A DNA stretch of 64,000 nucleotides from NCBI GenBank assembly GCA_947184155.2, contig CAMXCT020001688.1:67039-131038 (forward strand), written 5' to 3'. This stretch comes from Cladocopium goreaui (taxonomy: Eukaryota > Sar > Dinophyceae > Suessiales > Symbiodiniaceae). Numbering within the stretch: position 1 is the stretch's first letter; each line of letters starts with the position of its first letter. Position numbers and translations under genes: made by a program. The notes below the pieces were generated by a model. It worked only from the letters and a program-made list of their open reading frames with translations, searched no databases and had not been told where the DNA came from. Shown here one piece after another: positions 1 to 64,000 of the stretch.

Positions 1-38
1 GTCAAAACTGGAAATCATTAGGCCCAGAAATGATAACC

Positions 39-377
39 TCACGCTCCAGGTCCAGATGCGCTCGCTGCCTCGTGATCCTCAGACGCCTGCACGTTTGCTT
101 CTGCAGGGCCTTCGGGCATGGCGGGAGCAGGGGTTGGAAGCATCGCCTGCTTGAGCACAGTTTTCAGATCGCTCTTGCGATCGTGCGCATTATCCATCAA
201 CTTTCTCATCAGGCGAGAAGTTTGGTCCAACTCCTCCTGGCTGATGTCCAAAACTGTCAGCCAATCAGGATTGTCTTCCAGTTTCTCTACTACGTCATCC
301 CACTTGATGGTCGCATCCAGAACCAATGCGCTCAGGGCAACAGCGACTTCAAAACTGTTCAACTCGACCGAACCCAT
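39..377 (-). CDS. Exon of an unrecognised minus-strand gene
   Basis: A 112-codon open frame starts at an ATG at 377, just after a possible acceptor (GTCCAGCAG), and runs to a stop at 39. It reads as a helical, acidic sequence with a Pro/Ala/Glu-rich tail ending in ASGPGA. A GT-type donor lies just before the stop (GC|GTGAGG on the minus strand), so this is probably one exon of a longer gene that continues off the left edge. I recognise no domain. Its style (short helical segments, balanced codon use, normal CpG) resembles the minus-strand exons at 16-25 kb and not the plus-strand block beside it. It lies outside the large inverted structure and is probably resident sequence. Confidence 0.45.
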   Translation of the reverse strand: MGSVELNSFEVAVALSALVLDATIKWDDVVEKLEDNPDWLTVLDISQEELDQTSRLMRKLMDNAHDRKSDLKTVLKQAMLPTPAPAMPEGPAEANVQASEDHEAASASGPGA

Positions 378-595
378 GGCTTCGCTGCTGGACCCCCACA
401 GTTAACACGACGTGCTCGAGCAGTACAAACTCAGAATTCAATGACTAAGTGTGTTACATCTTCGACAAGAAATTTCAAAATATAAAGTTGCATGAATATT
501 GTCCCACGACAATTTGACGCATGAAATTTCAGATTTCTAATTTGGTAACTTTAGAGTGAAAGAAACATAATGACCAGCCTCACAACAATCACATC

Positions 596-1010
596 CAAGG
601 AAGTGGAGAGTTTAACTTACTGGGTTACAGAAAAGAACAAGATAGCAACAGGGAAGAACAGCCATGGCCAAGGAGGTGGGTAGCTTAACTTACTGGATTA
701 CAGAAAGTGACAAGATAGCAACCTGGGACAACAACCACAACAAAGGAGGTGGGCAGCTTAACTTACTGGATTAAAGAAAGTGAAAAGATAAGCAACAGGG
801 GACAACAACCACAACCAAGGAGGTGGGTAGCTTAACTTACTGGATTAAAGAAAGTGACAAAATAAGCAGCAGGGGACAACAACCACAACCAAGGAGGTGG
901 GTAGCTTAACTTACTGGATTAAAGATTAAAGAAAGTGACAAGGTAAGCAACAGGGGACAACAATCACAACCAAGGAGGTGGGTAGCTTAACTTACTGGAG
1001 TACAGAAAAA
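596..1010. repeat. Tandem repeat, about 75-bp unit, six copies
   Basis: The phrase GTAGCTTAACTTACTGGA recurs at about 72-83 bp spacing (near 596, 672, 744, 821, 893 and 976). Between copies are AAAGTGACAAGATA-like and GGGACAACAACCACAACC-like words. The first copy is the most diverged. No coding frame persists through it. It fills most of the gap between the left gene and the outer inverted arm. Confidence 0.85.
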
Positions 1011-1259
1011 AGGAACAAGATAGTGACAAGGGACACCCAAAGAGCTACCAAGCAACCACTAAACAGCACCAAGTCTATATATACATCAAACGCCGTCAAC
1101 CGACATCAACATTCGTTCGTGGAAGTATGGAACGCCCTGCGGGCGCAGCGCCTCCCCCCTGCACCCCCCTCCCGCTTGTTTATAGGCACCGCCACGCGCA
1201 GCTGCGCAACACCACCTCTTCCACAACATCACACAAGGAGGCCACAAAAGCACCATCAA

Positions 1260-1604
1260 AGCACACAAGCGCAGCTCGTCGGCGTCGTCGTCGTCGTCGT
1301 CGGAGTCGTCGTCGTCAAGGCGGTTGGCGCGGGCACGAGGAACGAGTGAGAGCGACGAGTGGTAGTGGGCAACATGATCGGTAGTAGCCGGGTAAGGGTG
1401 GATAGTGGGTTGGCGCGAGCACGAGGAACGAGTGAGAGCGACGAGGGCCGACGATGACGACGACGACTCCTCCTCCACCTCCTCCACCTCCTCCTCCTCC
1501 GCCTTCGCCTCCTCCTCCTCCCCTGACTCTGCGCCACTGATGCTACTCACTGTCTGCCACCCACTATCCACCCTTACCCGGCTACTACTTAGATGAACTG
1601 GTGG
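1260..1604. repeat. Left outer inverted arm with internal hairpin and trinucleotide runs
   Basis: Bases 1318-1383 match the reverse complement of 53047-53120 nearly perfectly, apart from a short insertion on the right. Bases 1586-1604 match the reverse complement of 53028-53046 over 19 bp without mismatch. Between them the left copy has about 200 extra bases framed by a 30-bp hairpin (1381-1410 against 1560-1589). The hairpin loop carries a second partial copy of the arm and a (TCC)n run. A (GTC)n run sits at the outer edge. The piece GCCACTGATGCTACTCACT (about 1532-1550) is in direct, not inverted, orientation relative to its copy near 53180, so the left end has been locally rearranged. Confidence 0.75.
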
Positions 1605-1900
1605 TTAGATATCTAGTTAAGCTAATTGCACTAATTAATTCATGTTTCATAACTATATGCTAACTATATGTTAACTGCATGCTAAGTCAGTAGTAATTGC
1701 TCTAAACAGGACAATTGAATTATGATATTTACTATTTTTTTATAATTGTTAGCTAAACATCTTAATGCTGTCAAGAAAAACATACATGTTTACCAAGGTT
1801 AGCTAACCAGTTAAAGCTAATTCAGCTAAATGGTTAGCTGAGTTATAATTTTACAAAATTAAGGTTTTTTTTAAAAAAAAACAATGAAATTTATATTTCA
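1605..1900. other. AT-rich spacer with TTAGCTAA-like words
   Basis: No gene is visible. The stretch is rich in GTTAGCTAA/CTAGTTAAGCTAA words, as is the shorter corresponding segment 52910-52990 on the right side in opposite orientation. It ends in a poly-T/poly-A run directly before the first AGCC-n-GGCT motif, so the left border of the 12-kb plus-strand block falls at about 1880-1904. Confidence 0.6.
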
Positions 1901-2062
1901 CAGTAGCCTTTTTTGGCTGACACACAAGCCAGCAGGCTCATGTCCAAGTTTGACAGTTGAGTGTCCTGTGTGCTGCCAAAGGCAAAATCATTTTGCCAAT
2001 GGCACATGATTCAAGAAAGATTGGCCACCTTGGCAAAATGGGATTTAGGGTTTGGGTTCAGC

Positions 2063-2787
2063 ATGGACAGCAGGAAAGCTCTTTGGCTCCCAGCTCAAGA
2101 AACAATGGAAGGGCCAGGTGTTGGGGATGAAGTGCCAGCTGGCAAGGTAGAGATTTGCCACCAGGTGTCCCTGAAGTTTGACAATGGCAAGCCTGTGCTC
2201 ATCCCTTCTTCCTTGCTAGTGAAGGACCTCTGTGCATGTGATGTGCAAAACAAGGTAGTTGGCAGGAAAAGGAAATGGTTTGTATATGTTTTCAAGATGA
2301 ACCAGTGCCATATGTATAATTTCCCTGATTCCAGGATGATGATGGCAACACCTATGTGAAGCTCGCCTCCACCAATCAGCAAATCAATTTTTTGATTTGT
2401 GCAAAGACTTGCAAAAATGCTTCTTTGAGTAATGGTGCCAAGATGACTGAGCTGAAGAACCTCAGAAATGAAGCTTTGAAGGGTACTGGCTTGGCAACCT
2501 CTTGGGATGACGAAGGTGATGAAGCACTAGAACCTGTCTCCAAAAAAATCAGGAAGGTGGAAACAACAGTGACCATAGATGTGCATGGAGTTGCAGTGAA
2601 GCTGCTGTGTCCTGCTAAAAGAGCATTGGTTGCAGACCTTCAAGTCCTTTTGGATGAGGACATGCTGAGTGCAGTCTTCAAATACATTCAGCCTGATTGC
2701 TTGGAAAAGCCAGCCTCCAGACAATACAAAAAATCTGGTAACTTCAGCAAGGTCAAAGAGGGGCAGGAGAAGAAGGATGACAGCTGA
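2063..2787 (+). CDS. Two-exon gene, unknown function, 214 residues
   Basis: Exon 1 runs 2063-2254 from an ATG (MDSRKALWLPAQ...) and ends CAAG|GTAGTT. Exon 2 runs 2335-2787 and begins after CCAG|GATGATG. The 80-bp intron is phase 0 and the joined frame gives 214 codons. The middle contains KKIRK, a possible nuclear-localisation signal, and the C-terminus is basic (KVKEGQEKKDDS). I do not recognise a family. Almost no CpG occurs in either exon. It is the first gene of the plus-strand block and is flanked on both sides by AGCC-n-GGCT motifs (1905; 2883 onward). By position it is likely an accessory protein of the element, but no activity can be assigned. Confidence 0.6.
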
Positions 2788-2882
2788 GTTGGCCAAGAGT
2801 GGCGAAAATGTTTTAGCTGCACAGACCTCAGCTGCCAGCAAGACAAGCCATGTTGGCTGAACCAAGGTGATCCAATATTAGT

Positions 2883-3140
2883 AGCCTTTTTTTGGCTTAT
2901 ATACTTTTCAGCCTTTGTGGCTCAATTGCAGCCTTTGTGTGGCTTCCCTGTTGGGCAGTTAAGTTGTTAGCCTGTTATGGCTCAAAACCAATGCCAGCAC
3001 ACAAGCCATTGTGGCTCGCTTTAACTCTTGTTTCTTTACTAGCTGGTTCTGGCTCATACTTACAAAACTTGCATGTCCACCAGCTCTTTGTGGCTCATGT
3101 CATTTGCTGTAGCAACTTTAGCCCACTGTGGCTCAACATG
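2883..3140 (+). repeat. Array of spliced-leader-like AGCC-n-GGCTCA motifs (cluster 1)
   Basis: About eight copies lie between the first two genes, for example AGCCTTTTTTTGGCTTA, AGCCTTTGTGGCTCAA, AGCCTGTTATGGCTCAA, AGCCATTGTGGCTC and AGCCCACTGTGGCTCAA. The outer AGCC/GGCT words are complementary, so each copy could form a small stem. Spacing is irregular, about 25-60 bp. The dinoflagellate spliced leader contains AGCCATTTTGGCTCAAG. None of these copies is an exact match. Confidence 0.85.
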
Positions 3141-3341
3141 TCTTGAAGTGTAAGCATGTTTCTTTTGGATTGTTTGGCTATAGTCAGCCACAATGTGGGT
3201 GAAAGCATGGTCTTGCAAGCCTCTTCTATAGCAACACACATACAAGATTCGACTTCCAGAAAGAAATGCAAAACATAAAATGAATCGACAACACTCCAGG
3301 GACTTGACTTTCCTGATTGTTGGTCAGACTGGCTGGAAGCC

Positions 3342-5382
3342 ATGGATAGCCATGTGAAGGCTTTGGTGGCCAAAGTGCTGGATGACCCTGCTCTTGGCAT
3401 CAATGCCAAGCTGGACAATGCCTTGGCCATCTTGAAGAAGCATGGCTTGGCCACAGACATGGTATTGAAGCCATCAAGTCTGTTGTGTCACCCTCAGAAT
3501 AGAGGTGGCTCCATGGTCAACCCTTTCGATGTGCACAGGAAAGGTTAAAATGTTGTTAGCACTGGCCTGAAGCATTCCCTTTTGGCTGCCAGCTCTGTGT
3601 GCATAGAGATTGCAAGAGACCCTGCAGCCAGAAAGGAGCAAATGGCAAAGAACCAGTCTTGCTGTGACAAAGCTAGTGGCCTACTTGGTGGTGTGCAAGG
3701 GCAAGAAGCTTATTTGACATTGGGCTGCAGCCATTGGGTGATGTATTGCAGGGCCCTGGAGCAAGGAGCTATGAGTCCCAATGGTGACAAGCTGCATGTG
3801 CCATCTGAATTGAAAGGCCTACTCAATGAAGGGTGGCAATGGGTGGTTCTCAAGCCAGAAGTGGAAGAAGCTTTCCCTACCTTCCCATCCTGGGCTGCAG
3901 CCTCTTTGAACTCTTCGAATGCAAATGTCAAGGTGACTTCAGAACTTGAAGCAATGCTGGAAATTGCAAGTCTCTTGAAGCAGGGCAGAAGCAGTGCTGA
4001 AGCAGTGGAAGCAGTGAAGGCTGGTCTGCCAGCTTGTGCACCCTATTTGGTGGACATTGCTCATTTTGTGAAGCTATACGCAGGAGGAAATCAGTTTCCT
4101 TTGTTGCAGCTGATGAAAGATTTCTGCACCAAGTATGGGCCATCCATCCTCATTGGAAGTGAGATGATGCACCATTTGAGTCACTTCGACTTTAAGATGG
4201 ACAACAACCAGGGCAGCCCTCTTGTGTTGCATGCTCACCACCAAAAAATGTGAGAATGGCTTAAGCAGGCTGGTGTACAAGTCTGACTTGGACAAGCTCA
4301 AAGGTGCCTTGAAGTCAAAAACCAAGAGTATGGAAGATATTCTCAAAAATGCCTGGGAGCATTGCCAGCAGAGGAACAGTGATGGTGCCAGGATGGCTTG
4401 GGGCAAGCTGGGCTGCAGGGTGGTTTTGCACATTTTGGGAAAGGAAAAGCATTCAAGAGACCCTCCCTTCGAGTCTGTGGAAGACATAGTGAAAATGTTT
4501 GGAGACGAAGTGCAAGGCTCTTCTGCCCAGTCTGCTGCAGCTTCAAGCAATGCTGAAACTGGACAAGGACCAGAAGTCAAAGATTTGCTGTCAGCCTCCA
4601 GCAGTGAGTTGGCTCTTCTGGACAATCCTCACCTCAAGCTTGGTGGCTTCTATCAGTGCAAGGACTATGATGACAAGGTCTTTGTGTTGGTGCGTCTTGC
4701 TGAAGACCACATGGTTTTTACCCATACTCCTGTGCTGGATGTGCCTGAGGAAGTTCAAGTCGAGTTCAGCAAGTTAAAAACGTGGAAGGCAACAAAGAGG
4801 CAGCCTCCCAAGCTTTGCCCTTCTGATGCTGCAAGCTTGAAGATTGCACACACCACTGATGTGTTCAAAGCTGAGCTGAAGAAGACACAGCTGCAGCTCA
4901 TTCTCCTGGAAGCTTTCCAAAGCAGCATTTCAGAGGTGCATGGCTCTTTGCTCTTTGCTTCCATGCCTGGACCTGGCTTGTTCTGCTCCCAGAAGCTGAA
5001 GAAAGGTCAGTTGGTGCTCGACCCCATGGGCACAGTGCAATCTCTGAAAGGCAAAGACTCTTCCAAGGTCAAGAATGTCATCTTGGAGTTCCAGCAGGAC
5101 AAGTTTGCTGTCCAAAGTTTCAAAAGTTTGACAGAGTTTACTTTGGAGGCTGAAGGAATGTTGGTGCCTTATCACTATGTCCAAAGCATTCCACCGGAGG
5201 AAGAGCCCAACATGGAAGTGAAGATGATGACAGTGAAAGGTGTGAAACTTCCTGTGTTGACCAACAAAGTGGCTGTCCCTCAGAACACCTTGTTGACCAG
5301 AGCTTTGGCAGTGGAGAATGAAAGTGAAGGTGAGCCTGGTGATGAGGGAGCTCCAAAAAAGAAAAGGAAGCATAAGGAGTAG
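3342..5382 (+). pseudogene. Broken gene with SET-like C-terminal segment and nuclear-localisation tail
   Basis: The coding frame opens at ATG 3342 and is interrupted by an in-frame TAA at 3546. It reopens in the same frame to 4253, then continues one base out of phase (from about 4222) to 5382. The shift falls at an A6 run near 4245, where one surplus A would explain it. Ignoring the lesions it would be about 680 residues. Around 4960-5040 the phrase GPGLFCSQKLKKGQLVLDP resembles the start of a SET methyltransferase domain (G-x-GLF...KKGxLVL), and the later LPVLTNKVAVPQNTLL fits the end of such domains. This is inference from pattern memory. The C-terminus PKKKRKHKE is a classical nuclear-localisation signal. 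CpG is scarce. A short intron removing the TAA, or sequencing error, are alternatives to pseudogenisation. Confidence 0.55.
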
Positions 5383-5464
5383 GTTCGCTCAGAGCCATGG
5401 TCTTCCAAGAGAGGTGAAAAAAGACCTGGGGGCTAGCCCATCTTTCAATTCAAGTTTGGTTCCT

Positions 5465-5830
5465 ATGTTGTCAGCCAGTTTTGGCTCATTTTTGATCAGC
5501 CCCTTTTGGCTAACATGTTGTTAGCCAATTTTGGCTTAGGTTATGTCAGCCATTATTGGCTCCTAGTCTGTTATCTGAAGCTAGTTTTGGCTCATTTTTG
5601 GTCAGCCCCTTTTGGCTAACATGTTGTGAGTCAATTTTGGCTTACTCAATGTCAGCCATTATTGGCTCATAGTTAGTTAGCCCATGTTGGCTCAAGTTTC
5701 TGAAGCCCATTTTGGCTCATAGTCTGTTAGCCTATGTTGGCTCAAGTTTCTGAAGCCAGTTTTGGGCCAAGGTATTTAAACAACCATTGTTGGCTTATTT
5801 TCTTTTCCACAAGCCATTTTTGGCTTTTCT
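5465..5830 (+). repeat. Dense array of AGCC-n-GGCTCA motifs (cluster 2)
   Basis: This is the densest cluster, with roughly fifteen copies in 370 bp. Examples are AGCCAGTTTTGGCTCA (5469), AGCCCCTTTTGGCTAA, AGCCAATTTTGGCTTA, AGCCATTATTGGCTCC, AGCCCATTTTGGCTCA (about 5704) and AGCCATTTTTGGCTTT (about 5812). Two copies continue as GGCTCAAG, as the real spliced leader does. A larger unit of about 110 bp (several motifs plus linkers) is visibly duplicated between 5465 and 5690. The array separates the SET-like gene from the next two-exon gene. Confidence 0.88.
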
Positions 5831-5910
5831 TTGCATTCTGCCAGCACAGAAGTCATTGAGAGTCATGACCTGTGATGTTTTATGTCTTAAGCAAAGAAGG
5901 AAGCGCACCC

Positions 5911-6550
5911 ATGAAAAGAGCTCCCACAATAGATGTGGATCTCTATGAAGAGCAGCAGAAAGAAGAGCTGGAAGCACTGATTCGCCAGGCCTTGCTTATG
6001 GTAAGAGATTTACCAGCCATTTTTGGCTCATTGGTTTTTGCTCACTGTGGTTTTTATGCGTGGAAGTTTCCTGTATCTCTGGCACAGCCTTGTGTGTCTA
6101 GTTGCATAGAAAAAAATTGGTGAGATGTGTTTGTATTTGTAGGTGTTTCCACTGCCACCTGCCCTGTAGAACCAAGAAGCCTTGGAAGCCATACAACGAA
6201 GAGCTGGAAAGAGGATCAAGGAAGAACCTGCGGATTCTCCTGATGAATGGATCAGAGAGGAGGAAGCCTGGTACCACCAGCAAGACCAACAGCAGGAGGA
6301 GGGACGACAAGAGCTTCAGGATGGTGAGTCCTACTTTCAGGATCTGCTGCGCTCTGAGGGTGCTGCAGGAGGCCTTGCTACAAATGCCTTGAGTATACCT
6401 GCGGATGAGGCCGAGCACTTACTACGACAACGCGAAGCGGATGAGGAAGAGGCAGAGCAAGAGGTGGCTCACTATGTCAGCTACATGACCAGGGTGACCG
6501 AGGTGCAACCTGATGGACAGAAGCCTTCTGGGACAGAGGCCCCAGAGTGA
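5911..6550 (+). CDS. Two-exon gene, acidic glutamine/glutamate-rich protein, 156 residues
   Basis: Exon 1 (5911-6000) begins MKRAPTIDVDLYEE and ends at a strong donor, ATG|GTAAGAG. Exon 2 (6170-6550) follows CCCTGTAG|AACC in the same phase and ends GTEAPE-stop. An earlier AG at 6143 would lead quickly to a stop. The product is almost entirely charged (runs of E, Q, R, D) and probably a coiled coil or disordered. No catalytic motif is visible. The intron itself carries an AGCCATTTTTGGCTCA motif at about 6014. Unlike the CpG-starved neighbours, this gene contains many CpG dinucleotides, so it may have a different age or origin from the genes at either end of the block. Confidence 0.6.
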
Positions 6551-6657
6551 CCAGTGTTGCGTATTGTTTCTGATTCAAGCTGCTTTTGGCTCATACTAAT
6601 TTGTTCCAAGATACTTCATGTGATTTAGTAATGGCATGTTACTAAGGAGAGTAAAGT

Positions 6658-7326
6658 ATGTTTCAGAAAAAGTATGTGCAGGATTGTGGGCCCAATGAAC
6701 CTATGTCGCACGTCCAGCAGAGTTCTGAGATGCCAGTGCAGGAAGAGCAGGAGACAAAGCACACTTCCTGGAGTGACACTCCAGAAATGTCTCAGCGAGA
6801 TCCTCCACACCCGACTGCAGCAGATCCTTTGCCTACCAGTGTGACCTGGGAAGAGGAGTGGCAAGAGCAGGGATTCCAACAAGAACAGCCATGCAGGACA
6901 CACAGGGACCAGACCTGGGACGAGAGAGCAGCCCCTGAGAACAATGATCAGACATGGGATGAGCAGGCTTGGTCGCAAGAAGCGCCAGAGTGGGAGAGGA
7001 GCGCTGCCATGTACCAGGATGATGATGCACATCAGGTCGCTCAAGATGAATCTCAGTGGCAGTATGGTCGTGGAGAGACTATGCGCGCTGGGCCTCCTGG
7101 TGGATATCCTCGAGAAGTTCAGTGGGATGGAAATCCAAAGACTGGATGGCAGAATCGATGCGTGCATCTCATGGCGCTGTGGGCCCAGGGAGAGTGGCAG
7201 GAGTTAGAGCGTGTGATGACTCTGTTCAGCAATCACCACCTGGTCAAAGGGCAGGTTCTCAACTTAAGGTCCCAATTGAACAGCTGGGGGCCCAGAGGAG
7301 CCAAGAGGATTGGCTACATGTGGTGA
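6658..7326 (+). CDS. Single-exon Gln/Glu/Trp-rich protein, 222 residues
   Basis: The frame opens at ATG 6658 (MFQKKYVQDCGPNE) and runs to a stop at 7326. The first two-thirds are low in complexity, with spaced tryptophans in an acidic, glutamine-rich background (for example DQTWDEQAWSQEAPEWE). The last 70 residues look folded (GWQNRCVHLMALWAQGEWQ... LVKGQVLNLRSQLNSWGP) and may form helices. I do not recognise it. It contains normal CpG, like the preceding gene 108 bp upstream, which makes the two a compositional pair. One AGCTGCTTTTGGCTCAT motif (about 6576) lies between them. Confidence 0.55.
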   Translation: MFQKKYVQDCGPNEPMSHVQQSSEMPVQEEQETKHTSWSDTPEMSQRDPPHPTAADPLPTSVTWEEEWQEQGFQQEQPCRTHRDQTWDERAAPENNDQTWDEQAWSQEAPEWERSAAMYQDDDAHQVAQDESQWQYGRGETMRAGPPGGYPREVQWDGNPKTGWQNRCVHLMALWAQGEWQELERVMTLFSNHHLVKGQVLNLRSQLNSWGPRGAKRIGYMW

Positions 7327-7504
7327 GTGAAGCCCAGACGAAATGATATCATACATCACATTATAGACATAGGTCAAGATCATAATTAGGAATTCTAGAC
7401 ATGAAAGCAACAAGCCTGTGGTGCCATACTATGGTGGGCTTCAGAAATCACAGCCTCTGCAGCAGACCGCTTTGCTGGCTAAAAAGGATATGTAAAAAAA
7501 TGCA

Positions 7505-7668
7505 TATCCATCAGCCTGGTTTGGCTCATGTTGCCATTAGCCTTGATTGGCTTGTGTGTGTGACATAGTTTTTTGTTTGTTCTCAGCCTCTTTTGGCTCA
7601 TACATACACTATTGTAGACAAGAATCTAGGAAACACAGGTAGCATTGTGAGCTAATTTTGGCTTTGTT
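7505..7668 (+). repeat. AGCC-n-GGCTCA motifs (cluster 3)
   Basis: Four copies follow the Gln-rich gene: AGCCTGGTTTGGCTCAT, AGCCTTGATTGGCTTG, AGCCTCTTTTGGCTCAT and AGCTAATTTTGGCTTT. They lie between that gene and the palindromic AT-rich satellite. Confidence 0.8.
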
Positions 7669-7696
7669 GACCTGTTTGGACATGAAGAGCAATATT

Positions 7697-7932
7697 TTTT
7701 TAATTCAGAAATCTGAATTGAGATTCGAACTCTTTAAATTTCAATTCAGATTTCTGAATTGAAATTTAAACTCTTTAAATTTCAATTCAGAAATCTGAAT
7801 TGAAATTCACATTCTTTAAATTTCAATTCAGATTTCTGAATTGAAATTTAAACTCTTTAAATTTCAATTCAGATTTCTGAATTGAAATTCAAACTCTTTA
7901 AATTTCAATTCAGATTTCTGAATTGAAATTTT
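7697..7932. repeat. Tandem array of palindromic 41-bp units
   Basis: Five to six units each contain AATTCAGATTTCTGAATT (or the AGAAATCT variant), a near-perfect palindrome, joined by TTAAACTCTTTAAA-like linkers that are also near-palindromic. Every unit could extrude as a cruciform. The array ends 88 bp before the next start codon. Confidence 0.85.
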
Positions 7933-8019
7933 CTGCTGTCTCGATCGCAATTCAAACAAATATTTATTGCTTGAAGCATTTTTAGCTTCAAACCTTCGAC
8001 TTGTTTTGTGTTCACCAAT

Positions 8020-8547
8020 ATGCCTGGTCTCGGAACCATTGCTCGTCAGAGGAGTCAACCAGAGCTTGACTACACTGGCAAGCTCAGGGTATGGTGGCAT
8101 AGAGATGGAAATCGCACCTACTGGTATGTGAGAACATACACTTCAGGCCTGGAATATAGCAGTGGAAGTGATATATACATTCCTATATATATATATGTGT
8201 GTCACACAAAGACAACATGTTTTGTTGCGTTTGTAACAGCAAGTTTTGTCTTGAGACTGCCTTAACCAAAAAAAAAGTACTGGCCAGTTTTGGCTCTTGG
8301 TTCCTTACCTTCAATTCTGCCTGGGTAATCCATTAGACTGTTTGCTTCAAACCCTTACCTTCCATCCTTGCAGAGATATTTCCTGACAGGCTGGGAAGAA
8401 TGGGTGCCTTTGAAGCAGTTTTTGCAGAGCATCAGTGGCAATGTCTTCATGGATGATCAAGCTCTAGAAGCTGCTGAGAGTCACTTGGGCAGGCAGATCG
8501 AGACAGGAGAGTTTGAGCCCCCTCCAGCCCACTTGCTGCCAGAGTAG
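8020..8547 (+). CDS. Two-exon gene, small aromatic/basic protein, 93 residues
   Basis: Exon 1 (8020-8127) starts MPGLGTIARQRS and ends TAT|GTGAGA. Exon 2 (8374-8547) starts after CTTGCAG|AGATATTTC and stays in phase. The joined middle, YTGKLRVWWHRDGNRTYWY followed by RYFLTGWEEWVPL, is rich in W, Y and R and could be a small beta-barrel nucleic-acid-binding fold. That is only a guess from composition. The intron (8128-8373) contains a (TA)n run and one motif (CCAGTTTTGGCTCTT, about 8285). CpG is present at ordinary frequency. Confidence 0.5.
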
Positions 8548-8634
8548 ACTCAAGAAGCTGCTGAGAGAAAGATAGAAAAAAAGGAATCAGGTGATCTGTG
8601 TGAGTGCAATCAGCTCTTTTCAGCTCATTAGCTG

Positions 8635-8965
8635 GTAAAGCCATGTTTGGCTCATGTTCTAGGCAAAGCCTCTTTTGGCTAATTTGTATCAGCTAAGAAT
8701 ATATTCAAAGCCATGTTTGTCTCATTTTCTAGCCACAGCCTGTTTTGGCTAAAAGTTATCAGCTAAGACTCTATTCAAAGTCTCTAGCCATAGCTGGCTG
8801 ATCCAGCCATGGATGGCTCATTGAAGTTGTGAGGATGGGTTGAGATACATTAGATTGAGCCACTTGAGGCTGCTGTCAGTTTACAACTTGGTAAACCAGC
8901 CTTTTATGGCTCATACTCCTAAAGTTCTGATAATGCCACAAAGGCTCCTCAGTGATGCTGTTGAA
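8635..8965 (+). repeat. AGCC-n-GGCTCA motifs (cluster 4)
   Basis: About eight copies, mostly AGCCATGTTTGGCTCAT, AGCCTCTTTTGGCTAA, AGCCTGTTTTGGCTAA, AGCCATGGATGGCTCAT and AGCCTTTTATGGCTCAT. A unit of about 75 bp (motif, then TTCTAGCC/GGC, then ATCAGCTAAGA) is repeated twice. A short direct repeat, CCTAACAAAGACACGC, follows at about 9012 and 9061, just upstream of the next gene. Confidence 0.82.
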
Positions 8966-9172
8966 AAAAAGATGATGCTGGTGTGGCTAAGCAGCACTGG
9001 CTAGAAGCTTTCCTAACAAAGACACGCCTTACTACAGGACCAAACAAACAACCAGAATGACCTAACAAAGACACGCTTTGACTGCTACACCATATGAGTT
9101 TAACACCTAATACCACAACAAATCAAAACATTGTTGGCTTTACCCTTTTGTCTACCACTGGCCACTACAGCC

Positions 9173-10696
9173 ATGAGCGCTTGGACAGCAGATGATTTGC
9201 TGAAGGAAATCAATGACCTGGAAGACCTCTACTCACTCAGGCCCACTGGACCTACCATCCCCCACCTGGTGACAGGATTGCAAAGCAAAATTGATGGCAT
9301 AGACAGTTTGACACCCAGGCTTTTGGTTCATTTGATCAAGGCCTTGGATGCTGCCAAATTGCCAGAAGACATGAAAAAGGCTTTGCAAGACACTATGGAG
9401 AAGAGGATGGTGCAGATGAATAGTGGCTCCTTGAAACTACAGAATGTGCCTCAAACCTTGCAAAGTTTGTACAACTACTTTAGTGCCAAGGAATGGGTGC
9501 AATTGCAGAAGGCTCCTTTCACAGAATCAGTGCACATTGCTGTTCAAAGGCTCAGGGCTATTGGTGTGAAAAGCGTGAGGGAAGCGACAAAAAAACATGG
9601 GGTTGCACTCTTGGTGCACTTGGCTATGATGAGGGGAGAGCCCAAGCCACCTGGTGGTGAAATTTACAAAATGTCAGCTTACCTCCATGAAGCCTTCACC
9701 AAGAGCAAGCAACCAAGCTTAGTTCCTGGCCTGGCTACCTACCCAGACAAACCTGCTGACATTGGACCAGTGAATTGGATGCATTATATTTTGTTTATTT
9801 TTGAAATGATAAAGAAACACAAGTGTATAGCTGGATTTTGTGCCTACAAAGCTCAGGAGTTCATGGATGCTTGCTACTGGAAGGATGACCAGCCAAGCCA
9901 TGTGGGGCCAATGGTGGCTACTACTGTTAGTGCTTTGCTCAAGGACATTCCTGTCAGGTCCACCCATGCAGAGACCAGAGGTGCTGCAGCACCAGCCATG
10001 AAAAGAAACATGTCTTTCAGCTCCACAGATTCCTTGGCTGGTGTTTGCATGGATTTCATGCAAATGATGATGGCCACAGCAAGAGGAATGGACAGTGCTC
10101 CCTTGAAGATTGACTACAAGAAGAGTTTTTCCACTTCTGGTGAACCTTCAGCAGCAGCCTCTGGCAGGCTGGCTTTGCCAAGTGGATGCAGTCAGGGAGA
10201 GGGGACCACCCAGGCAAATGGAACTTTGGCTACCATTCCAAACCCAGCTTTGCCTTTGACTGACACACCACCTGAAGAAGAGGCACATGTTGCTGATACT
10301 GTGCCACCTGGGCATGAAGAAACCAAGAATGACCACAATGAGAAAAAAGAACTTTCTTTGAAGGATTATGAAGACCAAGCTTTCAAGAAACTTCAAGAGA
10401 AACAAGGGCAAAAGACAAAGGAGCACAAAGACAAGAACAAGAAGCCAGTGTTGAAAAGGCCTGCAGCAGCCAAAGCTAAGGCAGTGGCCAAAACAGTTGC
10501 CAAGAAGAAAGGTGAGAAGTGTGCACAGCAAAAGGTTGAGCCAAAGGACCAAAGGAACCCTGTGTGGGGTTGTTCCAGGTGCAGAGGTGATCCTTTTGGT
10601 TGTGACGCATGTGCCAAAGCTAGCTTTGGTGGAGAAAGGCTCAATGGTCGGGCAGCTTGGAGGAAATGGTGGACAAAACACCATGGTGGCAAGTGA
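9173..10696 (+). CDS. Single-exon element protein with C-terminal cysteine-rich basic domain, 507 residues
   Basis: I place the start at ATG 9173 (MSAWTADDLLKEIND), directly after ACTACAG, a plausible trans-splice acceptor. A longer frame has no ATG before this one. Residues 1-300 look globular and helical. Residues 300-430 are a low-complexity linker, and 430-470 are a Lys/Ala-rich basic region (KNKKPVLKRPAAAKAKAVAK) likely to bind nucleic acid and enter the nucleus. The end has a compact cysteine cluster, WGCSRCRGDPFGCDACAKASFGG, that could bind zinc. I recall this W-G-C-S-x-C-R...GC..C pattern at the C-terminus of many lineage-specific dinoflagellate proteins. Only about five CpG occur in 1.5 kb. 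No frame lesion is seen, so this is one of the better-preserved genes of the block. Confidence 0.65.
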   Translation: MSAWTADDLLKEINDLEDLYSLRPTGPTIPHLVTGLQSKIDGIDSLTPRLLVHLIKALDAAKLPEDMKKALQDTMEKRMVQMNSGSLKLQNVPQTLQSLYNYFSAKEWVQLQKAPFTESVHIAVQRLRAIGVKSVREATKKHGVALLVHLAMMRGEPKPPGGEIYKMSAYLHEAFTKSKQPSLVPGLATYPDKPADIGPVNWMHYILFIFEMIKKHKCIAGFCAYKAQEFMDACYWKDDQPSHVGPMVATTVSALLKDIPVRSTHAETRGAAAPAMKRNMSFSSTDSLAGVCMDFMQMMMATARGMDSAPLKIDYKKSFSTSGEPSAAASGRLALPSGCSQGEGTTQANGTLATIPNPALPLTDTPPEEEAHVADTVPPGHEETKNDHNEKKELSLKDYEDQAFKKLQEKQGQKTKEHKDKNKKPVLKRPAAAKAKAVAKTVAKKKGEKCAQQKVEPKDQRNPVWGCSRCRGDPFGCDACAKASFGGERLNGRAAWRKWWTKHHGGK

Positions 10697-10896
10697 AAAG
10701 ACAAAGCTGAAACTTCTAAGTAAGCTCAGTCTCCCTTTACCAGCTTGGGCAAAGTAGATGTGGGTGGCAAGTGCCTTGTTTGGACAAGCACAACTTGCAG
10801 GGGTGAAGGTCTACTGAACATGAACCTGAACTGCTGGAGCCTTCAAAAAATGGATATTGTCCTGTGTGCATGAAAGAAGAGTCACCAAACATGTAT

Positions 10897-11157
10897 CAGC
10901 CACTGTTGGCTCAAGTTTTTCTTGCTCAACCTTCATGGCTCCTCCACATGGATAATACAGAATATATAATTGCTAATAGTTTGTGTGCTTTTGATCAGCC
11001 TTTTATAGCTGTGAAATTATGTTTGCAAGAATGCATTTGATCAGCCATGGTTGGCTCAAGTTTTGCTTTGGCTCAGCCTCTAATGGCTCATGTTTCTCAA
11101 AAGCAATAAGCCTTGTTGGCTCAAATTTGCTTTGGGTTCAGCCTTTTGTGGCTCATG
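10897..11157 (+). repeat. AGCC-n-GGCTCA motifs (cluster 5)
   Basis: Seven or so copies lie between the cysteine-rich gene and the transposase-like gene. They include AGCCACTGTTGGCTCAAG, AGCCATGGTTGGCTCAAG, AGCCTCTAATGGCTCAT, AGCCTTGTTGGCTCAA and AGCCTTTTGTGGCTCAT. Two of these retain the GGCTCAAG end of the true spliced leader. Confidence 0.82.
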
Positions 11158-11392
11158 TATATGTAATGCAGACAGTCAGTCTCACCATGTGTAGCTGGAA
11201 TTTTGCTTGGGTATGCTTGTCACAAGCTCCTGCTTGATGTGCCCAAGATGGTCCAAGTGTTGGAAAGCCAAAGATGCCAAAGGTGAAGCATTAGAATGAA
11301 TTTGGTTTTAGAAATACATAAGGCAAAGTGTAACAAATAGAAATACTTTTGGAAAAGATTGTTTGGATTTCAAAAAAGCATGGACAGGTATA

Positions 11393-11582
11393 CAATGCAA
11401 CAATTACCAAATTGCACATTGTATGTGCAAGTGAGCCTAAAGGGCTGCTGCTGGCAAAGCCATGGAAAGCAGGCCACAAAAATTTGCCAATGCAACAATT
11501 ACCAATTGCACATTGTATGGGCAAGTGAGCCTAAAGGGCTGCTGCTGGCAAAGCCATGGAAAGCAGGCCACAAAAATTGGCC
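11393..11582 (+). repeat. Perfectly spaced 95-bp direct duplication
   Basis: CAATGCAACAATTACCAA starts at 11393 and again at 11488. The following ~80 bp, including GGGCTGCTGCTGGCAAAGCC, are the same in both with only a few differences. The second copy overlaps the proposed start codon of the transposase-like gene (11556), so the duplication may have altered its 5' end. Confidence 0.85.
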
Positions 11583-13585
11583 AAGTTGACTACACTCAGA
11601 AAGTCGATACCCCACTGCTCTAAGTCTGCTTTGCACAAAATTTTGCATTATGTGAAGGAACAAGGTGTTCCTGACATGATATACCCACACCAAATGGCTG
11701 AAGGATGTCAGGAAGTGATCCAAAATATGTCTGCCTATGGCCCTTTGATTGCCCATCACAAAGTGATGGCCAAGACAGGTGTGGAGAAAACAATTTCTCT
11801 AGTAAACTTGTTGAGTTGGATCCATGGTGCCTTCAAGGCTGGAGGTGGTTTCTATGCATTGTTGAAGCAAACAATGAACAAGTGTGACAGTGCCTTGTCA
11901 ATCTGTATGTATGCTGATGAAATAACACCTGGCAATGTCTTGGCTAACCAGCCAACCAGAAAGCTATGGGCTATCTATGCAACAATCAAAGAGTTTGGAT
12001 GTGCAATACAGAATGAATCTGCATGGATCACTTTGGGGCTGGTTCGATCTTCAATTGTATCATCATTGGATGGCCACTTGAGCCAAGTTTTTGCTGTCTT
12101 GCTGAATAGCATTTTCAACAACCCATGTGCTAATGTGACAGACTTGGGATTGCAGTTGCAAGAGCCTGGTGGTGGCCAACCCTGTCCCAAAAGATTGAAG
12201 CTGCAAGTTGGCTTCTTCATCATGGATGGCCAGGCAGCCAAATTTGCTTGGAGCACAAAGGGAGATGCAGGCAGTCGTTTTTGTCAGCATTGTGCCAATG
12301 TGTTCCAACTTGCTGCAGATGATGTCAATGATGAAGAAAATGGACACATGTCAGAGGTGTCCAAATACACACACTTCAGCCAGCTGCATTTGGTGGAAAG
12401 CCATGAAATTTTCAAAGCTGGGACAGAATGTCTGCTAGGCATGGGGCCACATCCAAGCAAGAGTTTGCAATGTGGTAGCAAGCAGCTGGCTTGTCCTATT
12501 CTCCTTACAGCCTTCTGGCAAAGCAAGACCCCAGACATGTGTTGAGACCTGCTGACCAGAATTGTTGGGACTGGATGCATTGCCTCTTGTCGAATGGGGT
12601 GGTCAATATAGCTGCCTTCAAGTGGCTGGAAGTTCTGGGGGAATCGGAGCTGCTGCATGGCTATGTGCAAAAATTTGTGCTACCAAAGGCATTCAACACA
12701 ATCCAATTGAAAACTATTTTGGACAGCAAGAGGTTGCCCAAGCACAGAGCCCATGGAAAGATCAATGCAACTGCAAGTGAATTGTTGACACTGTGTTCTG
12801 TGCTGGCACATTTTGCCAGAACAGTGTGTGTGCCTGCAAATGTTCACATTCAGGAGACAAACCTGTTTTTGGCCTTGGTTTTGTTTCTGGATTTGTTACA
12901 AGCTTCTTGGCATGGCAAAGTTCGGCCTGCACACTTAAAGCATGCTGCTGAAGATTGCTTGGTCCAATGGAACCAATTGTCTTGGAAAATGATCAAAAAA
13001 CATCATTGGATGTTACATTTCCATGAGATGCTGGAGAAGCATGGTTGCGTCCCACCTTGTTTTTGCATGGAAAGGAAAAACAAAGTGCCAGCCAGAATTG
13101 CAAGTGGCATTCAAAATACCAGAGCCTTTGAAGAAAGTGTGTATTTGGAAGTGGTCACCTTGGAGTTGGAAAGGGTGAAAAGCCCAGATGCATTTGCTTT
13201 GGATGCTGCAATGGAAGGTGTCAAGCCTGCTGGAAAACCATTGAAGAAAGTGGCAGCACACCTTTGGCACAATGTGGACAACCTTCAGACTTGCAAAACA
13301 GCCAGGATTTTGTATGGCACTTGCTCCAAAGGCGATGTGGTTTACATGGAAAGTGCAGTGGGCAACAAATTTGATGCATGTGAGATCATGACTTTTGTGA
13401 GCAACACAGGAACAGAAGTTGCAATTGGGCATATGCTGGCTTTGAAGCATTTGCACAAGACTTTTGCAGTGTGGATTGAAACAGACCAGCTGGAAGCCAT
13501 TGATTTGAAACAGCTCAAAGCAGCTGTGAGTTTCTCCAAGAATGAAGGGGAAGTGACCACATTGACTCCATGGCACTTGAGATGA
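11556..13585 (+). pseudogene. CACTA/Plavaka-like transposase relative with one frameshift
   Basis: Two overlapping frames (11556-12545 and 12491-13585) make one protein of about 675 residues if a single-base shift near 12500 is allowed. Landmarks match, in order, those I associate with CMC-group (CACTA/Plavaka) DDE transposases: YADEITPGN followed by RKLWAIYATIKEFG; FIMDGQAAKF...KGDAGSRFCQHC, like the family's D...KG..G...C..C segment; NCWDWMHCLLSNGVVN; and KKHHWMLHFHEMLEKHG...CMERK, like the family's KxHxxxH...G......ER motif. The acidic residues in the first three blocks are candidate catalytic residues. Family placement is inference from remembered patterns. CpG is nearly absent. The frame break may be decay, error or an unrecognised splice. 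As the last gene before the right border it is the natural candidate for the block's mobility gene. Confidence 0.5.
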
Positions 13586-13623
13586 AGGGCAAAATTGGCT
13601 CCATGAGTTCTAACAGGTTTTGC

Positions 13624-13846
13624 ATTAGCCATGTTTGGCTCATGTGTGTGGTTGGGTGCTCACAGATAACAAATACATCAGCCTCTTTTGGCTCAACTTT
13701 TTGAAAGCTGAAATTACAAATAATCCACACAATGTGTATAGCCATTTTTGGCTCATTATTTCCAAGGAAAAATATCAGCCACTGTTGGCTCAATATGAAT
13801 GCAAAAATTGAAAAAAATCAATTCAATGAAGCCATGAGGCTGATAT
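13624..13846 (+). repeat. AGCC-n-GGCTCA motifs (cluster 6) at the right border of the block
   Basis: Copies are AGCCATGTTTGGCTCAT, AGCCTCTTTTGGCTCAA, AGCCATTTTTGGCTCAT, AGCCACTGTTGGCTCAA and a last shortened AGCCATGAGGCTGAT (about 13831). The (TA)n run begins immediately after it, and I saw no further copies to the right. Confidence 0.85.
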
Positions 13847-13861
13847 ATATATATATATATA

Positions 13862-13886
13862 TTGGGGGGCTCGTGAACTATCTATT
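13862..13886. repeat. Left copy of a 25-bp inverted repeat next to (TA)n
   Basis: The 25 bases beginning TTGGGGGGCTCGTGAAC are the exact reverse complement of 52826-52850. Both copies abut a (TA)n tract on their outer side and have TTCTAAACTA or its complement just inside. This is the arrangement expected of the ends of an inverted-repeat element inserted at TA. Confidence 0.85.
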
Positions 13887-13944
13887 CTAAACTAATATAT
13901 TCTTTATCATTTTCCTTTCATAAGGGTGTTCATAAGGTAGGTTT

Positions 13945-14310
13945 TGTCCACGTTTTTTCTGCTTATTTCCAGCCTTTTGTCCACGTTTTTTCTGCTTATT
14001 TCCAGCCTTTTGTCCACGTTTTTCTGCTTATTTCCAGCCTTTTGTCCACGTTTTTTCTGCTTATTTCCAGCCTTTTGTCCACGTTTTTTCTGCTTATTTC
14101 CAGCCTTTTGTCCACGTTTTTTCTGCTTATTTCCAGCCTTTTGTCCACGTGTTTTCTTCCTTTGTCACGCCTTTTGTCCACGTTTTTCTTGCTTTTTCCA
14201 GCCTTTTGTCCACGTTTTTCTTGATTTTTTCAAGCCTTTTGTATCCATTTTTCTTTTTTTTTCCAGACTTTTGTCACCGTTTGTCCCCTTTTTTCCAGCC
14301 TTTTTGCCCG
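13945..14310 (+). repeat. Minisatellite, 37-bp unit, GTCCACG core
   Basis: Units of the form GTCCACGTTTTTTCTGC followed by TTATTTCCAGCCTTTT repeat about seven times almost perfectly, then drift (TTCTTGCTTTTTCCAGCC) towards 14310. Frames stay open through it on both strands only because of the repeat, so the apparent Phe/Ser/Cys-rich reading frames are not genes. Confidence 0.9.
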
Positions 14311-16292
14311 CATGTTTCTTTTATTTGTGCAATTTTTTGGTCTGCGTATGATGTATTGAGCCCTTTGTTCACAATAGCTGTTACCTTTTTGATTTTTTCC
14401 CCAAATTTCTTTTGTATGTTGTCAAGTTTGTATCCTGACATTGACACGGGCTCAAGGCCCGCAGCGACAAAGACAAGGACTCATGACTTATGACTTATGA
14501 CTGGAGACTCAGACTTCAGATTTCAGACTCGAGGCTCTCAAAACTATATGAAGCACAAGAGAGAAAAATCTGCTTGATCCTGTGTTCAACATTGCTCAAC
14601 CAGCCCGGACATCTTTTCTCGTGACTTGTGCTGCCAAACCATCGGACCATGGATCACACATATTCCGATTCATCTCGCAATGGCCTGATTGATGAAAATC
14701 TCACCCAATTGCGTTTGAAGTCATCCATGGCAAAAAGAACAGGCGCTCACGGCCCGACTGGACTATCCAAAGCGCTCACTCCAAAACACCTGCCAGGCAA
14801 CTCGCAAAAAAAAAACATGAACCCCAACCCAATCCAACAGCATGACTCAACCCGACTACTTATGAAAAAGGCTGCAAAGATGCGCAAAGAGTAGTGGTAC
14901 CTAGCTCAATGATGAATGATGGGCCGGGCTTAGGGTCATCACTGAGGCCAACAATCGGGAGGCAAGACCTGGAAATATAGCTAACACTTTTCACACTCCG
15001 CTGACAGGTTGTCAATCTGCCATCCGAAAATCAGCTCATGTTCTAAGCGCTGGTTCGCCCTGGAAGTACAGTTTGACTTGCCATCCCAGCCAGCACACTG
15101 TCTCACGAGCAGCAATTCGGACGGTCACCCCGCAACTGCAGGGGCAGTGGCATACCGCATGTCACATAGAAACAGCTTGTGTCAACACTTCATTTTTTTT
15201 GTACAAGTTTCAAGTAAAAAAGGACACATGCTTTTGAGTGAAGTACTGGATGCAGCGCAGCTAAGTGTTCACCCATGCGGCCCATACGCCAACTGCCCAA
15301 GGCCAAAACAGCCAAAACAGCTTCCAAAATTTGGATAGCAGCACAGCATCAAAATTCAGGGTTCGGGCTCTGTATATAGCACACAGAGCACGGCTCAAAA
15401 GCTTGCCTATTATGGTGGCTCTCCCACAGCGAAAGTCTCAATCTCATCGCATGAGTCAAGGAACTGTTGGTACTCTTGGGCTATCTGATCTGCATCACTG
15501 AATTTTGTTTGGTTACACTTGCTGTACATGACATTGCGTTCAATGTCACAAACAATTTGAAGAGTTGGAGTCCATGACTGATGATGTCCTCATGAAATAG
15601 CATAAACTGTATCTTAAATAACGACTATATATGAGTTCCTGTGTCATACTGCGTCAGGTGAAATACAAGAAAAACTGTAAAGAACATGTATACATCAGTT
15701 CAAACCAAGTTGACATAAGATAAGATAATAAGAAGTTCAGATTCATGGTTCATAACTTTCATAAGATTGCAACAAGCAAATCAAGCAACGAGGGGAACTA
15801 TGAACTGACCCATCACTATATTAACAAAATCCGTGGCCCATGGTCCAGCAAAATCCGAAAAACAAAGGATGCGAAACATCTCATCAAACCTTTTGTTCCG
15901 ATATCTCGAGGTGAGAGCCACCGGACCAATCGTCCTCACTTTTCGAGTCTAGAGGCCATGGATCACCTCCCCTTGGTGGCGTCAATCACTGCAGCGACCT
16001 TTGTCATGTAGATATCCAAATTTGGCGGCATCTTGACCTCCACAATCACTCGCAAGCAAGACCAGCCGACAAGCCAACAAGCCATTCGTAACATGTACTG
16101 GCAAGACCGGTTAAAAAGCATGCACTGAATCAACGCACGACAAACTCAAAACCTGAACATCAAAATAAAACAAAGAAAAAGCAATCACAAATTATAATTG
16201 CATGACTCAGGGATTAAGAAGATATCGAATCGGAACATGATCGGAACATGGCAACCTAAGCAGAACAAATAAACCAACAGCAACACAAGGCT
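14311..16292. other. Two-kilobase stretch without a supported gene
   Basis: Short open frames exist (for example 14628-14894 and 15009-15338), but none has splice context, domain or coding texture. A run of GACTTATGACT-like words lies at 14480-14530. The right end is presumably the 3' flank of the minus-strand gene that stops at 16293. Confidence 0.5.
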
Positions 16293-16410
16293 TCAGCGTT
16301 TGTTCGACAACGCCTCCTTGGTTGCGCACATGGTTTTTGCTCTCCTTGCTAAGCTCGCGCGAGACTCATCGGTCTTCAAAGGACGAGCCAAAGCCTGAAT
16401 CACTGCCAAC
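16293..16410 (-). CDS. Terminal exon of a multi-exon helical protein
   Basis: After the acceptor GCTCTCAG|G, the minus strand reads LAVIQALARPLKTDESRASLA...ALSNKR and stops at 16293. It is a short basic helical tail. The coding texture and strand match the larger exons upstream (16.9-23.2 kb), so I treat it as the 3' end of that gene. The phase with the preceding exon could not be matched, so an exon boundary may be misplaced. Confidence 0.45.
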
Positions 16411-16854
16411 CTGAGAGCTGCCAAGACTGTGAACGCAGTGATGCACAAACAGAAAGTTAGTGTGTCAAAATCTTGCCCAGTTGATGGGCAATTGGGAGCT
16501 TGAAACAGAAAGTGTTCGGCGCTGGTTCTCTTCAACTTTCACAATGGAAACAAAATAATCAGTCCAAACCATTCACCTGCCTCTGAATCAATGGTAACAT
16601 GCAGCCTGGCATGTTGGAAACCAACGCGTTATAAAAAAAAGAAACGCTGTGTAACATGTAAAATGAATCATAATCAAGGTCGTATCATTTCACAGTCACG
16701 TGCTGACGTATATTTTCTAGCCTAAAATAGCCATAGCATTGATTCAGAACAGATTATGATATTATTGATTCTGATTCATCATGCCTTCCCCAACGGCGCT
16801 CATTGCCTCATTTACGTGAAGACATTACTCCGAACAGAACAAGCTCTCAAGTAC

Positions 16855-17266
16855 ATGCTGCATGGCCTGCATGGCTCAACAATCCCACAGCAAGTTCCAT
16901 TAAGACAAGAAGCATGCAGTTCAAAGTCTTTGCTTGCGATGGCATGATGGTGACGTTTTTGAGATCTTCCAAGGTGTTCTCTGCAAAAACAACACTGGGC
17001 AACTTGAGGAGGTAACTGTGACTCTGCAAGTCTCCGTCGCAAAGCTTCACCATCCCATGGATCTCCTTGCTGGTTCGGGATTGGGCTGGCACCAATTGCG
17101 CCTCTAGTGTGGCACGGTCAACGCTCTGAGAAATTGCAGCCTGAACATTTTGCATTTCCTGGCTACTGCAAAGTTTCTCAAGCTTTGCGTAGTTGCTGGT
17201 CACCCGGGCCACCCAAGCAAGCGCCAACGAAGATACAGCTTCCATCACCTTTTCCCACGCGGCATC
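16855..17266 (-). CDS. Internal exon of the same helical protein
   Basis: The acceptor CGAACAG|GATGCC at 17266 opens DAAWEKVMEAVSSLALAW... and the frame continues through QNVQAAISQSVDRATLEAQL and VVFAENTLEDLKNV. Candidate donors are CAT|GTACTTG near 16855 or GCT|GTGGG near 16889. The texture is amphipathic helix with no recognised domain. Confidence 0.5.
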
Positions 17267-17419
17267 CTGTTCGTGGAACGGTGTCCGGTGGATTTCGGCT
17301 TCGAGTCAAACAGTCAAAAAGTCAATCAATCATTTTGTCGATGAGGTTTTAAGCTTTTGCTACTTTGGTAAAGAAGTACACGCAATTGACGGCCAGTCGG
17401 TCACACAAAACTGAAGCAA

Positions 17420-18228
17420 ACAATGCCATGTAAGTTAAGATCCTGACGGTAGAAATCAAAGTCAAGTCCGTCTAAAAGTCTAAAAGCAAATGACAATAAA
17501 AACATTAACATTGAACATTAAAAATTACATTATATCAAATATAATCTAAGTTATTTGTCTTCAGTCGATGTCTACGCAGTCTGTAAGTCACTGTAAGTCT
17601 GTCTATCAGTGGCAAGTGGTAAGTCTAATGCATGCCAATGCTCTATAAGTCGTCTATGGGTCGTCTATATGTCGTCTGAAAGTCTTATAACTAACTTAAC
17701 CTGTAGTTACACTCAGTTACAAGCTACTTACAGTTTTTCACTAAAAGTTCTATAAGCTATAAATATTATATTATATAATTATAAATTATATATATATTAT
17801 ATTTAAAATTATATGTATATTATAAATATTATGTATAAATCAAATATTGTACAGCTTCAATTTGAATCTATAGTCTATGGTCTATAGCCTATAGTCTATA
17901 GTCTTAGTCTTCTTCTATGTCTAAGTCTGCTAAGTCCAAGTCTACAAAGTCAGTCTATCATAAAATGAAGAACAATGACATAAACAGAAGCAGTTTAATT
18001 TGTATATCATAACACAAAATTTTGAAGTTAGCCAGAATTTAGTTATAAGTTTATCACTGATCACTGTTTCCAATTTGATATAGTCGATAAGTTACCTCAG
18101 TAGCCTGTATGTAACAAGTACTTTGTAAATCACTTTGTAAAGTTCCTAAACGACGAAACCTACCAACATCCCGTAACATCTCGGTTCGGAGTTTAAGTCG
18201 TTCATTAGGTTTTGAGACTTATTTAAGA
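17420..18228. other. Low-complexity intron or intergenic DNA
   Basis: Built mainly of GTCTATAGTCTAT/AAGTCTAAG words and AT runs (17740-17860). It contains no coding frame of note and separates two coding exons of the helical-protein gene, so it is probably an intron. Confidence 0.5.
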
Positions 18229-18313
18229 TTACAAGTTAATTGCATCGCATTCAGGAAGCCTTAAACTTGAGGCGTTAAATGAATGAGAATCACACACATG
18301 CACAGGGGAAAAC

Positions 18314-19039
18314 CCCACACTCCACACAAACCAGTCCTTGAAGAAACGGAATGCCTTCAAAAGATCCTCTCCAGCACTCTGGTCGGGGCCGTCGGGCGTG
18401 ATCTTCTCCATCTCGTTGTGAATCGTGGCCTGAAGCTGAAGCAACTCGACCATGGTATCAGGCAATGATTTGAACTCAGCTGGAACGCTGTCCGCTTGGT
18501 GGTTCAGGGCGATTGGATCGGAAATGCTTTGCAATTTGGTCACCACACGGCCGGTCTGCAGAGCATAGTCCAAGACTTTCGGCAGCAGGACCAAAGACCA
18601 GTACGGCCGTTTGACACCGGCAAGCTGGCTCTCATCATCCACTGACTCCAAGAAGTTGCTCACCTCCACTGACGAGTTTTGCAAGAAGTCTGGAACTTTC
18701 ATGTTGTTGCATTTGGCGCAAAGCCCTTGCAACTTGTCTGAGTCTCCATCCTCGAGAACCAAAGCTTCCTGGCCAGTGAAAGCAACCTTCAACATGGGCT
18801 GCACGCATCCCATCGCAACAATGGGACCCAACAATGCTGCCACCGATCGGTCCAACAGGGCCATAGCCCTACAGCGGATGAGCTCGGTCAAAGTGGATGA
18901 CTTCTCTTCTCCCAAAAGCGGCTTCATCCCATCCACCAGGTCGATCATCTCGCCAAGAAGCATCAAACAATTTGGGTTCTGCTTGCTGTCATCCGTCATG
19001 ATGGGCTTGAAGGTCTGGCTGAGCAAGTCCAGGATTCTC
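18314..19039 (-). CDS. Large internal exon of the helical protein
   Basis: The acceptor CCGCTCAG|G (exon starts 19039) opens RILDLLSQTFKPIMTDD..., and about 242 codons follow to a donor in GTGGG|GTTTTCC (about 18314). The segment is rich in predicted amphipathic helices (EMIDLVDGMKPLLGEEKSS, DTMVELLQLQATIHNEMEK). A CxxC (LCAKCNN) is present but unpaired. I recognise no domain. The exons at 20.5-21.1 and 21.5-22.2 kb share the same composition and size, suggesting a long, possibly repeat-built scaffold protein. Confidence 0.6.
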
Positions 19040-19099
19040 CTGAGCGGGTTCGACGCATGTATTGCCAGAGTCATGAGTCATAGTTGTAAGTTATATATT

Positions 19100-20420
19100 A
19101 AAGGAAGTTGATAAGCAATAAATTTGAAACCAGTCTAGTCTGTGACTAAAGCATGACAAGCTAAGAACAACACAAGGGCCTAGGGAGTACAGTGGTACAG
19201 GATATACTTCGTGATTTATTTAAAAAAACTCGTAGACTAAGACAATATTACAATATTCACATGAAACCTATGAAGTGAATGGTATTGCGTGAGTCCAGCG
19301 AGTGTTCAAATACAATTTTGAATCATGAATTATGATTAGTAAATAGCCATGATATAATATGATAATTATTTGTTACGGTTTAATGAAGATAATACTATAA
19401 TATAAGACAATATTATAATTTAAAATTTTAAAATGGTCTGATATGTTTACAATATATATTTTTTGGCTATTTTATATGATTCGATGATATGATGGTGAAT
19501 AAAATGAAAGCTATGACTCTGACTATGACTAGAATATGACTATGACTCAGACTATGACTCAACTCTATAATTATGATATGATTTGGTGTGATATAATTTA
19601 AAATGGCACAACGCAAAATAAGATATGATATGTATGATTTATGATTTATGATGATTATAAATTGTTTAAAATATGACAAGACGACTATATGACATAACAT
19701 ATTATATGATTATTTTAAGTTATATAATTTAATAATTATATAATATAAGTATATAATATATAAGTATACAGTATCAGTAATAAGTATAAGTATAAGACTA
19801 CAGACTATATGATATGTGACTATTTGATCACTATATTATTGTTTTTAAGACAGACTATATGATCTGATATGACTAAATGACTGACTATAGAAAATTTGAC
19901 TATATATTATATATGACTCTATGACTATAGACTATAGACTATATGTATTACTGTATGACTCTGTATGACTCTATGACTCTATGACTATGACTAGACTATG
20001 ACTATGACTCTGACTATAGTATGAACTATGATTATATGATATTAAATGATATGTGACTATGACTATGTGAGATGACGACTATAGACTATATTGTATGACT
20101 ATGACTCTGACTATACTGTACTATATATATTACTATTACATTACTATTACATACTATCATACTATATTATATTATCAGTATTGAATCAATATTAAATTAA
20201 ATTTTATGATACTATTGTTTGATGACTGTATATAATATAATGTCGTGATATCAGTCAACGAGATATGATACGATGATGATGATGATGTAAGATATGTGAT
20301 ATGAATCACGTACACTCACTCACTTAGTCTGTGGCTCCCGCACCCCTTACCTAGCGTCGTAGGTTCCTAGGTTGTTCCTAGTCATGTCTGGGTTTTAGTT
20401 CTTGTTTCGCCGGTGCCTTG
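19100..20420. other. Low-complexity intron built of GACTATGACT words
   Basis: No gene. 19490-20150 is an irregular sequence of GACTATGACT, ATGACTCTGACT and TATATGATATG words with AT runs. It lies between two exons of the helical protein. Confidence 0.6.
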
Positions 20421-20498
20421 CTGTGTTCAAACGAAAGTGAAACCAACGGAAGGGCACCCCCCCCAGCAACTGATTGCTAGATTGCATCCAAAGATCAC

Positions 20499-21140
20499 AA
20501 TGTTCTGGTAGGCCTTCATGTCTGACACGAACAGTTCAGCATCAGGGTTGATCATGGAGTCAAGGTATTCGGTTGGAGGACTCAATGCTTCCCTGGCAAG
20601 CATGATCTCATCCTCAAGCTCTTTCACACGAGCATCCATGTCAAGGATGCCTGAATTTCCCGGGACCTCAAGGGTCTCGGCTTGGGAGTCAACACATAAA
20701 GTGGCTTGCTCACCAGTGGTCAAGTCCTTCAAAGGCTTCATGAAAGCTTCAAGCACTGCATCCATGACCCTACCATTGTCCTTCAAGGCATCGTGGCTGA
20801 CAGCCGAAGCACACTCGTCAAGTTGCGCTTGAATCTTGCTGATCTTGTCCTGGTGCTTGGTCATAAACTGCTGCGAACATTTTGTCTTGATCGAAGTCAA
20901 ATACCCAAACACCGTTTTCCCACGACCAGATCTCATGCCTGGGTCGCTCAGAAGCAAGTTCGCGGTTTCCTCCGCTTTTTGCAAAGTCTGCTCTTCTACG
21001 GCGTCTTTGCATCTAACCTCGAGAGCTGTCCCTGCCTCCTCCAAAATCTTCAGGCCAGTGGGAAAATTCATCATGGCTTTGTGTAGCTTACCGGTCTTCG
21101 CACCGCTCTTGAACCACGCCACAGCCGCCTTCAAATTGTC
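20499..21140 (-). CDS. Large internal exon of the helical protein
   Basis: The acceptor AAAGCAG|GACAAT (21140) opens DNLKAAVAWFKSGAKTGKL and the frame runs about 214 codons to a probable donor ATT|GTGATC near 20499. A run of seven or more C/G follows beyond the donor. Helix-forming segments with coiled-coil character are visible (MDARVKELEDEIMLAREAL; EEQTLQKAEETANLL). No catalytic motif is visible. Confidence 0.6.
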
Positions 21141-21464
21141 CTGCTTTGCTGTTGGCAAATTTGTCAATTTGTGTTATCGATGGCTACTCTATTTTGGGTT
21201 GTCGATGGCTACTTTATTTTGAATTTAAAACCTTGGAACCTTTCTGTTGCCGCATCTGCTTCCCTAAGACAGGCTGCGCAGGCGTTGTACTGACACCTGA
21301 TATTTTGACATTTGCTTCTATTCTATATTTACTATATCTACTGGTAATGCCAGGTAATGCCATGCTACATCACACGTTGATAATTGGGTATTGACAGTTG
21401 TCTGTATAAAGGAGGAAAAACCAGGCGCTGTAATAGAGTTGGACCAAAATATTAAAAAACATAC

Positions 21465-22198
21465 CCAAGAAACATGAAATGCAAGGCACAGAAGCGGTCC
21501 TGCGGGACAGTTGTGTCCATTGGCTTCAAAAGGCACTGGAGAATGTCTAAATCCTTCACAAGCATCCCATCTGCAGGCAAATACCCTTGCCATGCGGTAC
21601 CAGAAGCATAGATGCACTTGACCACTTGCGAAACCTGGGCAACTTTGTCCTGCTTTCGCAGAAGTGAGACCACTGCCTTGATCAGTTCACGTTCGACAAA
21701 TTGCTTTCTTTCCTGTTCACCCTCGATCTGCAAGATGCCTTCTTCCTTGGAAGCATCTTCCTGCTTCAGGAGCAACGTCACGATGTGGCTGTAGCGCTCT
21801 TCGGCAAGAGCTTGATCAAGGTCGCGTGTCAGCGCCTTCATGCTCACGATGCTTGGGGGCTGGTAAAGAGGACCCTTGCACTGCTTCGACAATTCCAAAA
21901 TCTCATGTCCATTGGCCTTGGCGTCATGCCAAGCCTTGATGAACGGCACCAGCTGAGTCAGCACTGCTTCATGAGATCGAAGTTTCTCGAGGCAAGCCAT
22001 GCCTTCAGAATTCTCTGTGTCCCAATTTTGAGCATACAGCTCAAGCAAAGCTGGTGACAGGCGATTCTTGAGCTTGTCCAATGCAGACGAAACCTGCTTG
22101 GGCTGAACATTGTCGATCTCGGTGTTGGAAGTCATGTTTTGAATGACTTGGTGGCACTCCAACAAGACACGCTCCGAAGTTTGAACTTCTTTTGTCAC
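21465..22198 (-). CDS. Large internal exon of the helical protein
   Basis: The acceptor CTTGGCAG|GTGACAAAA (22198) opens VTKEVQTSERVLLECHQ, and the exon ends CTTGG|GTATGTT at 21465, giving about 245 codons. Coiled-coil-like stretches occur (VSSALDKLKNRLSPALLELY; EQERKQFVERELIKAVVSLL). It is similar in length and style to the two exons downstream. No domain is recognised. Confidence 0.6.
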
Positions 22199-22259
22199 CT
22201 GCCAAGGGTGCACAAAACGAAAATAAAATAGGTAAGAGAAAGCAAGATCCAACAATCCA

Positions 22260-22930
22260 ATCAGTCAATCAGTTTGCCAATGAATTTTCTGATGCACGAT
22301 ATCTCATGTCTGAGATATGAATGATACTCAATGATAAAGATGGCCAAAGATAAGACAGTGTTACAGTGTTACACCTCACATGCACAATCAGAAGCATGTG
22401 ACCATGTAACTAAAGGTAGTGACCTGAGTCATGAGGCCTGTCTCACATCGGTAGCCGTAATCTGAAGTCGTGTCAATTGTCCGTAGTCCTTGCCATGGCT
22501 GTAGTCTGTAGTCACTGTAGTCTTGAGTCTTGAGTCTATCAGTCAGCCTTTCGGCATATCATGTCCGAACACCAAATCATGTCTATCATCGAGAACCGAG
22601 TTTGTAATTTATAATTTAGAATGGTGAACCAAGTAAACCATATCAATCATATCAATGTGGAACATAGAATCATCATATCATATCATATAGTATACCTTCT
22701 TCGTTTGAAAAAACGTCTTCGAAGTTTTCTGTGTTGTCTGAACCGGTTTCTGTATTCACTGCAGACTATAGAGTATACTAGCCTATAGAGACTATATTAC
22801 ATCAAATACTTGGACGCAGTGACAAAGACAAAAAAACAAAGATCCAGTCCATGGTCTAGAGCCCCTGGCCCATAGCCCAAGTTTGTATCAAAAAACTATA
22901 AACTGCATCTAAAGAAACCATGTGATCTAC
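22260..22930. other. Intron, no gene seen
   Basis: Contains ATGATACTCAATGAT, GTAGTCTGTAGTC and CATATCATATCAT words. It separates two coding exons. Nothing else is supported. Confidence 0.4.
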
Positions 22931-23221
22931 AGGTTGCCCCAGCCCTCTTGCCTTGCTGACAGTCTGCGGGCGCTGCGGCTTTGGCTTGGGGTTGGCTTCA
23001 CGAAGGTCATCTTCATTTCCACTGGTCCTTCTGGTCTTATTACTGGCAGGTCCGTTGCCACCGCTCCTGTTCTTACCTGAACCTTTGCGGCCTCCTTTCT
23101 CCTTCTCCTCATCCAAGACGCAAGCAAAGTCAAAGAGGTCATCGAAGTCTTCCTGCTGCTTTCTCTTCGCAACCCCGCTGCTAGCAGCTAGGAACTCGTT
23201 CCCATCTTCAGCTTTCTTTTC
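22931..23221 (-). CDS. Charged, disordered exon of the helical protein
   Basis: Opens after GGCTTCAG|GAAAAG at 23221 with EKKAEDGNEFLAASS and ends near CAACCT|GTAGAT (22931). The middle is acidic (EDFDDLFDFACVLDEE) and the rest is a lysine/arginine/glycine/asparagine-rich linker (KGGRKGSGKNRSGGNG, NPKPKPQRPQTVSKARG). This looks like a disordered, possibly nucleic-acid-binding segment joining helical regions. Confidence 0.5.
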
Positions 23222-23299
23222 CTGAAGCCGTAACAAGAGATGTGTTCCACAGACTGGGTAAACGAGTTGAAACATAAAATTATTGAACAACAATATTTA

Positions 23300-24000
23300 T
23301 ATATAGTATAACATTATTGAAAATTACTGTGAACTATATCATTGTCAATATCCCTTGGTGTGCATGTTAAGTTTCTTTGGTCGAGACATTGTATCATACG
23401 TTGTTGCTTCTGTTTTTTAAAACACTGTCAAGTAAAAGAAAGGCATGTTATGCAGAGTTTTTCACACTACACGGATGTGACAGAATCCATTATTATTAGT
23501 GCAATGACCTGCATTCACATTGATGTAATGATGTGTGGTGTGATGTAATCATATCATTGCATATCATTTCATGCAGTTATATTATCCAAACAATTAACTC
23601 ATATATCATATATATCATATAATATAGTGCATAAAGTATATTTATAAACTAAAAGGTCTATGCATTGTTGGGCACATCAAGGGTCGAAGGGTGACAATGA
23701 CTATGGACAAACTATAAGTCATGAGACTACTATGACTCTGACTATGACTCTGACTATGACTCTGACTATGACTATGAAGACTATGAGACTATGAGTGAGT
23801 CTATGAGGACTATGAGTAGTCTGAGACTATGAGACTCAGACTATGACTATGACTATGAGACTGTGAGACTATAAAGACTAATATGGAATAAAAGACGACT
23901 ATGAGTCTATGAGTCAATGAGAGCAAATGACAGCAAATAGTTTGACGCACAGTTCAAAACTACGACAAATACATCAACATCAAATCTGATCTACGAATGC
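23300..24000. repeat. GACTATGACTCT simple-sequence tract and AT-rich DNA
   Basis: 23690-23900 consists of GACTATGACTCTGACTATGAC repeated irregularly. The remainder is AT-rich with ATATCATATATC words. No gene. Confidence 0.7.
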
Positions 24001-24066
24001 CTCAACATGCTCCACAAGCATTCGGCCAATGCTTTACAAAGGGAAAATGACTCATACAAGGCGGGT

Positions 24067-24310
24067 CGACTAATTCAAACATCCCCAGTCCTGCGTCTGC
24101 ACAGCGGTGAGACTCTGCAGGTACTGGAACTGAGCGCCAATTTCCTGGTGGTTGATCGCATCTTCCGAGGTTGCTGCAACGGCTTGCTGCTGGCCATAGG
24201 ACCTCTTCGTTTCGGTGATCCTCATGGTTCCCGCGGGTTCGCCACATGAAACCGGTCGAAGCACACCAGCAACAGTCTGGCCACCCACAGTAAACTTGCC
24301 TCGGCAGGCA
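24067..24310 (-). CDS. Exon, unrecognised, possible 3' end
   Basis: Opens after CTGCCGAG|GCAAG and reads GKFTVGGQTVAGVLRPVSCG..., then GQQQAVAATSEDAINHQ and QTQDWGCLN before a TAG at about 24067. The frame has coding texture, whereas the longer overlapping frame in this interval does not. It could be the last exon of a separate short gene or an exon of the helical-protein gene with a missed donor. Confidence 0.4.
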
Positions 24311-24783
24311 GCGGAAGTCTGTCACATGTTGAAATGCAAACCAGTCAGTGATGGAACAGTGCAATGAAAAACCACTGTGACTGTTCTTGATGTGACCCCA
24401 AACAAGAACACTTGCCACTTGCGGTGATTTCAACAGGGGCGAAGGTCATTTTCTGTTAGTCTGTTAACTCTGACGACTTAACTATTCACACTATTAGACT
24501 AGACTATATTGCATAAGTTACCGAGTTATCAGTTGTCAATACCATGGACCATGGCCCATGGCCCATGGTGCTCCAAGACCTCGACCATGACTCTGACTCT
24601 GACCATAGTCATTGTTTTCAGATTAATATTATATAAATATATTGTATATTAATATAATATATTATATATTAATAAGTTATAATATATTATTAATATAATA
24701 TATTATATTGCTTAGTTCATCAGGTGTGTTGACTGGGAAGTTTTGAGAGTGCGCAACTTTTGAACCAATCGAATAGTCATGAT

Positions 24784-25017
24784 TCATGACCTTTGAAGGG
24801 TAAGCGAGAACGTGTAGCAAACACACCATGCTTCTGATATCCCGACGAAGGCACTGATTTCATCCTTGACAGGGTCCCGGCCAACATGATCCTTGAAGAT
24901 AGCAGGAGGCCACAAAATGCCAAGAAATTTGCTCACCTCCAAGCCGGACTCCGAATTCATAAAGACTGTCTGGTCGTGACGTCCCACTTCCTGGCTGGCG
25001 ATCTTCTCATGTATCAT
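24784..25017 (-). CDS. Exon, unrecognised, possible 5' exon
   Basis: Reads MIHEKIASQEVGRHDQTVF..., then FKDHVGRDPVKDEISAFVG and reaches a strong donor GCATG|GTGTGTTTG near 24825. It begins shortly after AACCTAAAG|GGGG, so it may be a first exon with an ATG or an internal exon. Nearest neighbours on the same strand are the exons at 24.1 and 22.9 kb. Confidence 0.35.
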   Translation of the reverse strand: MIHEKIASQEVGRHDQTVFMNSESGLEVSKFLGILWPPAIFKDHVGRDPVKDEISAFVGISEAWCVCYTFSLTLQRS

Positions 25018-25019
25018 CC

Positions 25020-26450
25020 CCCTTTAGGTTTTATATAAGAGCGTGTCTCACGTCTGTTTCAGTGGTTGTTGGGTCATGAGTCACATGGCCACTGGGTCGC
25101 TTGGAGAATTACCTTTTTTACAAGCTATAGGCTGCAGGCTGTAAATTTTATATTAGTCGATGCTAGGCTACGGCTATAGGCTATAGGCGATATGCTATAT
25201 GATTGCTATAGGCTATAGGCTAAGTGACTATAAGTTATCAGTGCTCTAGTGCGTATGCTTCAAAATCCACGATTATATGTACAAAAAAACACTTAACCGA
25301 CATGATACAATACGATGTGACATGAACTGCTATGATTCATGATGCTATGGGCTATCAAATGACATTGTATGAAACTGTATGATACGGTTTGATTTGACAT
25401 GAAATGATATGAACTGAAATGATTTGCATGTTGTTTATATGTAAGTAATTTTAAATAATGTTGGTAGATTATTAGAATGGCTGTGCATCATCAGAATCAG
25501 AATCGGAAAGGTATTAGCATTGGAACAAGTACCACCAGCATCGATGTCATTGCCAATGTCGTATCAGTGTATCGGTGCCTGGGACAGCACTCAGTACTCA
25601 GTCACAGTGTGTGCGAACCGTAACAAAAACACATATCACATATCAAGATCAAATGCCATTGAAATATCTAATCTAATATAATGTACTATAATATTATAAT
25701 ATATTATATTATAATATGATCGTATGATAAGAAATCTTATGTATTAATATGATATGATATTATGTATTATGTATTTATACAATATATATAATTTATAATA
25801 TTAAATTTTATGTTTTATTATATATATATAAGTAGATTAAAATATATTAAATTATATAATAATATAAATTTAAATATTTAATTATAAATAATAAAAAATA
25901 TGTATTATGTATTGTTAAAATTAAAAGTTGTTATAAATATAATTAGTTTGTTTTTAAACATAATATATAAATAATTTATATAATGATGATGTAATGATGT
26001 ATGTAATATATGATATGAATCAAAATCATAATCATTATCATATAATTTATATAATGATGATGTAATGATGTATGTAATATATGATATGAATCAAAATCAT
26101 AATCATTATCAGATTCTGATAAAATATGAATGATATGTGATAATATCTCAACAATATTAAAAAAACAACTGAACAAATATTGCAGCAATGCAATATTGTA
26201 AAGATTCGGTCCGAATTTACTTTTCGAAATACATGATTAAGAGTTCTGATATTTTCAGACCGTATGAAGAAGGGTGACTGGTATCATATAATATGACATC
26301 GCATGAACTGATTTGATTTTATTTGGTATCATCTGAAAGATATGGATAGCCATCTCGCAAACGGAAATTGGCAAAACGACATGGTGATGGTGACATGGGT
26401 TTGTTCCACACGGTCTAAGCAAAAACTACAAGGTAAACTGCCAGACTGTA
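25020..26450. other. AT-rich gap with a 70-bp direct duplication
   Basis: No gene. 25670-25980 is almost pure A/T. 25971-26040 is repeated directly at 26041-26110 (ATAATGATGATGTAATGATG and its continuation to ATCATTATCA). GCTATAGGCTATAGGC words occur at 25160-25220. Confidence 0.7.
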
Positions 26451-26454
26451 AGGT

Positions 26455-26808
26455 TCAACAAAAGCCAAAAAAGTGAAGCCATGGCTCATTCGGATCACAG
26501 GATCTTCGCTTTCGGCTTGCCGAGCTGGATTTCTCATGAGACCTGTGCCGGTCCTCATACTCATGAACATCACTCATGTGGGTGTCGTATACTCCAACAT
26601 CTTCAGCAAGCTTCTTCGCTAACTGTGTGCGTCCGTCAGTGCCTGCAGCTTGAAGCGCAGTCCCAAGCTGGCTGGTGGGAAGAGTTTTCGCAAGTGAATC
26701 GTTTGAATCGTTGTTTAACGTTGCTTGTCCCAACGGTATCAACAGTAATGACTCGACCGTCTCAACAGTATCAACACTTGAGTTTATCAGTGGCCAGGTT
26801 TCCGCCAT
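26455..26808 (-). CDS. Possible exon, low confidence
   Basis: An open frame reads ETWPLINSSVDTVETVESLL... and RHRSHEKSSSASRKRRSCD, a serine/arginine-rich stretch. It has reasonable codon texture and normal CpG but no clear splice sites. It could be a real disordered exon or chance. Confidence 0.25.
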   Translation of the reverse strand: MAETWPLINSSVDTVETVESLLLIPLGQATLNNDSNDSLAKTLPTSQLGTALQAAGTDGRTQLAKKLAEDVGVYDTHMSDVHEYEDRHRSHEKSSSASRKRRSCDPNEPWLHFFGFC

Positions 26809-26809
26809 G

Positions 26810-28328
26810 TTGGATACCCGGTTGTTTGTCCATGGTCAATTACCCAACGAAGCCAAGAGGCTGTTCTTCTGCGGGTTCTTCTTGCGGATCAGGCTGAGGC
26901 AGGTGAGGCATTCGCTGTGTCTATCACTTCGGAATGGCAAGAACTCCGGGTCTGAGTCACAAGACCTCAACCAAACCAAGCTGGCTGTGAGAAAAGACAT
27001 CAAAATGCAAAGGCTGAAACAAACCTTGCAGTAGTAACCTGAAAGCCCTGTCTTGAGTCCTGAGTCTTGCGTCTGTGTTTGTCCGTCTGCTGTCTGAATG
27101 CAAATTCAAAAGGAAAAGCAAATCTGCGCACACCATAGTCAATGTTATCTGTTGTCTTGGAAGTCAAACTAAAAAGATCAATTTTAAAGCCAAGTTGCCG
27201 AAAGGGGTTTGGGTAGCTGCGATCTCTACGGCAGTATTTGCAGCCCTTGAAATCTTTGCTGCCCCAGCTCTGAGAAACCCATGACTGGGAACTTATAGAC
27301 ATGGGGACACAGTGAGCAACCGTAACCTCTTGGTCTTGGTTGTACCACGGCAAGTGGCAAGGTAAACCTGACTATACTTTGCAAAACGCTAGCTGTTAGC
27401 CAATGGCACGGAGACGAACAAGTAGCAAGTGTTCTTGGCCAGCCCCCCAGCCTTCAAACCCATGTCAATTGATGTGAGTGATTAAGTGATTTACGGTTGT
27501 GCTCCCCTGCCAAGATTCAACTTACAGACTTACAACTTCAATCTGAGACCAACCAGCTGACACCTTTTCACAACAGATTCTGATGGGCTCAACGCGATGA
27601 GTCAGCGCCACTTGAAACTCATTCGAAAGAGACCAGGAGATCGTCATCACCGTCATGAACAATCGCAGCCTCTCGTAAAACTGCCAGCAAACACCTCAGG
27701 ATTTACCCAAAGGCTTGGGTCAAGGGCAACTGCAGGAATAGGATGCATGGTCAAGGGCAGGAAGCAGGATGCCAAACATCACAGGAACATATAATGTGAC
27801 ATGAACCAACATGTAACATGAGTATATCATATACACTATTGGATCTTACGGATCTTGGATAATAATGTGGGATGCACCACTATCACCATTCAACACATTG
27901 TATCCAGCATCCGTGCGTGGTATGCCGGGTATAGATCCTGGTGTAAGTACTTGGTAACCACAGTGTGATGATTACCATGGCAATGATCATGAATCATGAC
28001 CATATGATTGTAATTTATATATATATATGTTATATGTTGGACCTTGGATGTTTGGCCTGATGAATCTGCATCTGCATAAAAAATAGGTTATCAACACCAA
28101 AACAAGCATATTTAACTAAAATTCAAAAAAAAATCCTGTGTAATGGGAAACCATGATTTGAATGACAAGAATGCAGAAGGATCATTACTAAAACCGTTCG
28201 CTTCAGTAACGAGCATAATTTACTTTCAACAGTTTAGCAAATACATAATACTAAGACTAATACAGTACATGGATAATCATGGATAAATGAAATGATAAGG
28301 AACAAACATGCTACACTATCACTGACTA
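26810..28328. other. Gap without a supported gene
   Basis: Only short frames lacking splice context are seen. It probably contains the 3' flank of the methyltransferase gene. AT-rich words and CATGAATCATGACCATATG occur near 28000. Confidence 0.4.
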
Positions 28329-31300
28329 TCACGCTATCTGTTGGAGTCCAAGGTGCTGCTTTGTGATGAAGATTGCAGCAGCGCAGTAAGAATTGAAGGC
28401 ATTTCCCGCCAAATCTCGAAGAAAATCGTCATCGAACTCCTCCACCTTGAACTGTTCTTTTCCGTAATGAATGCCTTGAAGAAAAAGACCTTCAAGTCCA
28501 AGCAGGCACCGGGCCTGGTGAGTGACAAGCTGCTGCCCTCGAGGGGTGATGATGTCGGCCCGGTTGATAACCACTTGCTTGGGTGCCTTCGGGTTGCGCT
28601 GATTTTGGCTCAGCTCCACACATGCCTTTCTTGGGTCCGGGTACTTCACCCCCATCAAGTGCAAGAGATCGAATTGTCGTTCTGTCAATCGTTGAAGGCC
28701 TGGGTACAAGTCTAAGGTTTCACCAGGCGGAGCCGCGTCCAGCCACCAGTCGATGCCCATGTTGTCGCAGAGTTGCGCATGAGCCTCTGGCCATTTCTTG
28801 GCTTTCTTGCGTGTCTGGGCCTGTCCATTCTTGTGCGCTGCTGCCTGTCTTCGTTCAAGCGCATCCCGTGACCTCTGAAGTTCTGCCTTGTTGGCGACAG
28901 GTGTTGTGTCAAAAAACGATCCCACAACTATGCAGTGGCCGGTTCCTGGATAGGTGTCAATAGCCCATCAAAGAGTCCTATTGTCATATTATGATCACAT
29001 GATTCGAGTTTGAGCGCATGTCGCTTTATGGTCTGTCTAGTCTAGTCACCACTGGGCTGCGCATGCCCTTGCTGAATGGACACATCTGGCACCCCAGGAT
29101 TACCCGCTCTTACGACTGGCTACCATATGCGCGGGTAACTCCATCCCCTTCCCATCCTTTCCCAAAGTCACATTGTGGGGGGAGGGTCAAAACAACCAGG
29201 GTTCAAATCCTGTTGGCGCCAATGATGCTACCCGGCTACCCGGCGAACACCCACCACTGGCCCAAGTTACTTGAACTGCGTGGTGCTTCACGGGAAGCAA
29301 AAAGTCATCAAGATCACGCATGTTGGGATCACACAGCATCTGCAAAATCTGGTTTGCCAGTTCTTGGAGCTCTTCAACGGTCATGTGGGCTGACTCGATC
29401 AAGCTCTCCCGGATGCAAATCATCCAAACACGATGCCGAGACACTGGCATTCCAAAGGATCTGGGGTCCAATGTGAAAGACAGCATCCCTCACGTCGATT
29501 GGCTGCACATCACTGCGTGCCGGCAATGAGAAACATGTTACATCGACTCGATTTGACCGTATTGAATCAATCTGCTGTCGTACAACAAACCAATTCCTGC
29601 AAATTGCTTGAATAGTGTGTATAAAAATATGTTTCACGTGATGCCTGCATAACTCAGGAAAGCAACTGAACAGCAACACAACGACATGTGACACGTGACA
29701 TATGGGAAGAAACTGTGGAAGATTCTGGATGATGTTTGATTGCTGACATGTGCCTTACAACTGCAGCTTGGTAACGCAGCCCAGACTTGCGGCAGGACAA
29801 TGCACAATACTCAAGATTGCTTCTCCAAGGTGTTCCTGTCTCGGGATTGGTTCCAGGAGGTCGCTCAAGTAAGCCAAGAACATTCTCCAGGATCAGGGAC
29901 ATGTACGGTGAGGCGGCTGGACCCTTCTGCGCCTTGTCAAAGTACTCAACAACGTGATTGAAGACTGACCCCGTCCTCAGCGCCCTATCTCGGATGACTT
30001 GACGGTTCTTCGGTGAATCTGGGTTCAACCTTGATACGTCTTGGCAAGGAAATCCAGCGAAAAGGTCGTGACACATCGGGATGGGTTCGCTGGCGTCAGA
30101 CACCGCATTGACTGCCATTGCACCTGGACCATCCTGCAGATCCTTTGCGTCCAAGAACAGCTTGCTCATACCCTCTTTGAACAGCGTTGAGTCCTCGAAG
30201 ACTTTCATCAGGAACTCTCTCTTTTTTTCCTCAGTACACGCACCATCTAGCAAACAGGAAAATTACACTATAATAACTTATATCACAGTCAAGTACAATT
30301 GATCGTTCATTTATTCAGTTTTTTATGTAATGTATGAAAATATGATAATATATGATATATGATATCATAAATATATATATATATTATATCATTATATTGT
30401 ATTTTCAATATATATATATATATATATTTATATTATATATATATTATATATATATTATATATATATTATATATATATATATATATATTATATATATTATA
30501 TATTATATATAATATTTAAATCTTAATATATTATAAATTATAGAATATATTATAGTATCATATATTATATAATTACATTGTTATTAAATATGATTGTGAT
30601 TATAAATAGTATATATTATTTATTATATTATAATTGTAATAATGATGTATCATATCAGATATGATATTATATTTTATTTTATTAAATATATATATATAGT
30701 CTATTAGTTTAGTGTATAAATTATATTAATATATTATATAGGCAAAGGCATCGCCTAGCCATACAATGGCCATGGGTCATGTTGAAGGTCAATGAGTCGG
30801 CCAGTCTCAGCCCTGTATGTCATATGAAGTCTATAGTCTATAGTTCTCTCGTCTACAGTCGTGTAAATCGCACGCGACAAAGCCAACCCACTTCAACTTG
30901 CAAGTGATTCCAGTATATCACCATTCAGGCCATTCATATATCATTCAGTATTAACCTTAGCCAGACTCAGCTGCATGGTCTGAAACTTTGATAGTCACTC
31001 ATGGCCATGAGTAGTATGAATGATTCAGTATGCTAGCTTCATAGTCTGGTCCAAGTCAAAGCCATCAACTTTCTGTATATGACCAGGCTGCCCAGGGTTC
31101 CGTCAGTCAAGCATCATTCTTCTCACAGCTAAAGGCATGGTCGATGGTGAATCCAGTCTGAGTGGACAAAAGGGCTTTGTACTTCCAAACCGCATCTGCG
31201 TATGCCCGGGCCATCATGAGAGGGGAGTCTGTGCCCGAGCAAGCAGTGCCCACACTGAGCAACGGTTCGGCCAAATGAAAGTTTCGCAAACTCCGCTGCA

Positions 31301-31784
31301 GATCTGAGCCTAGTCTGCCCAAGGCTGCTGCAATCCATTTGGCTAAATCATCATACCCCGATTCACTAAACTTTTCGCCAGGCTCCAGCTTGGACTGGCG
31401 GGACAAAGCATCATGAGGCACAGGGACAGCAAAAGGAACAATTGTTTCCATCAGCTCATGAGATTCGTCATCAGCAGGCTCTGAAGGCTCACATGAGTCT
31501 GTGTGAGTGTTTGTCTGAGCTAGTTGAACACCTTCACCTTCACAGTCGCCTTCACAAACCTCCTCATCACCACATTCGGAGTCACGTCCTTCTACAGACT
31601 CATTGGCAGCACTATCACTATGACTCTGACTCTGACCTTGGTCTGGTTCAGTCTCTTCCGAAGGGATTGGACGCTTCACTGAGCTCCCTGTGCTTGACTG
31701 TGGCTTGCTCTGTTTGGCCGTGTGTGCTTTCTTTTTTGCAGATCCTCGTCCTAGTCCTCGTCCTCGTCCTCGCCTCCGAGGCAT
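28329..31784 (-). CDS. C5-cytosine DNA methyltransferase, four exons
   Basis: Likely transfers a methyl group from S-adenosylmethionine to cytosine C5 in nuclear DNA. Exon 1 (31784 to about 31110) starts MPRRRGRGRGLGRG, a basic tail, then an acidic disordered region, then motif I (LLSVGTACSGTDSPLM) and FSCEKND. Exon 2 (about 30246-29759) holds the catalytic motif IV, FAGFPCQDVSRLNP with the Pro-Cys pair, and motif VI, LILENVLGL. Exon 3 (to 29271) holds motif VIII, RSFGMPVSRHRVWMI, and ends CAA|GTAACT. Exon 4 (28886-28329) follows CAAG|GCAGAA in phase and contains TPRGQQLVTHQARCLLGL and motif X, LAGNAFNSYCAAA. Total is about 640 residues with all key motifs present. The exon 1/2 and 2/3 joints are ambiguous, and a GC donor (AAG|GCACAT) would fit the latter. 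From memory, methyltransferases of this kind have been reported inside dinoflagellate retrotransposons. This one has introns. Confidence 0.85.
30300..30740. repeat. (TA)n-rich tract in methyltransferase intron 1
   Basis: Almost uninterrupted TATATATTATATAT sequence inside the interval between methyltransferase exons 1 and 2. No gene. Confidence 0.85.
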
Positions 31785-31829
31785 AAGCACCAGGAAACGC
31801 GCCTCTGAAGTACGATCAATGCTCAATGG

Positions 31830-33055
31830 TCAATGGGACCATGGCTCGAAGATCAACAGCCAGTGTTTCTGACAATCATCATGGTGGTGTTTGCAGAACA
31901 TGAATGGGAATGCGCAGAAACTCTGATAATGCCACTCCACAAGTCTCCAGCCCACATCTGCACATGTTGACTGTATCATGTTCCTGTTGTTGCACAAACC
32001 CATCTTTTCCAGATGCCATTGTTGAGAACCAGCGGCACTGTGGAAATATAGAATCACTGGTTGGAGCGGATGCTAAAATCAATCTGTCATCTATGCTGAC
32101 CCCGTTCAGTCTGCCGTGTCAGTTATGCATCTGAAGAATATTCTATTTTGTCACATGTCACAAGTCCATGGTCCATGGTCATGAGTCATGAGTCAGAAGA
32201 TGTCACAAGTGTTCATCTGGAGAAAAAAAACTTAGAAGAACCTTCTTAGTCTTGGTTCACTGCACTGCCCAACACTGCCTCAGCACGCCAAAGAGCTGCG
32301 AAGTGCAACTAGCACTCCTGAAAGCATGCGGCAGTGCCATAGGCACTCATCTGAAGAGTCACAGTCTAAGAGTCAGTATTGTCAAACAATGTCGTCATCA
32401 TTTAACACTGAAATATTAATTGTTAATAGCCAACGAAGTCACAGAACCAACTATCAAACCAAAACAGCTACCAATGGATATTTGACATATGACTCACTGT
32501 CTCCTGTGTAAAATCTGCAGTTGCCAGGTGCCTGTCTATCACATCCCATGTTATCCATCAATGAAACAGTTCAGCATTGGTCATCTTCACCTGTTATTGG
32601 TGATCTTCACCTGCTCTCTCTTCCAAACCCCTCCCCCGACAACTCTCCTGAAAGCCAGCTGACAAGCTTTCTGTTTGGCCAGGACCTGCAATGTGTCTGC
32701 AACCATACAGCGCCCCAAAAGCACACTTTCCACGTGGACCCGAACCCTAATCAAGCCGGTAGCAAGGCCCAAACGTACCAAAAGGATTATTGTCCGAAGC
32801 GGACAAGTTGTTGAGTGTGTAGTCTGCACACTGTGGCCCAAGAGCCCAGGGCTGTCCAACGTCCAACTGTGCCGAAGTGTTTAGGTTTTAGTTTTGAAAT
32901 TGTTGCCTACTGATCCCAAGCCGTTCCCTCATTGTCCAAGACTGCCAAACCCTTTAGATCCATTTAGGGTTTAGACTGCCCACCCTTCCAACTGTGTTCA
33001 ATTGGTTGTCTGTCAAACTGGTTGCTATCTACGCTTTGAATCACCCTTCAAGCCG
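31830..33055. other. Gap without a supported gene
   Basis: Lies 5' of the methyltransferase gene and would contain its promoter, but no defined element is recognised. CATGGTCCATGGTCATGAG palindromic words lie near 32165. The short frames have no coding support. Confidence 0.4.
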
Positions 33056-33380
33056 TGGACAACTGACCTAAAGTTGTGGACTCATGGCCTTAAAGTTGTG
33101 GACAATTGGCCCTTTAAGTTGTGGACTCATGGCCTTAAAGTTGTGGACAATTGGCCCTAAAGTTGTGGACAATTGGCCTTGAAGTTGTGGACAATTGGCC
33201 CTAAAGTTGTGGACAATTGGCCCGAAAGTTGTGGACAAGTGGCCTTGAAGTTGTGGACAATTGGCCTTAAAGTTGTGGACAATTGGCCCTTTAAGTTGTG
33301 GACTCATGGCCTTAAAGTTGTGGACAATTGGCCCTAAAGTTGTGGACAAATGGCCTTGAAGTTGTGGACAATTGGTCTTA
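33056..33380. repeat. Minisatellite, AAAGTTGTGGACAATTGGCC unit
   Basis: About fifteen copies of a 20-21 bp unit with variants (GACTCATGGCC, GACAAGTGGCC). It is homogeneous and certainly tandem. It ends about 25 bp before a palindrome built on AAATAGATAG...CTATCTATTT (about 33400-33431). Confidence 0.92.
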
Positions 33381-33459
33381 AAAATGCTTCAAAATAAGAC
33401 AAATAGATAGATGACTGTTTAGAAACTATCTATTTAAAAAGGGAAAACTCATGTTACAA

Positions 33460-34160
33460 ACATCAGTGTCCGCAAGTTGTCCGCACTTTGTCCGCGTCAG
33501 TGTCCGCAAGTTGTCCGCGAGTTGTCCGCGCTTTGTCCGCGAGTTGTCCGCGTCAGTGTCCGCAAGTTGTCCGCGAGTTGTCCGCGCTTTGTCCGCGAAT
33601 TGTCCGCGTCAGTGTCCGCACGTTGTCCGCGAGTTGTCCGCGAGTTGTCCGCGCTTTGTCCGCGAGTTGTCCGCGTCAGTGTCCGCAAGTTGTCCGCGAG
33701 TTGTCCGCGCTTTGTCCGCGAGTTGTCCGCGTCAGTGTCCGCACGTTGTCCGCGAGTTGTCCGCGCTTTGTCCGCGAGTTGTCCGCGACAGTGTCCGCAA
33801 GTTGTCCGCGACAGTGTCCGCATATTTGTCCGCATCAGTGTCCGCAAGTTGTCCGCATCAGTGTCCGCATATTTGTCCGCATCAGTGTCCGCATCTTTGT
33901 CCGCATATATTTGTCCGCATCAGCGTCCGCATCTTTGTCCGCGTCAGTGTCCGCATGTTTGTCCGCACCAGTGTCCACATATTTGTCCGCATCAGTGTCC
34001 GCATCTTTGTCCCCATCAGTGTCCGCATCTTTGTCCGCATCAGTGTCAGCATCTTTGTCCGCATCACTGTCCGCATAAATGTCCGCATTATACTGTCCAC
34101 CAGTGTCCCCATGTTGTCCTGGCGTGTGTCCGCAGGTTGTCTGCAACTTGTGTCCGCGCA
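33460..34160. repeat. Minisatellite, TTGTCCGC unit
   Basis: Dozens of GTTGTCCGCGAG/TTTGTCCGCGTCAGTGTCCGCA units, CpG-rich on the left and grading into GTCCGCATCAGTGTCCGCAT on the right. All six frames are open through it because the unit lacks stops, and the Arg/Ser/Cys/Pro-rich frames are artefacts. It is separated from the preceding GTGGAC array by an 80-bp unique segment. Confidence 0.93.
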
Positions 34161-35450
34161 TGTCATGATGCGATTGTTCATTCCTGCCTCATTCATGCAG
34201 ACATGATTCATGACTATAATTCATGCATCTGCCAACATACTATACTGTCCACACACACACTGTGTCACAAATATGTTCCACACACCATGAAATGGAAAAA
34301 CAAACGTCTTAAGTTCTCAATAAATATTCACCCTTTCCTTGGTGGGAACAACATCAGCATCAGTACTCAGCATCACACCATAAAATTCATATAATTTATC
34401 ATATAATCAATAGAACCATATAATCATATGACGCAAGTTAATTTCATTTCGAACAATATCAGATCAAGCCATACGGGCTGGATGCCGTGTGCCACTACAT
34501 ACTAACAACGACAATGCAGCACTGCAACTTATGATGATGAAACAATTCATTACACTTCCAAAACCAAAAGCCTGAAAAGACTGTCGTGGCCACGCCTTGT
34601 GGTAGCAAAGGCCGGGCCAGTGAAGAATCTGCACACCTTGGAAGAAGTAAAAAAGGGAAACAAAGCGACACCAAGCAAACACAAACTCAATTGAATACTT
34701 CCTGTTTCACATGTGCCTGGGTGGTAACAGTAGTAAACAGTAAACAATATCAGTATTCAGTATACAGTATTCAGTATACAGTATCATCGTTTCGTTTGAG
34801 TGTCAGTGGTCAGTATCAGTGTCAGTGTCAGTATCACTCGTATCATTCAAGTATGACTGAGACTAAGATTAGGATTCCACTATTATTATTTGTCATTATT
34901 AGTTATTAGCACTATCTATTAGACTATTATACATCGCTTATCACTCACTATATCACTGCACAGATCACATCAAATCAAAGCAAATCAAATCATACCAGGA
35001 TGATGCAGGATAACACCAGGTACTAACAACAAAAATACACTGCAACTTCTGATGATGAAGCAACTTGTTCCACTTCAAAAACACATGTCACAAGTCTGAC
35101 AAGACTGTCATTGCCAAGCCTCATGGTCGCGAACGCCAATTGCCAACTACCATTTCCAAATACCTTAACTTAACAATCTGCAGAAGTGAGAAAAGTCAAA
35201 ATGCATCAACAAACACAATATTCAATTTCAATTTCTGGGTAATGTGACTGCACTGGCCCTTCTAGCAAAACAAGCAACAAAACTCTGGATGAACGCTTCG
35301 ACTATGCTGAATCATGCGTTCACCGTCTGCTTTGGATCACTGCGGCCAATGCACATTGGCATATTCATATCAGCATGTCTAACGATCACTCAAGCCTGGA
35401 CATCTTCAAGCCCTCGTCCATGATGACTCCTCTAAGAGCTTCTAACTGTT
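34161..35450. other. Gap without a supported gene
   Basis: Contains CAGTATTCAGTATACAGTAT simple sequence (34750-34850) and short frames only. Confidence 0.4.
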
Positions 35451-37960
35451 CTAGTCTGCTTTCTGTCGAATTCTCATTTTCCATTTGTCTCTCCTGAGAA
35501 CTGTCGCAGCATCCAAATGTTCTGTCGGAGTCAAGTCTAAACCAGCGTCCAGCCATGTGATCAAATCAGCAGCAATGGCATCAAAACTAGGGACCCCTCC
35601 CAACTCACGCGCACGCACAGAACCATCTGTTGGCTGGGAAATGGCGCAAGTGCATGACTTGTGCAGCTTGCAAGTTGCTTTGATACTGTTTGCGCCCAAA
35701 TGATGTAACCAGCCCACATCTGTGCGATTGGCTGTAAAAAAATGCCATCGCCCATCATCATGAATACGCAGGCCAGCTGCAGGCGCAGCAGGCGGCTGCA
35801 CCGGGCGTGCAGCTGCAGCTCCTCCCACAATGTCACCATTGTCGGCATCTGAAATGTCTTCGTCATCTGGCATCTCAATTTGCTCACCGGCGTCCACAAA
35901 GTCAGCATCCTGACATATCGTAGTTCCCTTCAACTCTACACTCTACCCTGGCTTGCCACAAAAGTCAGGCAGCTGCAACAAAACAAATCCAAACACAGGA
36001 TAGTGGCAAAATTGATTATCATATTCAGAGTCAAATTCTATGTCTATGTAAAATTTGGACCCTCCATCCTGGTTGACTGCTGCATCAAGATCTTCTGCGC
36101 CGAGAGCTTCGTCCAAAAGAGCTTGCAAAGGGTTTAAGAGCTCGTTCTCCAGTTCGACACTTCCCTGAGGGAATCAATCAGCTCAGAAAGGACCAGGTGA
36201 CATGTTACTGTTTTTTTAGCATAATCAGATTAAAAATATTGCACTGATTACTGATAGATACTGGTACTGATACTGATGATAAGATTAAAAATCAACCGAT
36301 AACATGTGATAATCCAATAAGGCCAAAATATCACAATATCAAATCATATCATCACAAAAATCACTCTTTGAAAACTTGACATCACTTGTTGAAACTTCAG
36401 AAGGTCATTTGGCAATGATTATCAACGATCAAGTTTTCAAATGTTTGCAGCAACCGTCAATAGTCAACAGTTTCAGATGGAAATCTTGAGACGCAGGCAC
36501 AAACAACTACTCTAAGATAAACATATGTCATATGTCATGTCATGTCAATTTTAAGATGCAAGTGGAACATGTCCAAAAGATTCAATGCATCTTCGAAACA
36601 ACCCCAGAACACAAACAAAAATCCATGCCAAAAAACATCGCCGTCTGGTGGATCTGGGGCTGACGGCTCTTCCGCACACAAATCTTCCAGCAAGTCATGC
36701 CACCAAGTTTCTGCTGTCTTAGTTTTTTTTTTGTTTTGCACAGGCGGCTTGGCAGCTGGAACTGCAACTGGAGGAGCCCCACAAACAATGGACAGCTGAT
36801 CTGAAGTAAGATCTGAAACCCGCTCACCAACCACATGATAAAGATCCAGCGACGACATCAAAGTCCACTGCAAGGGTCGGATGACAACTTTCACATAGTC
36901 TGTACCCCAGCCGTCCCTGCACACCAATGAAGCTACTTGGCCTTCGCTCAAAACGCACAACTCCCCGCAAGCAGCTTGAGCAATGGGTGATTTCTGTTTG
37001 GACAAGCTCTTCACATAGTCCAATCGCTTGTTTCGCAATGTGAAGGGAAACTGCAAACGCAATGATACACTGGCCTGAGCAGCAAATCAAAATAGACTAA
37101 ATTATTATTAGCATCACTACCAGCAATCCTTTTGCGATATTGGTCATGCATGGTGCCAAACTTGGGTGAACAAAGAACGCCACGCAATCAAAATATTGCA
37201 TTGGCCAGTTAACACTTAACACATCACAACACACCATCCGACCAGCCTGCTGCGCTGGGTTGAGCAACTGCACGAAATTGGCTCGTGCAGGGTGGTGCGC
37301 CTGGCGCCCTGACCCAGAACAAAGAGCCAAAAACAAAACTGTTTTCGGAGTAGCCAAAGTCTCGAAGCTTTCAACTGCAATCACGAGCTCTGCTTGGGAG
37401 ACGAGATTCATCTTTTTGTTCGGTGCAAAGTGGGACGCCACTGCCAGGAGCGCTTCTCGGATGCGACGATGAAAGTTTAATGACCTGTGGGTGTTGCAGC
37501 TCATGCACATGTCCACACAAGGTTTGGGAAACTTAAATCGGCCTGGGATTGTGCTGCCACTCGTCAGGTGTGAAGCCTTGCTTTTGAAATCCTTCGCATC
37601 AGACTCCAATGTGCAGCCGGCCTGGCAAAGGCGATCTTTCAACGCCGAAACACTGATAGGAAACTTGTTGTCCAGCAGAGTCCTTTGGTATTCAGGTATT
37701 GTTGCGCAAGCTTGCTCAAGCAACGGCTTCTCCAACGCATGACATCCCACCGCTGGAGGGAAAGGCACTGGCACCAGCTGCAACCCTGCTGCATCTTGCT
37801 GCAAAGTGGTTTGAATCTGGTCTTCAAAACCCAACACAAATCGATGATCCGCCTCCATGTCGCTGTCCACAGACACTGGCGCACCTTCATCATCAGCCTG
37901 CTGTTCGGCCTGCTGCTTTGACTGCCGAGCTTCCACTCTTGTCCGCTTCCTTTTCCTTGG
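35451..37960 (-). CDS. Multi-exon lineage-specific gene, transposon-associated type
   Basis: Exon a (37960-37121) follows TTCAG|CCAAGG and starts with a basic cluster PRKRKRTR, then a glutamine/acidic stretch and a globular part with MCMSCNTHRSLNFHRRI. Exon b begins at 37074 (CTCAG|GCCAGT), in phase, giving a 46-bp GT-AG intron. Its frame runs to a stop at 36535 but probably splices earlier. Exon c (36164-35947) and exon d (35909-35451) follow. Exon d contains WHFFTANRTDVGWLHHLG and CKLHKSCTCAI, with a cysteine/histidine cluster, and ends KMRIRQKAD-stop. I recognise the style from abundant dinoflagellate transposon-linked families but cannot name an activity. The joints b/c and c/d are not phase-checked. 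Confidence 0.5.
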
Positions 37961-37964
37961 CTGA

Positions 37965-39570
37965 AGCAGGGAGCAACAATGTTTCCAGTAATGTTAGTAA
38001 TATTGGTAGCTATTGTTGATGCAATGTTGTCAAATCAACGACCTTTTGTTATGTCATATTGATGTCTGAATGTTACTTCATGATAGGACATGAGGAGCAT
38101 CGGTCGGACCACATCAATCACATCAGCCATCATATCAGTATCAGCGTCAGTATCAGTCCAATGAGTCACATGATGAGAAAATTAAAAGGGTATACAGTAT
38201 ACAGTATACAGTATGCAGCATACAATATCTTAATCTTAGTGTTAATGTTCAAAAAACGATGCAGCATACAGCACTATACTATACTGCTCACACATATCCT
38301 ATGCAATGACGCCACTGGATGTCACATCGCATTAAATTATATGATTGGCATGATGCGGTCACATGCCGTTCAGTATTACTATGTTTAGGCTGCTTAGGTT
38401 CAACGACTGCACGTCGTAAGTACAGGCACAGCGCGCATCATTTTTTGTCAGGGTCATTGCCAACAGAGCCAGGGCCATAGTCCGGGCCACAGTCAAGGTC
38501 ACAGAGTGAGAGCCGAGTCTTAGTCTTGGTTACAGACGGTACGGACGAAAGATGCTAGACGATATTTTAATATACCATAGGCTACAGACTTTATATAGAC
38601 CATGGCTGAGACTGACACTGAGACTCTACTTATTTTTGGCTTATATGAATTTTGACTAAAGCGGGACTAGATGAGCACCGGCTACCGGACTATAATATAC
38701 CATTTTGGGACTCAAATGCGGCAGTAAGATCAAAAACAAATCAGACCGAACACAAGCAATTCTCTGCTTAGTCCTTGTAACTCATAGACTACATAGTCTA
38801 TACATAGTCTTACATAGTGCAATCATTGCATAAAACATCCAAAAAGGCAGTAAGATAGTAACAAATAATAATAAGTAATAATAATAAGTAATAATAATAA
38901 GTAATAATAATAAGTAATAATAATAATAAGTAATAATAATAAGTAATAATAAGTAATAATAATAAGTAATAGTAAGTGCAGTAATTAAAGTTTAACTAAG
39001 AAAGGTTACAGTATGTTAAGTTTTCATTTTTTAATTTTGAAAATTAATAAGTAAGACGCGAAAAACGTCAATATATCAATTAACGTTATCTAGTTGTTAA
39101 GTTTATTGACGGCATTGATTTAAATCGTTTTGTAAGTTTGGTAACTAATAACTACTAAACCATATCAAATCATATCATTCAGAAACAGGGAAAAACATAA
39201 TGATCATGTAAAAGTAATATAACTAAATTATAATGATAATTATTTTAATTTATAGTTAGTTAGTTTACAAGTTATAAATAGTAATAAATAATAAATATTA
39301 ATTAATATGATATATTTTATATGAATTTAAAAAAATATGATAGAATATGAAAAATATACGAATATTATAATAAACAAAAAATAAAAATAAATAAATAAAT
39401 AAATAAATAATAGTTAATAGTAATACATCATATATCATATAATTTAAAATAATATTGCAATTGCAATATATAATACAAGTACCAGAACTAGTACCACTAA
39501 CCGTATCACTCAGTATAAGTTCAGCATAAGTCATAAGAGTCATAAGAGTCAAGATTCTGAGTCATTTTGG
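37965..39570. other. Gap: simple sequence only
   Basis: GTATACAGTATACAGTATAC words occur near 38190, (AATAATAAGT)n at 38870-38970, and AT-rich DNA at 39200-39460 with (AAAT)n at 39385-39410. No gene. Confidence 0.7.
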
Positions 39571-39571
39571 G

Positions 39572-40722
39572 TCATGTGAGTCTTGTGATCACTTCAAGTC
39601 TTGTGATTACTTTCACTTTAAATTCAGCTATCCAAAGAACACGCAAAAAAAAGCCCAGCATCATGCACACAGAACCAGATAGAGCTTGTGAACGTTCACG
39701 CAGAGAATCCATGGCCGCTTGGTCCAGAGAAGCGAACTCTTCCTTGCACAAACGCCAGCATTCCTTGTTCCCGGGCCACCATTTGCGACCAGCCTCTTTC
39801 TCTTTTCGAAACCACTCATTTCGCCAAAGGTCCCACACACTTGGGCTCCTGAGTCTGAAAGATTTCTCTCGAGAGGCCTTGGCCACATCCTTCTTTGTTT
39901 TCTTCTTCCTGGACTTCTGGAAGTGAAAGCTCTGTGTCTCAACTGGTTGCACTTGCACTTGCAATGATTCACGACTGGCTTCAATGGGGTGGGCATCAAA
40001 CAGAGCACGTGTCTTCTGTTCCGTCTCCAATCTCTGTAGCGCCATCTGCTGGTGGCGTGACTCGGCTAAGATGGAGTCTGCAGCAAATAAATGCACTGGC
40101 ATTTGTGGGTGGGAATTCTGTTTGTGCGTTGCATGGCGACGCTCAACAGATGCAATAGTCAGTTTCACAGTGAGCGCTGACATGAGCAAAAGCCACCGCC
40201 AGGATCCCAGGTTTTGCAGAAACTCTTCCTTTGATGAGCACAATGCCCTGATCTGTCGTGCAATTCCAGGTGCAAGGCAGCAAATTGAAGTGTCCCAATA
40301 CTCGTCCACAATGCCAGCATGCTCTGCTGCAGAAAGCCTCAAATCCGCAAGGCCATACAAGCGCCACGGCCACTTGCAAACGGTGTTCCGATAGCGCCGA
40401 GCAAGCACCGTCGCCGCAGCAAGTATTTGGGACCGAGCTGCACTGGCCAGGTCTGGTTCTTCACGAATCCATTGCTCCACAGTAGCGCACCCAAACAATT
40501 GAAAAATCAACCGTAGTCTCGAACCGTTGCCCGCAAGCATGTGAGAGTAGTATTGCAAAATTGCCACATACTGGCTTCTGGATGGGGAAACTTCGTCGAG
40601 CAGCTTTGGCCATTCCAAGGTGTTCGCTGCACTGTGCGCATACTTGAGAAATGAAGAGTGCAAATGGCGAAGAGGCTCCAGAACCACTGCCAAGATCATT
40701 CGGTGAGCACGTTCTTTCATGC
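39572..40722 (-). CDS. 3' exon of a transposase-like gene
   Basis: Opens near CGCCCAAG|GCATGAAAG (40722) and runs about 380 codons to a stop at 39572. Features are MKERAHRMILAVVLEPLRH; EYWDTSICCLAPGIARQIRAL; and LTIASVERRHATHKQ, which resembles the S-x-ER segment near the C-terminus of hAT transposases. A lysine-rich stretch (FHFQKSRKKKTKKDVAK) could direct it to the nucleus. This is most likely the continuation of the exon at 41129-42664, but the phases do not match directly, so a small exon between them may be missing. hAT affinity is a low-confidence inference. Confidence 0.45.
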
Positions 40723-41128
40723 CTTGGGCGACACAAGGATGGTTCATTGATGGGTTTTTCAATCACAACTTAACTTGGTAAAGTTACATCACATTGATTC
40801 CATTGACCCGTGAACATTGGCTCCCCATTGTTAAATTATAAATGATTGTAAATGCAATGATAACAATTTTTTATTCATAAATCATAAACCAAAAGCCATC
40901 AATTGCCACAAGTCCAATAGACGGACATCAATTGCCACAAGTCCAACAAACAGAACATGAAAGTCCCTACGGACCTACGGAGGTTGCATGTGTGAGGCAT
41001 GGGTGTCGGTCATGAGTCATAGTCGGATTCCTAGTCAGAGTCACAGCCAGTCATCGTCACAGTCAATGTCGGTAGATGTCGGTAGTTATTGTTGAACAAA
41101 CAAAACCGGTAAGGAACCACACACATAC

Positions 41129-42664
41129 CAAGCAAAGAAGGACAAGACTTGACTTCAACGTCCAGTTGCATGCCAAAGTCCTGCGTGACCTTTGGAAACG
41201 TCTGCCAGCAAGCGCATGCCACTCGATTTCACCTTCTGGATCCAGCACACTGCCAGAATCTGCGGCTTTTTGATCAAATCGGAATGCCCATTGGGCGTGC
41301 TCAAGAAGCAAGGATAGGATTCCCTGGTGCTCGCAGGCCAGGAAAAAATCCATAGAGGGACCGACCTTGGTCCAATCAGACAACATTGGGATGATTGGGG
41401 CTTGTCGAAATAATACTTTCAGAAGGGCTTCAATAACTTTCTCCTTGGCCTCATCGGGAGTCCTGCAGCAATTCCTGTGCGTGCACATGTGGACGATCTT
41501 GTCCCTTTTCCAGTATGGACCATTCAGCACCCTGGTAAAACAGTGATGGATGTTGTGCGCTCTCTGCTGTCTGGCTGTGTAGCTGTCGTCGTATAAGGCC
41601 ATGTTCTTGTCGTGGTGAGGCAGATTGTCCACCAAGTAGCTGGACAGCTCATCCGCAAACTCCAAGTGGCCCAAAACATCAGTCCGACCAGAGTACGGAA
41701 TCCATTCAAATATGTCTGCTTTGTGGATCAGCACTTGAATGGAAGCTTGCAGGCGTACATAGTGGCACCCCATGCGCAAGAACAAAGCGCAACAATACAT
41801 GTTTGGCAGCACTTTCCCTTCAGATCCAGTCCCTGCTGAATTCACTAGGTGAACCACTGCCAGGTTACACTGGTGGTTTTGGCAAAGGACGGTGTCCATC
41901 AGAACCTGGTCACCAACCGGCTTCTCCATCTCCTTCATTACCTGAAAGCTGGTCAGCTTCTCGTTGGCAAGGTGGCCACCAGATTCGAAAGTGCACAATC
42001 GAAGATTGCAAGCTAACATCAAACGAAAAACCAGAGAAGTGATGGGAGACAGCAAGGGATGGCGAAAAATGCCGTTCCAAATGTTGTTGCAGGAGTTTGA
42101 AACCAATGGAACTGGCGGCATCACCATCTCGTGATAGATTTTCACGCCTTCCTTCCAGCCTATGCCAAACTGGCACCGTGTCACCAAAATTTGCCACGTT
42201 GATTGCGGCTGCAGCGGAGTGTTTTGGACCGGTTACAATGACAGCCGCTCTCCTGTTTCATCCCATGTGAAGGAGAGGCATCCAAAGTCAGGTTTGTGAC
42301 TCTCCGCAAACTCAAGCAAAGCATTGAGCTGCCTCAGTTGCACTTCAAGCACGGTGCCTGCTGTCACCTGGAGGGCCCGCACGACAGTTAACCGTGATAC
42401 TTCGTACCGGTCACTCAGCGCGTGCCGGTTTTTGCGCTTATCGAATGACAGCTGAAGAATATCTCTGAAGCAAAGACGATGCTTCCGTTTCTTCATGGCG
42501 CCCTTCCCCACCTCATTGAAAGCTGATGTCAAACTCTGCACCTTGCATTTGTACCTCTTGGTCAGCTTCGCAGTTCTGCCAGCTGCAGCGAGCAGAAGGT
42601 GTTGCTGCCGCGTTCGGCGGCAGGCGAGTCCTTGACCAAAAGCACCAGTGCCCCGGACTTTGCC
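41129..42664 (-). pseudogene. 5' exon of a transposase-like gene with one in-frame stop
   Basis: Opens after TGCAAG|GGCAAAG (42664) and ends CTTG|GTATGT (41129). The frame is continuous except for a single TAA at 42233-42235, directly after SFTWDETGERLSL. Reading across it gives 512 codons. Landmarks are WDET near the stop, a possible first acidic residue of a transposase core; CQNHQCNLAVVHLVN, like the CxxHxLxL element of hAT transposases; and SYLVDNLPHHDKNMALYDDSY. I recall WDET-type proteins as a large dinoflagellate family. Function as a transposase is inferred. The stop suggests an inactive copy unless it is a sequencing error. Confidence 0.45.
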
Positions 42665-42709
42665 CTTGCAGGGCAATGTCCAATGTCCCATGTCAATGTC
42701 AAACAAATC

Positions 42710-44305
42710 AAATCATACAAAAGAGAAACTGCAGAATGTAACTGCACACTAGTGACTAGTGACTACAGCGACAGACTATGACAGTGATTCAGCCAGCGAC
42801 TGTGACAATGACTCTGACTATGGCCCATGGCCCTGACATAGACTCAGACTGCGACTAGACTAAATGACTGCTATGCCTATGCTGCGATTCACGATGTCTC
42901 TGCCTTTCTGCGACTACCGAAAGAAACACCCAACAACACACATCACATCGACTTTCCACTTTCTGGTGAAGACAACATGTGGCCTTAGGTGCTTGTACAC
43001 AAAGCCAATACCAATGCTCTTACATTTTACATCAAGGGCCATATACCGTTTGCAGTGGTTTACACACGCAATCGTCGCACATTGTCAAGAGTTTGAAGTA
43101 TGGTTCGGTAGAGGCAAGTTTCACAAAGCAAATCTGGAAATGACAGTGGTCTGTGACCGGTTCACAAAACAATGGTCTGAAGACCTCACAATGGGAGAAC
43201 AGTACATCTCCCCCACGGAAAGAACAAGCAAGAGCGGGGCGGGTTGGGCGGGAGCGATTGCTCTTACCCTACAATAAACCAAGCCAACACTGCGCGGAAT
43301 ATATACATACATATATCATATATCATTGTATCATGCTTTGCACGGAAGTTGCAGTTGGTTGTTTTCACTTGGTTTCAAAATTACAAAGTTTTATCTAAAA
43401 CTCACACCCGCAACACGAACTGGTTTCACGAGAACAGTGCTTTATTTCACGAAAAACGGCGAAAACAAAGGGCGCGAATAAGCACCCTTATTCGCGCCCT
43501 TGAAAAGAGCAGAAACAAACACCTCTACCAGCAAACACAGCGTAGTACAAAGCACATTGTACATCAATTCACACAAAAGCCCTGGACGCCGTTTGAGCAT
43601 GCTGAGAGTTTCATAGTTTACAATTCACTAACCCCACATTTCTTTGGAGTATCGCGTCAGGGGATGCGTGGACAAGGACGCGTGCAGGACCGCGTGCACA
43701 AACAGGTAGGTAAGAAGCGCGAGGCACAACACAGAAGGCAGTATACACCACATACCCAGGAAGGGGAGAGACACTGACGTTGCACAGCTATAGGCTATAG
43801 AGATTGTGCTCTCAACTTCGTTGAACGCTATCATAATTTAAATAAACTAAGATATAAAATAGTAATATATACTATATATATAATGTATATATATATAATG
43901 TATATATATATAATGTATATATATATATATATATAATGTATATATATATATACTTATATATTTATATATATATATTATACATATATATTATATATATATT
44001 AATTTTATAATATATATATAATATATAAATATATTATACCAATATACATTTTTTATATAATGTATTATACAATTATTAAGGTCATATATCAATGTATTAA
44101 CATATTGTACAATACAATATAAAATTCATTATAGTCTATAATCTATAGCCTTTATAATTTCAATTACAATTATAAAATATATTATTTGATATTGCTATTA
44201 TTACTATATTATATATTTGAAAATGTATCATGCAAACTATGAACCGTTGTGATAGTGATTGTATGTATGGTTTATGACCCATGACTATGACCCATCGCAA
44301 TGTTT
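42710..44305. other. Gap with a 15-bp perfect hairpin and (TA)n tract
   Basis: No supported gene. A perfect hairpin lies at 43468-43501 (arm AAGGGCGCGAATAAG, loop CACC). 43850-44060 is (TATATAATG)n and (TA)n. Confidence 0.6.
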
Positions 44306-44309
44306 CAGA

Positions 44310-44580
44310 ACCCTCAGCCATAACATTGGGCACCGTGGCCTTGGATGAGCGCGGGTTGCTTTGAACGGAAGGGCTGGCGTGAACTTGAGGTTCATCTTCC
44401 AGGTCATCTCCACAAAGCGAATCCAGTAGGTCCAAAGGGCCTTCAGGACACTGGATGCCAACATCTGAGCAACCCAAGGCTGCAGAAGCTAGTCCATCAT
44501 TTGCCGGACCCTCAAGATCAGCCAGCAAGTCCATGCCACAAATTGGAGCTGAATCATTGCAGGCTGCACTTGTAATTTGT
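44310..44580 (-). CDS. Exon, unrecognised acidic segment
   Basis: After a candidate acceptor ATTACAAG|TGCAGCC the minus strand reads NDSAPICGMDLLADLEGPAND..., then LDLLDSLCGDDLEDEPQVH and VPNVMAEG before a probable donor near 44310. The LL/DL repeats in an acidic context resemble activation-type disordered regions, but no domain is recognised. It lies upstream of the transposase-like exon at 42664 and may be its 5' exon. Confidence 0.4.
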
Positions 44581-44599
44581 TTCTAAGGTACCTGTTGTG

Positions 44600-46345
44600 T
44601 AAGTCGGTTGATTGCCACTCTGTTTCATTGTTGTTTTTTGCGTCTAGAGTCTGGAGTCAAGTAGTCAAGTAGCCGATGTTTAAAAGTTCAGGTCCGTGGT
44701 CCAATAGTCCATCTGCAGAAGTTGTGCAAAGCCGAGGTCTTCGTCTGAATTACCTCATCAGAACCTCAGAAATTGACAAGAGTGCTTTTTGGTATTGGTA
44801 GTATGATAAGATAAGTATGCCTATCATGTATGTTTCGATTTTTTTTCGTTGTCATCGGGCCGCAGCTGAGCCCACATGACATGCATTCCAACCAGACTAC
44901 TTGAATGACTCCACACTTGTCAAATTGTGATATACATCGACCCTGGATACAAATCACGTCGGAAAGCAACATTGAACAACAATCAAATTTTGACACTTTG
45001 GCTTTCAAACTGGCACTGGTTGAGGGTGGGACAAGCCAAACCTTCAGTTGCCTGCAAAAGAGATCTTTTCATGCATTTTCTTCGCTAAAACGCGCGATCT
45101 CAAAGTCATGGACACTTGGCGGGAGGCCACATGTTGCAAAGGGCAAAGATCAGGGTGCGCTCATAGAACAAATTTGATTTGTTGATCCCGGGTTGATCAT
45201 CATGCCGAGGGTAAGATGGATCGTTGAATCACTCCCAAACCATCCCAAAGTTTCAAAATCTTTTCGAATCTTATATTGTCACAATTATCATTGCAAGGCC
45301 GTCTTCTTGCCCAAAATGATTGCCGTCCCGAGAGCACCCCGAGAGATCACAAGCCCAATTAGATTCCAAGAGGGATCACAAACGCAACATACCAACTCCA
45401 CCGTTACAGTTACTGCAATATGGTCGAAATTGACAGCTTCTGAATCTCAGAGCTATCTGCGTGCTAAGAATAACATCAACGACCAACGTCAAGATGTCCC
45501 CTTTCCCTATGGCCTATGGTCCACTACTAGGCTGGTGAGTGATGGGGCCCCGTAACAATGAAGTGCGACGTCCTGGATCCGAGGCCGTACTGCACGCTGC
45601 TCGTAGCAGGCAATCAAATCAGTGAGCCCAAACAAAAATAAATCAACAGTCATAAGTTATAAGTCAACAGAGCAAGCAAGTTCATTATTGACAAGTGCGG
45701 CGTTTTGACAATAATCAAGTTACAGAAGTCAACAATCATAAGTCATAAGTCATCATAAGTCATAAGTGGCCATCAGTCTGAGGCCACTCAGTGTCAGAAT
45801 CATAAACTAGTAGATAGACTACATAGCCACACTCTCACATAGTCTAGTCGAAGTCGAGTAGTCATTTTCCAGACATAGAGTCATGAGTCATGAGTCGTAG
45901 GCGACATGACATAGACAGTGACAGCGACATTGACATAGACTAGACATAGACAAAGACATTGCATAGTGACAATATAGTAACATAGTCACATAGTCACAAA
46001 GTCACGTGTCACATAGCCTACAGAGTCAGAATCATTGCGTCGAGTCATATTCACAGTCTCATAATCTAAGTCGATCGTAAATGCTGCATTTATTGACCGT
46101 CAAAGATTTACATTTCAATGTTGATCACTTGGTGGCCGAAAAGCTTGCTAGAATCCCCTCCCATGAGCTCAACGGGTCATTGTCTTCCTGATGCATCATC
46201 GCCTGGTCAACGCTTGAGATCCCAAGAATCAGTGCCAAGTGCCAAACCATTGCTGTACAGACCGCATTGCTGCAAAATTGAATTAAGCCATGGTGTGATA
46301 TGATTCCTCACGTGCCCACATGTCACATGAAGGGAGGCTGGACAA
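44600..46345. other. Gap without a supported gene
   Basis: Short frames only. 45650-46070 is built of AAGTCATAAGTCAT and GACATAGACATAGTCACA words. Confidence 0.45.
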
Positions 46346-46348
46346 ACA

Positions 46349-46640
46349 TCACCGCTCGAGGACAGCTTTGAAGTCCCTGAGAAGTTGCCGGGCCGAGTGC
46401 ATGTTCCTCTCATAGGTTCTTTTTGACATTGCATCACACCTGCTGTCGCAAAACACTTCGGAGACAAACTCTGACACCGGCTCAGGAATGGTCTTGCACT
46501 CAATCTTGAACTGGGCCACTAGTACGCTCAGCATTGTCCGACGTTTAAATCGTCTGTCCATCGTGGCATCCTCGCTCTCTTCAATGTAGATATCCACAAC
46601 ACCACTGTCGCATGGAGTGTCACGACACAACTGGTCCATT
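46349..46640 (-). CDS. Exon, unrecognised
   Basis: Reads AMDQLCRDTPCDSGVVDIYIEE..., FKRRTMLSVLVAQFKIECKTI and KRTYERNMHSARQLLRDFKAVLER. It ends either at a stop (46349) or at the overlapping donor GAGCG|GTGATG. Coding texture is good and CpG normal. No domain is recognised. Confidence 0.45.
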
Positions 46641-46659
46641 GCTAAAAGGTTTTGCTGCG

Positions 46660-47515
46660 CCAAAACAACAACAGCAAGTCAACGTCAATTGGCCCTTGAA
46701 CTGCGAATTGCCACTGAAAAGATGTTGAACCACATGGTATCATATTGAATCTTGAAGTTCAAGCTGTGGCACAAGTAGAGCCAAGGGCCAAACATGATTC
46801 TGAATTTCGGGGACATTTAACCACAGCTGCACGACATGAAAGATTGAAAGGCTGAAAGACTCTCACAATGACTGACTGCCGATTCAAAGTCTCACTATAT
46901 AATTGCTACATGTGGGTGCCTTATTGAGGACAGCACGGTCATCCAACCAACAGTGCTGCAAAACAACCACCTGCAGCCAGCTGAATTGATAGAGGACAGC
47001 TTGTCAAACATTTCTCACAAGCAGTTCAAGTAAGATTGCAAGACTTCAAATCGAGGCTTCATTACCTTAAATGTTTGCAAGCTTGGGCTGAAATCAAGCA
47101 ATCAATGTTCACCCCTGAGGTCAGCGCAATGAGTCAATGAGTCTAAGAGCGTGCAAAATCCCAGACCAGGCCTGCAAGCAACACGTAACCGTAACACTGC
47201 AACACTGACTAACAGACTAACACTGTAAAATAGTGAAAACACTTTTCAACCAGCTACCTTTGTCAAACAGTGTCAAACAACTTGAACTGAGGCAATCATG
47301 TTGAAGTTCCTGACAATAAAACGCACAGTCCACTGTCATTGGAGTAAGTGGCTCGCCATTGCAGCGCCATCAGACTGAGGCTGCAGCAAATGAAAGTGAC
47401 TGAACGGAGCCTGGCAAGGAATGAACTGAAGCTGAAGTAACATGTAACACTCATAGATCAAGTGGCTCAATTGCCAATTTGCCGGTAACGAAGCAGAATC
47501 AGCACGAAGCAGTCC
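46660..47515. other. Gap without a supported gene
   Basis: Unique-looking, AT-neutral sequence with no persistent frame. It is the 3' flank of the gene ending at 47521. Confidence 0.4.
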
Positions 47516-47520
47516 CTTTT

Positions 47521-47780
47521 TTATTTCTTGATTCCAGCCAGTCGCTGGAACTTCTCCTTCACATGGCTCATGACAATCTGGCTCGGGTTACGCCAGATGC
47601 GGTTTCCGCCGCCGATGTGATGCGCAGCTTGGAGGGAGAACTCGCGGACATACTTCTGGCCGTTCTCGGAGTGAAGGTACAAGTTCACAAGCGCCATCCA
47701 CGCCAGCGGAGATAGCTCCGGTTCCAACATGCACAGCACAGCGTGCACATCGGGCGCCATCTTCAACATCTCGCCCTGAC
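47521..47780 (-). CDS. Terminal exon of an unrecognised gene
   Basis: After TGACGTCAG|GGCGAG the strand reads GEMLKMAPDVHAVLCMLEPEL..., ENGQKYVREFSLQAAHHIGG and VKEKFQRLAGIKK-stop. It is GC-richer and more CpG-rich than neighbouring exons and looks like a well-conserved helical domain end. The exon at 48.0-48.7 kb upstream is probably the preceding one. Confidence 0.5.
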
Positions 47781-47991
47781 GTCAAGACAACATGCCCAGT
47801 TCATCCATCCATCCAATCTGAAATAGTTCACTTTGTCAATAAATCAATGTGCCAATGGCTCATTTACATCAACTTACTCTACGTGAGTTCATTGTTTAAT
47901 TCCAATCCAAAGCCGAACCAAAGTGAAAGTTGACCTAGTTGGCAAGAACTAAAGTTCAATATGTTAAGTTACATTACATAAAGATTCCAAC

Positions 47992-48680
47992 TCAATGGTT
48001 CAAATCCAGCCGCCAGGTGCAATTTGTTTTCGAACCGGCCTTGCCAGAAAAGTGCCCAGCTGCACTGCTGTTCACGGAGACGGCACCCTCACTCTGCTCT
48101 TGACTCCCCTCACCCATGTCATAGCCATGGCCCTCGCCATAGGCTGAACCATAGGCATTGCAAGCATCGGCATTGGCATAGGGGTCATAGTCATCTTGGC
48201 GGAGGTTCCACTTCGGCCCCCAATTGTCATCATCCCAGTCAGCATTAGCCCATGCCCATGCCTGCTGAGGCCATCCCTTCTTGCCCGACTCCGTCTCTTC
48301 CCATTCCTTGTTGGCCCATTCTTTTTTGTGCTCTTCCAGATCTTCCGCCACCTCCTTCTCGGCCTTCTGTGCCTTGTGCGCCTTCTGTTGTGGCATCAGT
48401 TTTGGGGCAGGGCGCTTCTCACCATGGTTTTCAGCGCTCGGTGTCTTGGTCTTAGACCATGGGTGGTACTCTTCCACCGGCACAATTTCCACCTGGCCTG
48501 AGCCTACTTCCTCCTCACCCTCATCCTCTTCCACCTTCACCAGAGTCGGAACTTCGCTAGCTTCTACAGGAGGAAAGTCATGGCTGGTGCGAACCTTCCG
48601 ATACCATTCGGACAGCGCCGCATCACCGCAGTGTGGCAGATCAACGTGCCAGCAGTCTTCACTCGAGGTCCTTGCGCGAC
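47992..48680 (-). CDS. Exon, acidic Trp/Gly/Tyr-rich low-complexity protein
   Basis: Opens after GCGCAAG|GACCTCG near 48680 in the frame TSSEDCWHVDLPHCGDAALSE and continues VRTSHDFPPVEASEVPTL. It then enters an acidic lysine-rich region (VKVEEDEGEEEVG, EVAEDLEEHKKEWANKEWEE) and a W/G/Y/D-rich tail (AWAWANADWDDDNWGP, YGSAYGEGHGYDMGEG). The tail resembles disordered RNA-associated proteins, although that is only compositional. The frame stops at 47992. A donor shortly before may join it to 47780. Confidence 0.5.
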
Positions 48681-48839
48681 ACCAGATTCAGATTCATTGA
48701 TGCAAAGAAGTCACAAATCAAATTCACAAGTCAAGAAAGGGACTGGATGTTAGATATATCATTTCATCATACAGCATACATGTAATTTACTAATTTAATC
48801 ATAAATATGGTTTTAAGTAATATTAAGGAATATTAGTAT

Positions 48840-49073
48840 TAGTATTAATCTTAATATAATATAATATAATAATATAATCAAATCATATCATATCAATTCA
48901 TATCATATCATGTCATATAAATCACAAAAATACATTAATATAATCAAATACACATATAAGTCACATATATATTTATATATATTTATATATATATATATAT
49001 ATATATCATATATATATATATATATTATTGATATATTATATTTATTATTATTAAATTATATATATAAATATAT

Positions 49074-49104
<31 letters not shown>

Positions 49105-49150
49105 TATAAAATTATTATATATATATAATATTATATTATGTCATAAGTCG
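48840..49150. repeat. (TA)n-rich tract
   Basis: Nearly pure AT with long TATATATAT runs and ATCATATCATATCA words at its left edge. Any open frames here are artefacts. Confidence 0.85.
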
Positions 49151-49591
49151 TTTGATAAATATAGTTCGTTTGATATAATACAATGTTCGGTTCAAGGTCG
49201 GCTATGGGTCAAGCAGCTCTAATCCAAACTAACACAGGCAAGTCACCCCCAGTGGGATGGAAGATAGCACCAGCACTGAACACAACCAGCCACTGCGACT
49301 GCAACTGTCGCAGAACGATGAAAGCCTTTGGTGCCTGCGATGCGGAATTCTGGGGGTCAAGGCATTGGGCCAGCCAAGCACGAGTTCAAAAAACCACAAA
49401 AAATATACTGTAAATCACAAGACATACAAGACATTTATTGTATCGCTTCTCATTTTTTCATTGCTCGGACGGAATCCCAAAATGCCAACACAGCAAGAAA
49501 CCAAAGCCGCCCAGTAAGTCAGTCAAGCCACATATGAGGGTCACTACCAAGCGAGTTGATCCTTTGTGTATCATCACATGAGACCTGATGA

Positions 49592-49685
49592 TCTCGAGGA
49601 CCTGCTGTGTGGCTTTCATCCCAGCCGCTGACCAAGCGATGCCCTTGAAGACGTCAACGTTGGTGATGGGGTTGCCTCTGTCAGT
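49592..49685 (-). CDS. Short exon, unrecognised
   Basis: Opens after GTCACTGACAG|A and reads GNPITNVDVFKGIAWSAAGM then KATQQVLEIIR to a strong donor ATCAG|GTCTCATG. It has clear coding texture. It probably belongs with the exon starting at 50292 and those at 48.7-47.5 kb. Confidence 0.5.
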
Positions 49686-50004
49686 GACAACATGTAACAT
49701 GACCCATGACAGTGATAGTGACATCAAATGCAACGAGACTGCCACCCACAAAAAAGAGGCAGGGGAGATGTCTTTTGAGTTCAACAGTTGAAATCGAATC
49801 TATTCATTGCAAAAATATGTTCAACTGTGAACTCACTGAGAACAGCGACCACTGATTTGGAACTGCGACAAGCCACCAGAACCCTCGCATGCGTCTGTGA
49901 AGAAGCCCCTGACATCGATGGTGATATGGGTTGTGTCTAAGCCACTTGCTGTGTCTTTCTCACCGTAGCGTCCTGAAGATTGAGCAGGGACGGAGTTAGG
50001 CAGT

Positions 50005-50150
50005 GACAGTCACAGTGACCGTGACAGCAACTGTGAAAGCGACAGTGACAGTGAAAGCAACCGTGAAAGTGAGAGTGACAGTGACAGTGACAGTAACGAC
50101 AGTAACGATGAAAGTGACAGTGACGGTGACATTGAAAGTGACAGCGACAA
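50005..50150. repeat. (GTGACA)n simple repeat
   Basis: GACAGTGACAGTGACAGT with variants (GAAAGTGACAG, GTAACGACAGTAACG), directly next to the exon at 50155. All frames are open across it, so frames extending into it are not reliable. Confidence 0.85.
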
Positions 50151-50154
50151 GGTC

Positions 50155-50292
50155 AAATTTTGAAGCCAAGAGTCTCTTGAGCATCCCTTGCATGAAGTCG
50201 CGCCCCCTCCTGTGACCATACCAGTAGTCTACACCATAGGCCACCACCACTACGTTCGCCAACCATGGTCTGCTAGGTGTGCTAAGCGACAT
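50155..50292 (-). CDS. Probable first exon, unrecognised
   Basis: ATG at 50292 opens MSLSTPSRPWLANVVVVAYG and continues YGHRRGRDFMQGMLKRLLASKF. After that the frame enters a (TCACTG)n tract, so the exon must end before about 50155. The N-terminus has a short hydrophobic run (ANVVVVAYGV) that could be a membrane anchor. Confidence 0.4.
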
Positions 50293-50359
50293 GGCTCCGG
50301 AGAAACGACTCACTAAATAATCAATACTGATAATACCGAGGCGCCATAGCAATGTCACG

Positions 50360-52455
50360 GCAATGTTCCATAATGAGATAAACTTGATTTAATTTGTGTT
50401 GCATGCATAAGTTTAGTCTCGAGTCAATTTTGCTCACTAGTCATTTAGAATGAAAGTGTTGCAGGGCATTGAAGCTGCCTAAGCATCACATCACACCGTC
50501 ATCATTTTCATCATTCAATTTTCGTGTCTTTGTCAAAACTTGCTGCTGCCCATTGCAACTTGAAATTGAAACTGCAAACAGCATTGGATTCGTTGGTTCA
50601 AATGCAGTGAATCAATTGATTGCAATGTGCAAAATTGACCGCAACACTTGAATGACAATTTGGTTCTGTGTCAGCTTCCAGTTCAAACATGTCAAAAGCA
50701 CCTCTGCCAGTTCGCAAGCTGCAGTAAGTAGACGCATGCCTCCGAATCAAGCAAACCAGACCAGCACACCACAAATGTCCAAACTTCATTCAAAACAAAT
50801 TCCACCCAATGTCAAACAACTGCTTCCTTGTGTCTTGCTCTCGCAACCAAGTTTAGCCCCCAACCCGATAAACGATGGACCTGATGCAGCAAAAGTGCAG
50901 CAGTGACATGTGCCATGGAGCTCATGTTGTTCCAACTATTGGTTGCCAAATGCTCTGCAATTACACTAGGAACGAATACAAACGAGTCAAACGAGCTTTG
51001 ACTTTGGCAAGCATGGACTGGAGGGTTCCTTGACAATGAAGACTCAAAAGGTTTGAAACACTTGACAGTGTGCCATCCGAACAGGTGAACCACAATCTTT
51101 AGAATATTAGTTTCGAAAACGCAAGCAAACAACAGCGAGTGCAATGACTCTGACACGTGAAACTAGTTGATGGCTTGTTGGCAAATTGGAGCTGACGGTG
51201 AAGTACTTGAACGCTCTCCTAGTACGGTATGGACCTCTCATGGGACCAGGCGCGCATGTTCACGATGAGAAAGAGTGTTCTGTGTCTTTTACTGGGACTT
51301 GTCACATTGAAGTGGAATTTAAAGAGGGGGGCAGTGGCACCTGTCGGATTTCTTGTGACTTTTGTCACTGCAGGCTGAGGAACCCACAGCCACAAAACCA
51401 AAGATAAACTAGGCCTCTCCGAGACCTCACAATACAACAAACAGAAAACATCAGCTCTAATATCACGATTAGAATCAACATCTCGCACTGGCTTCAAAAA
51501 GTCAGAACTTGATGGGCAATTTGTCTTCATGTAAGTGATGAATTGAGCTACTGGCAGCGGTGCATCGTCTTTGACCTTGAACGCATAGAATGGAAAAACT
51601 AATGACGCCGACTCACTGGAGTTCAAGCAAGAACCAAACCTGACACCAATCACTCTTCACATCTGGAATTGCACCTGTTGCATCATGTTCAAGCTGAGGC
51701 TCAAGCTGGGGCAACGTCAAGGTACAATGCCACAGTGACATAGGCGACAGGGCTTTCAATGCCAATGAACACTGAGCCATGGTGAAAATAAATATGTCAA
51801 AGTCAAAAGTAAAAAGATGTCATTGGTCCAAAGTCCCATGTCAATGTCATCTGAGTCACGAAAGGCAAATATCACATTATATTTTGGTTGCATTAAATTA
51901 TATATAGTTATGTAATATATATATATATATATTAATATTATTGTATTATTATTATTGTATTATTATTACTATTATTATTATATATATTTTATATTACAGA
52001 TAATATTTATATAATTATATTTTATGATGATTAACTGATTATGTCAATAGTTAATATGCTTTAAGTTATAGGTGAGAAGTTATGTTATAAGTTACAGGTT
52101 AATTCAAATAATAATAACTAATAATACTGTAGTAATGTATGCTGTATGTTACTAATATGTTAAGTCACACTAATAAATTACATGATATATTCATGATTCA
52201 TGACTCATGGTTCCATGACATATTAGTATAATTTGGAATAGTCAACTATTTCAGATTCCCATGTTTTCTCTTCCCCATGATCCCACCGTCTTGTTGCACA
52301 TGTTCCTCTCTTTGCATTATTTTTTGTGGACGCTTGCACATGTCACATGTTGTTGTTGTTGTTGTTGTCGTTGTCGTTGTCGTTGTTGTTGTTGTTGTTG
52401 CTTTGTTTGATTATTTTTTTGTTTTTTTTTGTGCATTTGTTGTGTTTTTTGTTGA
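50360..52455. other. Gap without a supported gene
   Basis: A minus-strand frame at 51219-51653 contains AFKVKDDAPLPVAQFITYMK and could be an exon, but splice support is poor. 51900-51990 is (TTATTA)n/(TA)n. The remainder shows no persistent frame. Confidence 0.4.
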
Positions 52456-52770
52456 CTTTTGGTGATTGTTTCTTCGTTTGTTTTTTGCACTTTTTTTGTG
52501 GACTTTTGGTTGTTTTTTGCAGACTTTTTGCACCTTTTTTTGTGGACTTTTGGTTGTTTTTTGTTGGTTTTTTGCACCTTTTTTGTGGACTTTTGGTTGC
52601 TTTTTGGTGTGTTTTTTGCTCCTTTTTTTGTGGACTTTTTGCTCCTTTTTTGTGGACTTTTGGTGTTTTTTGGTGGGTTTTTTGCACCCTTTTTTGTGGA
52701 CTTTTGGTTGTTTTTTGTGGACTTTTTGCAGCTTTTTTTGTGGACTTTTAAGCTCTTTAATGTGGACAGG
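52345..52770. repeat. T-rich minisatellite with TTTTTTGTGGACTTTTGG unit
   Basis: Begins with (GTT)n/(GTC)n at 52345-52405, then about ten units of TTTTTTGTGGACTTTTGGTTG interleaved with TTTTTTGCAC words. It lies just inside the right inverted end, as the GTCCACG array lies just inside the left one. Confidence 0.9.
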
Positions 52771-52825
52771 AGGTGCTGGGATGGTGCTGAAATGCTTGAC
52801 GTTTCCTTAGTTTAGAACCTATGCC

Positions 52826-52875
52826 AATAGATAGTTCACGAGCCCCCCAATATATATATATATATATATATATAT
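52826..52875. repeat. Right copy of the 25-bp inverted repeat and (TA)n
   Basis: 52826-52850 (ending CACGAGCCCCCCAA) is the exact reverse complement of 13862-13886 and is followed by (TA)n to 52875. TAGTTTAGAA at 52808 mirrors TTCTAAACTA at 13885. Confidence 0.85.
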
Positions 52876-53205
52876 GGTTATTTGAACAGATGTACTGTAT
52901 ATGTGTTCCTTTAATTAGTCTCCTAACTAGTTAGCTAACTAGTTAGCTAATTGGTTAAGCTAACCATGATAACTTAATACCTAACCTACATAATTGTATG
53001 TTGTAACTCATGTAACCACATAGCAACCCACCAGTTCATCTAAGTACCGATCATGTTGCGCCCGTGCGACCACTACCACTCATCGCTCTCACTCGTTCCT
53101 CGTGCCCGCGCCAACCGCCTCGGCGACCACTCCTCCTCCTCCTCCTCCTCCTCCTCCTCCTCCCCCTCCCCTTACTCTGCGCCACTGATGCTACTCACTG
53201 GTCAC
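52876..53205. repeat. Right outer inverted arm
   Basis: 53028-53046 and 53047-53120 are reverse-complement matches to 1586-1604 and 1318-1383. They are followed by a (TCC)n run and the direct-orientation piece GCCACTGATGCTACTCACT (about 53181). 52910-52990 contains TAGTTAGCTAACTAGTTAGC words like the left spacer. Confidence 0.75.
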
Positions 53206-53394
53206 TGAACCGTCGCAAAAAAGGCCCGAGAGCGAAAAAGATGTTTTTCAAGCAGCTCTGAGGATGGCAGTCGTAAAAGATAGTCGGTGAATAGTTGGTG
53301 AATTTTATATGAGCTATGGAAAGATATGGTGTAAAAAAGTAAGGTTGATCAAGAAGAGAATATTTGGTAAAGGGCATCAGATGACATGTGTCTT

Positions 53395-53520
53395 GCAACC
53401 ACAGAGAGAAAGAGGGGGAAGAGATAAAGAGAGAGAGAAAGAGAAAGAGAGAGAGAGAGAGAAAGAGAAAGCAAGAGAGAGAGAGAGAGAATGAAAGGGG
53501 GAGGTAGAAAGAAAACATAG
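53395..53520. repeat. (GA)n purine tract
   Basis: GAGAGAGAAAGAGAAAGAG over about 120 bp on the plus strand. No gene. Confidence 0.9.
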
Positions 53521-53659
53521 AGAAATGTAATGTGAGCAACAAAAGTGCACAGGAGGCTCGGTACCATGAGTCTGCGAATGACATGTGCTATCTCATTTTA
53601 TTATGGTAATTCCCACGCACATTGCGGAAAAAGGCTCGGCACCATCATTCCGTGAACGC

Positions 53660-54205
53660 GAAGAAACGAGAAGCTTTTATACAGAGACGCTTTTACACAC
53701 AGAATCTTTTACACGTAAACACTTTTACACACAGACGCTTTCACACAGAGACGTTTTTTCACGCACACACACACACAGACGCATTTCCACACAAAGACTT
53801 TTACACGAAAACACTTTAACACACAGACGCTTTTATACACAGACACTTTTACACACATACGCTTTTACATGCAGATGCCTTTTTACAGACGCACACACAC
53901 TTTCACACACAAACGCTTTTACACACAGAAGCTTTTACACACAGACGCTTTTCCACACAGACCCTTTTACACACAGACGCTTTTACACACAAACACTTTT
54001 ACACACATACGCTTTTACACACGGACGCTTTTACATGCAAACACTTTTACATACAGACGCTTTTACACACAGACGCTTTTACACTCAGACACTTTTACAC
54101 ACAGACGCTTTTCCACACAGACCCTTTTACACACAGACGCTTTTACACACAAACACTTTTACACACAGACGCTTCCACAGAGACTTTTACACAAAGACGC
54201 TCACA
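53660..54205. repeat. Minisatellite, CTTTTACACACAGACG unit (16 bp)
   Basis: Roughly thirty units with variants (CTTTTCCACACAGACC, CTTTTACACACAAACA). Threonine/histidine/phenylalanine-rich open frames through it reflect the absence of stops in the unit and are not genes. Confidence 0.92.
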
Positions 54206-54485
54206 AAGCGCGGCACCACTGGGTGACCTCAGTTGCAAACAAAGGTGCGCAAACATAGTTGCAATGGAAATGCCAAAAAATCGCAAAAGTGCACAAGACC
54301 AGGCTCAGTACCATGATCAACGCACAATCCAATGCAAGGCATCCGCTCTTTGAGATACAAAATAAGCTCGGTACCATGATGCCGTGGATGACCTCAGTTG
54401 CAAACACAGGTGGGCAAACATAGTCGCAATGGAAATGCTACAAAATGCAAAAGTGCACACGCAAAGGCTCCGTACCATGGTATCC
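54205..54485. repeat. Two copies of a dispersed ~125-bp repeat (GCTCGGTACCATGATG family)
   Basis: 54209-54310 and 54360-54482 share GGATGACCTCAGTTGCAAAC, GTGCGCAAACATAG and GCAATGGAAATGC, then GCAAAAGTGCACA and GGCTC(A/C)GTACCATG. A third copy lies at 56036-56162, and shorter ones at 53555, 57690, 57763 and 59505. Confidence 0.8.
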
Positions 54486-54544
54486 AAAAGAATCTAGAAC
54501 TCCGTGCAAGAATGCTGTGAATGATTCCACAATAGCAAGTTCGA

Positions 54545-54775
54545 TATCATGATGGCAAGGATGACACCTGTTTCACTGCATTTCTCCGATGTCCCTACAG
54601 GATGGAAAAAAAAAATCTTTACAGACAAACAACAGTTGGCTACTGGTTTTGCATGTTCGTCACGAACAGTCTCTCCAGACGAACACTGCTACAGATTAAT
54701 TTGCGCCAGTTGCACTCAGTTCCATGTGCCACTCGGTACGCAAGCCTTCCAGCTCCCACAAGCTGCTTCCAAGCA
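54545..54775. repeat. Duplicated 3' fragment of the phosphatase gene region
   Basis: Matches 56408-56640 over most of its length: GATGACACCTGTTTCACTGC, then CCGATGTCCCTACAGGAT, then CAGTTCCATGTGCCAC. In the 56-kb copy this sequence contains the last codons and 3' flank of the dual-specificity phosphatase gene. Here only the fragment remains. A second partial copy is at 56210-56360. Confidence 0.75.
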
Positions 54776-54839
54776 AAGGTCGGTACCATGATGCTGCAGA
54801 TGTGGCATGTTTGCCGCTTTTACTACTGCAGCAATCCGG

Positions 54840-55394
54840 CTACTGCGGTCGATCTTTATCTGGGCACCTCCACGGACACGACCTAAGTTCCAGCATCTCT
54901 GTGAACGCAGCAAGATCTTGCAGCCAGTCAGCAGGATGCTCATACTCGGGATTCACAACGCAGTCGTTGCAGTGCCCGCAGATGTAACATCTCTCGGCTG
55001 CCATTGTCCTCCAAACATGTTCTATGCTTCTGACTGTTTTTTTGATATATTTCATATGATGATGACGAAAGTGTGGTATTGTCACGGTCATGACCTTTGC
55101 CCAGCCAGCAGAGACTTGCTGAGATGTCCAGCTATCGTCTAACTCGTTTGGATCGCCGGGTTCTTGGTTGGCACCGCAGCAAATACAGATGGTGGTGTCT
55201 GCCTCCTTCCAATGACAGATTTTCTTCAAAACAACTGGCCAACCAGCTTTTACCAGATAGTGTCCGGTTTCTGGTTGCAAAGAATATTTTGGAGCCAAGT
55301 CAGAGCTCACAGGCAGAAACGAAAGAATGTGTCGTAGAGTTTGTTCATCAAAGACATCCGCCCTAGCAGGGATTCCCCCCGCATTCGCTGCCAT
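54840..55394 (-). CDS. F-box-like protein with two cysteine pairs, 184 residues
   Basis: Single exon. ATG at 55394 in a CCATGGCAG context opens MAANAGGIPARADVFDEQTL. The segment FDEQTLRHILSFLPVSSDL (residues 15-33) has the spacing of the first helix of an F-box-like motif, which would recruit a target to an SCF ubiquitin ligase. Later CICCGAN and CYICGHCNDC give two cysteine clusters that might bind zinc. Both assignments are from pattern only. The frame ends at 54840 inside unique sequence. CpG is abundant, in contrast to the 12-kb plus-strand block. Confidence 0.55.
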   Translation of the reverse strand: MAANAGGIPARADVFDEQTLRHILSFLPVSSDLAPKYSLQPETGHYLVKAGWPVVLKKICHWKEADTTICICCGANQEPGDPNELDDSWTSQQVSAGWAKVMTVTIPHFRHHHMKYIKKTVRSIEHVWRTMAAERCYICGHCNDCVVNPEYEHPADWLQDLAAFTEMLELRSCPWRCPDKDRPQ

Positions 55395-55471
55395 GGCAGA
55401 ACACACTTAAATCCCCAAATACTTTATGCGACATGTTTGTGCATCAAAACTGTGTTTGTTGTTAACAGCTG

Positions 55472-55822
55472 TCATGTCCAACGATGTGGGCGCTGCCGCC
55501 GAGTATCCTTCAACACCAAGACCCATAATGGGTTGGCATCATCTCTTGCTTCTTCAGTTGAAAACAGAATGTAATACAATGTGAAATCGAGCATGAGCTC
55601 ATGCATCCAAGATAGTGGCAAATGGCCCCAGAAATGGCGGCCCATTTCCGGAGGGCCGTTCATGTGCACTTGATCGTAGATGTACAATTCTCTCGAACCG
55701 GCGTCCTTCCAGTCATGAATAGATACCAACAGCGCATCGTTCAAATCAACTGAATTTGTTTGAAACGAAGTATATTGCAATCTCCCCGCAGCTGCAAAGC
55801 AATCGGCTGCCAGGCGCGACAT
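55472..55822 (-). CDS. Hypothetical protein, 116 residues
   Basis: ATG at 55822 opens MSRLAADCFAAAGRLQYTSF. The protein continues WKDAGSRELYIYDQVHMNGP and LDFTLYYILFSTEEARDD and ends DTRRQRPHRWT. It reads as a folded alpha/beta protein without a motif I can name. The next gene on the same strand starts 78 bp downstream of its stop, so the two form a tight same-strand pair, as is usual in dinoflagellate gene clusters. Confidence 0.5.
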   Translation of the reverse strand: MSRLAADCFAAAGRLQYTSFQTNSVDLNDALLVSIHDWKDAGSRELYIYDQVHMNGPPEMGRHFWGHLPLSWMHELMLDFTLYYILFSTEEARDDANPLWVLVLKDTRRQRPHRWT

Positions 55823-56035
55823 GCTGTTAATGCAGGCTACAGAAGTATTAGTTGAAAGCGCAAGGTTTCGATATTTTCACTACAGCTTCACCTACAAACG
55901 TCACATCTATTCAGCGAAACGCATCTTGTCCATTCGTTCACATCTGAGCCAAGGAATGTACAACGCACAATCCAATGCGAAGCATCTGCTCTTTCAGTTC
56001 GAAACTGAAAACACGACTCCTGAGTTTGACATACC

Positions 56036-56162
56036 AAATAAGCTCGGTACCATGATGCCGTGGATGACCTCAGTTGCAAACAAAGGTGCGCAAACATAGT
56101 TGCAATGGAAATGCTTAAAAATTGCAAAAGTGCACAAACAAAGGCTCAGTATTATGGTATCC
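56036..56162. repeat. Third copy of the GCTCGGTACCATGATG dispersed repeat
   Basis: Near-identical to 54360-54482 through AAATAAGCTCGGTACCATGA, the CCTCAGTTGCAAACAAAGG piece and AAAGTGCACAAACAAAGGCTC. Together with the following 56210-56360 fragment it repeats the order seen at 54360-54775, so a composite of about 400 bp was duplicated. Confidence 0.8.
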
Positions 56163-56547
56163 AAAAAACAACAAGTGAACGCAGTGAATGATTCCACAAA
56201 AACAAGTTCGATATCATGATGGCCTGGATGACACCTGTTTCACTGCATTTCTCCGATGTCCCTACGGGATCGAACAATCTTTACAGACAAACAACACTTG
56301 GCTACTGATTTAGCACGTTCGCCACGAACAGTTTCCTCAGGCGAACAGTGGTGCAAAGAAATTTGTGTACGCAGTGAATGATTCCACAATAACAAGTTCG
56401 GTATCATGATGGCATGGATGACACCTGTTTCACTGCATTTCTCCGATGTCCCTACAGGATCGAGCAATCTTTACAGACAAACAACACTTGGCTGCTGATT
56501 TTGCACGTTCGCCACGAACAGTTTCTCCAGGCGAACAGTGGTGCAAA

Positions 56548-57279
56548 TTAATTTGTGCACGCCGCACTCAGTTCCATGTGCCACTTGGCGCGCAAACCTT
56601 CCAGCTGCCACAAGGCCTCCAAGACATAGGGGCGATTGTGCCAAGGGCGCAAGGCAGGTCTTTTCTCAAGCAGCAACTGGACGGCATCCTCTGCAGGGTA
56701 CTTGTAACCCACGACGAGCCAAGCACATAAAACCCCAGCGCTTCGATTGATGCCTCCAAGGCAATGGAAGAGCACGTGCATGGATTCGCCACTGGTCACT
56801 GCCAGCATGGACTGTTTCCAGAGCTGGCCACAAACAATTTTCCACTGTTCCAAACAAGAAGCTACCAAGTCAGGGATTCGTTCCTCCCAACGGTGCGGCG
56901 GCTTCAATGTCGTGTCCTCCAAATGACACTTTACGTGATAGACCTTTTCTTGCTGGAAATACTGCGCCCAATCCTTTGGGGCGCCTCGAATCTCCATTTC
57001 ATTTGCGCACATGGTCACCACCACGGTGACCTTCACCGACAGAGTCTCGAAAATGTCTTCCAAGCTGCACGCCGCTTTGATGCTTCCAAGCAGCACCGAC
57101 GCTCGATCCGTAGGTTTGCAGATCACGGCAGCGTCCAATGGCCACTCCTCTATGGACCCGAAACTGTAAGGGTGCCAACGGGTAATGCGGTCCAGATCAT
57201 TCCAACATTCTTTGTCGGCGTAAGCCTTCCTGATATCTTCTTCGCGCTCCGCTCTCCACTCACGAGCGCTAGTGGTCAT
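56548..57279 (-). CDS. Dual-specificity protein phosphatase, 243 residues
   Basis: ATG at 57279 opens MTTSAREWRAEREED. The catalytic signature is HCLGGINRSAG (about residues 185-195), matching HCxxGxxRS of cysteine-dependent dual-specificity phosphatases: Cys is the nucleophile and Arg binds phosphate. A general-acid Asp would be expected 30-40 residues before it, near HLEDTTLKPPHRWEERIPD. LLEKRPALRPWHNRPYVLEAL after the loop matches the usual R-P...N..F.. helix. The product would remove phosphate from Ser/Thr/Tyr, or possibly RNA caps or lipids. There are no introns. The last ~25 codons and 3' flank are duplicated twice nearby (54545-54775, 56210-56360). Confidence 0.8.
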   Translation of the reverse strand: MTTSAREWRAEREEDIRKAYADKECWNDLDRITRWHPYSFGSIEEWPLDAAVICKPTDRASVLLGSIKAACSLEDIFETLSVKVTVVVTMCANEMEIRGAPKDWAQYFQQEKVYHVKCHLEDTTLKPPHRWEERIPDLVASCLEQWKIVCGQLWKQSMLAVTSGESMHVLFHCLGGINRSAGVLCAWLVVGYKYPAEDAVQLLLEKRPALRPWHNRPYVLEALWQLEGLRAKWHMELSAACTN

Positions 57280-57339
57280 GGCTGCCACTGTGATCGAACA
57301 AACGTTTCCTACCTTGAACACGACGCAAGCTATTTAACA

Positions 57340-57965
57340 AATCCGCATGCACAATGCGCAACTACAGATCATTGATCCGCAAGCCACGCGAGCGACGACA
57401 ATGCAAGCACAATGCAAGAAAAAAACTACCTCCCGCGGCAACGAAGTGCAAATGCACAACTACAGGTCATTGTTTCAATCTACAGGTACAGCACGCAACG
57501 ATGCCTTCAACCACAGGTGCGCTAAGGTCCAGCTGCGTACTTACTTCCAAGTGTGACACTGAGTTGCAGGCCACACTCGATGCCATGATGCTGTAGAACC
57601 ACTGCTGTTTCCAGCCCTCCTCCATGGCATGCGTAACAAAAACTGCCATACGAGCATATACGAATATCAAGACAGATTACCCAAAAAAACAGCTCCATAC
57701 CATGATGTCGAGGATCTCACATGTTCACGCGTTTTCATATGGAAAATCTCATAGAATTCACCAAATAAGCTCGGTACCGTGATGCAGTGGATGACCTTAG
57801 TTGCACGACTTTCTCTGTACAGTGAAACTGTAAGCAAAGGATAACAAAAGCGCGCAAACGAATGCATAGCATGATGGCACGGATGACACCCTTTTCATTG
57901 CATTTCGCTCGATGCACGGACAGTCCCTGTAGCATCGAGCCCGTCAAAATTCCGTGTTTAACAGA
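57340..57965. other. Intergenic region with dispersed repeats and a hairpin motif
   Basis: No gene. It contains partial GCTCGGTACC repeats (57690, 57763) and, at about 57913-57938, GATGCACGGACAGTCCCTGT followed by AGCATC, a hairpin whose ends GATGC/GCATC pair. Confidence 0.6.
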
Positions 57966-58536
57966 TCATTCGTCATTGGCTCGCACTTCCCATTGGATGG
58001 ACAGCAACTCGGGATCCTTGGCCCAACGCGCATCCGACACCACAGATTGAAAGGTCGGGCTTGCACGAAGCCAGCGGCTCCACTGTCTATTCACTCTGCA
58101 TAGGTTGTACCACCCGCAAAGTGAGATCCAAGCCAGAATCACCTGGAAACAATGCAAGTCCAGGCGGGCCAACACTGGAGCTGCCAACTTTGCGTCAAGC
58201 TTGGGAAGCCAGAATTCAGCCAGCATGTGTTTACCAACACTGGAAGGGCGAGCGACAAGAGAGACCACAGAATTCTCATCCGCAAGCTCACGAAGGATAG
58301 TCAAACTCTCACGAGCCGCGAATTGGCGATGACCTTCCGCTGCAATGCAAATGTGTCTTTTGCCACAACGTCCTCCATGATGTGTTTCTATGCGACCAAC
58401 CAAGTTGCCCAGTAAATTCCCCACAGTCATCCACTGCAGTAAATGCTCTTGGTATAAGAGATCGACACTGGCATCCCGTGGGTCCATGTCGAATAGAAAA
58501 TGAAACGCAGGAAGGGCACTCAGCTGCTGGAGAGGC
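57966..58536 (-). CDS. F-box-like gene, 3' part, split by an inserted element
   Basis: The frame is open from the element edge (58536) through ATG 58487 (MDPRDASVDLLYQEH) to the stop at 57966. Near the end, VILAWISLCGWYNLCRVNRQW and SRWLRASPTFQSV have the W-x-x-L/C-R-V-x-R-x-W layout of an F-box-like module. Rejoined to 59283-59057 with one copy of the TG duplication removed, the gene gives 265 codons without a stop. Whether the current locus is dead, uses ATG 58487, or splices the element out cannot be told from sequence. Confidence 0.6.
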
Positions 58537-58538
58537 CA

Positions 58539-59056
58539 CCCAATAGATGAGATACCCTTATTTTCTAACTATTCTCCTTGTTTTCACAAAATAGGCTATA
58601 TACAGAAAATAGTCTTTAAAAAAAATAACTATTTAGTTAAATCTATGATTGAGAAATCGGTCTATTTTTACAAAATCGGCAGATTTTTCCCGGGACAGGG
58701 GGGTCGTAGTTTGGTAGAAAGTCGGTCGGACTTTCGCCCCTTGTTTGCAGGCGTGGGTCGGAGTTTGGTGAAGGTTTGAAGATTGATTTTTGCAACCCCT
58801 TCAGCATTTCCACGCATTGGCGTCGTACTTTGGTCAGACTTTGGTCGGAGTTTGGCCCCAAATAGAAATTATCTATTTCCTAGGAAATAGACTATTTCCT
58901 AGGAAATAGGCCCAAAAAAATCTAACTATTAGTTAAATGTGTTTTTCAAAAATCTATCTATTTTTCAACCCCCCCAAATCTACCAATTCTATCTAAATAG
59001 ACTACTTCTTGTGAAATAGGTTATAGTCAGAAAATAAACTATTTCAATCTATTGGG
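58539..59056. mobile_element. 518-bp inverted-repeat element with 2-bp target duplication
   Basis: Both ends read CCCAATAGAT inward, followed by related GAGATACCC.TATTTTCT and TGAAATAGTTTATTTTCT, so the imperfect terminal inverted repeat is about 38 bp. CA flanks both sides (58537-58538 and 59057-59058). The interior has AACTATTTAGTTAAAT words, CCTAGGAAATAG repeats and GTCGGAGTTTGGT repeats, with no transposase frame. This is a non-autonomous, MITE-like element. Its removal restores an open frame across the interrupted gene. Confidence 0.7.
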
Positions 59057-59283
59057 CAGATGCTCAAACGAAAACAAATCTCTACCGACATGGGCTGCGT
59101 CTCCGCCAAGTTCGGCGACACGTGTTCATGGACAGCTGACAGTATCAAACCAGGCCGTTCTCTTCGATGGAGATAGATGTCATCCAGACGACGACGCAAG
59201 GCGCCGGGTTCCATGTCAGCAGCTATAATCCCGCCGATGTCAAAGCAATTAAAACTGCAGTCCACACCAAGTAATTTCACCAT
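59057..59283 (-). CDS. F-box-like gene, 5' part
   Basis: ATG at 59283 opens MVKLLGVDCSFNCFDIGG and continues ALRRRLDDIYLHRRERPGL and HEHVSPNLAETQPMSVEIC to the element border. In the current sequence the frame stops 4 codons into the element. I recognise no domain in this half. Confidence 0.55.
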
Positions 59284-59284
59284 G

Positions 59285-59720
59285 AAAAATTCTTACATGC
59301 TATGATGCCGTGGATCACATATGTAACAATAGTTTACAGACACAGACTGCAAGATCAGAACATGCATTTCAGAGAGATGCATCACCGCATTTTTTCCATG
59401 ATCACCAACTGCATTACTTATTTCCAAGTGTGACACTGCATTGCAAGACGAACACTTCACAGATGTCGTCGATCACACTTGTTCTCGATCCTTCTCAAAT
59501 CGCCAATAAAGCTCGGTACCATGATGCTGTCAAAAACACATGTTATATGACTGATTTATGAATAGTTCTACAAAAGTGGTGCCATGCTGCAGTGGAATGC
59601 CATGATGCTGTCGATGACATCATTTGAAAGAGAGGCGCATCGCCGCAGTGTTCAGGACGCAACACACTTTCTGCGACCCTCCACAACACGGACATTTCCT
59701 AGCCAGAAATACCACGCTGG
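59285..59720. other. Intergenic, no gene seen
   Basis: Contains two short GCTCGGTACCATGATG-type pieces (59505, 59580). No frame is supported. Confidence 0.45.
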
Positions 59721-59825
59721 TATCACGACCGTCTTACCCCCCCCAGGGGGTGAAAAATGTAACATACATTTTTGGAGTGCCATTATGCAGGGTTTCGAGA
59801 CCCTGGCTATATACCACATATATCC

Positions 59826-60658
59826 ACATATATGTATTAAATTTCACGAGCTCCTGGGATTTTGTGATTTTTAGGGATTATTGGATATCAAGGTCAAGAT
59901 GCAATATTTGGTGCAGTGTACGCGCACAAGGGTGGCACCAAAAAACTTAAGCGTCATGGTTTGCACGGGTTTGCACTGGATCAGCCTTCCATAAATGGAA
60001 GTGGTCCAATTAATCGTTCAGAAAAAATGAAACGGTCGGAAACGGTCGGAAACGGTCGGAAACATGATCAGGCCAAAACTTGTTCAACCCGCATTTTTTT
60101 TTAAATAAGCATTTCCGCGCAACGCCGTTTTTTTTTTGAAGGTCCAAAGGTGTCCAAGGGGAAACGGTTGGAAACAGTCGGAGATCGCACCTTCGCTCGG
60201 CAAAAAAGACATGTTTTTACAGAATTTTCAAACATGTTTCATGAACATATGCTACAAAACAACTACTTTTTTGCCGAGCGAAGGTGCGATCTCCGACTGT
60301 TTCCAACCGTTTCCCCTTGGACACCTTTGGACCTTCAAAAAAAAAACGGCGTTGCGCGGAAATGCTTATTTAAAAAAAAATGCGGGTTGAACAAGTTTTG
60401 GCCTGATCATGTTTCCGACCGTTTCCGACTGTTTCCGACCGTTTCCGACCGTTTCATTTTTTCTGAACGATTAATTGGACCACTTCCATTTATGGAAGGC
60501 TGGTCCAGTGCAAACCCGTGCAAACCATGACGCTTAAGTTTTTTGGTGCCACCCTTGTGCGCGTACACTGCACCAAATATTGCATCTTGACCTTGATATC
60601 CAATAATCCCTAAAAATCACAAAATCCCAGGAGCTCGTGAAATTTAATACATATATGT
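59826..60658. repeat. Giant hairpin: 383/393-bp inverted arms, 57-bp loop
   Basis: 59826-60208 and 60266-60658 are reverse complements with very few mismatches. The 10-bp length difference is one unit of a CGGAAACGGT microrepeat, with three copies on the left and four on the right. The loop is 60209-60265. The arms contain no credible gene. Confidence 0.9.
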
Positions 60659-61018
60659 AGGTTGTTTTACCCAAATTCATAAAGTAAACGTAAAAATGTT
60701 ACATTACATTTTTAGGCTGGGTAAACAAATGTATAAATCAAATGTGTAAAGATAAACCTCAAAAATGTATGTTACATTTTTTGGGTGGTTTGAATAGAAA
60801 ATCACAAGATCCGACTTCCCAACCTGAAAAATGTATGTTACATTTTTGGGGTGTTTGATGTATTCCCAAATATGTCCAAATATGTCCAAACATTGGCATT
60901 GGAATCAAACACAATATCAGTATAATATATCAGAATGATTCAGAATGTAGAATGGGGATGAATGGGGAGGATATGGTAGGTTAATGTAGGTTATGGTAGG
61001 GCTATGTAGAGCTATAAG

Positions 61019-61310
61019 GGGGTTATAGGGCAGGGTGGGTGCACCCCCCCCAACCTTGGATGGGCACAGCTGGGGGGGGGGGGGGTGCACCCGCCCCCCT
61101 TATGGAATGGGAACAGCTGGGGGGGGGGTGGTGCATCTCCCATGGTCTGAAGGTAAGCTGGGGGTGGTGGATATTTAGGCTTTGAGGTAGGGGATGGTGC
61201 GTTGTGCAGGAAGATGATACTAGCAAGGCTGGAGGGGGGGGTGGTGCAGCCACTTCTAGCTTGAGCGGGCTTGGAGCAAGGGTTGGGGGGGGGGGAAGGA
61301 CCCAAAAAAG
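61019..61310. repeat. G-run cluster
   Basis: At least six runs of seven or more G, separated by TGCACC, ACAGCT and GTGGTGCA words, on the plus strand. It is a strong candidate for G-quadruplex formation. Proline-rich minus-strand frames here are artefacts of the runs. Confidence 0.85.
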
Positions 61311-61683
61311 TAACATATATTTTTTGGGTACCCCACGGAGATATGTTACAATTTCTACCCCCTAGGGTCCCCCCAAACAATATTTCCGTGGCTGTTCATG
61401 GGGGGGGGCTTGGAAAATGTAACATAGCAGGTGTACCCCCGTGCAATGCCATGTTACATTTTTTACCTCCCCCCCCAAACTCCTATATTTCTAGGGGTGG
61501 TATAAAAATGTAATAATGTATGTTACATTTTTTACCCCCTGGGGGGGGTCAGGGGCGCCAAGAGGGTAGTGATACGCTGGTTGAAATTAAAAAAATGCCG
61601 TGGTGCAAAGAATCACGCTGCGTGATGCACGGACAGTCCCTGTAGCATCACCGTCAGCAATGATTTTGCAACTAAAAAACAAA

Positions 61684-63600
61684 CTACCACTTGGCACTCT
61701 TCACTTTCAAGGGCGTTTCCTCAACCAGGTCGACGGCGTGTCTTTTTTTCGAAGAAATCATCTGCACAGCTGCGGTGGCGGCACGCTCGGCCATGATCGC
61801 TTTCACCTGTTCCTCCGATTGCAATTTGAAGACTCTTTCCGCAACCAAAACCATCATCCTACAACATTGCACCATGTAACAAACATTCAAATTCGGTCAC
61901 AAAAACAACTCATGTCAAAACACATTTTTTGGTTGAACCCAACCTCCGTGGCGGGTTCCAAGACTTTCATCAACGAGCTGCGCAGCTCTGCTACAGGCAG
62001 CCAATTCCGGTTGGAACGTGTCTTCACACCACCCGCAGTAGCCAGGACTCGAAGCTGATGAGCTGGTATTTCCGACAAAGAACGACTGAGCCACTCCTTG
62101 CCCTGTGAAACAGCTCCAAGGCGAAGTTCTTCCAATTTGGCAGCCGATGCCTCGTCCACCTACGGCATCCGACACACTGCCACCACAAAACAACAATCAT
62201 CCTACAACATAGCACCATGTGACAAACAGTCAAATTCGGTCACAAAAACAACATTATGTCAAAACACATTTTTTGGTTGAACCCAACCTCCGTGGAGGGT
62301 TCCAAGACTTTCATCAACGAGCTGCGCAGCTCTGCTACAGGCAGCCAATTCCGCTTGGAACGTGTCTTCACACCACCCGCAGTAGCCAGGACTCGAAGCT
62401 GATGAGCTGGTATTTCCGACAAACAAACGACTGAGCCACTCCTTGCCCTGTGAAACAGCTCCAAGGCGAAGTTCTTCCAATTTGGCAGCCGATGCCTCGT
62501 CCACCTACGGCATTCGACACACTGCCACCACAAAACAACAATCATCCTACAACATCGCACTATGTGACAAACAGTCAAATTCGGTCACAAAAACAACTGA
62601 TATCAAAACACATTTTTTGGTTGAACCCAACCTCCGTGGAGGGTTCCAAGACTTTCATCAACGAGCTGCGCAGCTCTGCTACAGGCAGCCAATTCCGGTT
62701 GGAACGTGTCTTCACACCACCCGCAGTAGCCAGGACTCGAAGCTGATGAGCTGGTATTTCCGACAAAGAACGACTGAGCCACTCCTTGTCCTGTGAAACA
62801 GCTCCAAGGCGAAGTTCTTCCAATTTGGCAGCCGATGCCTCGTCCACCTACGGCATCCGACACACTGCCACCACAAAACAACAATCATCCTACAACATCG
62901 CACTATGTGACAAACAGTCCAATTCGGTCACAAAAACAACTTATGTCAAAACACATTTTTTGGTTGAACCCAACCTCCCCGTGGAGGGTTCCAAGACTTT
63001 CATCAACGAGCTGCGCAGCTCTGCTACAGGCAGCCAATTCCGGTTGGAACGTGTCTTCACACCACCCGCAGTAGCCAGGACTCGAAGCTCGTCTCTTCCT
63101 ATTTCCGACAAAGAACGACTCCTTGCCCTGTGAAACAGCTCCTAAGCGAAGTTCTTCCAATTTGGCAGCGGATGCCTCGTCCAACTACGGCATCCGACAC
63201 ACTGCCACCACAAAACAACAATCATCCTACAACATTGCACCATGTGACAAACATGCAACTTTCGTCACAGTCCTATTCTGCCCCACTGGACCTGCATGCG
63301 TGGTGCCAAGACATCCAGCAATCGAGCGCGCAGCTCTCCCACCGCAGGCCACTTCCTGTCCGGTCCACGGCCAACATTCCGAGCACGTGCCATTTTGCGA
63401 AGCTCCATGACAGAAATTTCTGCCAGGGCATCCTGGAGCCATTCACGACCCCTGGTCACAGCACTGCGACGCAGCTCCTGCAACCGAATTTCCACGGCAT
63501 CGGACGACGCGGACGACGCGGTCGCATGCTCCATTCGCACGGACATTCCCTTCAGCAAATGAAACAGCGAACACAAAATGTCCACAAACGTCACGGGTGC
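61684..63600 (-). CDS. Gene with a tandemly duplicated 216-bp exon
   Basis: The 5'-most exon seen (about 63575 to 63285) opens after CTGAAG|GGAATG and reads MSVRMEHATASSASSDAVEI, then LQELRRSAVTRGREWLQD and MARARNVGRGPDRKWP, ending ATGCAG|GTCCAG. Four further exons follow at 344-bp spacing (near 63190-62980, 62850-62640, 62507-62292 and 62162-61947). Each opens after CGTAG|GTGGACGAG with VDEASAAKLEELRLGAVS and closes CACGGAG|GTTGGG, 72 codons, phase 0 at both ends. The 63-kb copy has lost part of the LSRSLSEIPAHQ segment. A last exon (to 61684) reads FKLQSEEQVKAIMAERAAT and ends KVKSAKW. The unit (A-H-Q-L-R-x-L-A...W-x-P-V-A-E-L-R) resembles a SAP/HeH-type small helical domain. That is inference. 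The joint to the last exon is not resolved in phase. Confidence 0.65.
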
Positions 63601-63618
63601 GTGACTTGAACCAAACAT

Positions 63619-64000
63619 TTTGCATTCAGAAATTCCGAGACATGCATATCTGTTCGCTTGATTTCAAAACAATGCCATGACATGCTTGATTTCAAAACAA
63701 AATTGAACGGTACAAAATTGAACGGTACAATGATTCCCGTAGTATTTTTTTGTCCACTGCTCATGCATTTCAATGAAAACATCACATATATTTTTTTTCG
63801 TGCTATACATCACATAGATCCACTGCATCGTAAACAAACACTGACATTGTCACAATGCAATTCTCGAGATCTCACGGACAGCCCCTACAGAAACCTCGAG
63901 AAGTGCCAGAAATGTTAAAGATACCTGTTTGCCAATCGTCACTTGTTTCACGAACATTCAGCGTACATATAAGAATATGGATGTTCACTCTGTGCACAAT
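63619..64000. other. Right edge, no gene seen
   Basis: Contains a short direct repeat (GATTTCAAAACAA and AATTGAACGGTACAA, each twice, 63660-63730) and a hairpin-flanked CACGGACAGCCCCTACAG at about 63873, a variant of the motif at 57913 and 61622. Confidence 0.5.

Follow-up and report, generated by a model that had tools for sequence, protein, structure and literature searches.

Family-specific hairpin arrays in the gene spacers of multi-gene TIR transposons from the dinoflagellate Cladocopium goreaui

The window element and its genes

The window analysed here, a stretch of 64,000 nucleotides from contig CAMXCT020001688.1 of Cladocopium goreaui, carries a block (1900-13850) rich in short palindromes, which is the interior of a 12.4-kb multi-gene transposon with terminal inverted repeats (TIRs; Table 1). 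The TA-flanked terminal ends of this element are CTTAGATG, and a complete copy is found on contig C454, whose tail is 100% identical to positions 52864-53046 of the window. The window copy itself is interrupted by a 39-kb insert. The positions 1904 and 13846, at which a first-pass annotation of the sequence had placed the borders of the block, are those of the outermost hairpins, the edges of the element lying at about 1588 and 53044. The TIR pair CTTAGATG..CATCTAAG, with TA on each side, was found in the window and on C454, C1555, C120 and C475; the flanking TA may be either a target-site duplication or the outermost bases of the TIR.

Table 1. Features of the transposon in the window
Feature	Position	Strand	Basis
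Left end: TA and left terminal inverted repeat CTTAGATGAACTGG	1586..1605	+	Alignment with full-length C454 copy and, inverted, with the right end of that copy
Left subterminal TTAGCTAA sites (n=2)	1749-1756, 1799-1806	.	Seen in sequence
Hairpins ahead of first gene (2 copies)	1905..1940	+	Pattern scan
Gene A, two open stretches	1961..2787	+	ORFs; no Pfam family at E 0.1
Hairpin array A/B	2846..3135	+	Pattern scan
Gene B, frame split in window; 705-aa frame in C454	3279..5382	+	ORFs; no Pfam family
Hairpin array B/C, in part with 25-bp steps	5473..5825	+	Scan; RNA folding z -6.0 sense, -7.0 antisense
Gene C, probable intron holding one hairpin (6015)	5869..6550	+	ORFs; no Pfam family
Lone hairpin C/D, AGCT..GGCT, one G.U pair	6578..6591	+	Scan
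Gene D, 223-aa frame	6655..7326	+	ORF; no Pfam family
Hairpin array D/E	7513..7663	+	Pattern scan
Longer AT-rich palindrome in tandem array, shared with C1555 element	7698..7931	.	Comparison of copies
Gene E, taken as two exons	8021..8547	+	ORFs; no Pfam family
Hairpin array E/F	8639..8911	+	Pattern scan
Gene F (530 aa; its lysine-rich tail has CxxC pairs)	9104..10696	+	Upstream of transposase in related elements
Hairpin array F/G	10898..11153	+	Pattern scan
Gene G, putative DDE-type transposase, split frame; 683-aa frame in C454	11535..13585	+	Own-genome matches, alignment
Hairpin array behind last gene	13627..13841	+	Pattern scan
Nested insert of ~39 kb, own inverted repeats, missing from C454 copy	13862..52850	.	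Copy alignment
Right subterminal TTAGCTAA sites (n=2)	52931..52950	.	Positions transferred from survey of other elements
Right terminal inverted repeat and TA	53030..53046	-	Copy alignment

Gene G has 120 scored matches in its own genome (itself counted), and its alignment with relatives (n=8) reveals invariant acidic residues, including D128, D231 and E513, which suggest a DDE-type transposase. It matches no Pfam family above cut-off, no PDB match of the first half of the protein has an E value below 0.9, and the single-sequence structure model was uninformative (pLDDT 36). In a YADE region the protein may resemble CACTA-like transposases. Of 81 places scored for gene F, 39 have a transposase match that lies 1.2-3.5 kb farther downstream and runs in the same direction. 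None of the 13 frames scanned in the window element matched a Pfam family above its cut-off, and the best of the weak matches had an E value of 0.08; RNase III is absent from their Pfam matches, the exon borders being guessed, such that a split domain could escape. The window is without any Rfam match.

Placement, polarity and family-specific stems of the hairpins

The exact palindrome AGCC-N4-7-GGCT occurs 44 times between 1905 and 13830 (3.7 per kb), as compared with a mean of 1.2 and a maximum of 4 in 200 first-order Markov shuffles of the block, and the dense cluster reported for this 12-kb region is therefore real. The hairpin stems are short and, within this single element, the loops vary from 4 to 7 nt (6 nt in 32 copies, 5 nt in six, 7 nt in four and 4 nt in two). 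It had been stated that no copy lies outside the block; this holds for the longer AGCC-N4-7-GGCTCA form (24 on the + strand and 3 on the - strand, every one within the block) but not for AGCC-N4-7-GGCT, two of which are found in the rest of the window (26851 and 34467). The assembly scan proposed at the same time did not return an equal density genome-wide: the GGCTCA form totals 11,610 in 1.166 Gb, i.e. about 1 per 100 kb (2,273 for the reversed-pattern control), versus 27 in the 11.95 kb of the block, or about 226 per 100 kb.

Sense ORFs of at least 150 aa cover 54% of the stretch, yet they hold a single one of its 44 hairpins. The same avoidance is seen in four elements, two of which are near copies of each other (1/44, 3/41, 2/50 and 4/27 hairpins within such ORFs; p from 2e-5 to 1e-16). 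Copies had also been reported in two introns, as read from the sequence: the one at 6015 is exact, whereas the one at 8282 has a single mismatch. Array onset follows the transposase stop by 41, 41, 71 and 103 nt; the first hairpin lies farther from the stops of other ORFs, at distances of up to 361 nt for those with an array behind them. There are arrays ahead of the first gene as well, where a pure 3'-end signal would not need them.

In the 1.17-Gb genome, palindrome arrays beside related transposases exceed 200 shuffles in 17 of 32 lineages (p 0.035 or less), and the same test detects no significant array by the transposase in the other 15. The expected co-occurrence of hairpins with homologues of the genes of the block is thus borne out for part of the lineages; arrays do occur around homologous genes in other copies, contrary to the outcome that would have spoken against it. 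The stems differ from one family to another, AGCC..GGCT in the window element being replaced by AGCACCCAGTGCT in related elements, with both arms altered; stems seen in related elements include AGCA..TGCT, AAGC..GCTT and more. The use by related elements of their own stems agrees with the earlier proposal of element-specific sites or hairpins rather than recycled mRNAs. The 13-mer AGCACCCAGTGCT has 231 occurrences genome-wide, versus nine for the control. One 14.6-kb element (C475) contains 22 of them in sense and none in antisense orientation, with largely unrelated flanks (best flank column 16/22).

The hairpins are also strongly polar. The ATTAGCC side is distributed 34:0 in favour of one strand in the C1555 element, and the TTTGGCT side 16:0 in the window element. 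Among the matches listed (100 of the 231), 62 AGCACCCAGTGCT places lie near a transposase match, all 62 on the transposase strand, and none of the 11 contigs with at least two listed sites is of mixed orientation. These 62 places come from six contigs only, 50 of them from C461, C475 and C1686, and C461 and C475 share 99.8% identity over 3.9 kb, so the polar counts are not independent.

Multi-gene TIR DNA transposons of 12-15 kb, all members of one family, carry the hairpins in the spacers of their head-to-tail genes. The analysis establishes the element borders, the open frames, the placement and strand polarity of the hairpins, stems that are family-specific in both arms, and a separate terminal motif. 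The latter, TTAGCTAA, is found solely at the ends of three elements (C454, C1555 and C475), which sets the hairpins apart from the usual end sites of a transposase. CACTA (En/Spm) elements have TIRs that start with CACTA or a close variant, generate a 3-bp duplication and carry subterminal arrays of a motif bound by a transposon protein. The window element resembles them as a TIR element with many short repeats, but it is TA-flanked, its TIR starts with CTTAG and its hairpins span the whole element, the ends being held by TTAGCTAA. CACTA-like terminal repeats were ruled out on these grounds (TIR, TA and TTAGCTAA at the ends), and the likeness to CACTA subterminal repeats drawn by the first-pass annotation is not supported.

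Leader relics, DNA sites or RNA signals

Retrogene relics of the dinoflagellate spliced leader have been sought upstream of genes, as described in one account (PMC6050394). The AGCC..GGCTCA core is common to such relics and to the window family, and the host leader CCGTAGCCATTTTGGCTCAAG does exist in the genome (330 places at no more than 2 mismatches, 0 for the control). It is nevertheless extremely improbable that the hairpins, despite their AGCC..TTTTGGCTCA core, are relics or captured copies of this leader. The window contains no CCGTAGCCATTTTGGCTCAAG at up to 3 mismatches; the block has no occurrence of the leader core AGCCATTTTGGCTCA, and CCGT precedes none of its 44 palindromes. By these searches, neither a leader nor a truncated leader stands upstream of a gene. 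Loop length (6 nt in 32 of 44), flanks and placement, with copies standing behind genes too, also differ from those of relics, and related families show different stems at equivalent places; because of the AGCA..TGCT families, a leader relic is already refuted as a general account. A spliced-leader origin was rejected on the basis of the absent leader, the absent core and these other stems, which also give no support to the suggestion that the hairpins converged on the leader or captured it.

Double-hairpin elements and GC clusters of organelle genomes are self-spreading palindromes. Tiny selfish palindromes spreading by themselves through the spacers of the element would account for the 22 identical copies that one element holds between flanks mostly unrelated to each other, but copies are just 12-16 bp long and none of the 11 contigs mentioned above mixes orientations, where an insert moving by itself would be free to settle in both; this origin is highly unlikely.

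Alternatively, a protein encoded by the element, whether transposase, repressor or activator, could bind the hairpins as double-stranded DNA close to each gene, or a DNA-tracking machine could read them as polar marks; their confinement to spacers would then reflect only that coding sequence has no room for them. Their dyad symmetry fits such sites, as do half-sites separated by close to one turn of the helix in the window element (10 bp start to start with a 6-nt loop), a family-specific sequence as expected from a co-evolving protein and arrays that flank genes on both sides. DNA sites are a plausible candidate although at clearly less than even odds. Folding is also consistent with them, as it prefers neither strand overall: z is below zero for all 14 arrays in sense and for 13 of the 14 in antisense, with antisense z lower in five of the six window arrays and sense z lower in seven of the eight C1555 arrays. 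RNA folding thus fails to single out the sense strand. DNA sites fit less well with strict polarity with transcription and with loops of 4 to 7 nt in one element, and it is TTAGCTAA, not the hairpin, that shows the confinement to the ends expected for a transposase site. A modest G.U bias points in the same direction. Among 54 one-mismatch copies from 18 families, the mismatch is G.U-compatible in sense in 22, A.C in nine and other in 23; the excess of G.U over A.C (22:9) gives p 0.029, or 0.046 versus base composition, a weak bias given that 23 of the 54 sites break the pair otherwise. Between the window and C454, differences affect 2 of 312 stem positions versus 53 of 2477 spacer positions, which is not significant (p 0.08).

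Polarity, variable loops and the modest G.U bias favour RNA, and the hairpins may act on transcripts of the element, which is our favoured reading. To this we give a probability of roughly 0.4 in the following form: the hairpins would be cis-acting signals placed in spacers in transcript orientation, punctuating the RNA of the element as stem-loops of 4-5 bp. The stem-loops would be recognised by an element-specific or a host factor and would set transcript ends through termination, cleavage/polyadenylation or the separation of polycistronic RNA for leader trans-splicing. Since each family keeps hairpins of its own, the factor that recognises them has probably evolved along with them, and the element itself probably encodes it.

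Known systems and wider meaning

A study of Amphidinium gives 3'UTRs of 42-143 nt and a mean of 283 nt for the region excised between tandem genes, and describes dinoflagellates as being without a canonical polyadenylation signal (PMC2488372); the 41-103 nt from transposase stop to array onset can be set beside these 3'UTRs. In Mimivirus and Marseilleviridae, palindromes are reported to crowd between ORFs and to be tied to upstream stop codons (PMC5413956). Palindromes are likewise concentrated between ORFs in the window element. To our knowledge, those of giant viruses share no single sequence, whereas the arrays described here repeat one fixed, family-specific and strand-polar sequence in a nuclear DNA transposon; in the viruses mRNAs are cleaved and polyadenylated in the palindromes, which a virus-encoded RNase III reads. 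Introners of Amoebophrya, described as carrying inverted repeats of 8-20 nt at both intron ends (PMC7789003), are also hairpin-forming repeats of a dinoflagellate genome, but those of the window form spacer arrays of a coding transposon.

No relatives were confirmed in viral contigs or in a prokaryote genome collection, and window positions 9000-13900 had no match among phage records. Fifty two-copy pattern hits in viral contigs were judged to be due to chance: the top density among the 12 densest is 3.2 per kb, compared with 3.7 per kb for the block, in a record of 1.25 kb that contains the searched pattern by selection.

As a more speculative and rather unlikely extension, each lineage of these giant transposons would possess its own spacer RNA hairpin code and its own trans-acting reader, such that its polycistronic transcript would be processed apart from those of the host and of sibling lineages. 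For annotation, AGCC..GGCTCA by dinoflagellate genes need not mean a leader relic. Transposons of this kind would be unusual mobile elements, bearing their identity tag in the spacers instead of at the ends, and, as transcript ending and separation are poorly understood in dinoflagellates, their lineage-matched hairpins would provide a natural set of signals to test.

Hairpin motifs in the window and the transposon that carries them

The window (C1688:67039-131038) contains 46 exact AGCC-N4-7-GGCT palindromes, 44 of which lie between 1905 and 13830, compared with a mean of 1.2 in shuffles of the block. The dozens of AGCC-n-GGCTCA motifs attributed to one block by the first-pass annotation are borne out, as is the confinement of the GGCTCA form to it; two AGCC-N4-7-GGCT palindromes stand elsewhere in the window. 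The GGCTCA form is split 24 to 3 between the + and - strands of the window. Across the genome's 6202 contigs (1.166 Gb) there is ~1 such site every 100 kb, far below the block's density, equivalent to ~226 per 100 kb. At 330 places the genome carries the spliced leader CCGTAGCCATTTTGGCTCAAG or a close match to it (control, 0), which identifies the host as a dinoflagellate; no copy with up to 3 mismatches was found across the window.

The protein encoded at 11535-13585, a putative DDE-type transposase whose YADE region may resemble that of CACTA-like transposases, matches at least 120 places in the genome, including its own locus (a lower bound, as 120 of 569 candidates were scored). The closest scored copy (98% identical) is on contig C454, whose surroundings align with 1586-13854 of the window at 97.6% identity across 12.3 kb. 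The C454 element is complete, starting with CTTAGATGAACTGG, ending with CCAGTTCATCTAAG and flanked on both sides by TA. The start of the terminal inverted repeat (TIR) and the TA are also common to C1555 and C120 (two 13.0-kb copies of one related family) and to C475 (a third family, one 14.6-kb copy); the TA may represent a target-site duplication or belong to the TIR itself. A 39-kb segment lodged in an (AT)n tract close to 13843 displaces the right end of the window element to ~53044. The same stretch CTCTGCGCCACTGATGCTACTCACTG stands on either flank (~1525-1551 and ~53173-53200), and the element thus lies within a local repeat.

Judging from the + strand frames, the window element would carry about seven genes. 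The element is assigned to no known class: its proteins matched no Pfam family above the cut-off, the first half of the transposase had nothing better than E 0.9 in PDB, and no relative was confirmed in viral contigs or prokaryote genomes. Gene F lies just before the transposase. Among its 81 scored places (of 1786 candidates), 39 have a same-strand transposase match 1.2-3.5 kb downstream and 42 do not; 38 of the latter have a frame of only 203-232 aa. These 38 relatives are ~31-33% identical to F of the window and have no scored transposase nearby.

Repeats and insert within the window element
Feature	Position	Location	Description
Nested insert, ~39 kb	13843-52869	in (AT)n tract	own 44-bp inverted ends, AT included, TTGGGGGGCTCGTGAACTATCTAT...
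Tandem array of longer AT-rich palindrome	7698-7931	between genes D and E	

The nested insert has a minisatellite near its left end, and 13 of its 19 listed ORFs of at least 150 aa are on the - strand; ten ORFs scanned gave no Pfam match at E 0.01. The AT-rich array, a possible promoter or origin, has a counterpart in the C1555 element (~80% identity).

Family-specific stems and a separate end motif

Arrays of like kind recur around the transposases of related elements with differing stems: AGCC..GGCT in many, AGCAC-CCA-GTGCT or close in C475, C3611 and C4003, AAGC..GCTT in C2879 and GCTT..AAGC in C291. When the most frequent gapped palindrome next to each transposase was sought blindly and scored against 200 shuffles, 17 of 32 transposase lineages exceeded the shuffles (p <=0.035) and 15 failed. 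Arrays do surround homologues of the block's genes in other copies, with none significant beside the transposase in those 15 lineages. C1342, which failed, has eight copies of AGCACCCAGTGCT, the 13-mer hairpin of C475-type elements, along the contig, all on the transposase strand. In an unrooted transposase tree (14 rows, stem labels assigned by hand), the AGCA rows minus C1342 cluster with moderate support (85/86; 99/97 without C3611) and adjoin the families of C1555 and the window. No fewer than two label changes are required by the starred branches, which indicates that both stem arms have changed together at least once, in one direction or the other.

The ends carry another motif, TTAGCTAA, which in C454, C1555 and C475 is located at distances of 156-217 bp (left end) and 88-126 bp (right end) and never found away from the ends inside these elements. 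As it is confined to the ends and is shared by C475 despite its different hairpin, TTAGCTAA together with the TIR is the better candidate for the transposase's site. The spacer hairpins are thereby distinct from the subterminal repeats of known elements, and the likeness to those of CACTA elements proposed earlier is not supported.

Polarity, placement and mode of action

The hairpins are strictly oriented: all 22 copies of AGCACCCAGTGCT in the C475 element point forward. They are spread through the spacers along its whole length, and their flanks mostly have little in common (best flanking column 16/22). Forward-to-reverse counts are 34:0 for the ATTAGCC side in C1555 and 16:0 for the TTTGGCT side in the window element. 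A second palindrome array in C4003 copies, GGGA-N7-TCCC (L086 650-1120, L087 874-1283), differs in having both orientations. Genome-wide, AGCACCCAGTGCT has 231 occurrences and its reversed control 9. Among its first 100 listed places, 62 are within 20 kb of a transposase match, all on the transposase strand, 38 have no scored match nearby, and each of the 11 contigs that hold at least two sites keeps to a single orientation. Independent cases are few, since the 62 places sit on six contigs (50 on C461, C475 and C1686) and C461 is 99.8% identical to C475 across 3.9 kb. Across four elements, long sense ORFs contain almost no hairpins. The first hairpin follows the transposase stop by 41 nt (window, C454), 71 nt or 103 nt, and other ORF stops with an array after them by 52-361 nt; some listed frames stop well inside genes, 415-1925 nt before the next hairpin.

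Do the hairpins act as RNA or as DNA? The loop varies from 4 to 7 nt within a single element, and one-mismatch copies on the sense strand include 22 G.U-compatible, 9 A.C and 23 others (G.U versus A.C, p 0.029; 0.046 with base composition allowed for). Folding z is negative for 14 of 14 arrays in sense and 13 of 14 in antisense, the lower value being antisense in 5 of 6 window arrays and sense in 7 of 8 C1555 arrays; folding favours neither strand overall. Strict transcript polarity, variable loops and the G.U-compatible excess favour RNA action, while the short stems and the modest size of that excess weaken it; on these sequence features, the balance tips slightly towards RNA.

Searches of the literature on dinoflagellate transposons, leader retroposition, transcript ends and trans-splicing, and on transposons with intergenic palindromic hairpin repeats, in which subscription journals were thinly covered, returned no title on such arrays and no paper, respectively. 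In Amphidinium, tandem-gene spacers contain a 42-143-nt 3'UTR plus an excised region with a mean length of 283 nt (PMC2488372). The arrays described here fall at about the same distances, a coincidence rather than proof. Their placement, and their likeness to the giant-virus hairpin rule (PMC5413956), suggest that the likeliest RNA role of the hairpins would be to set transcript ends.
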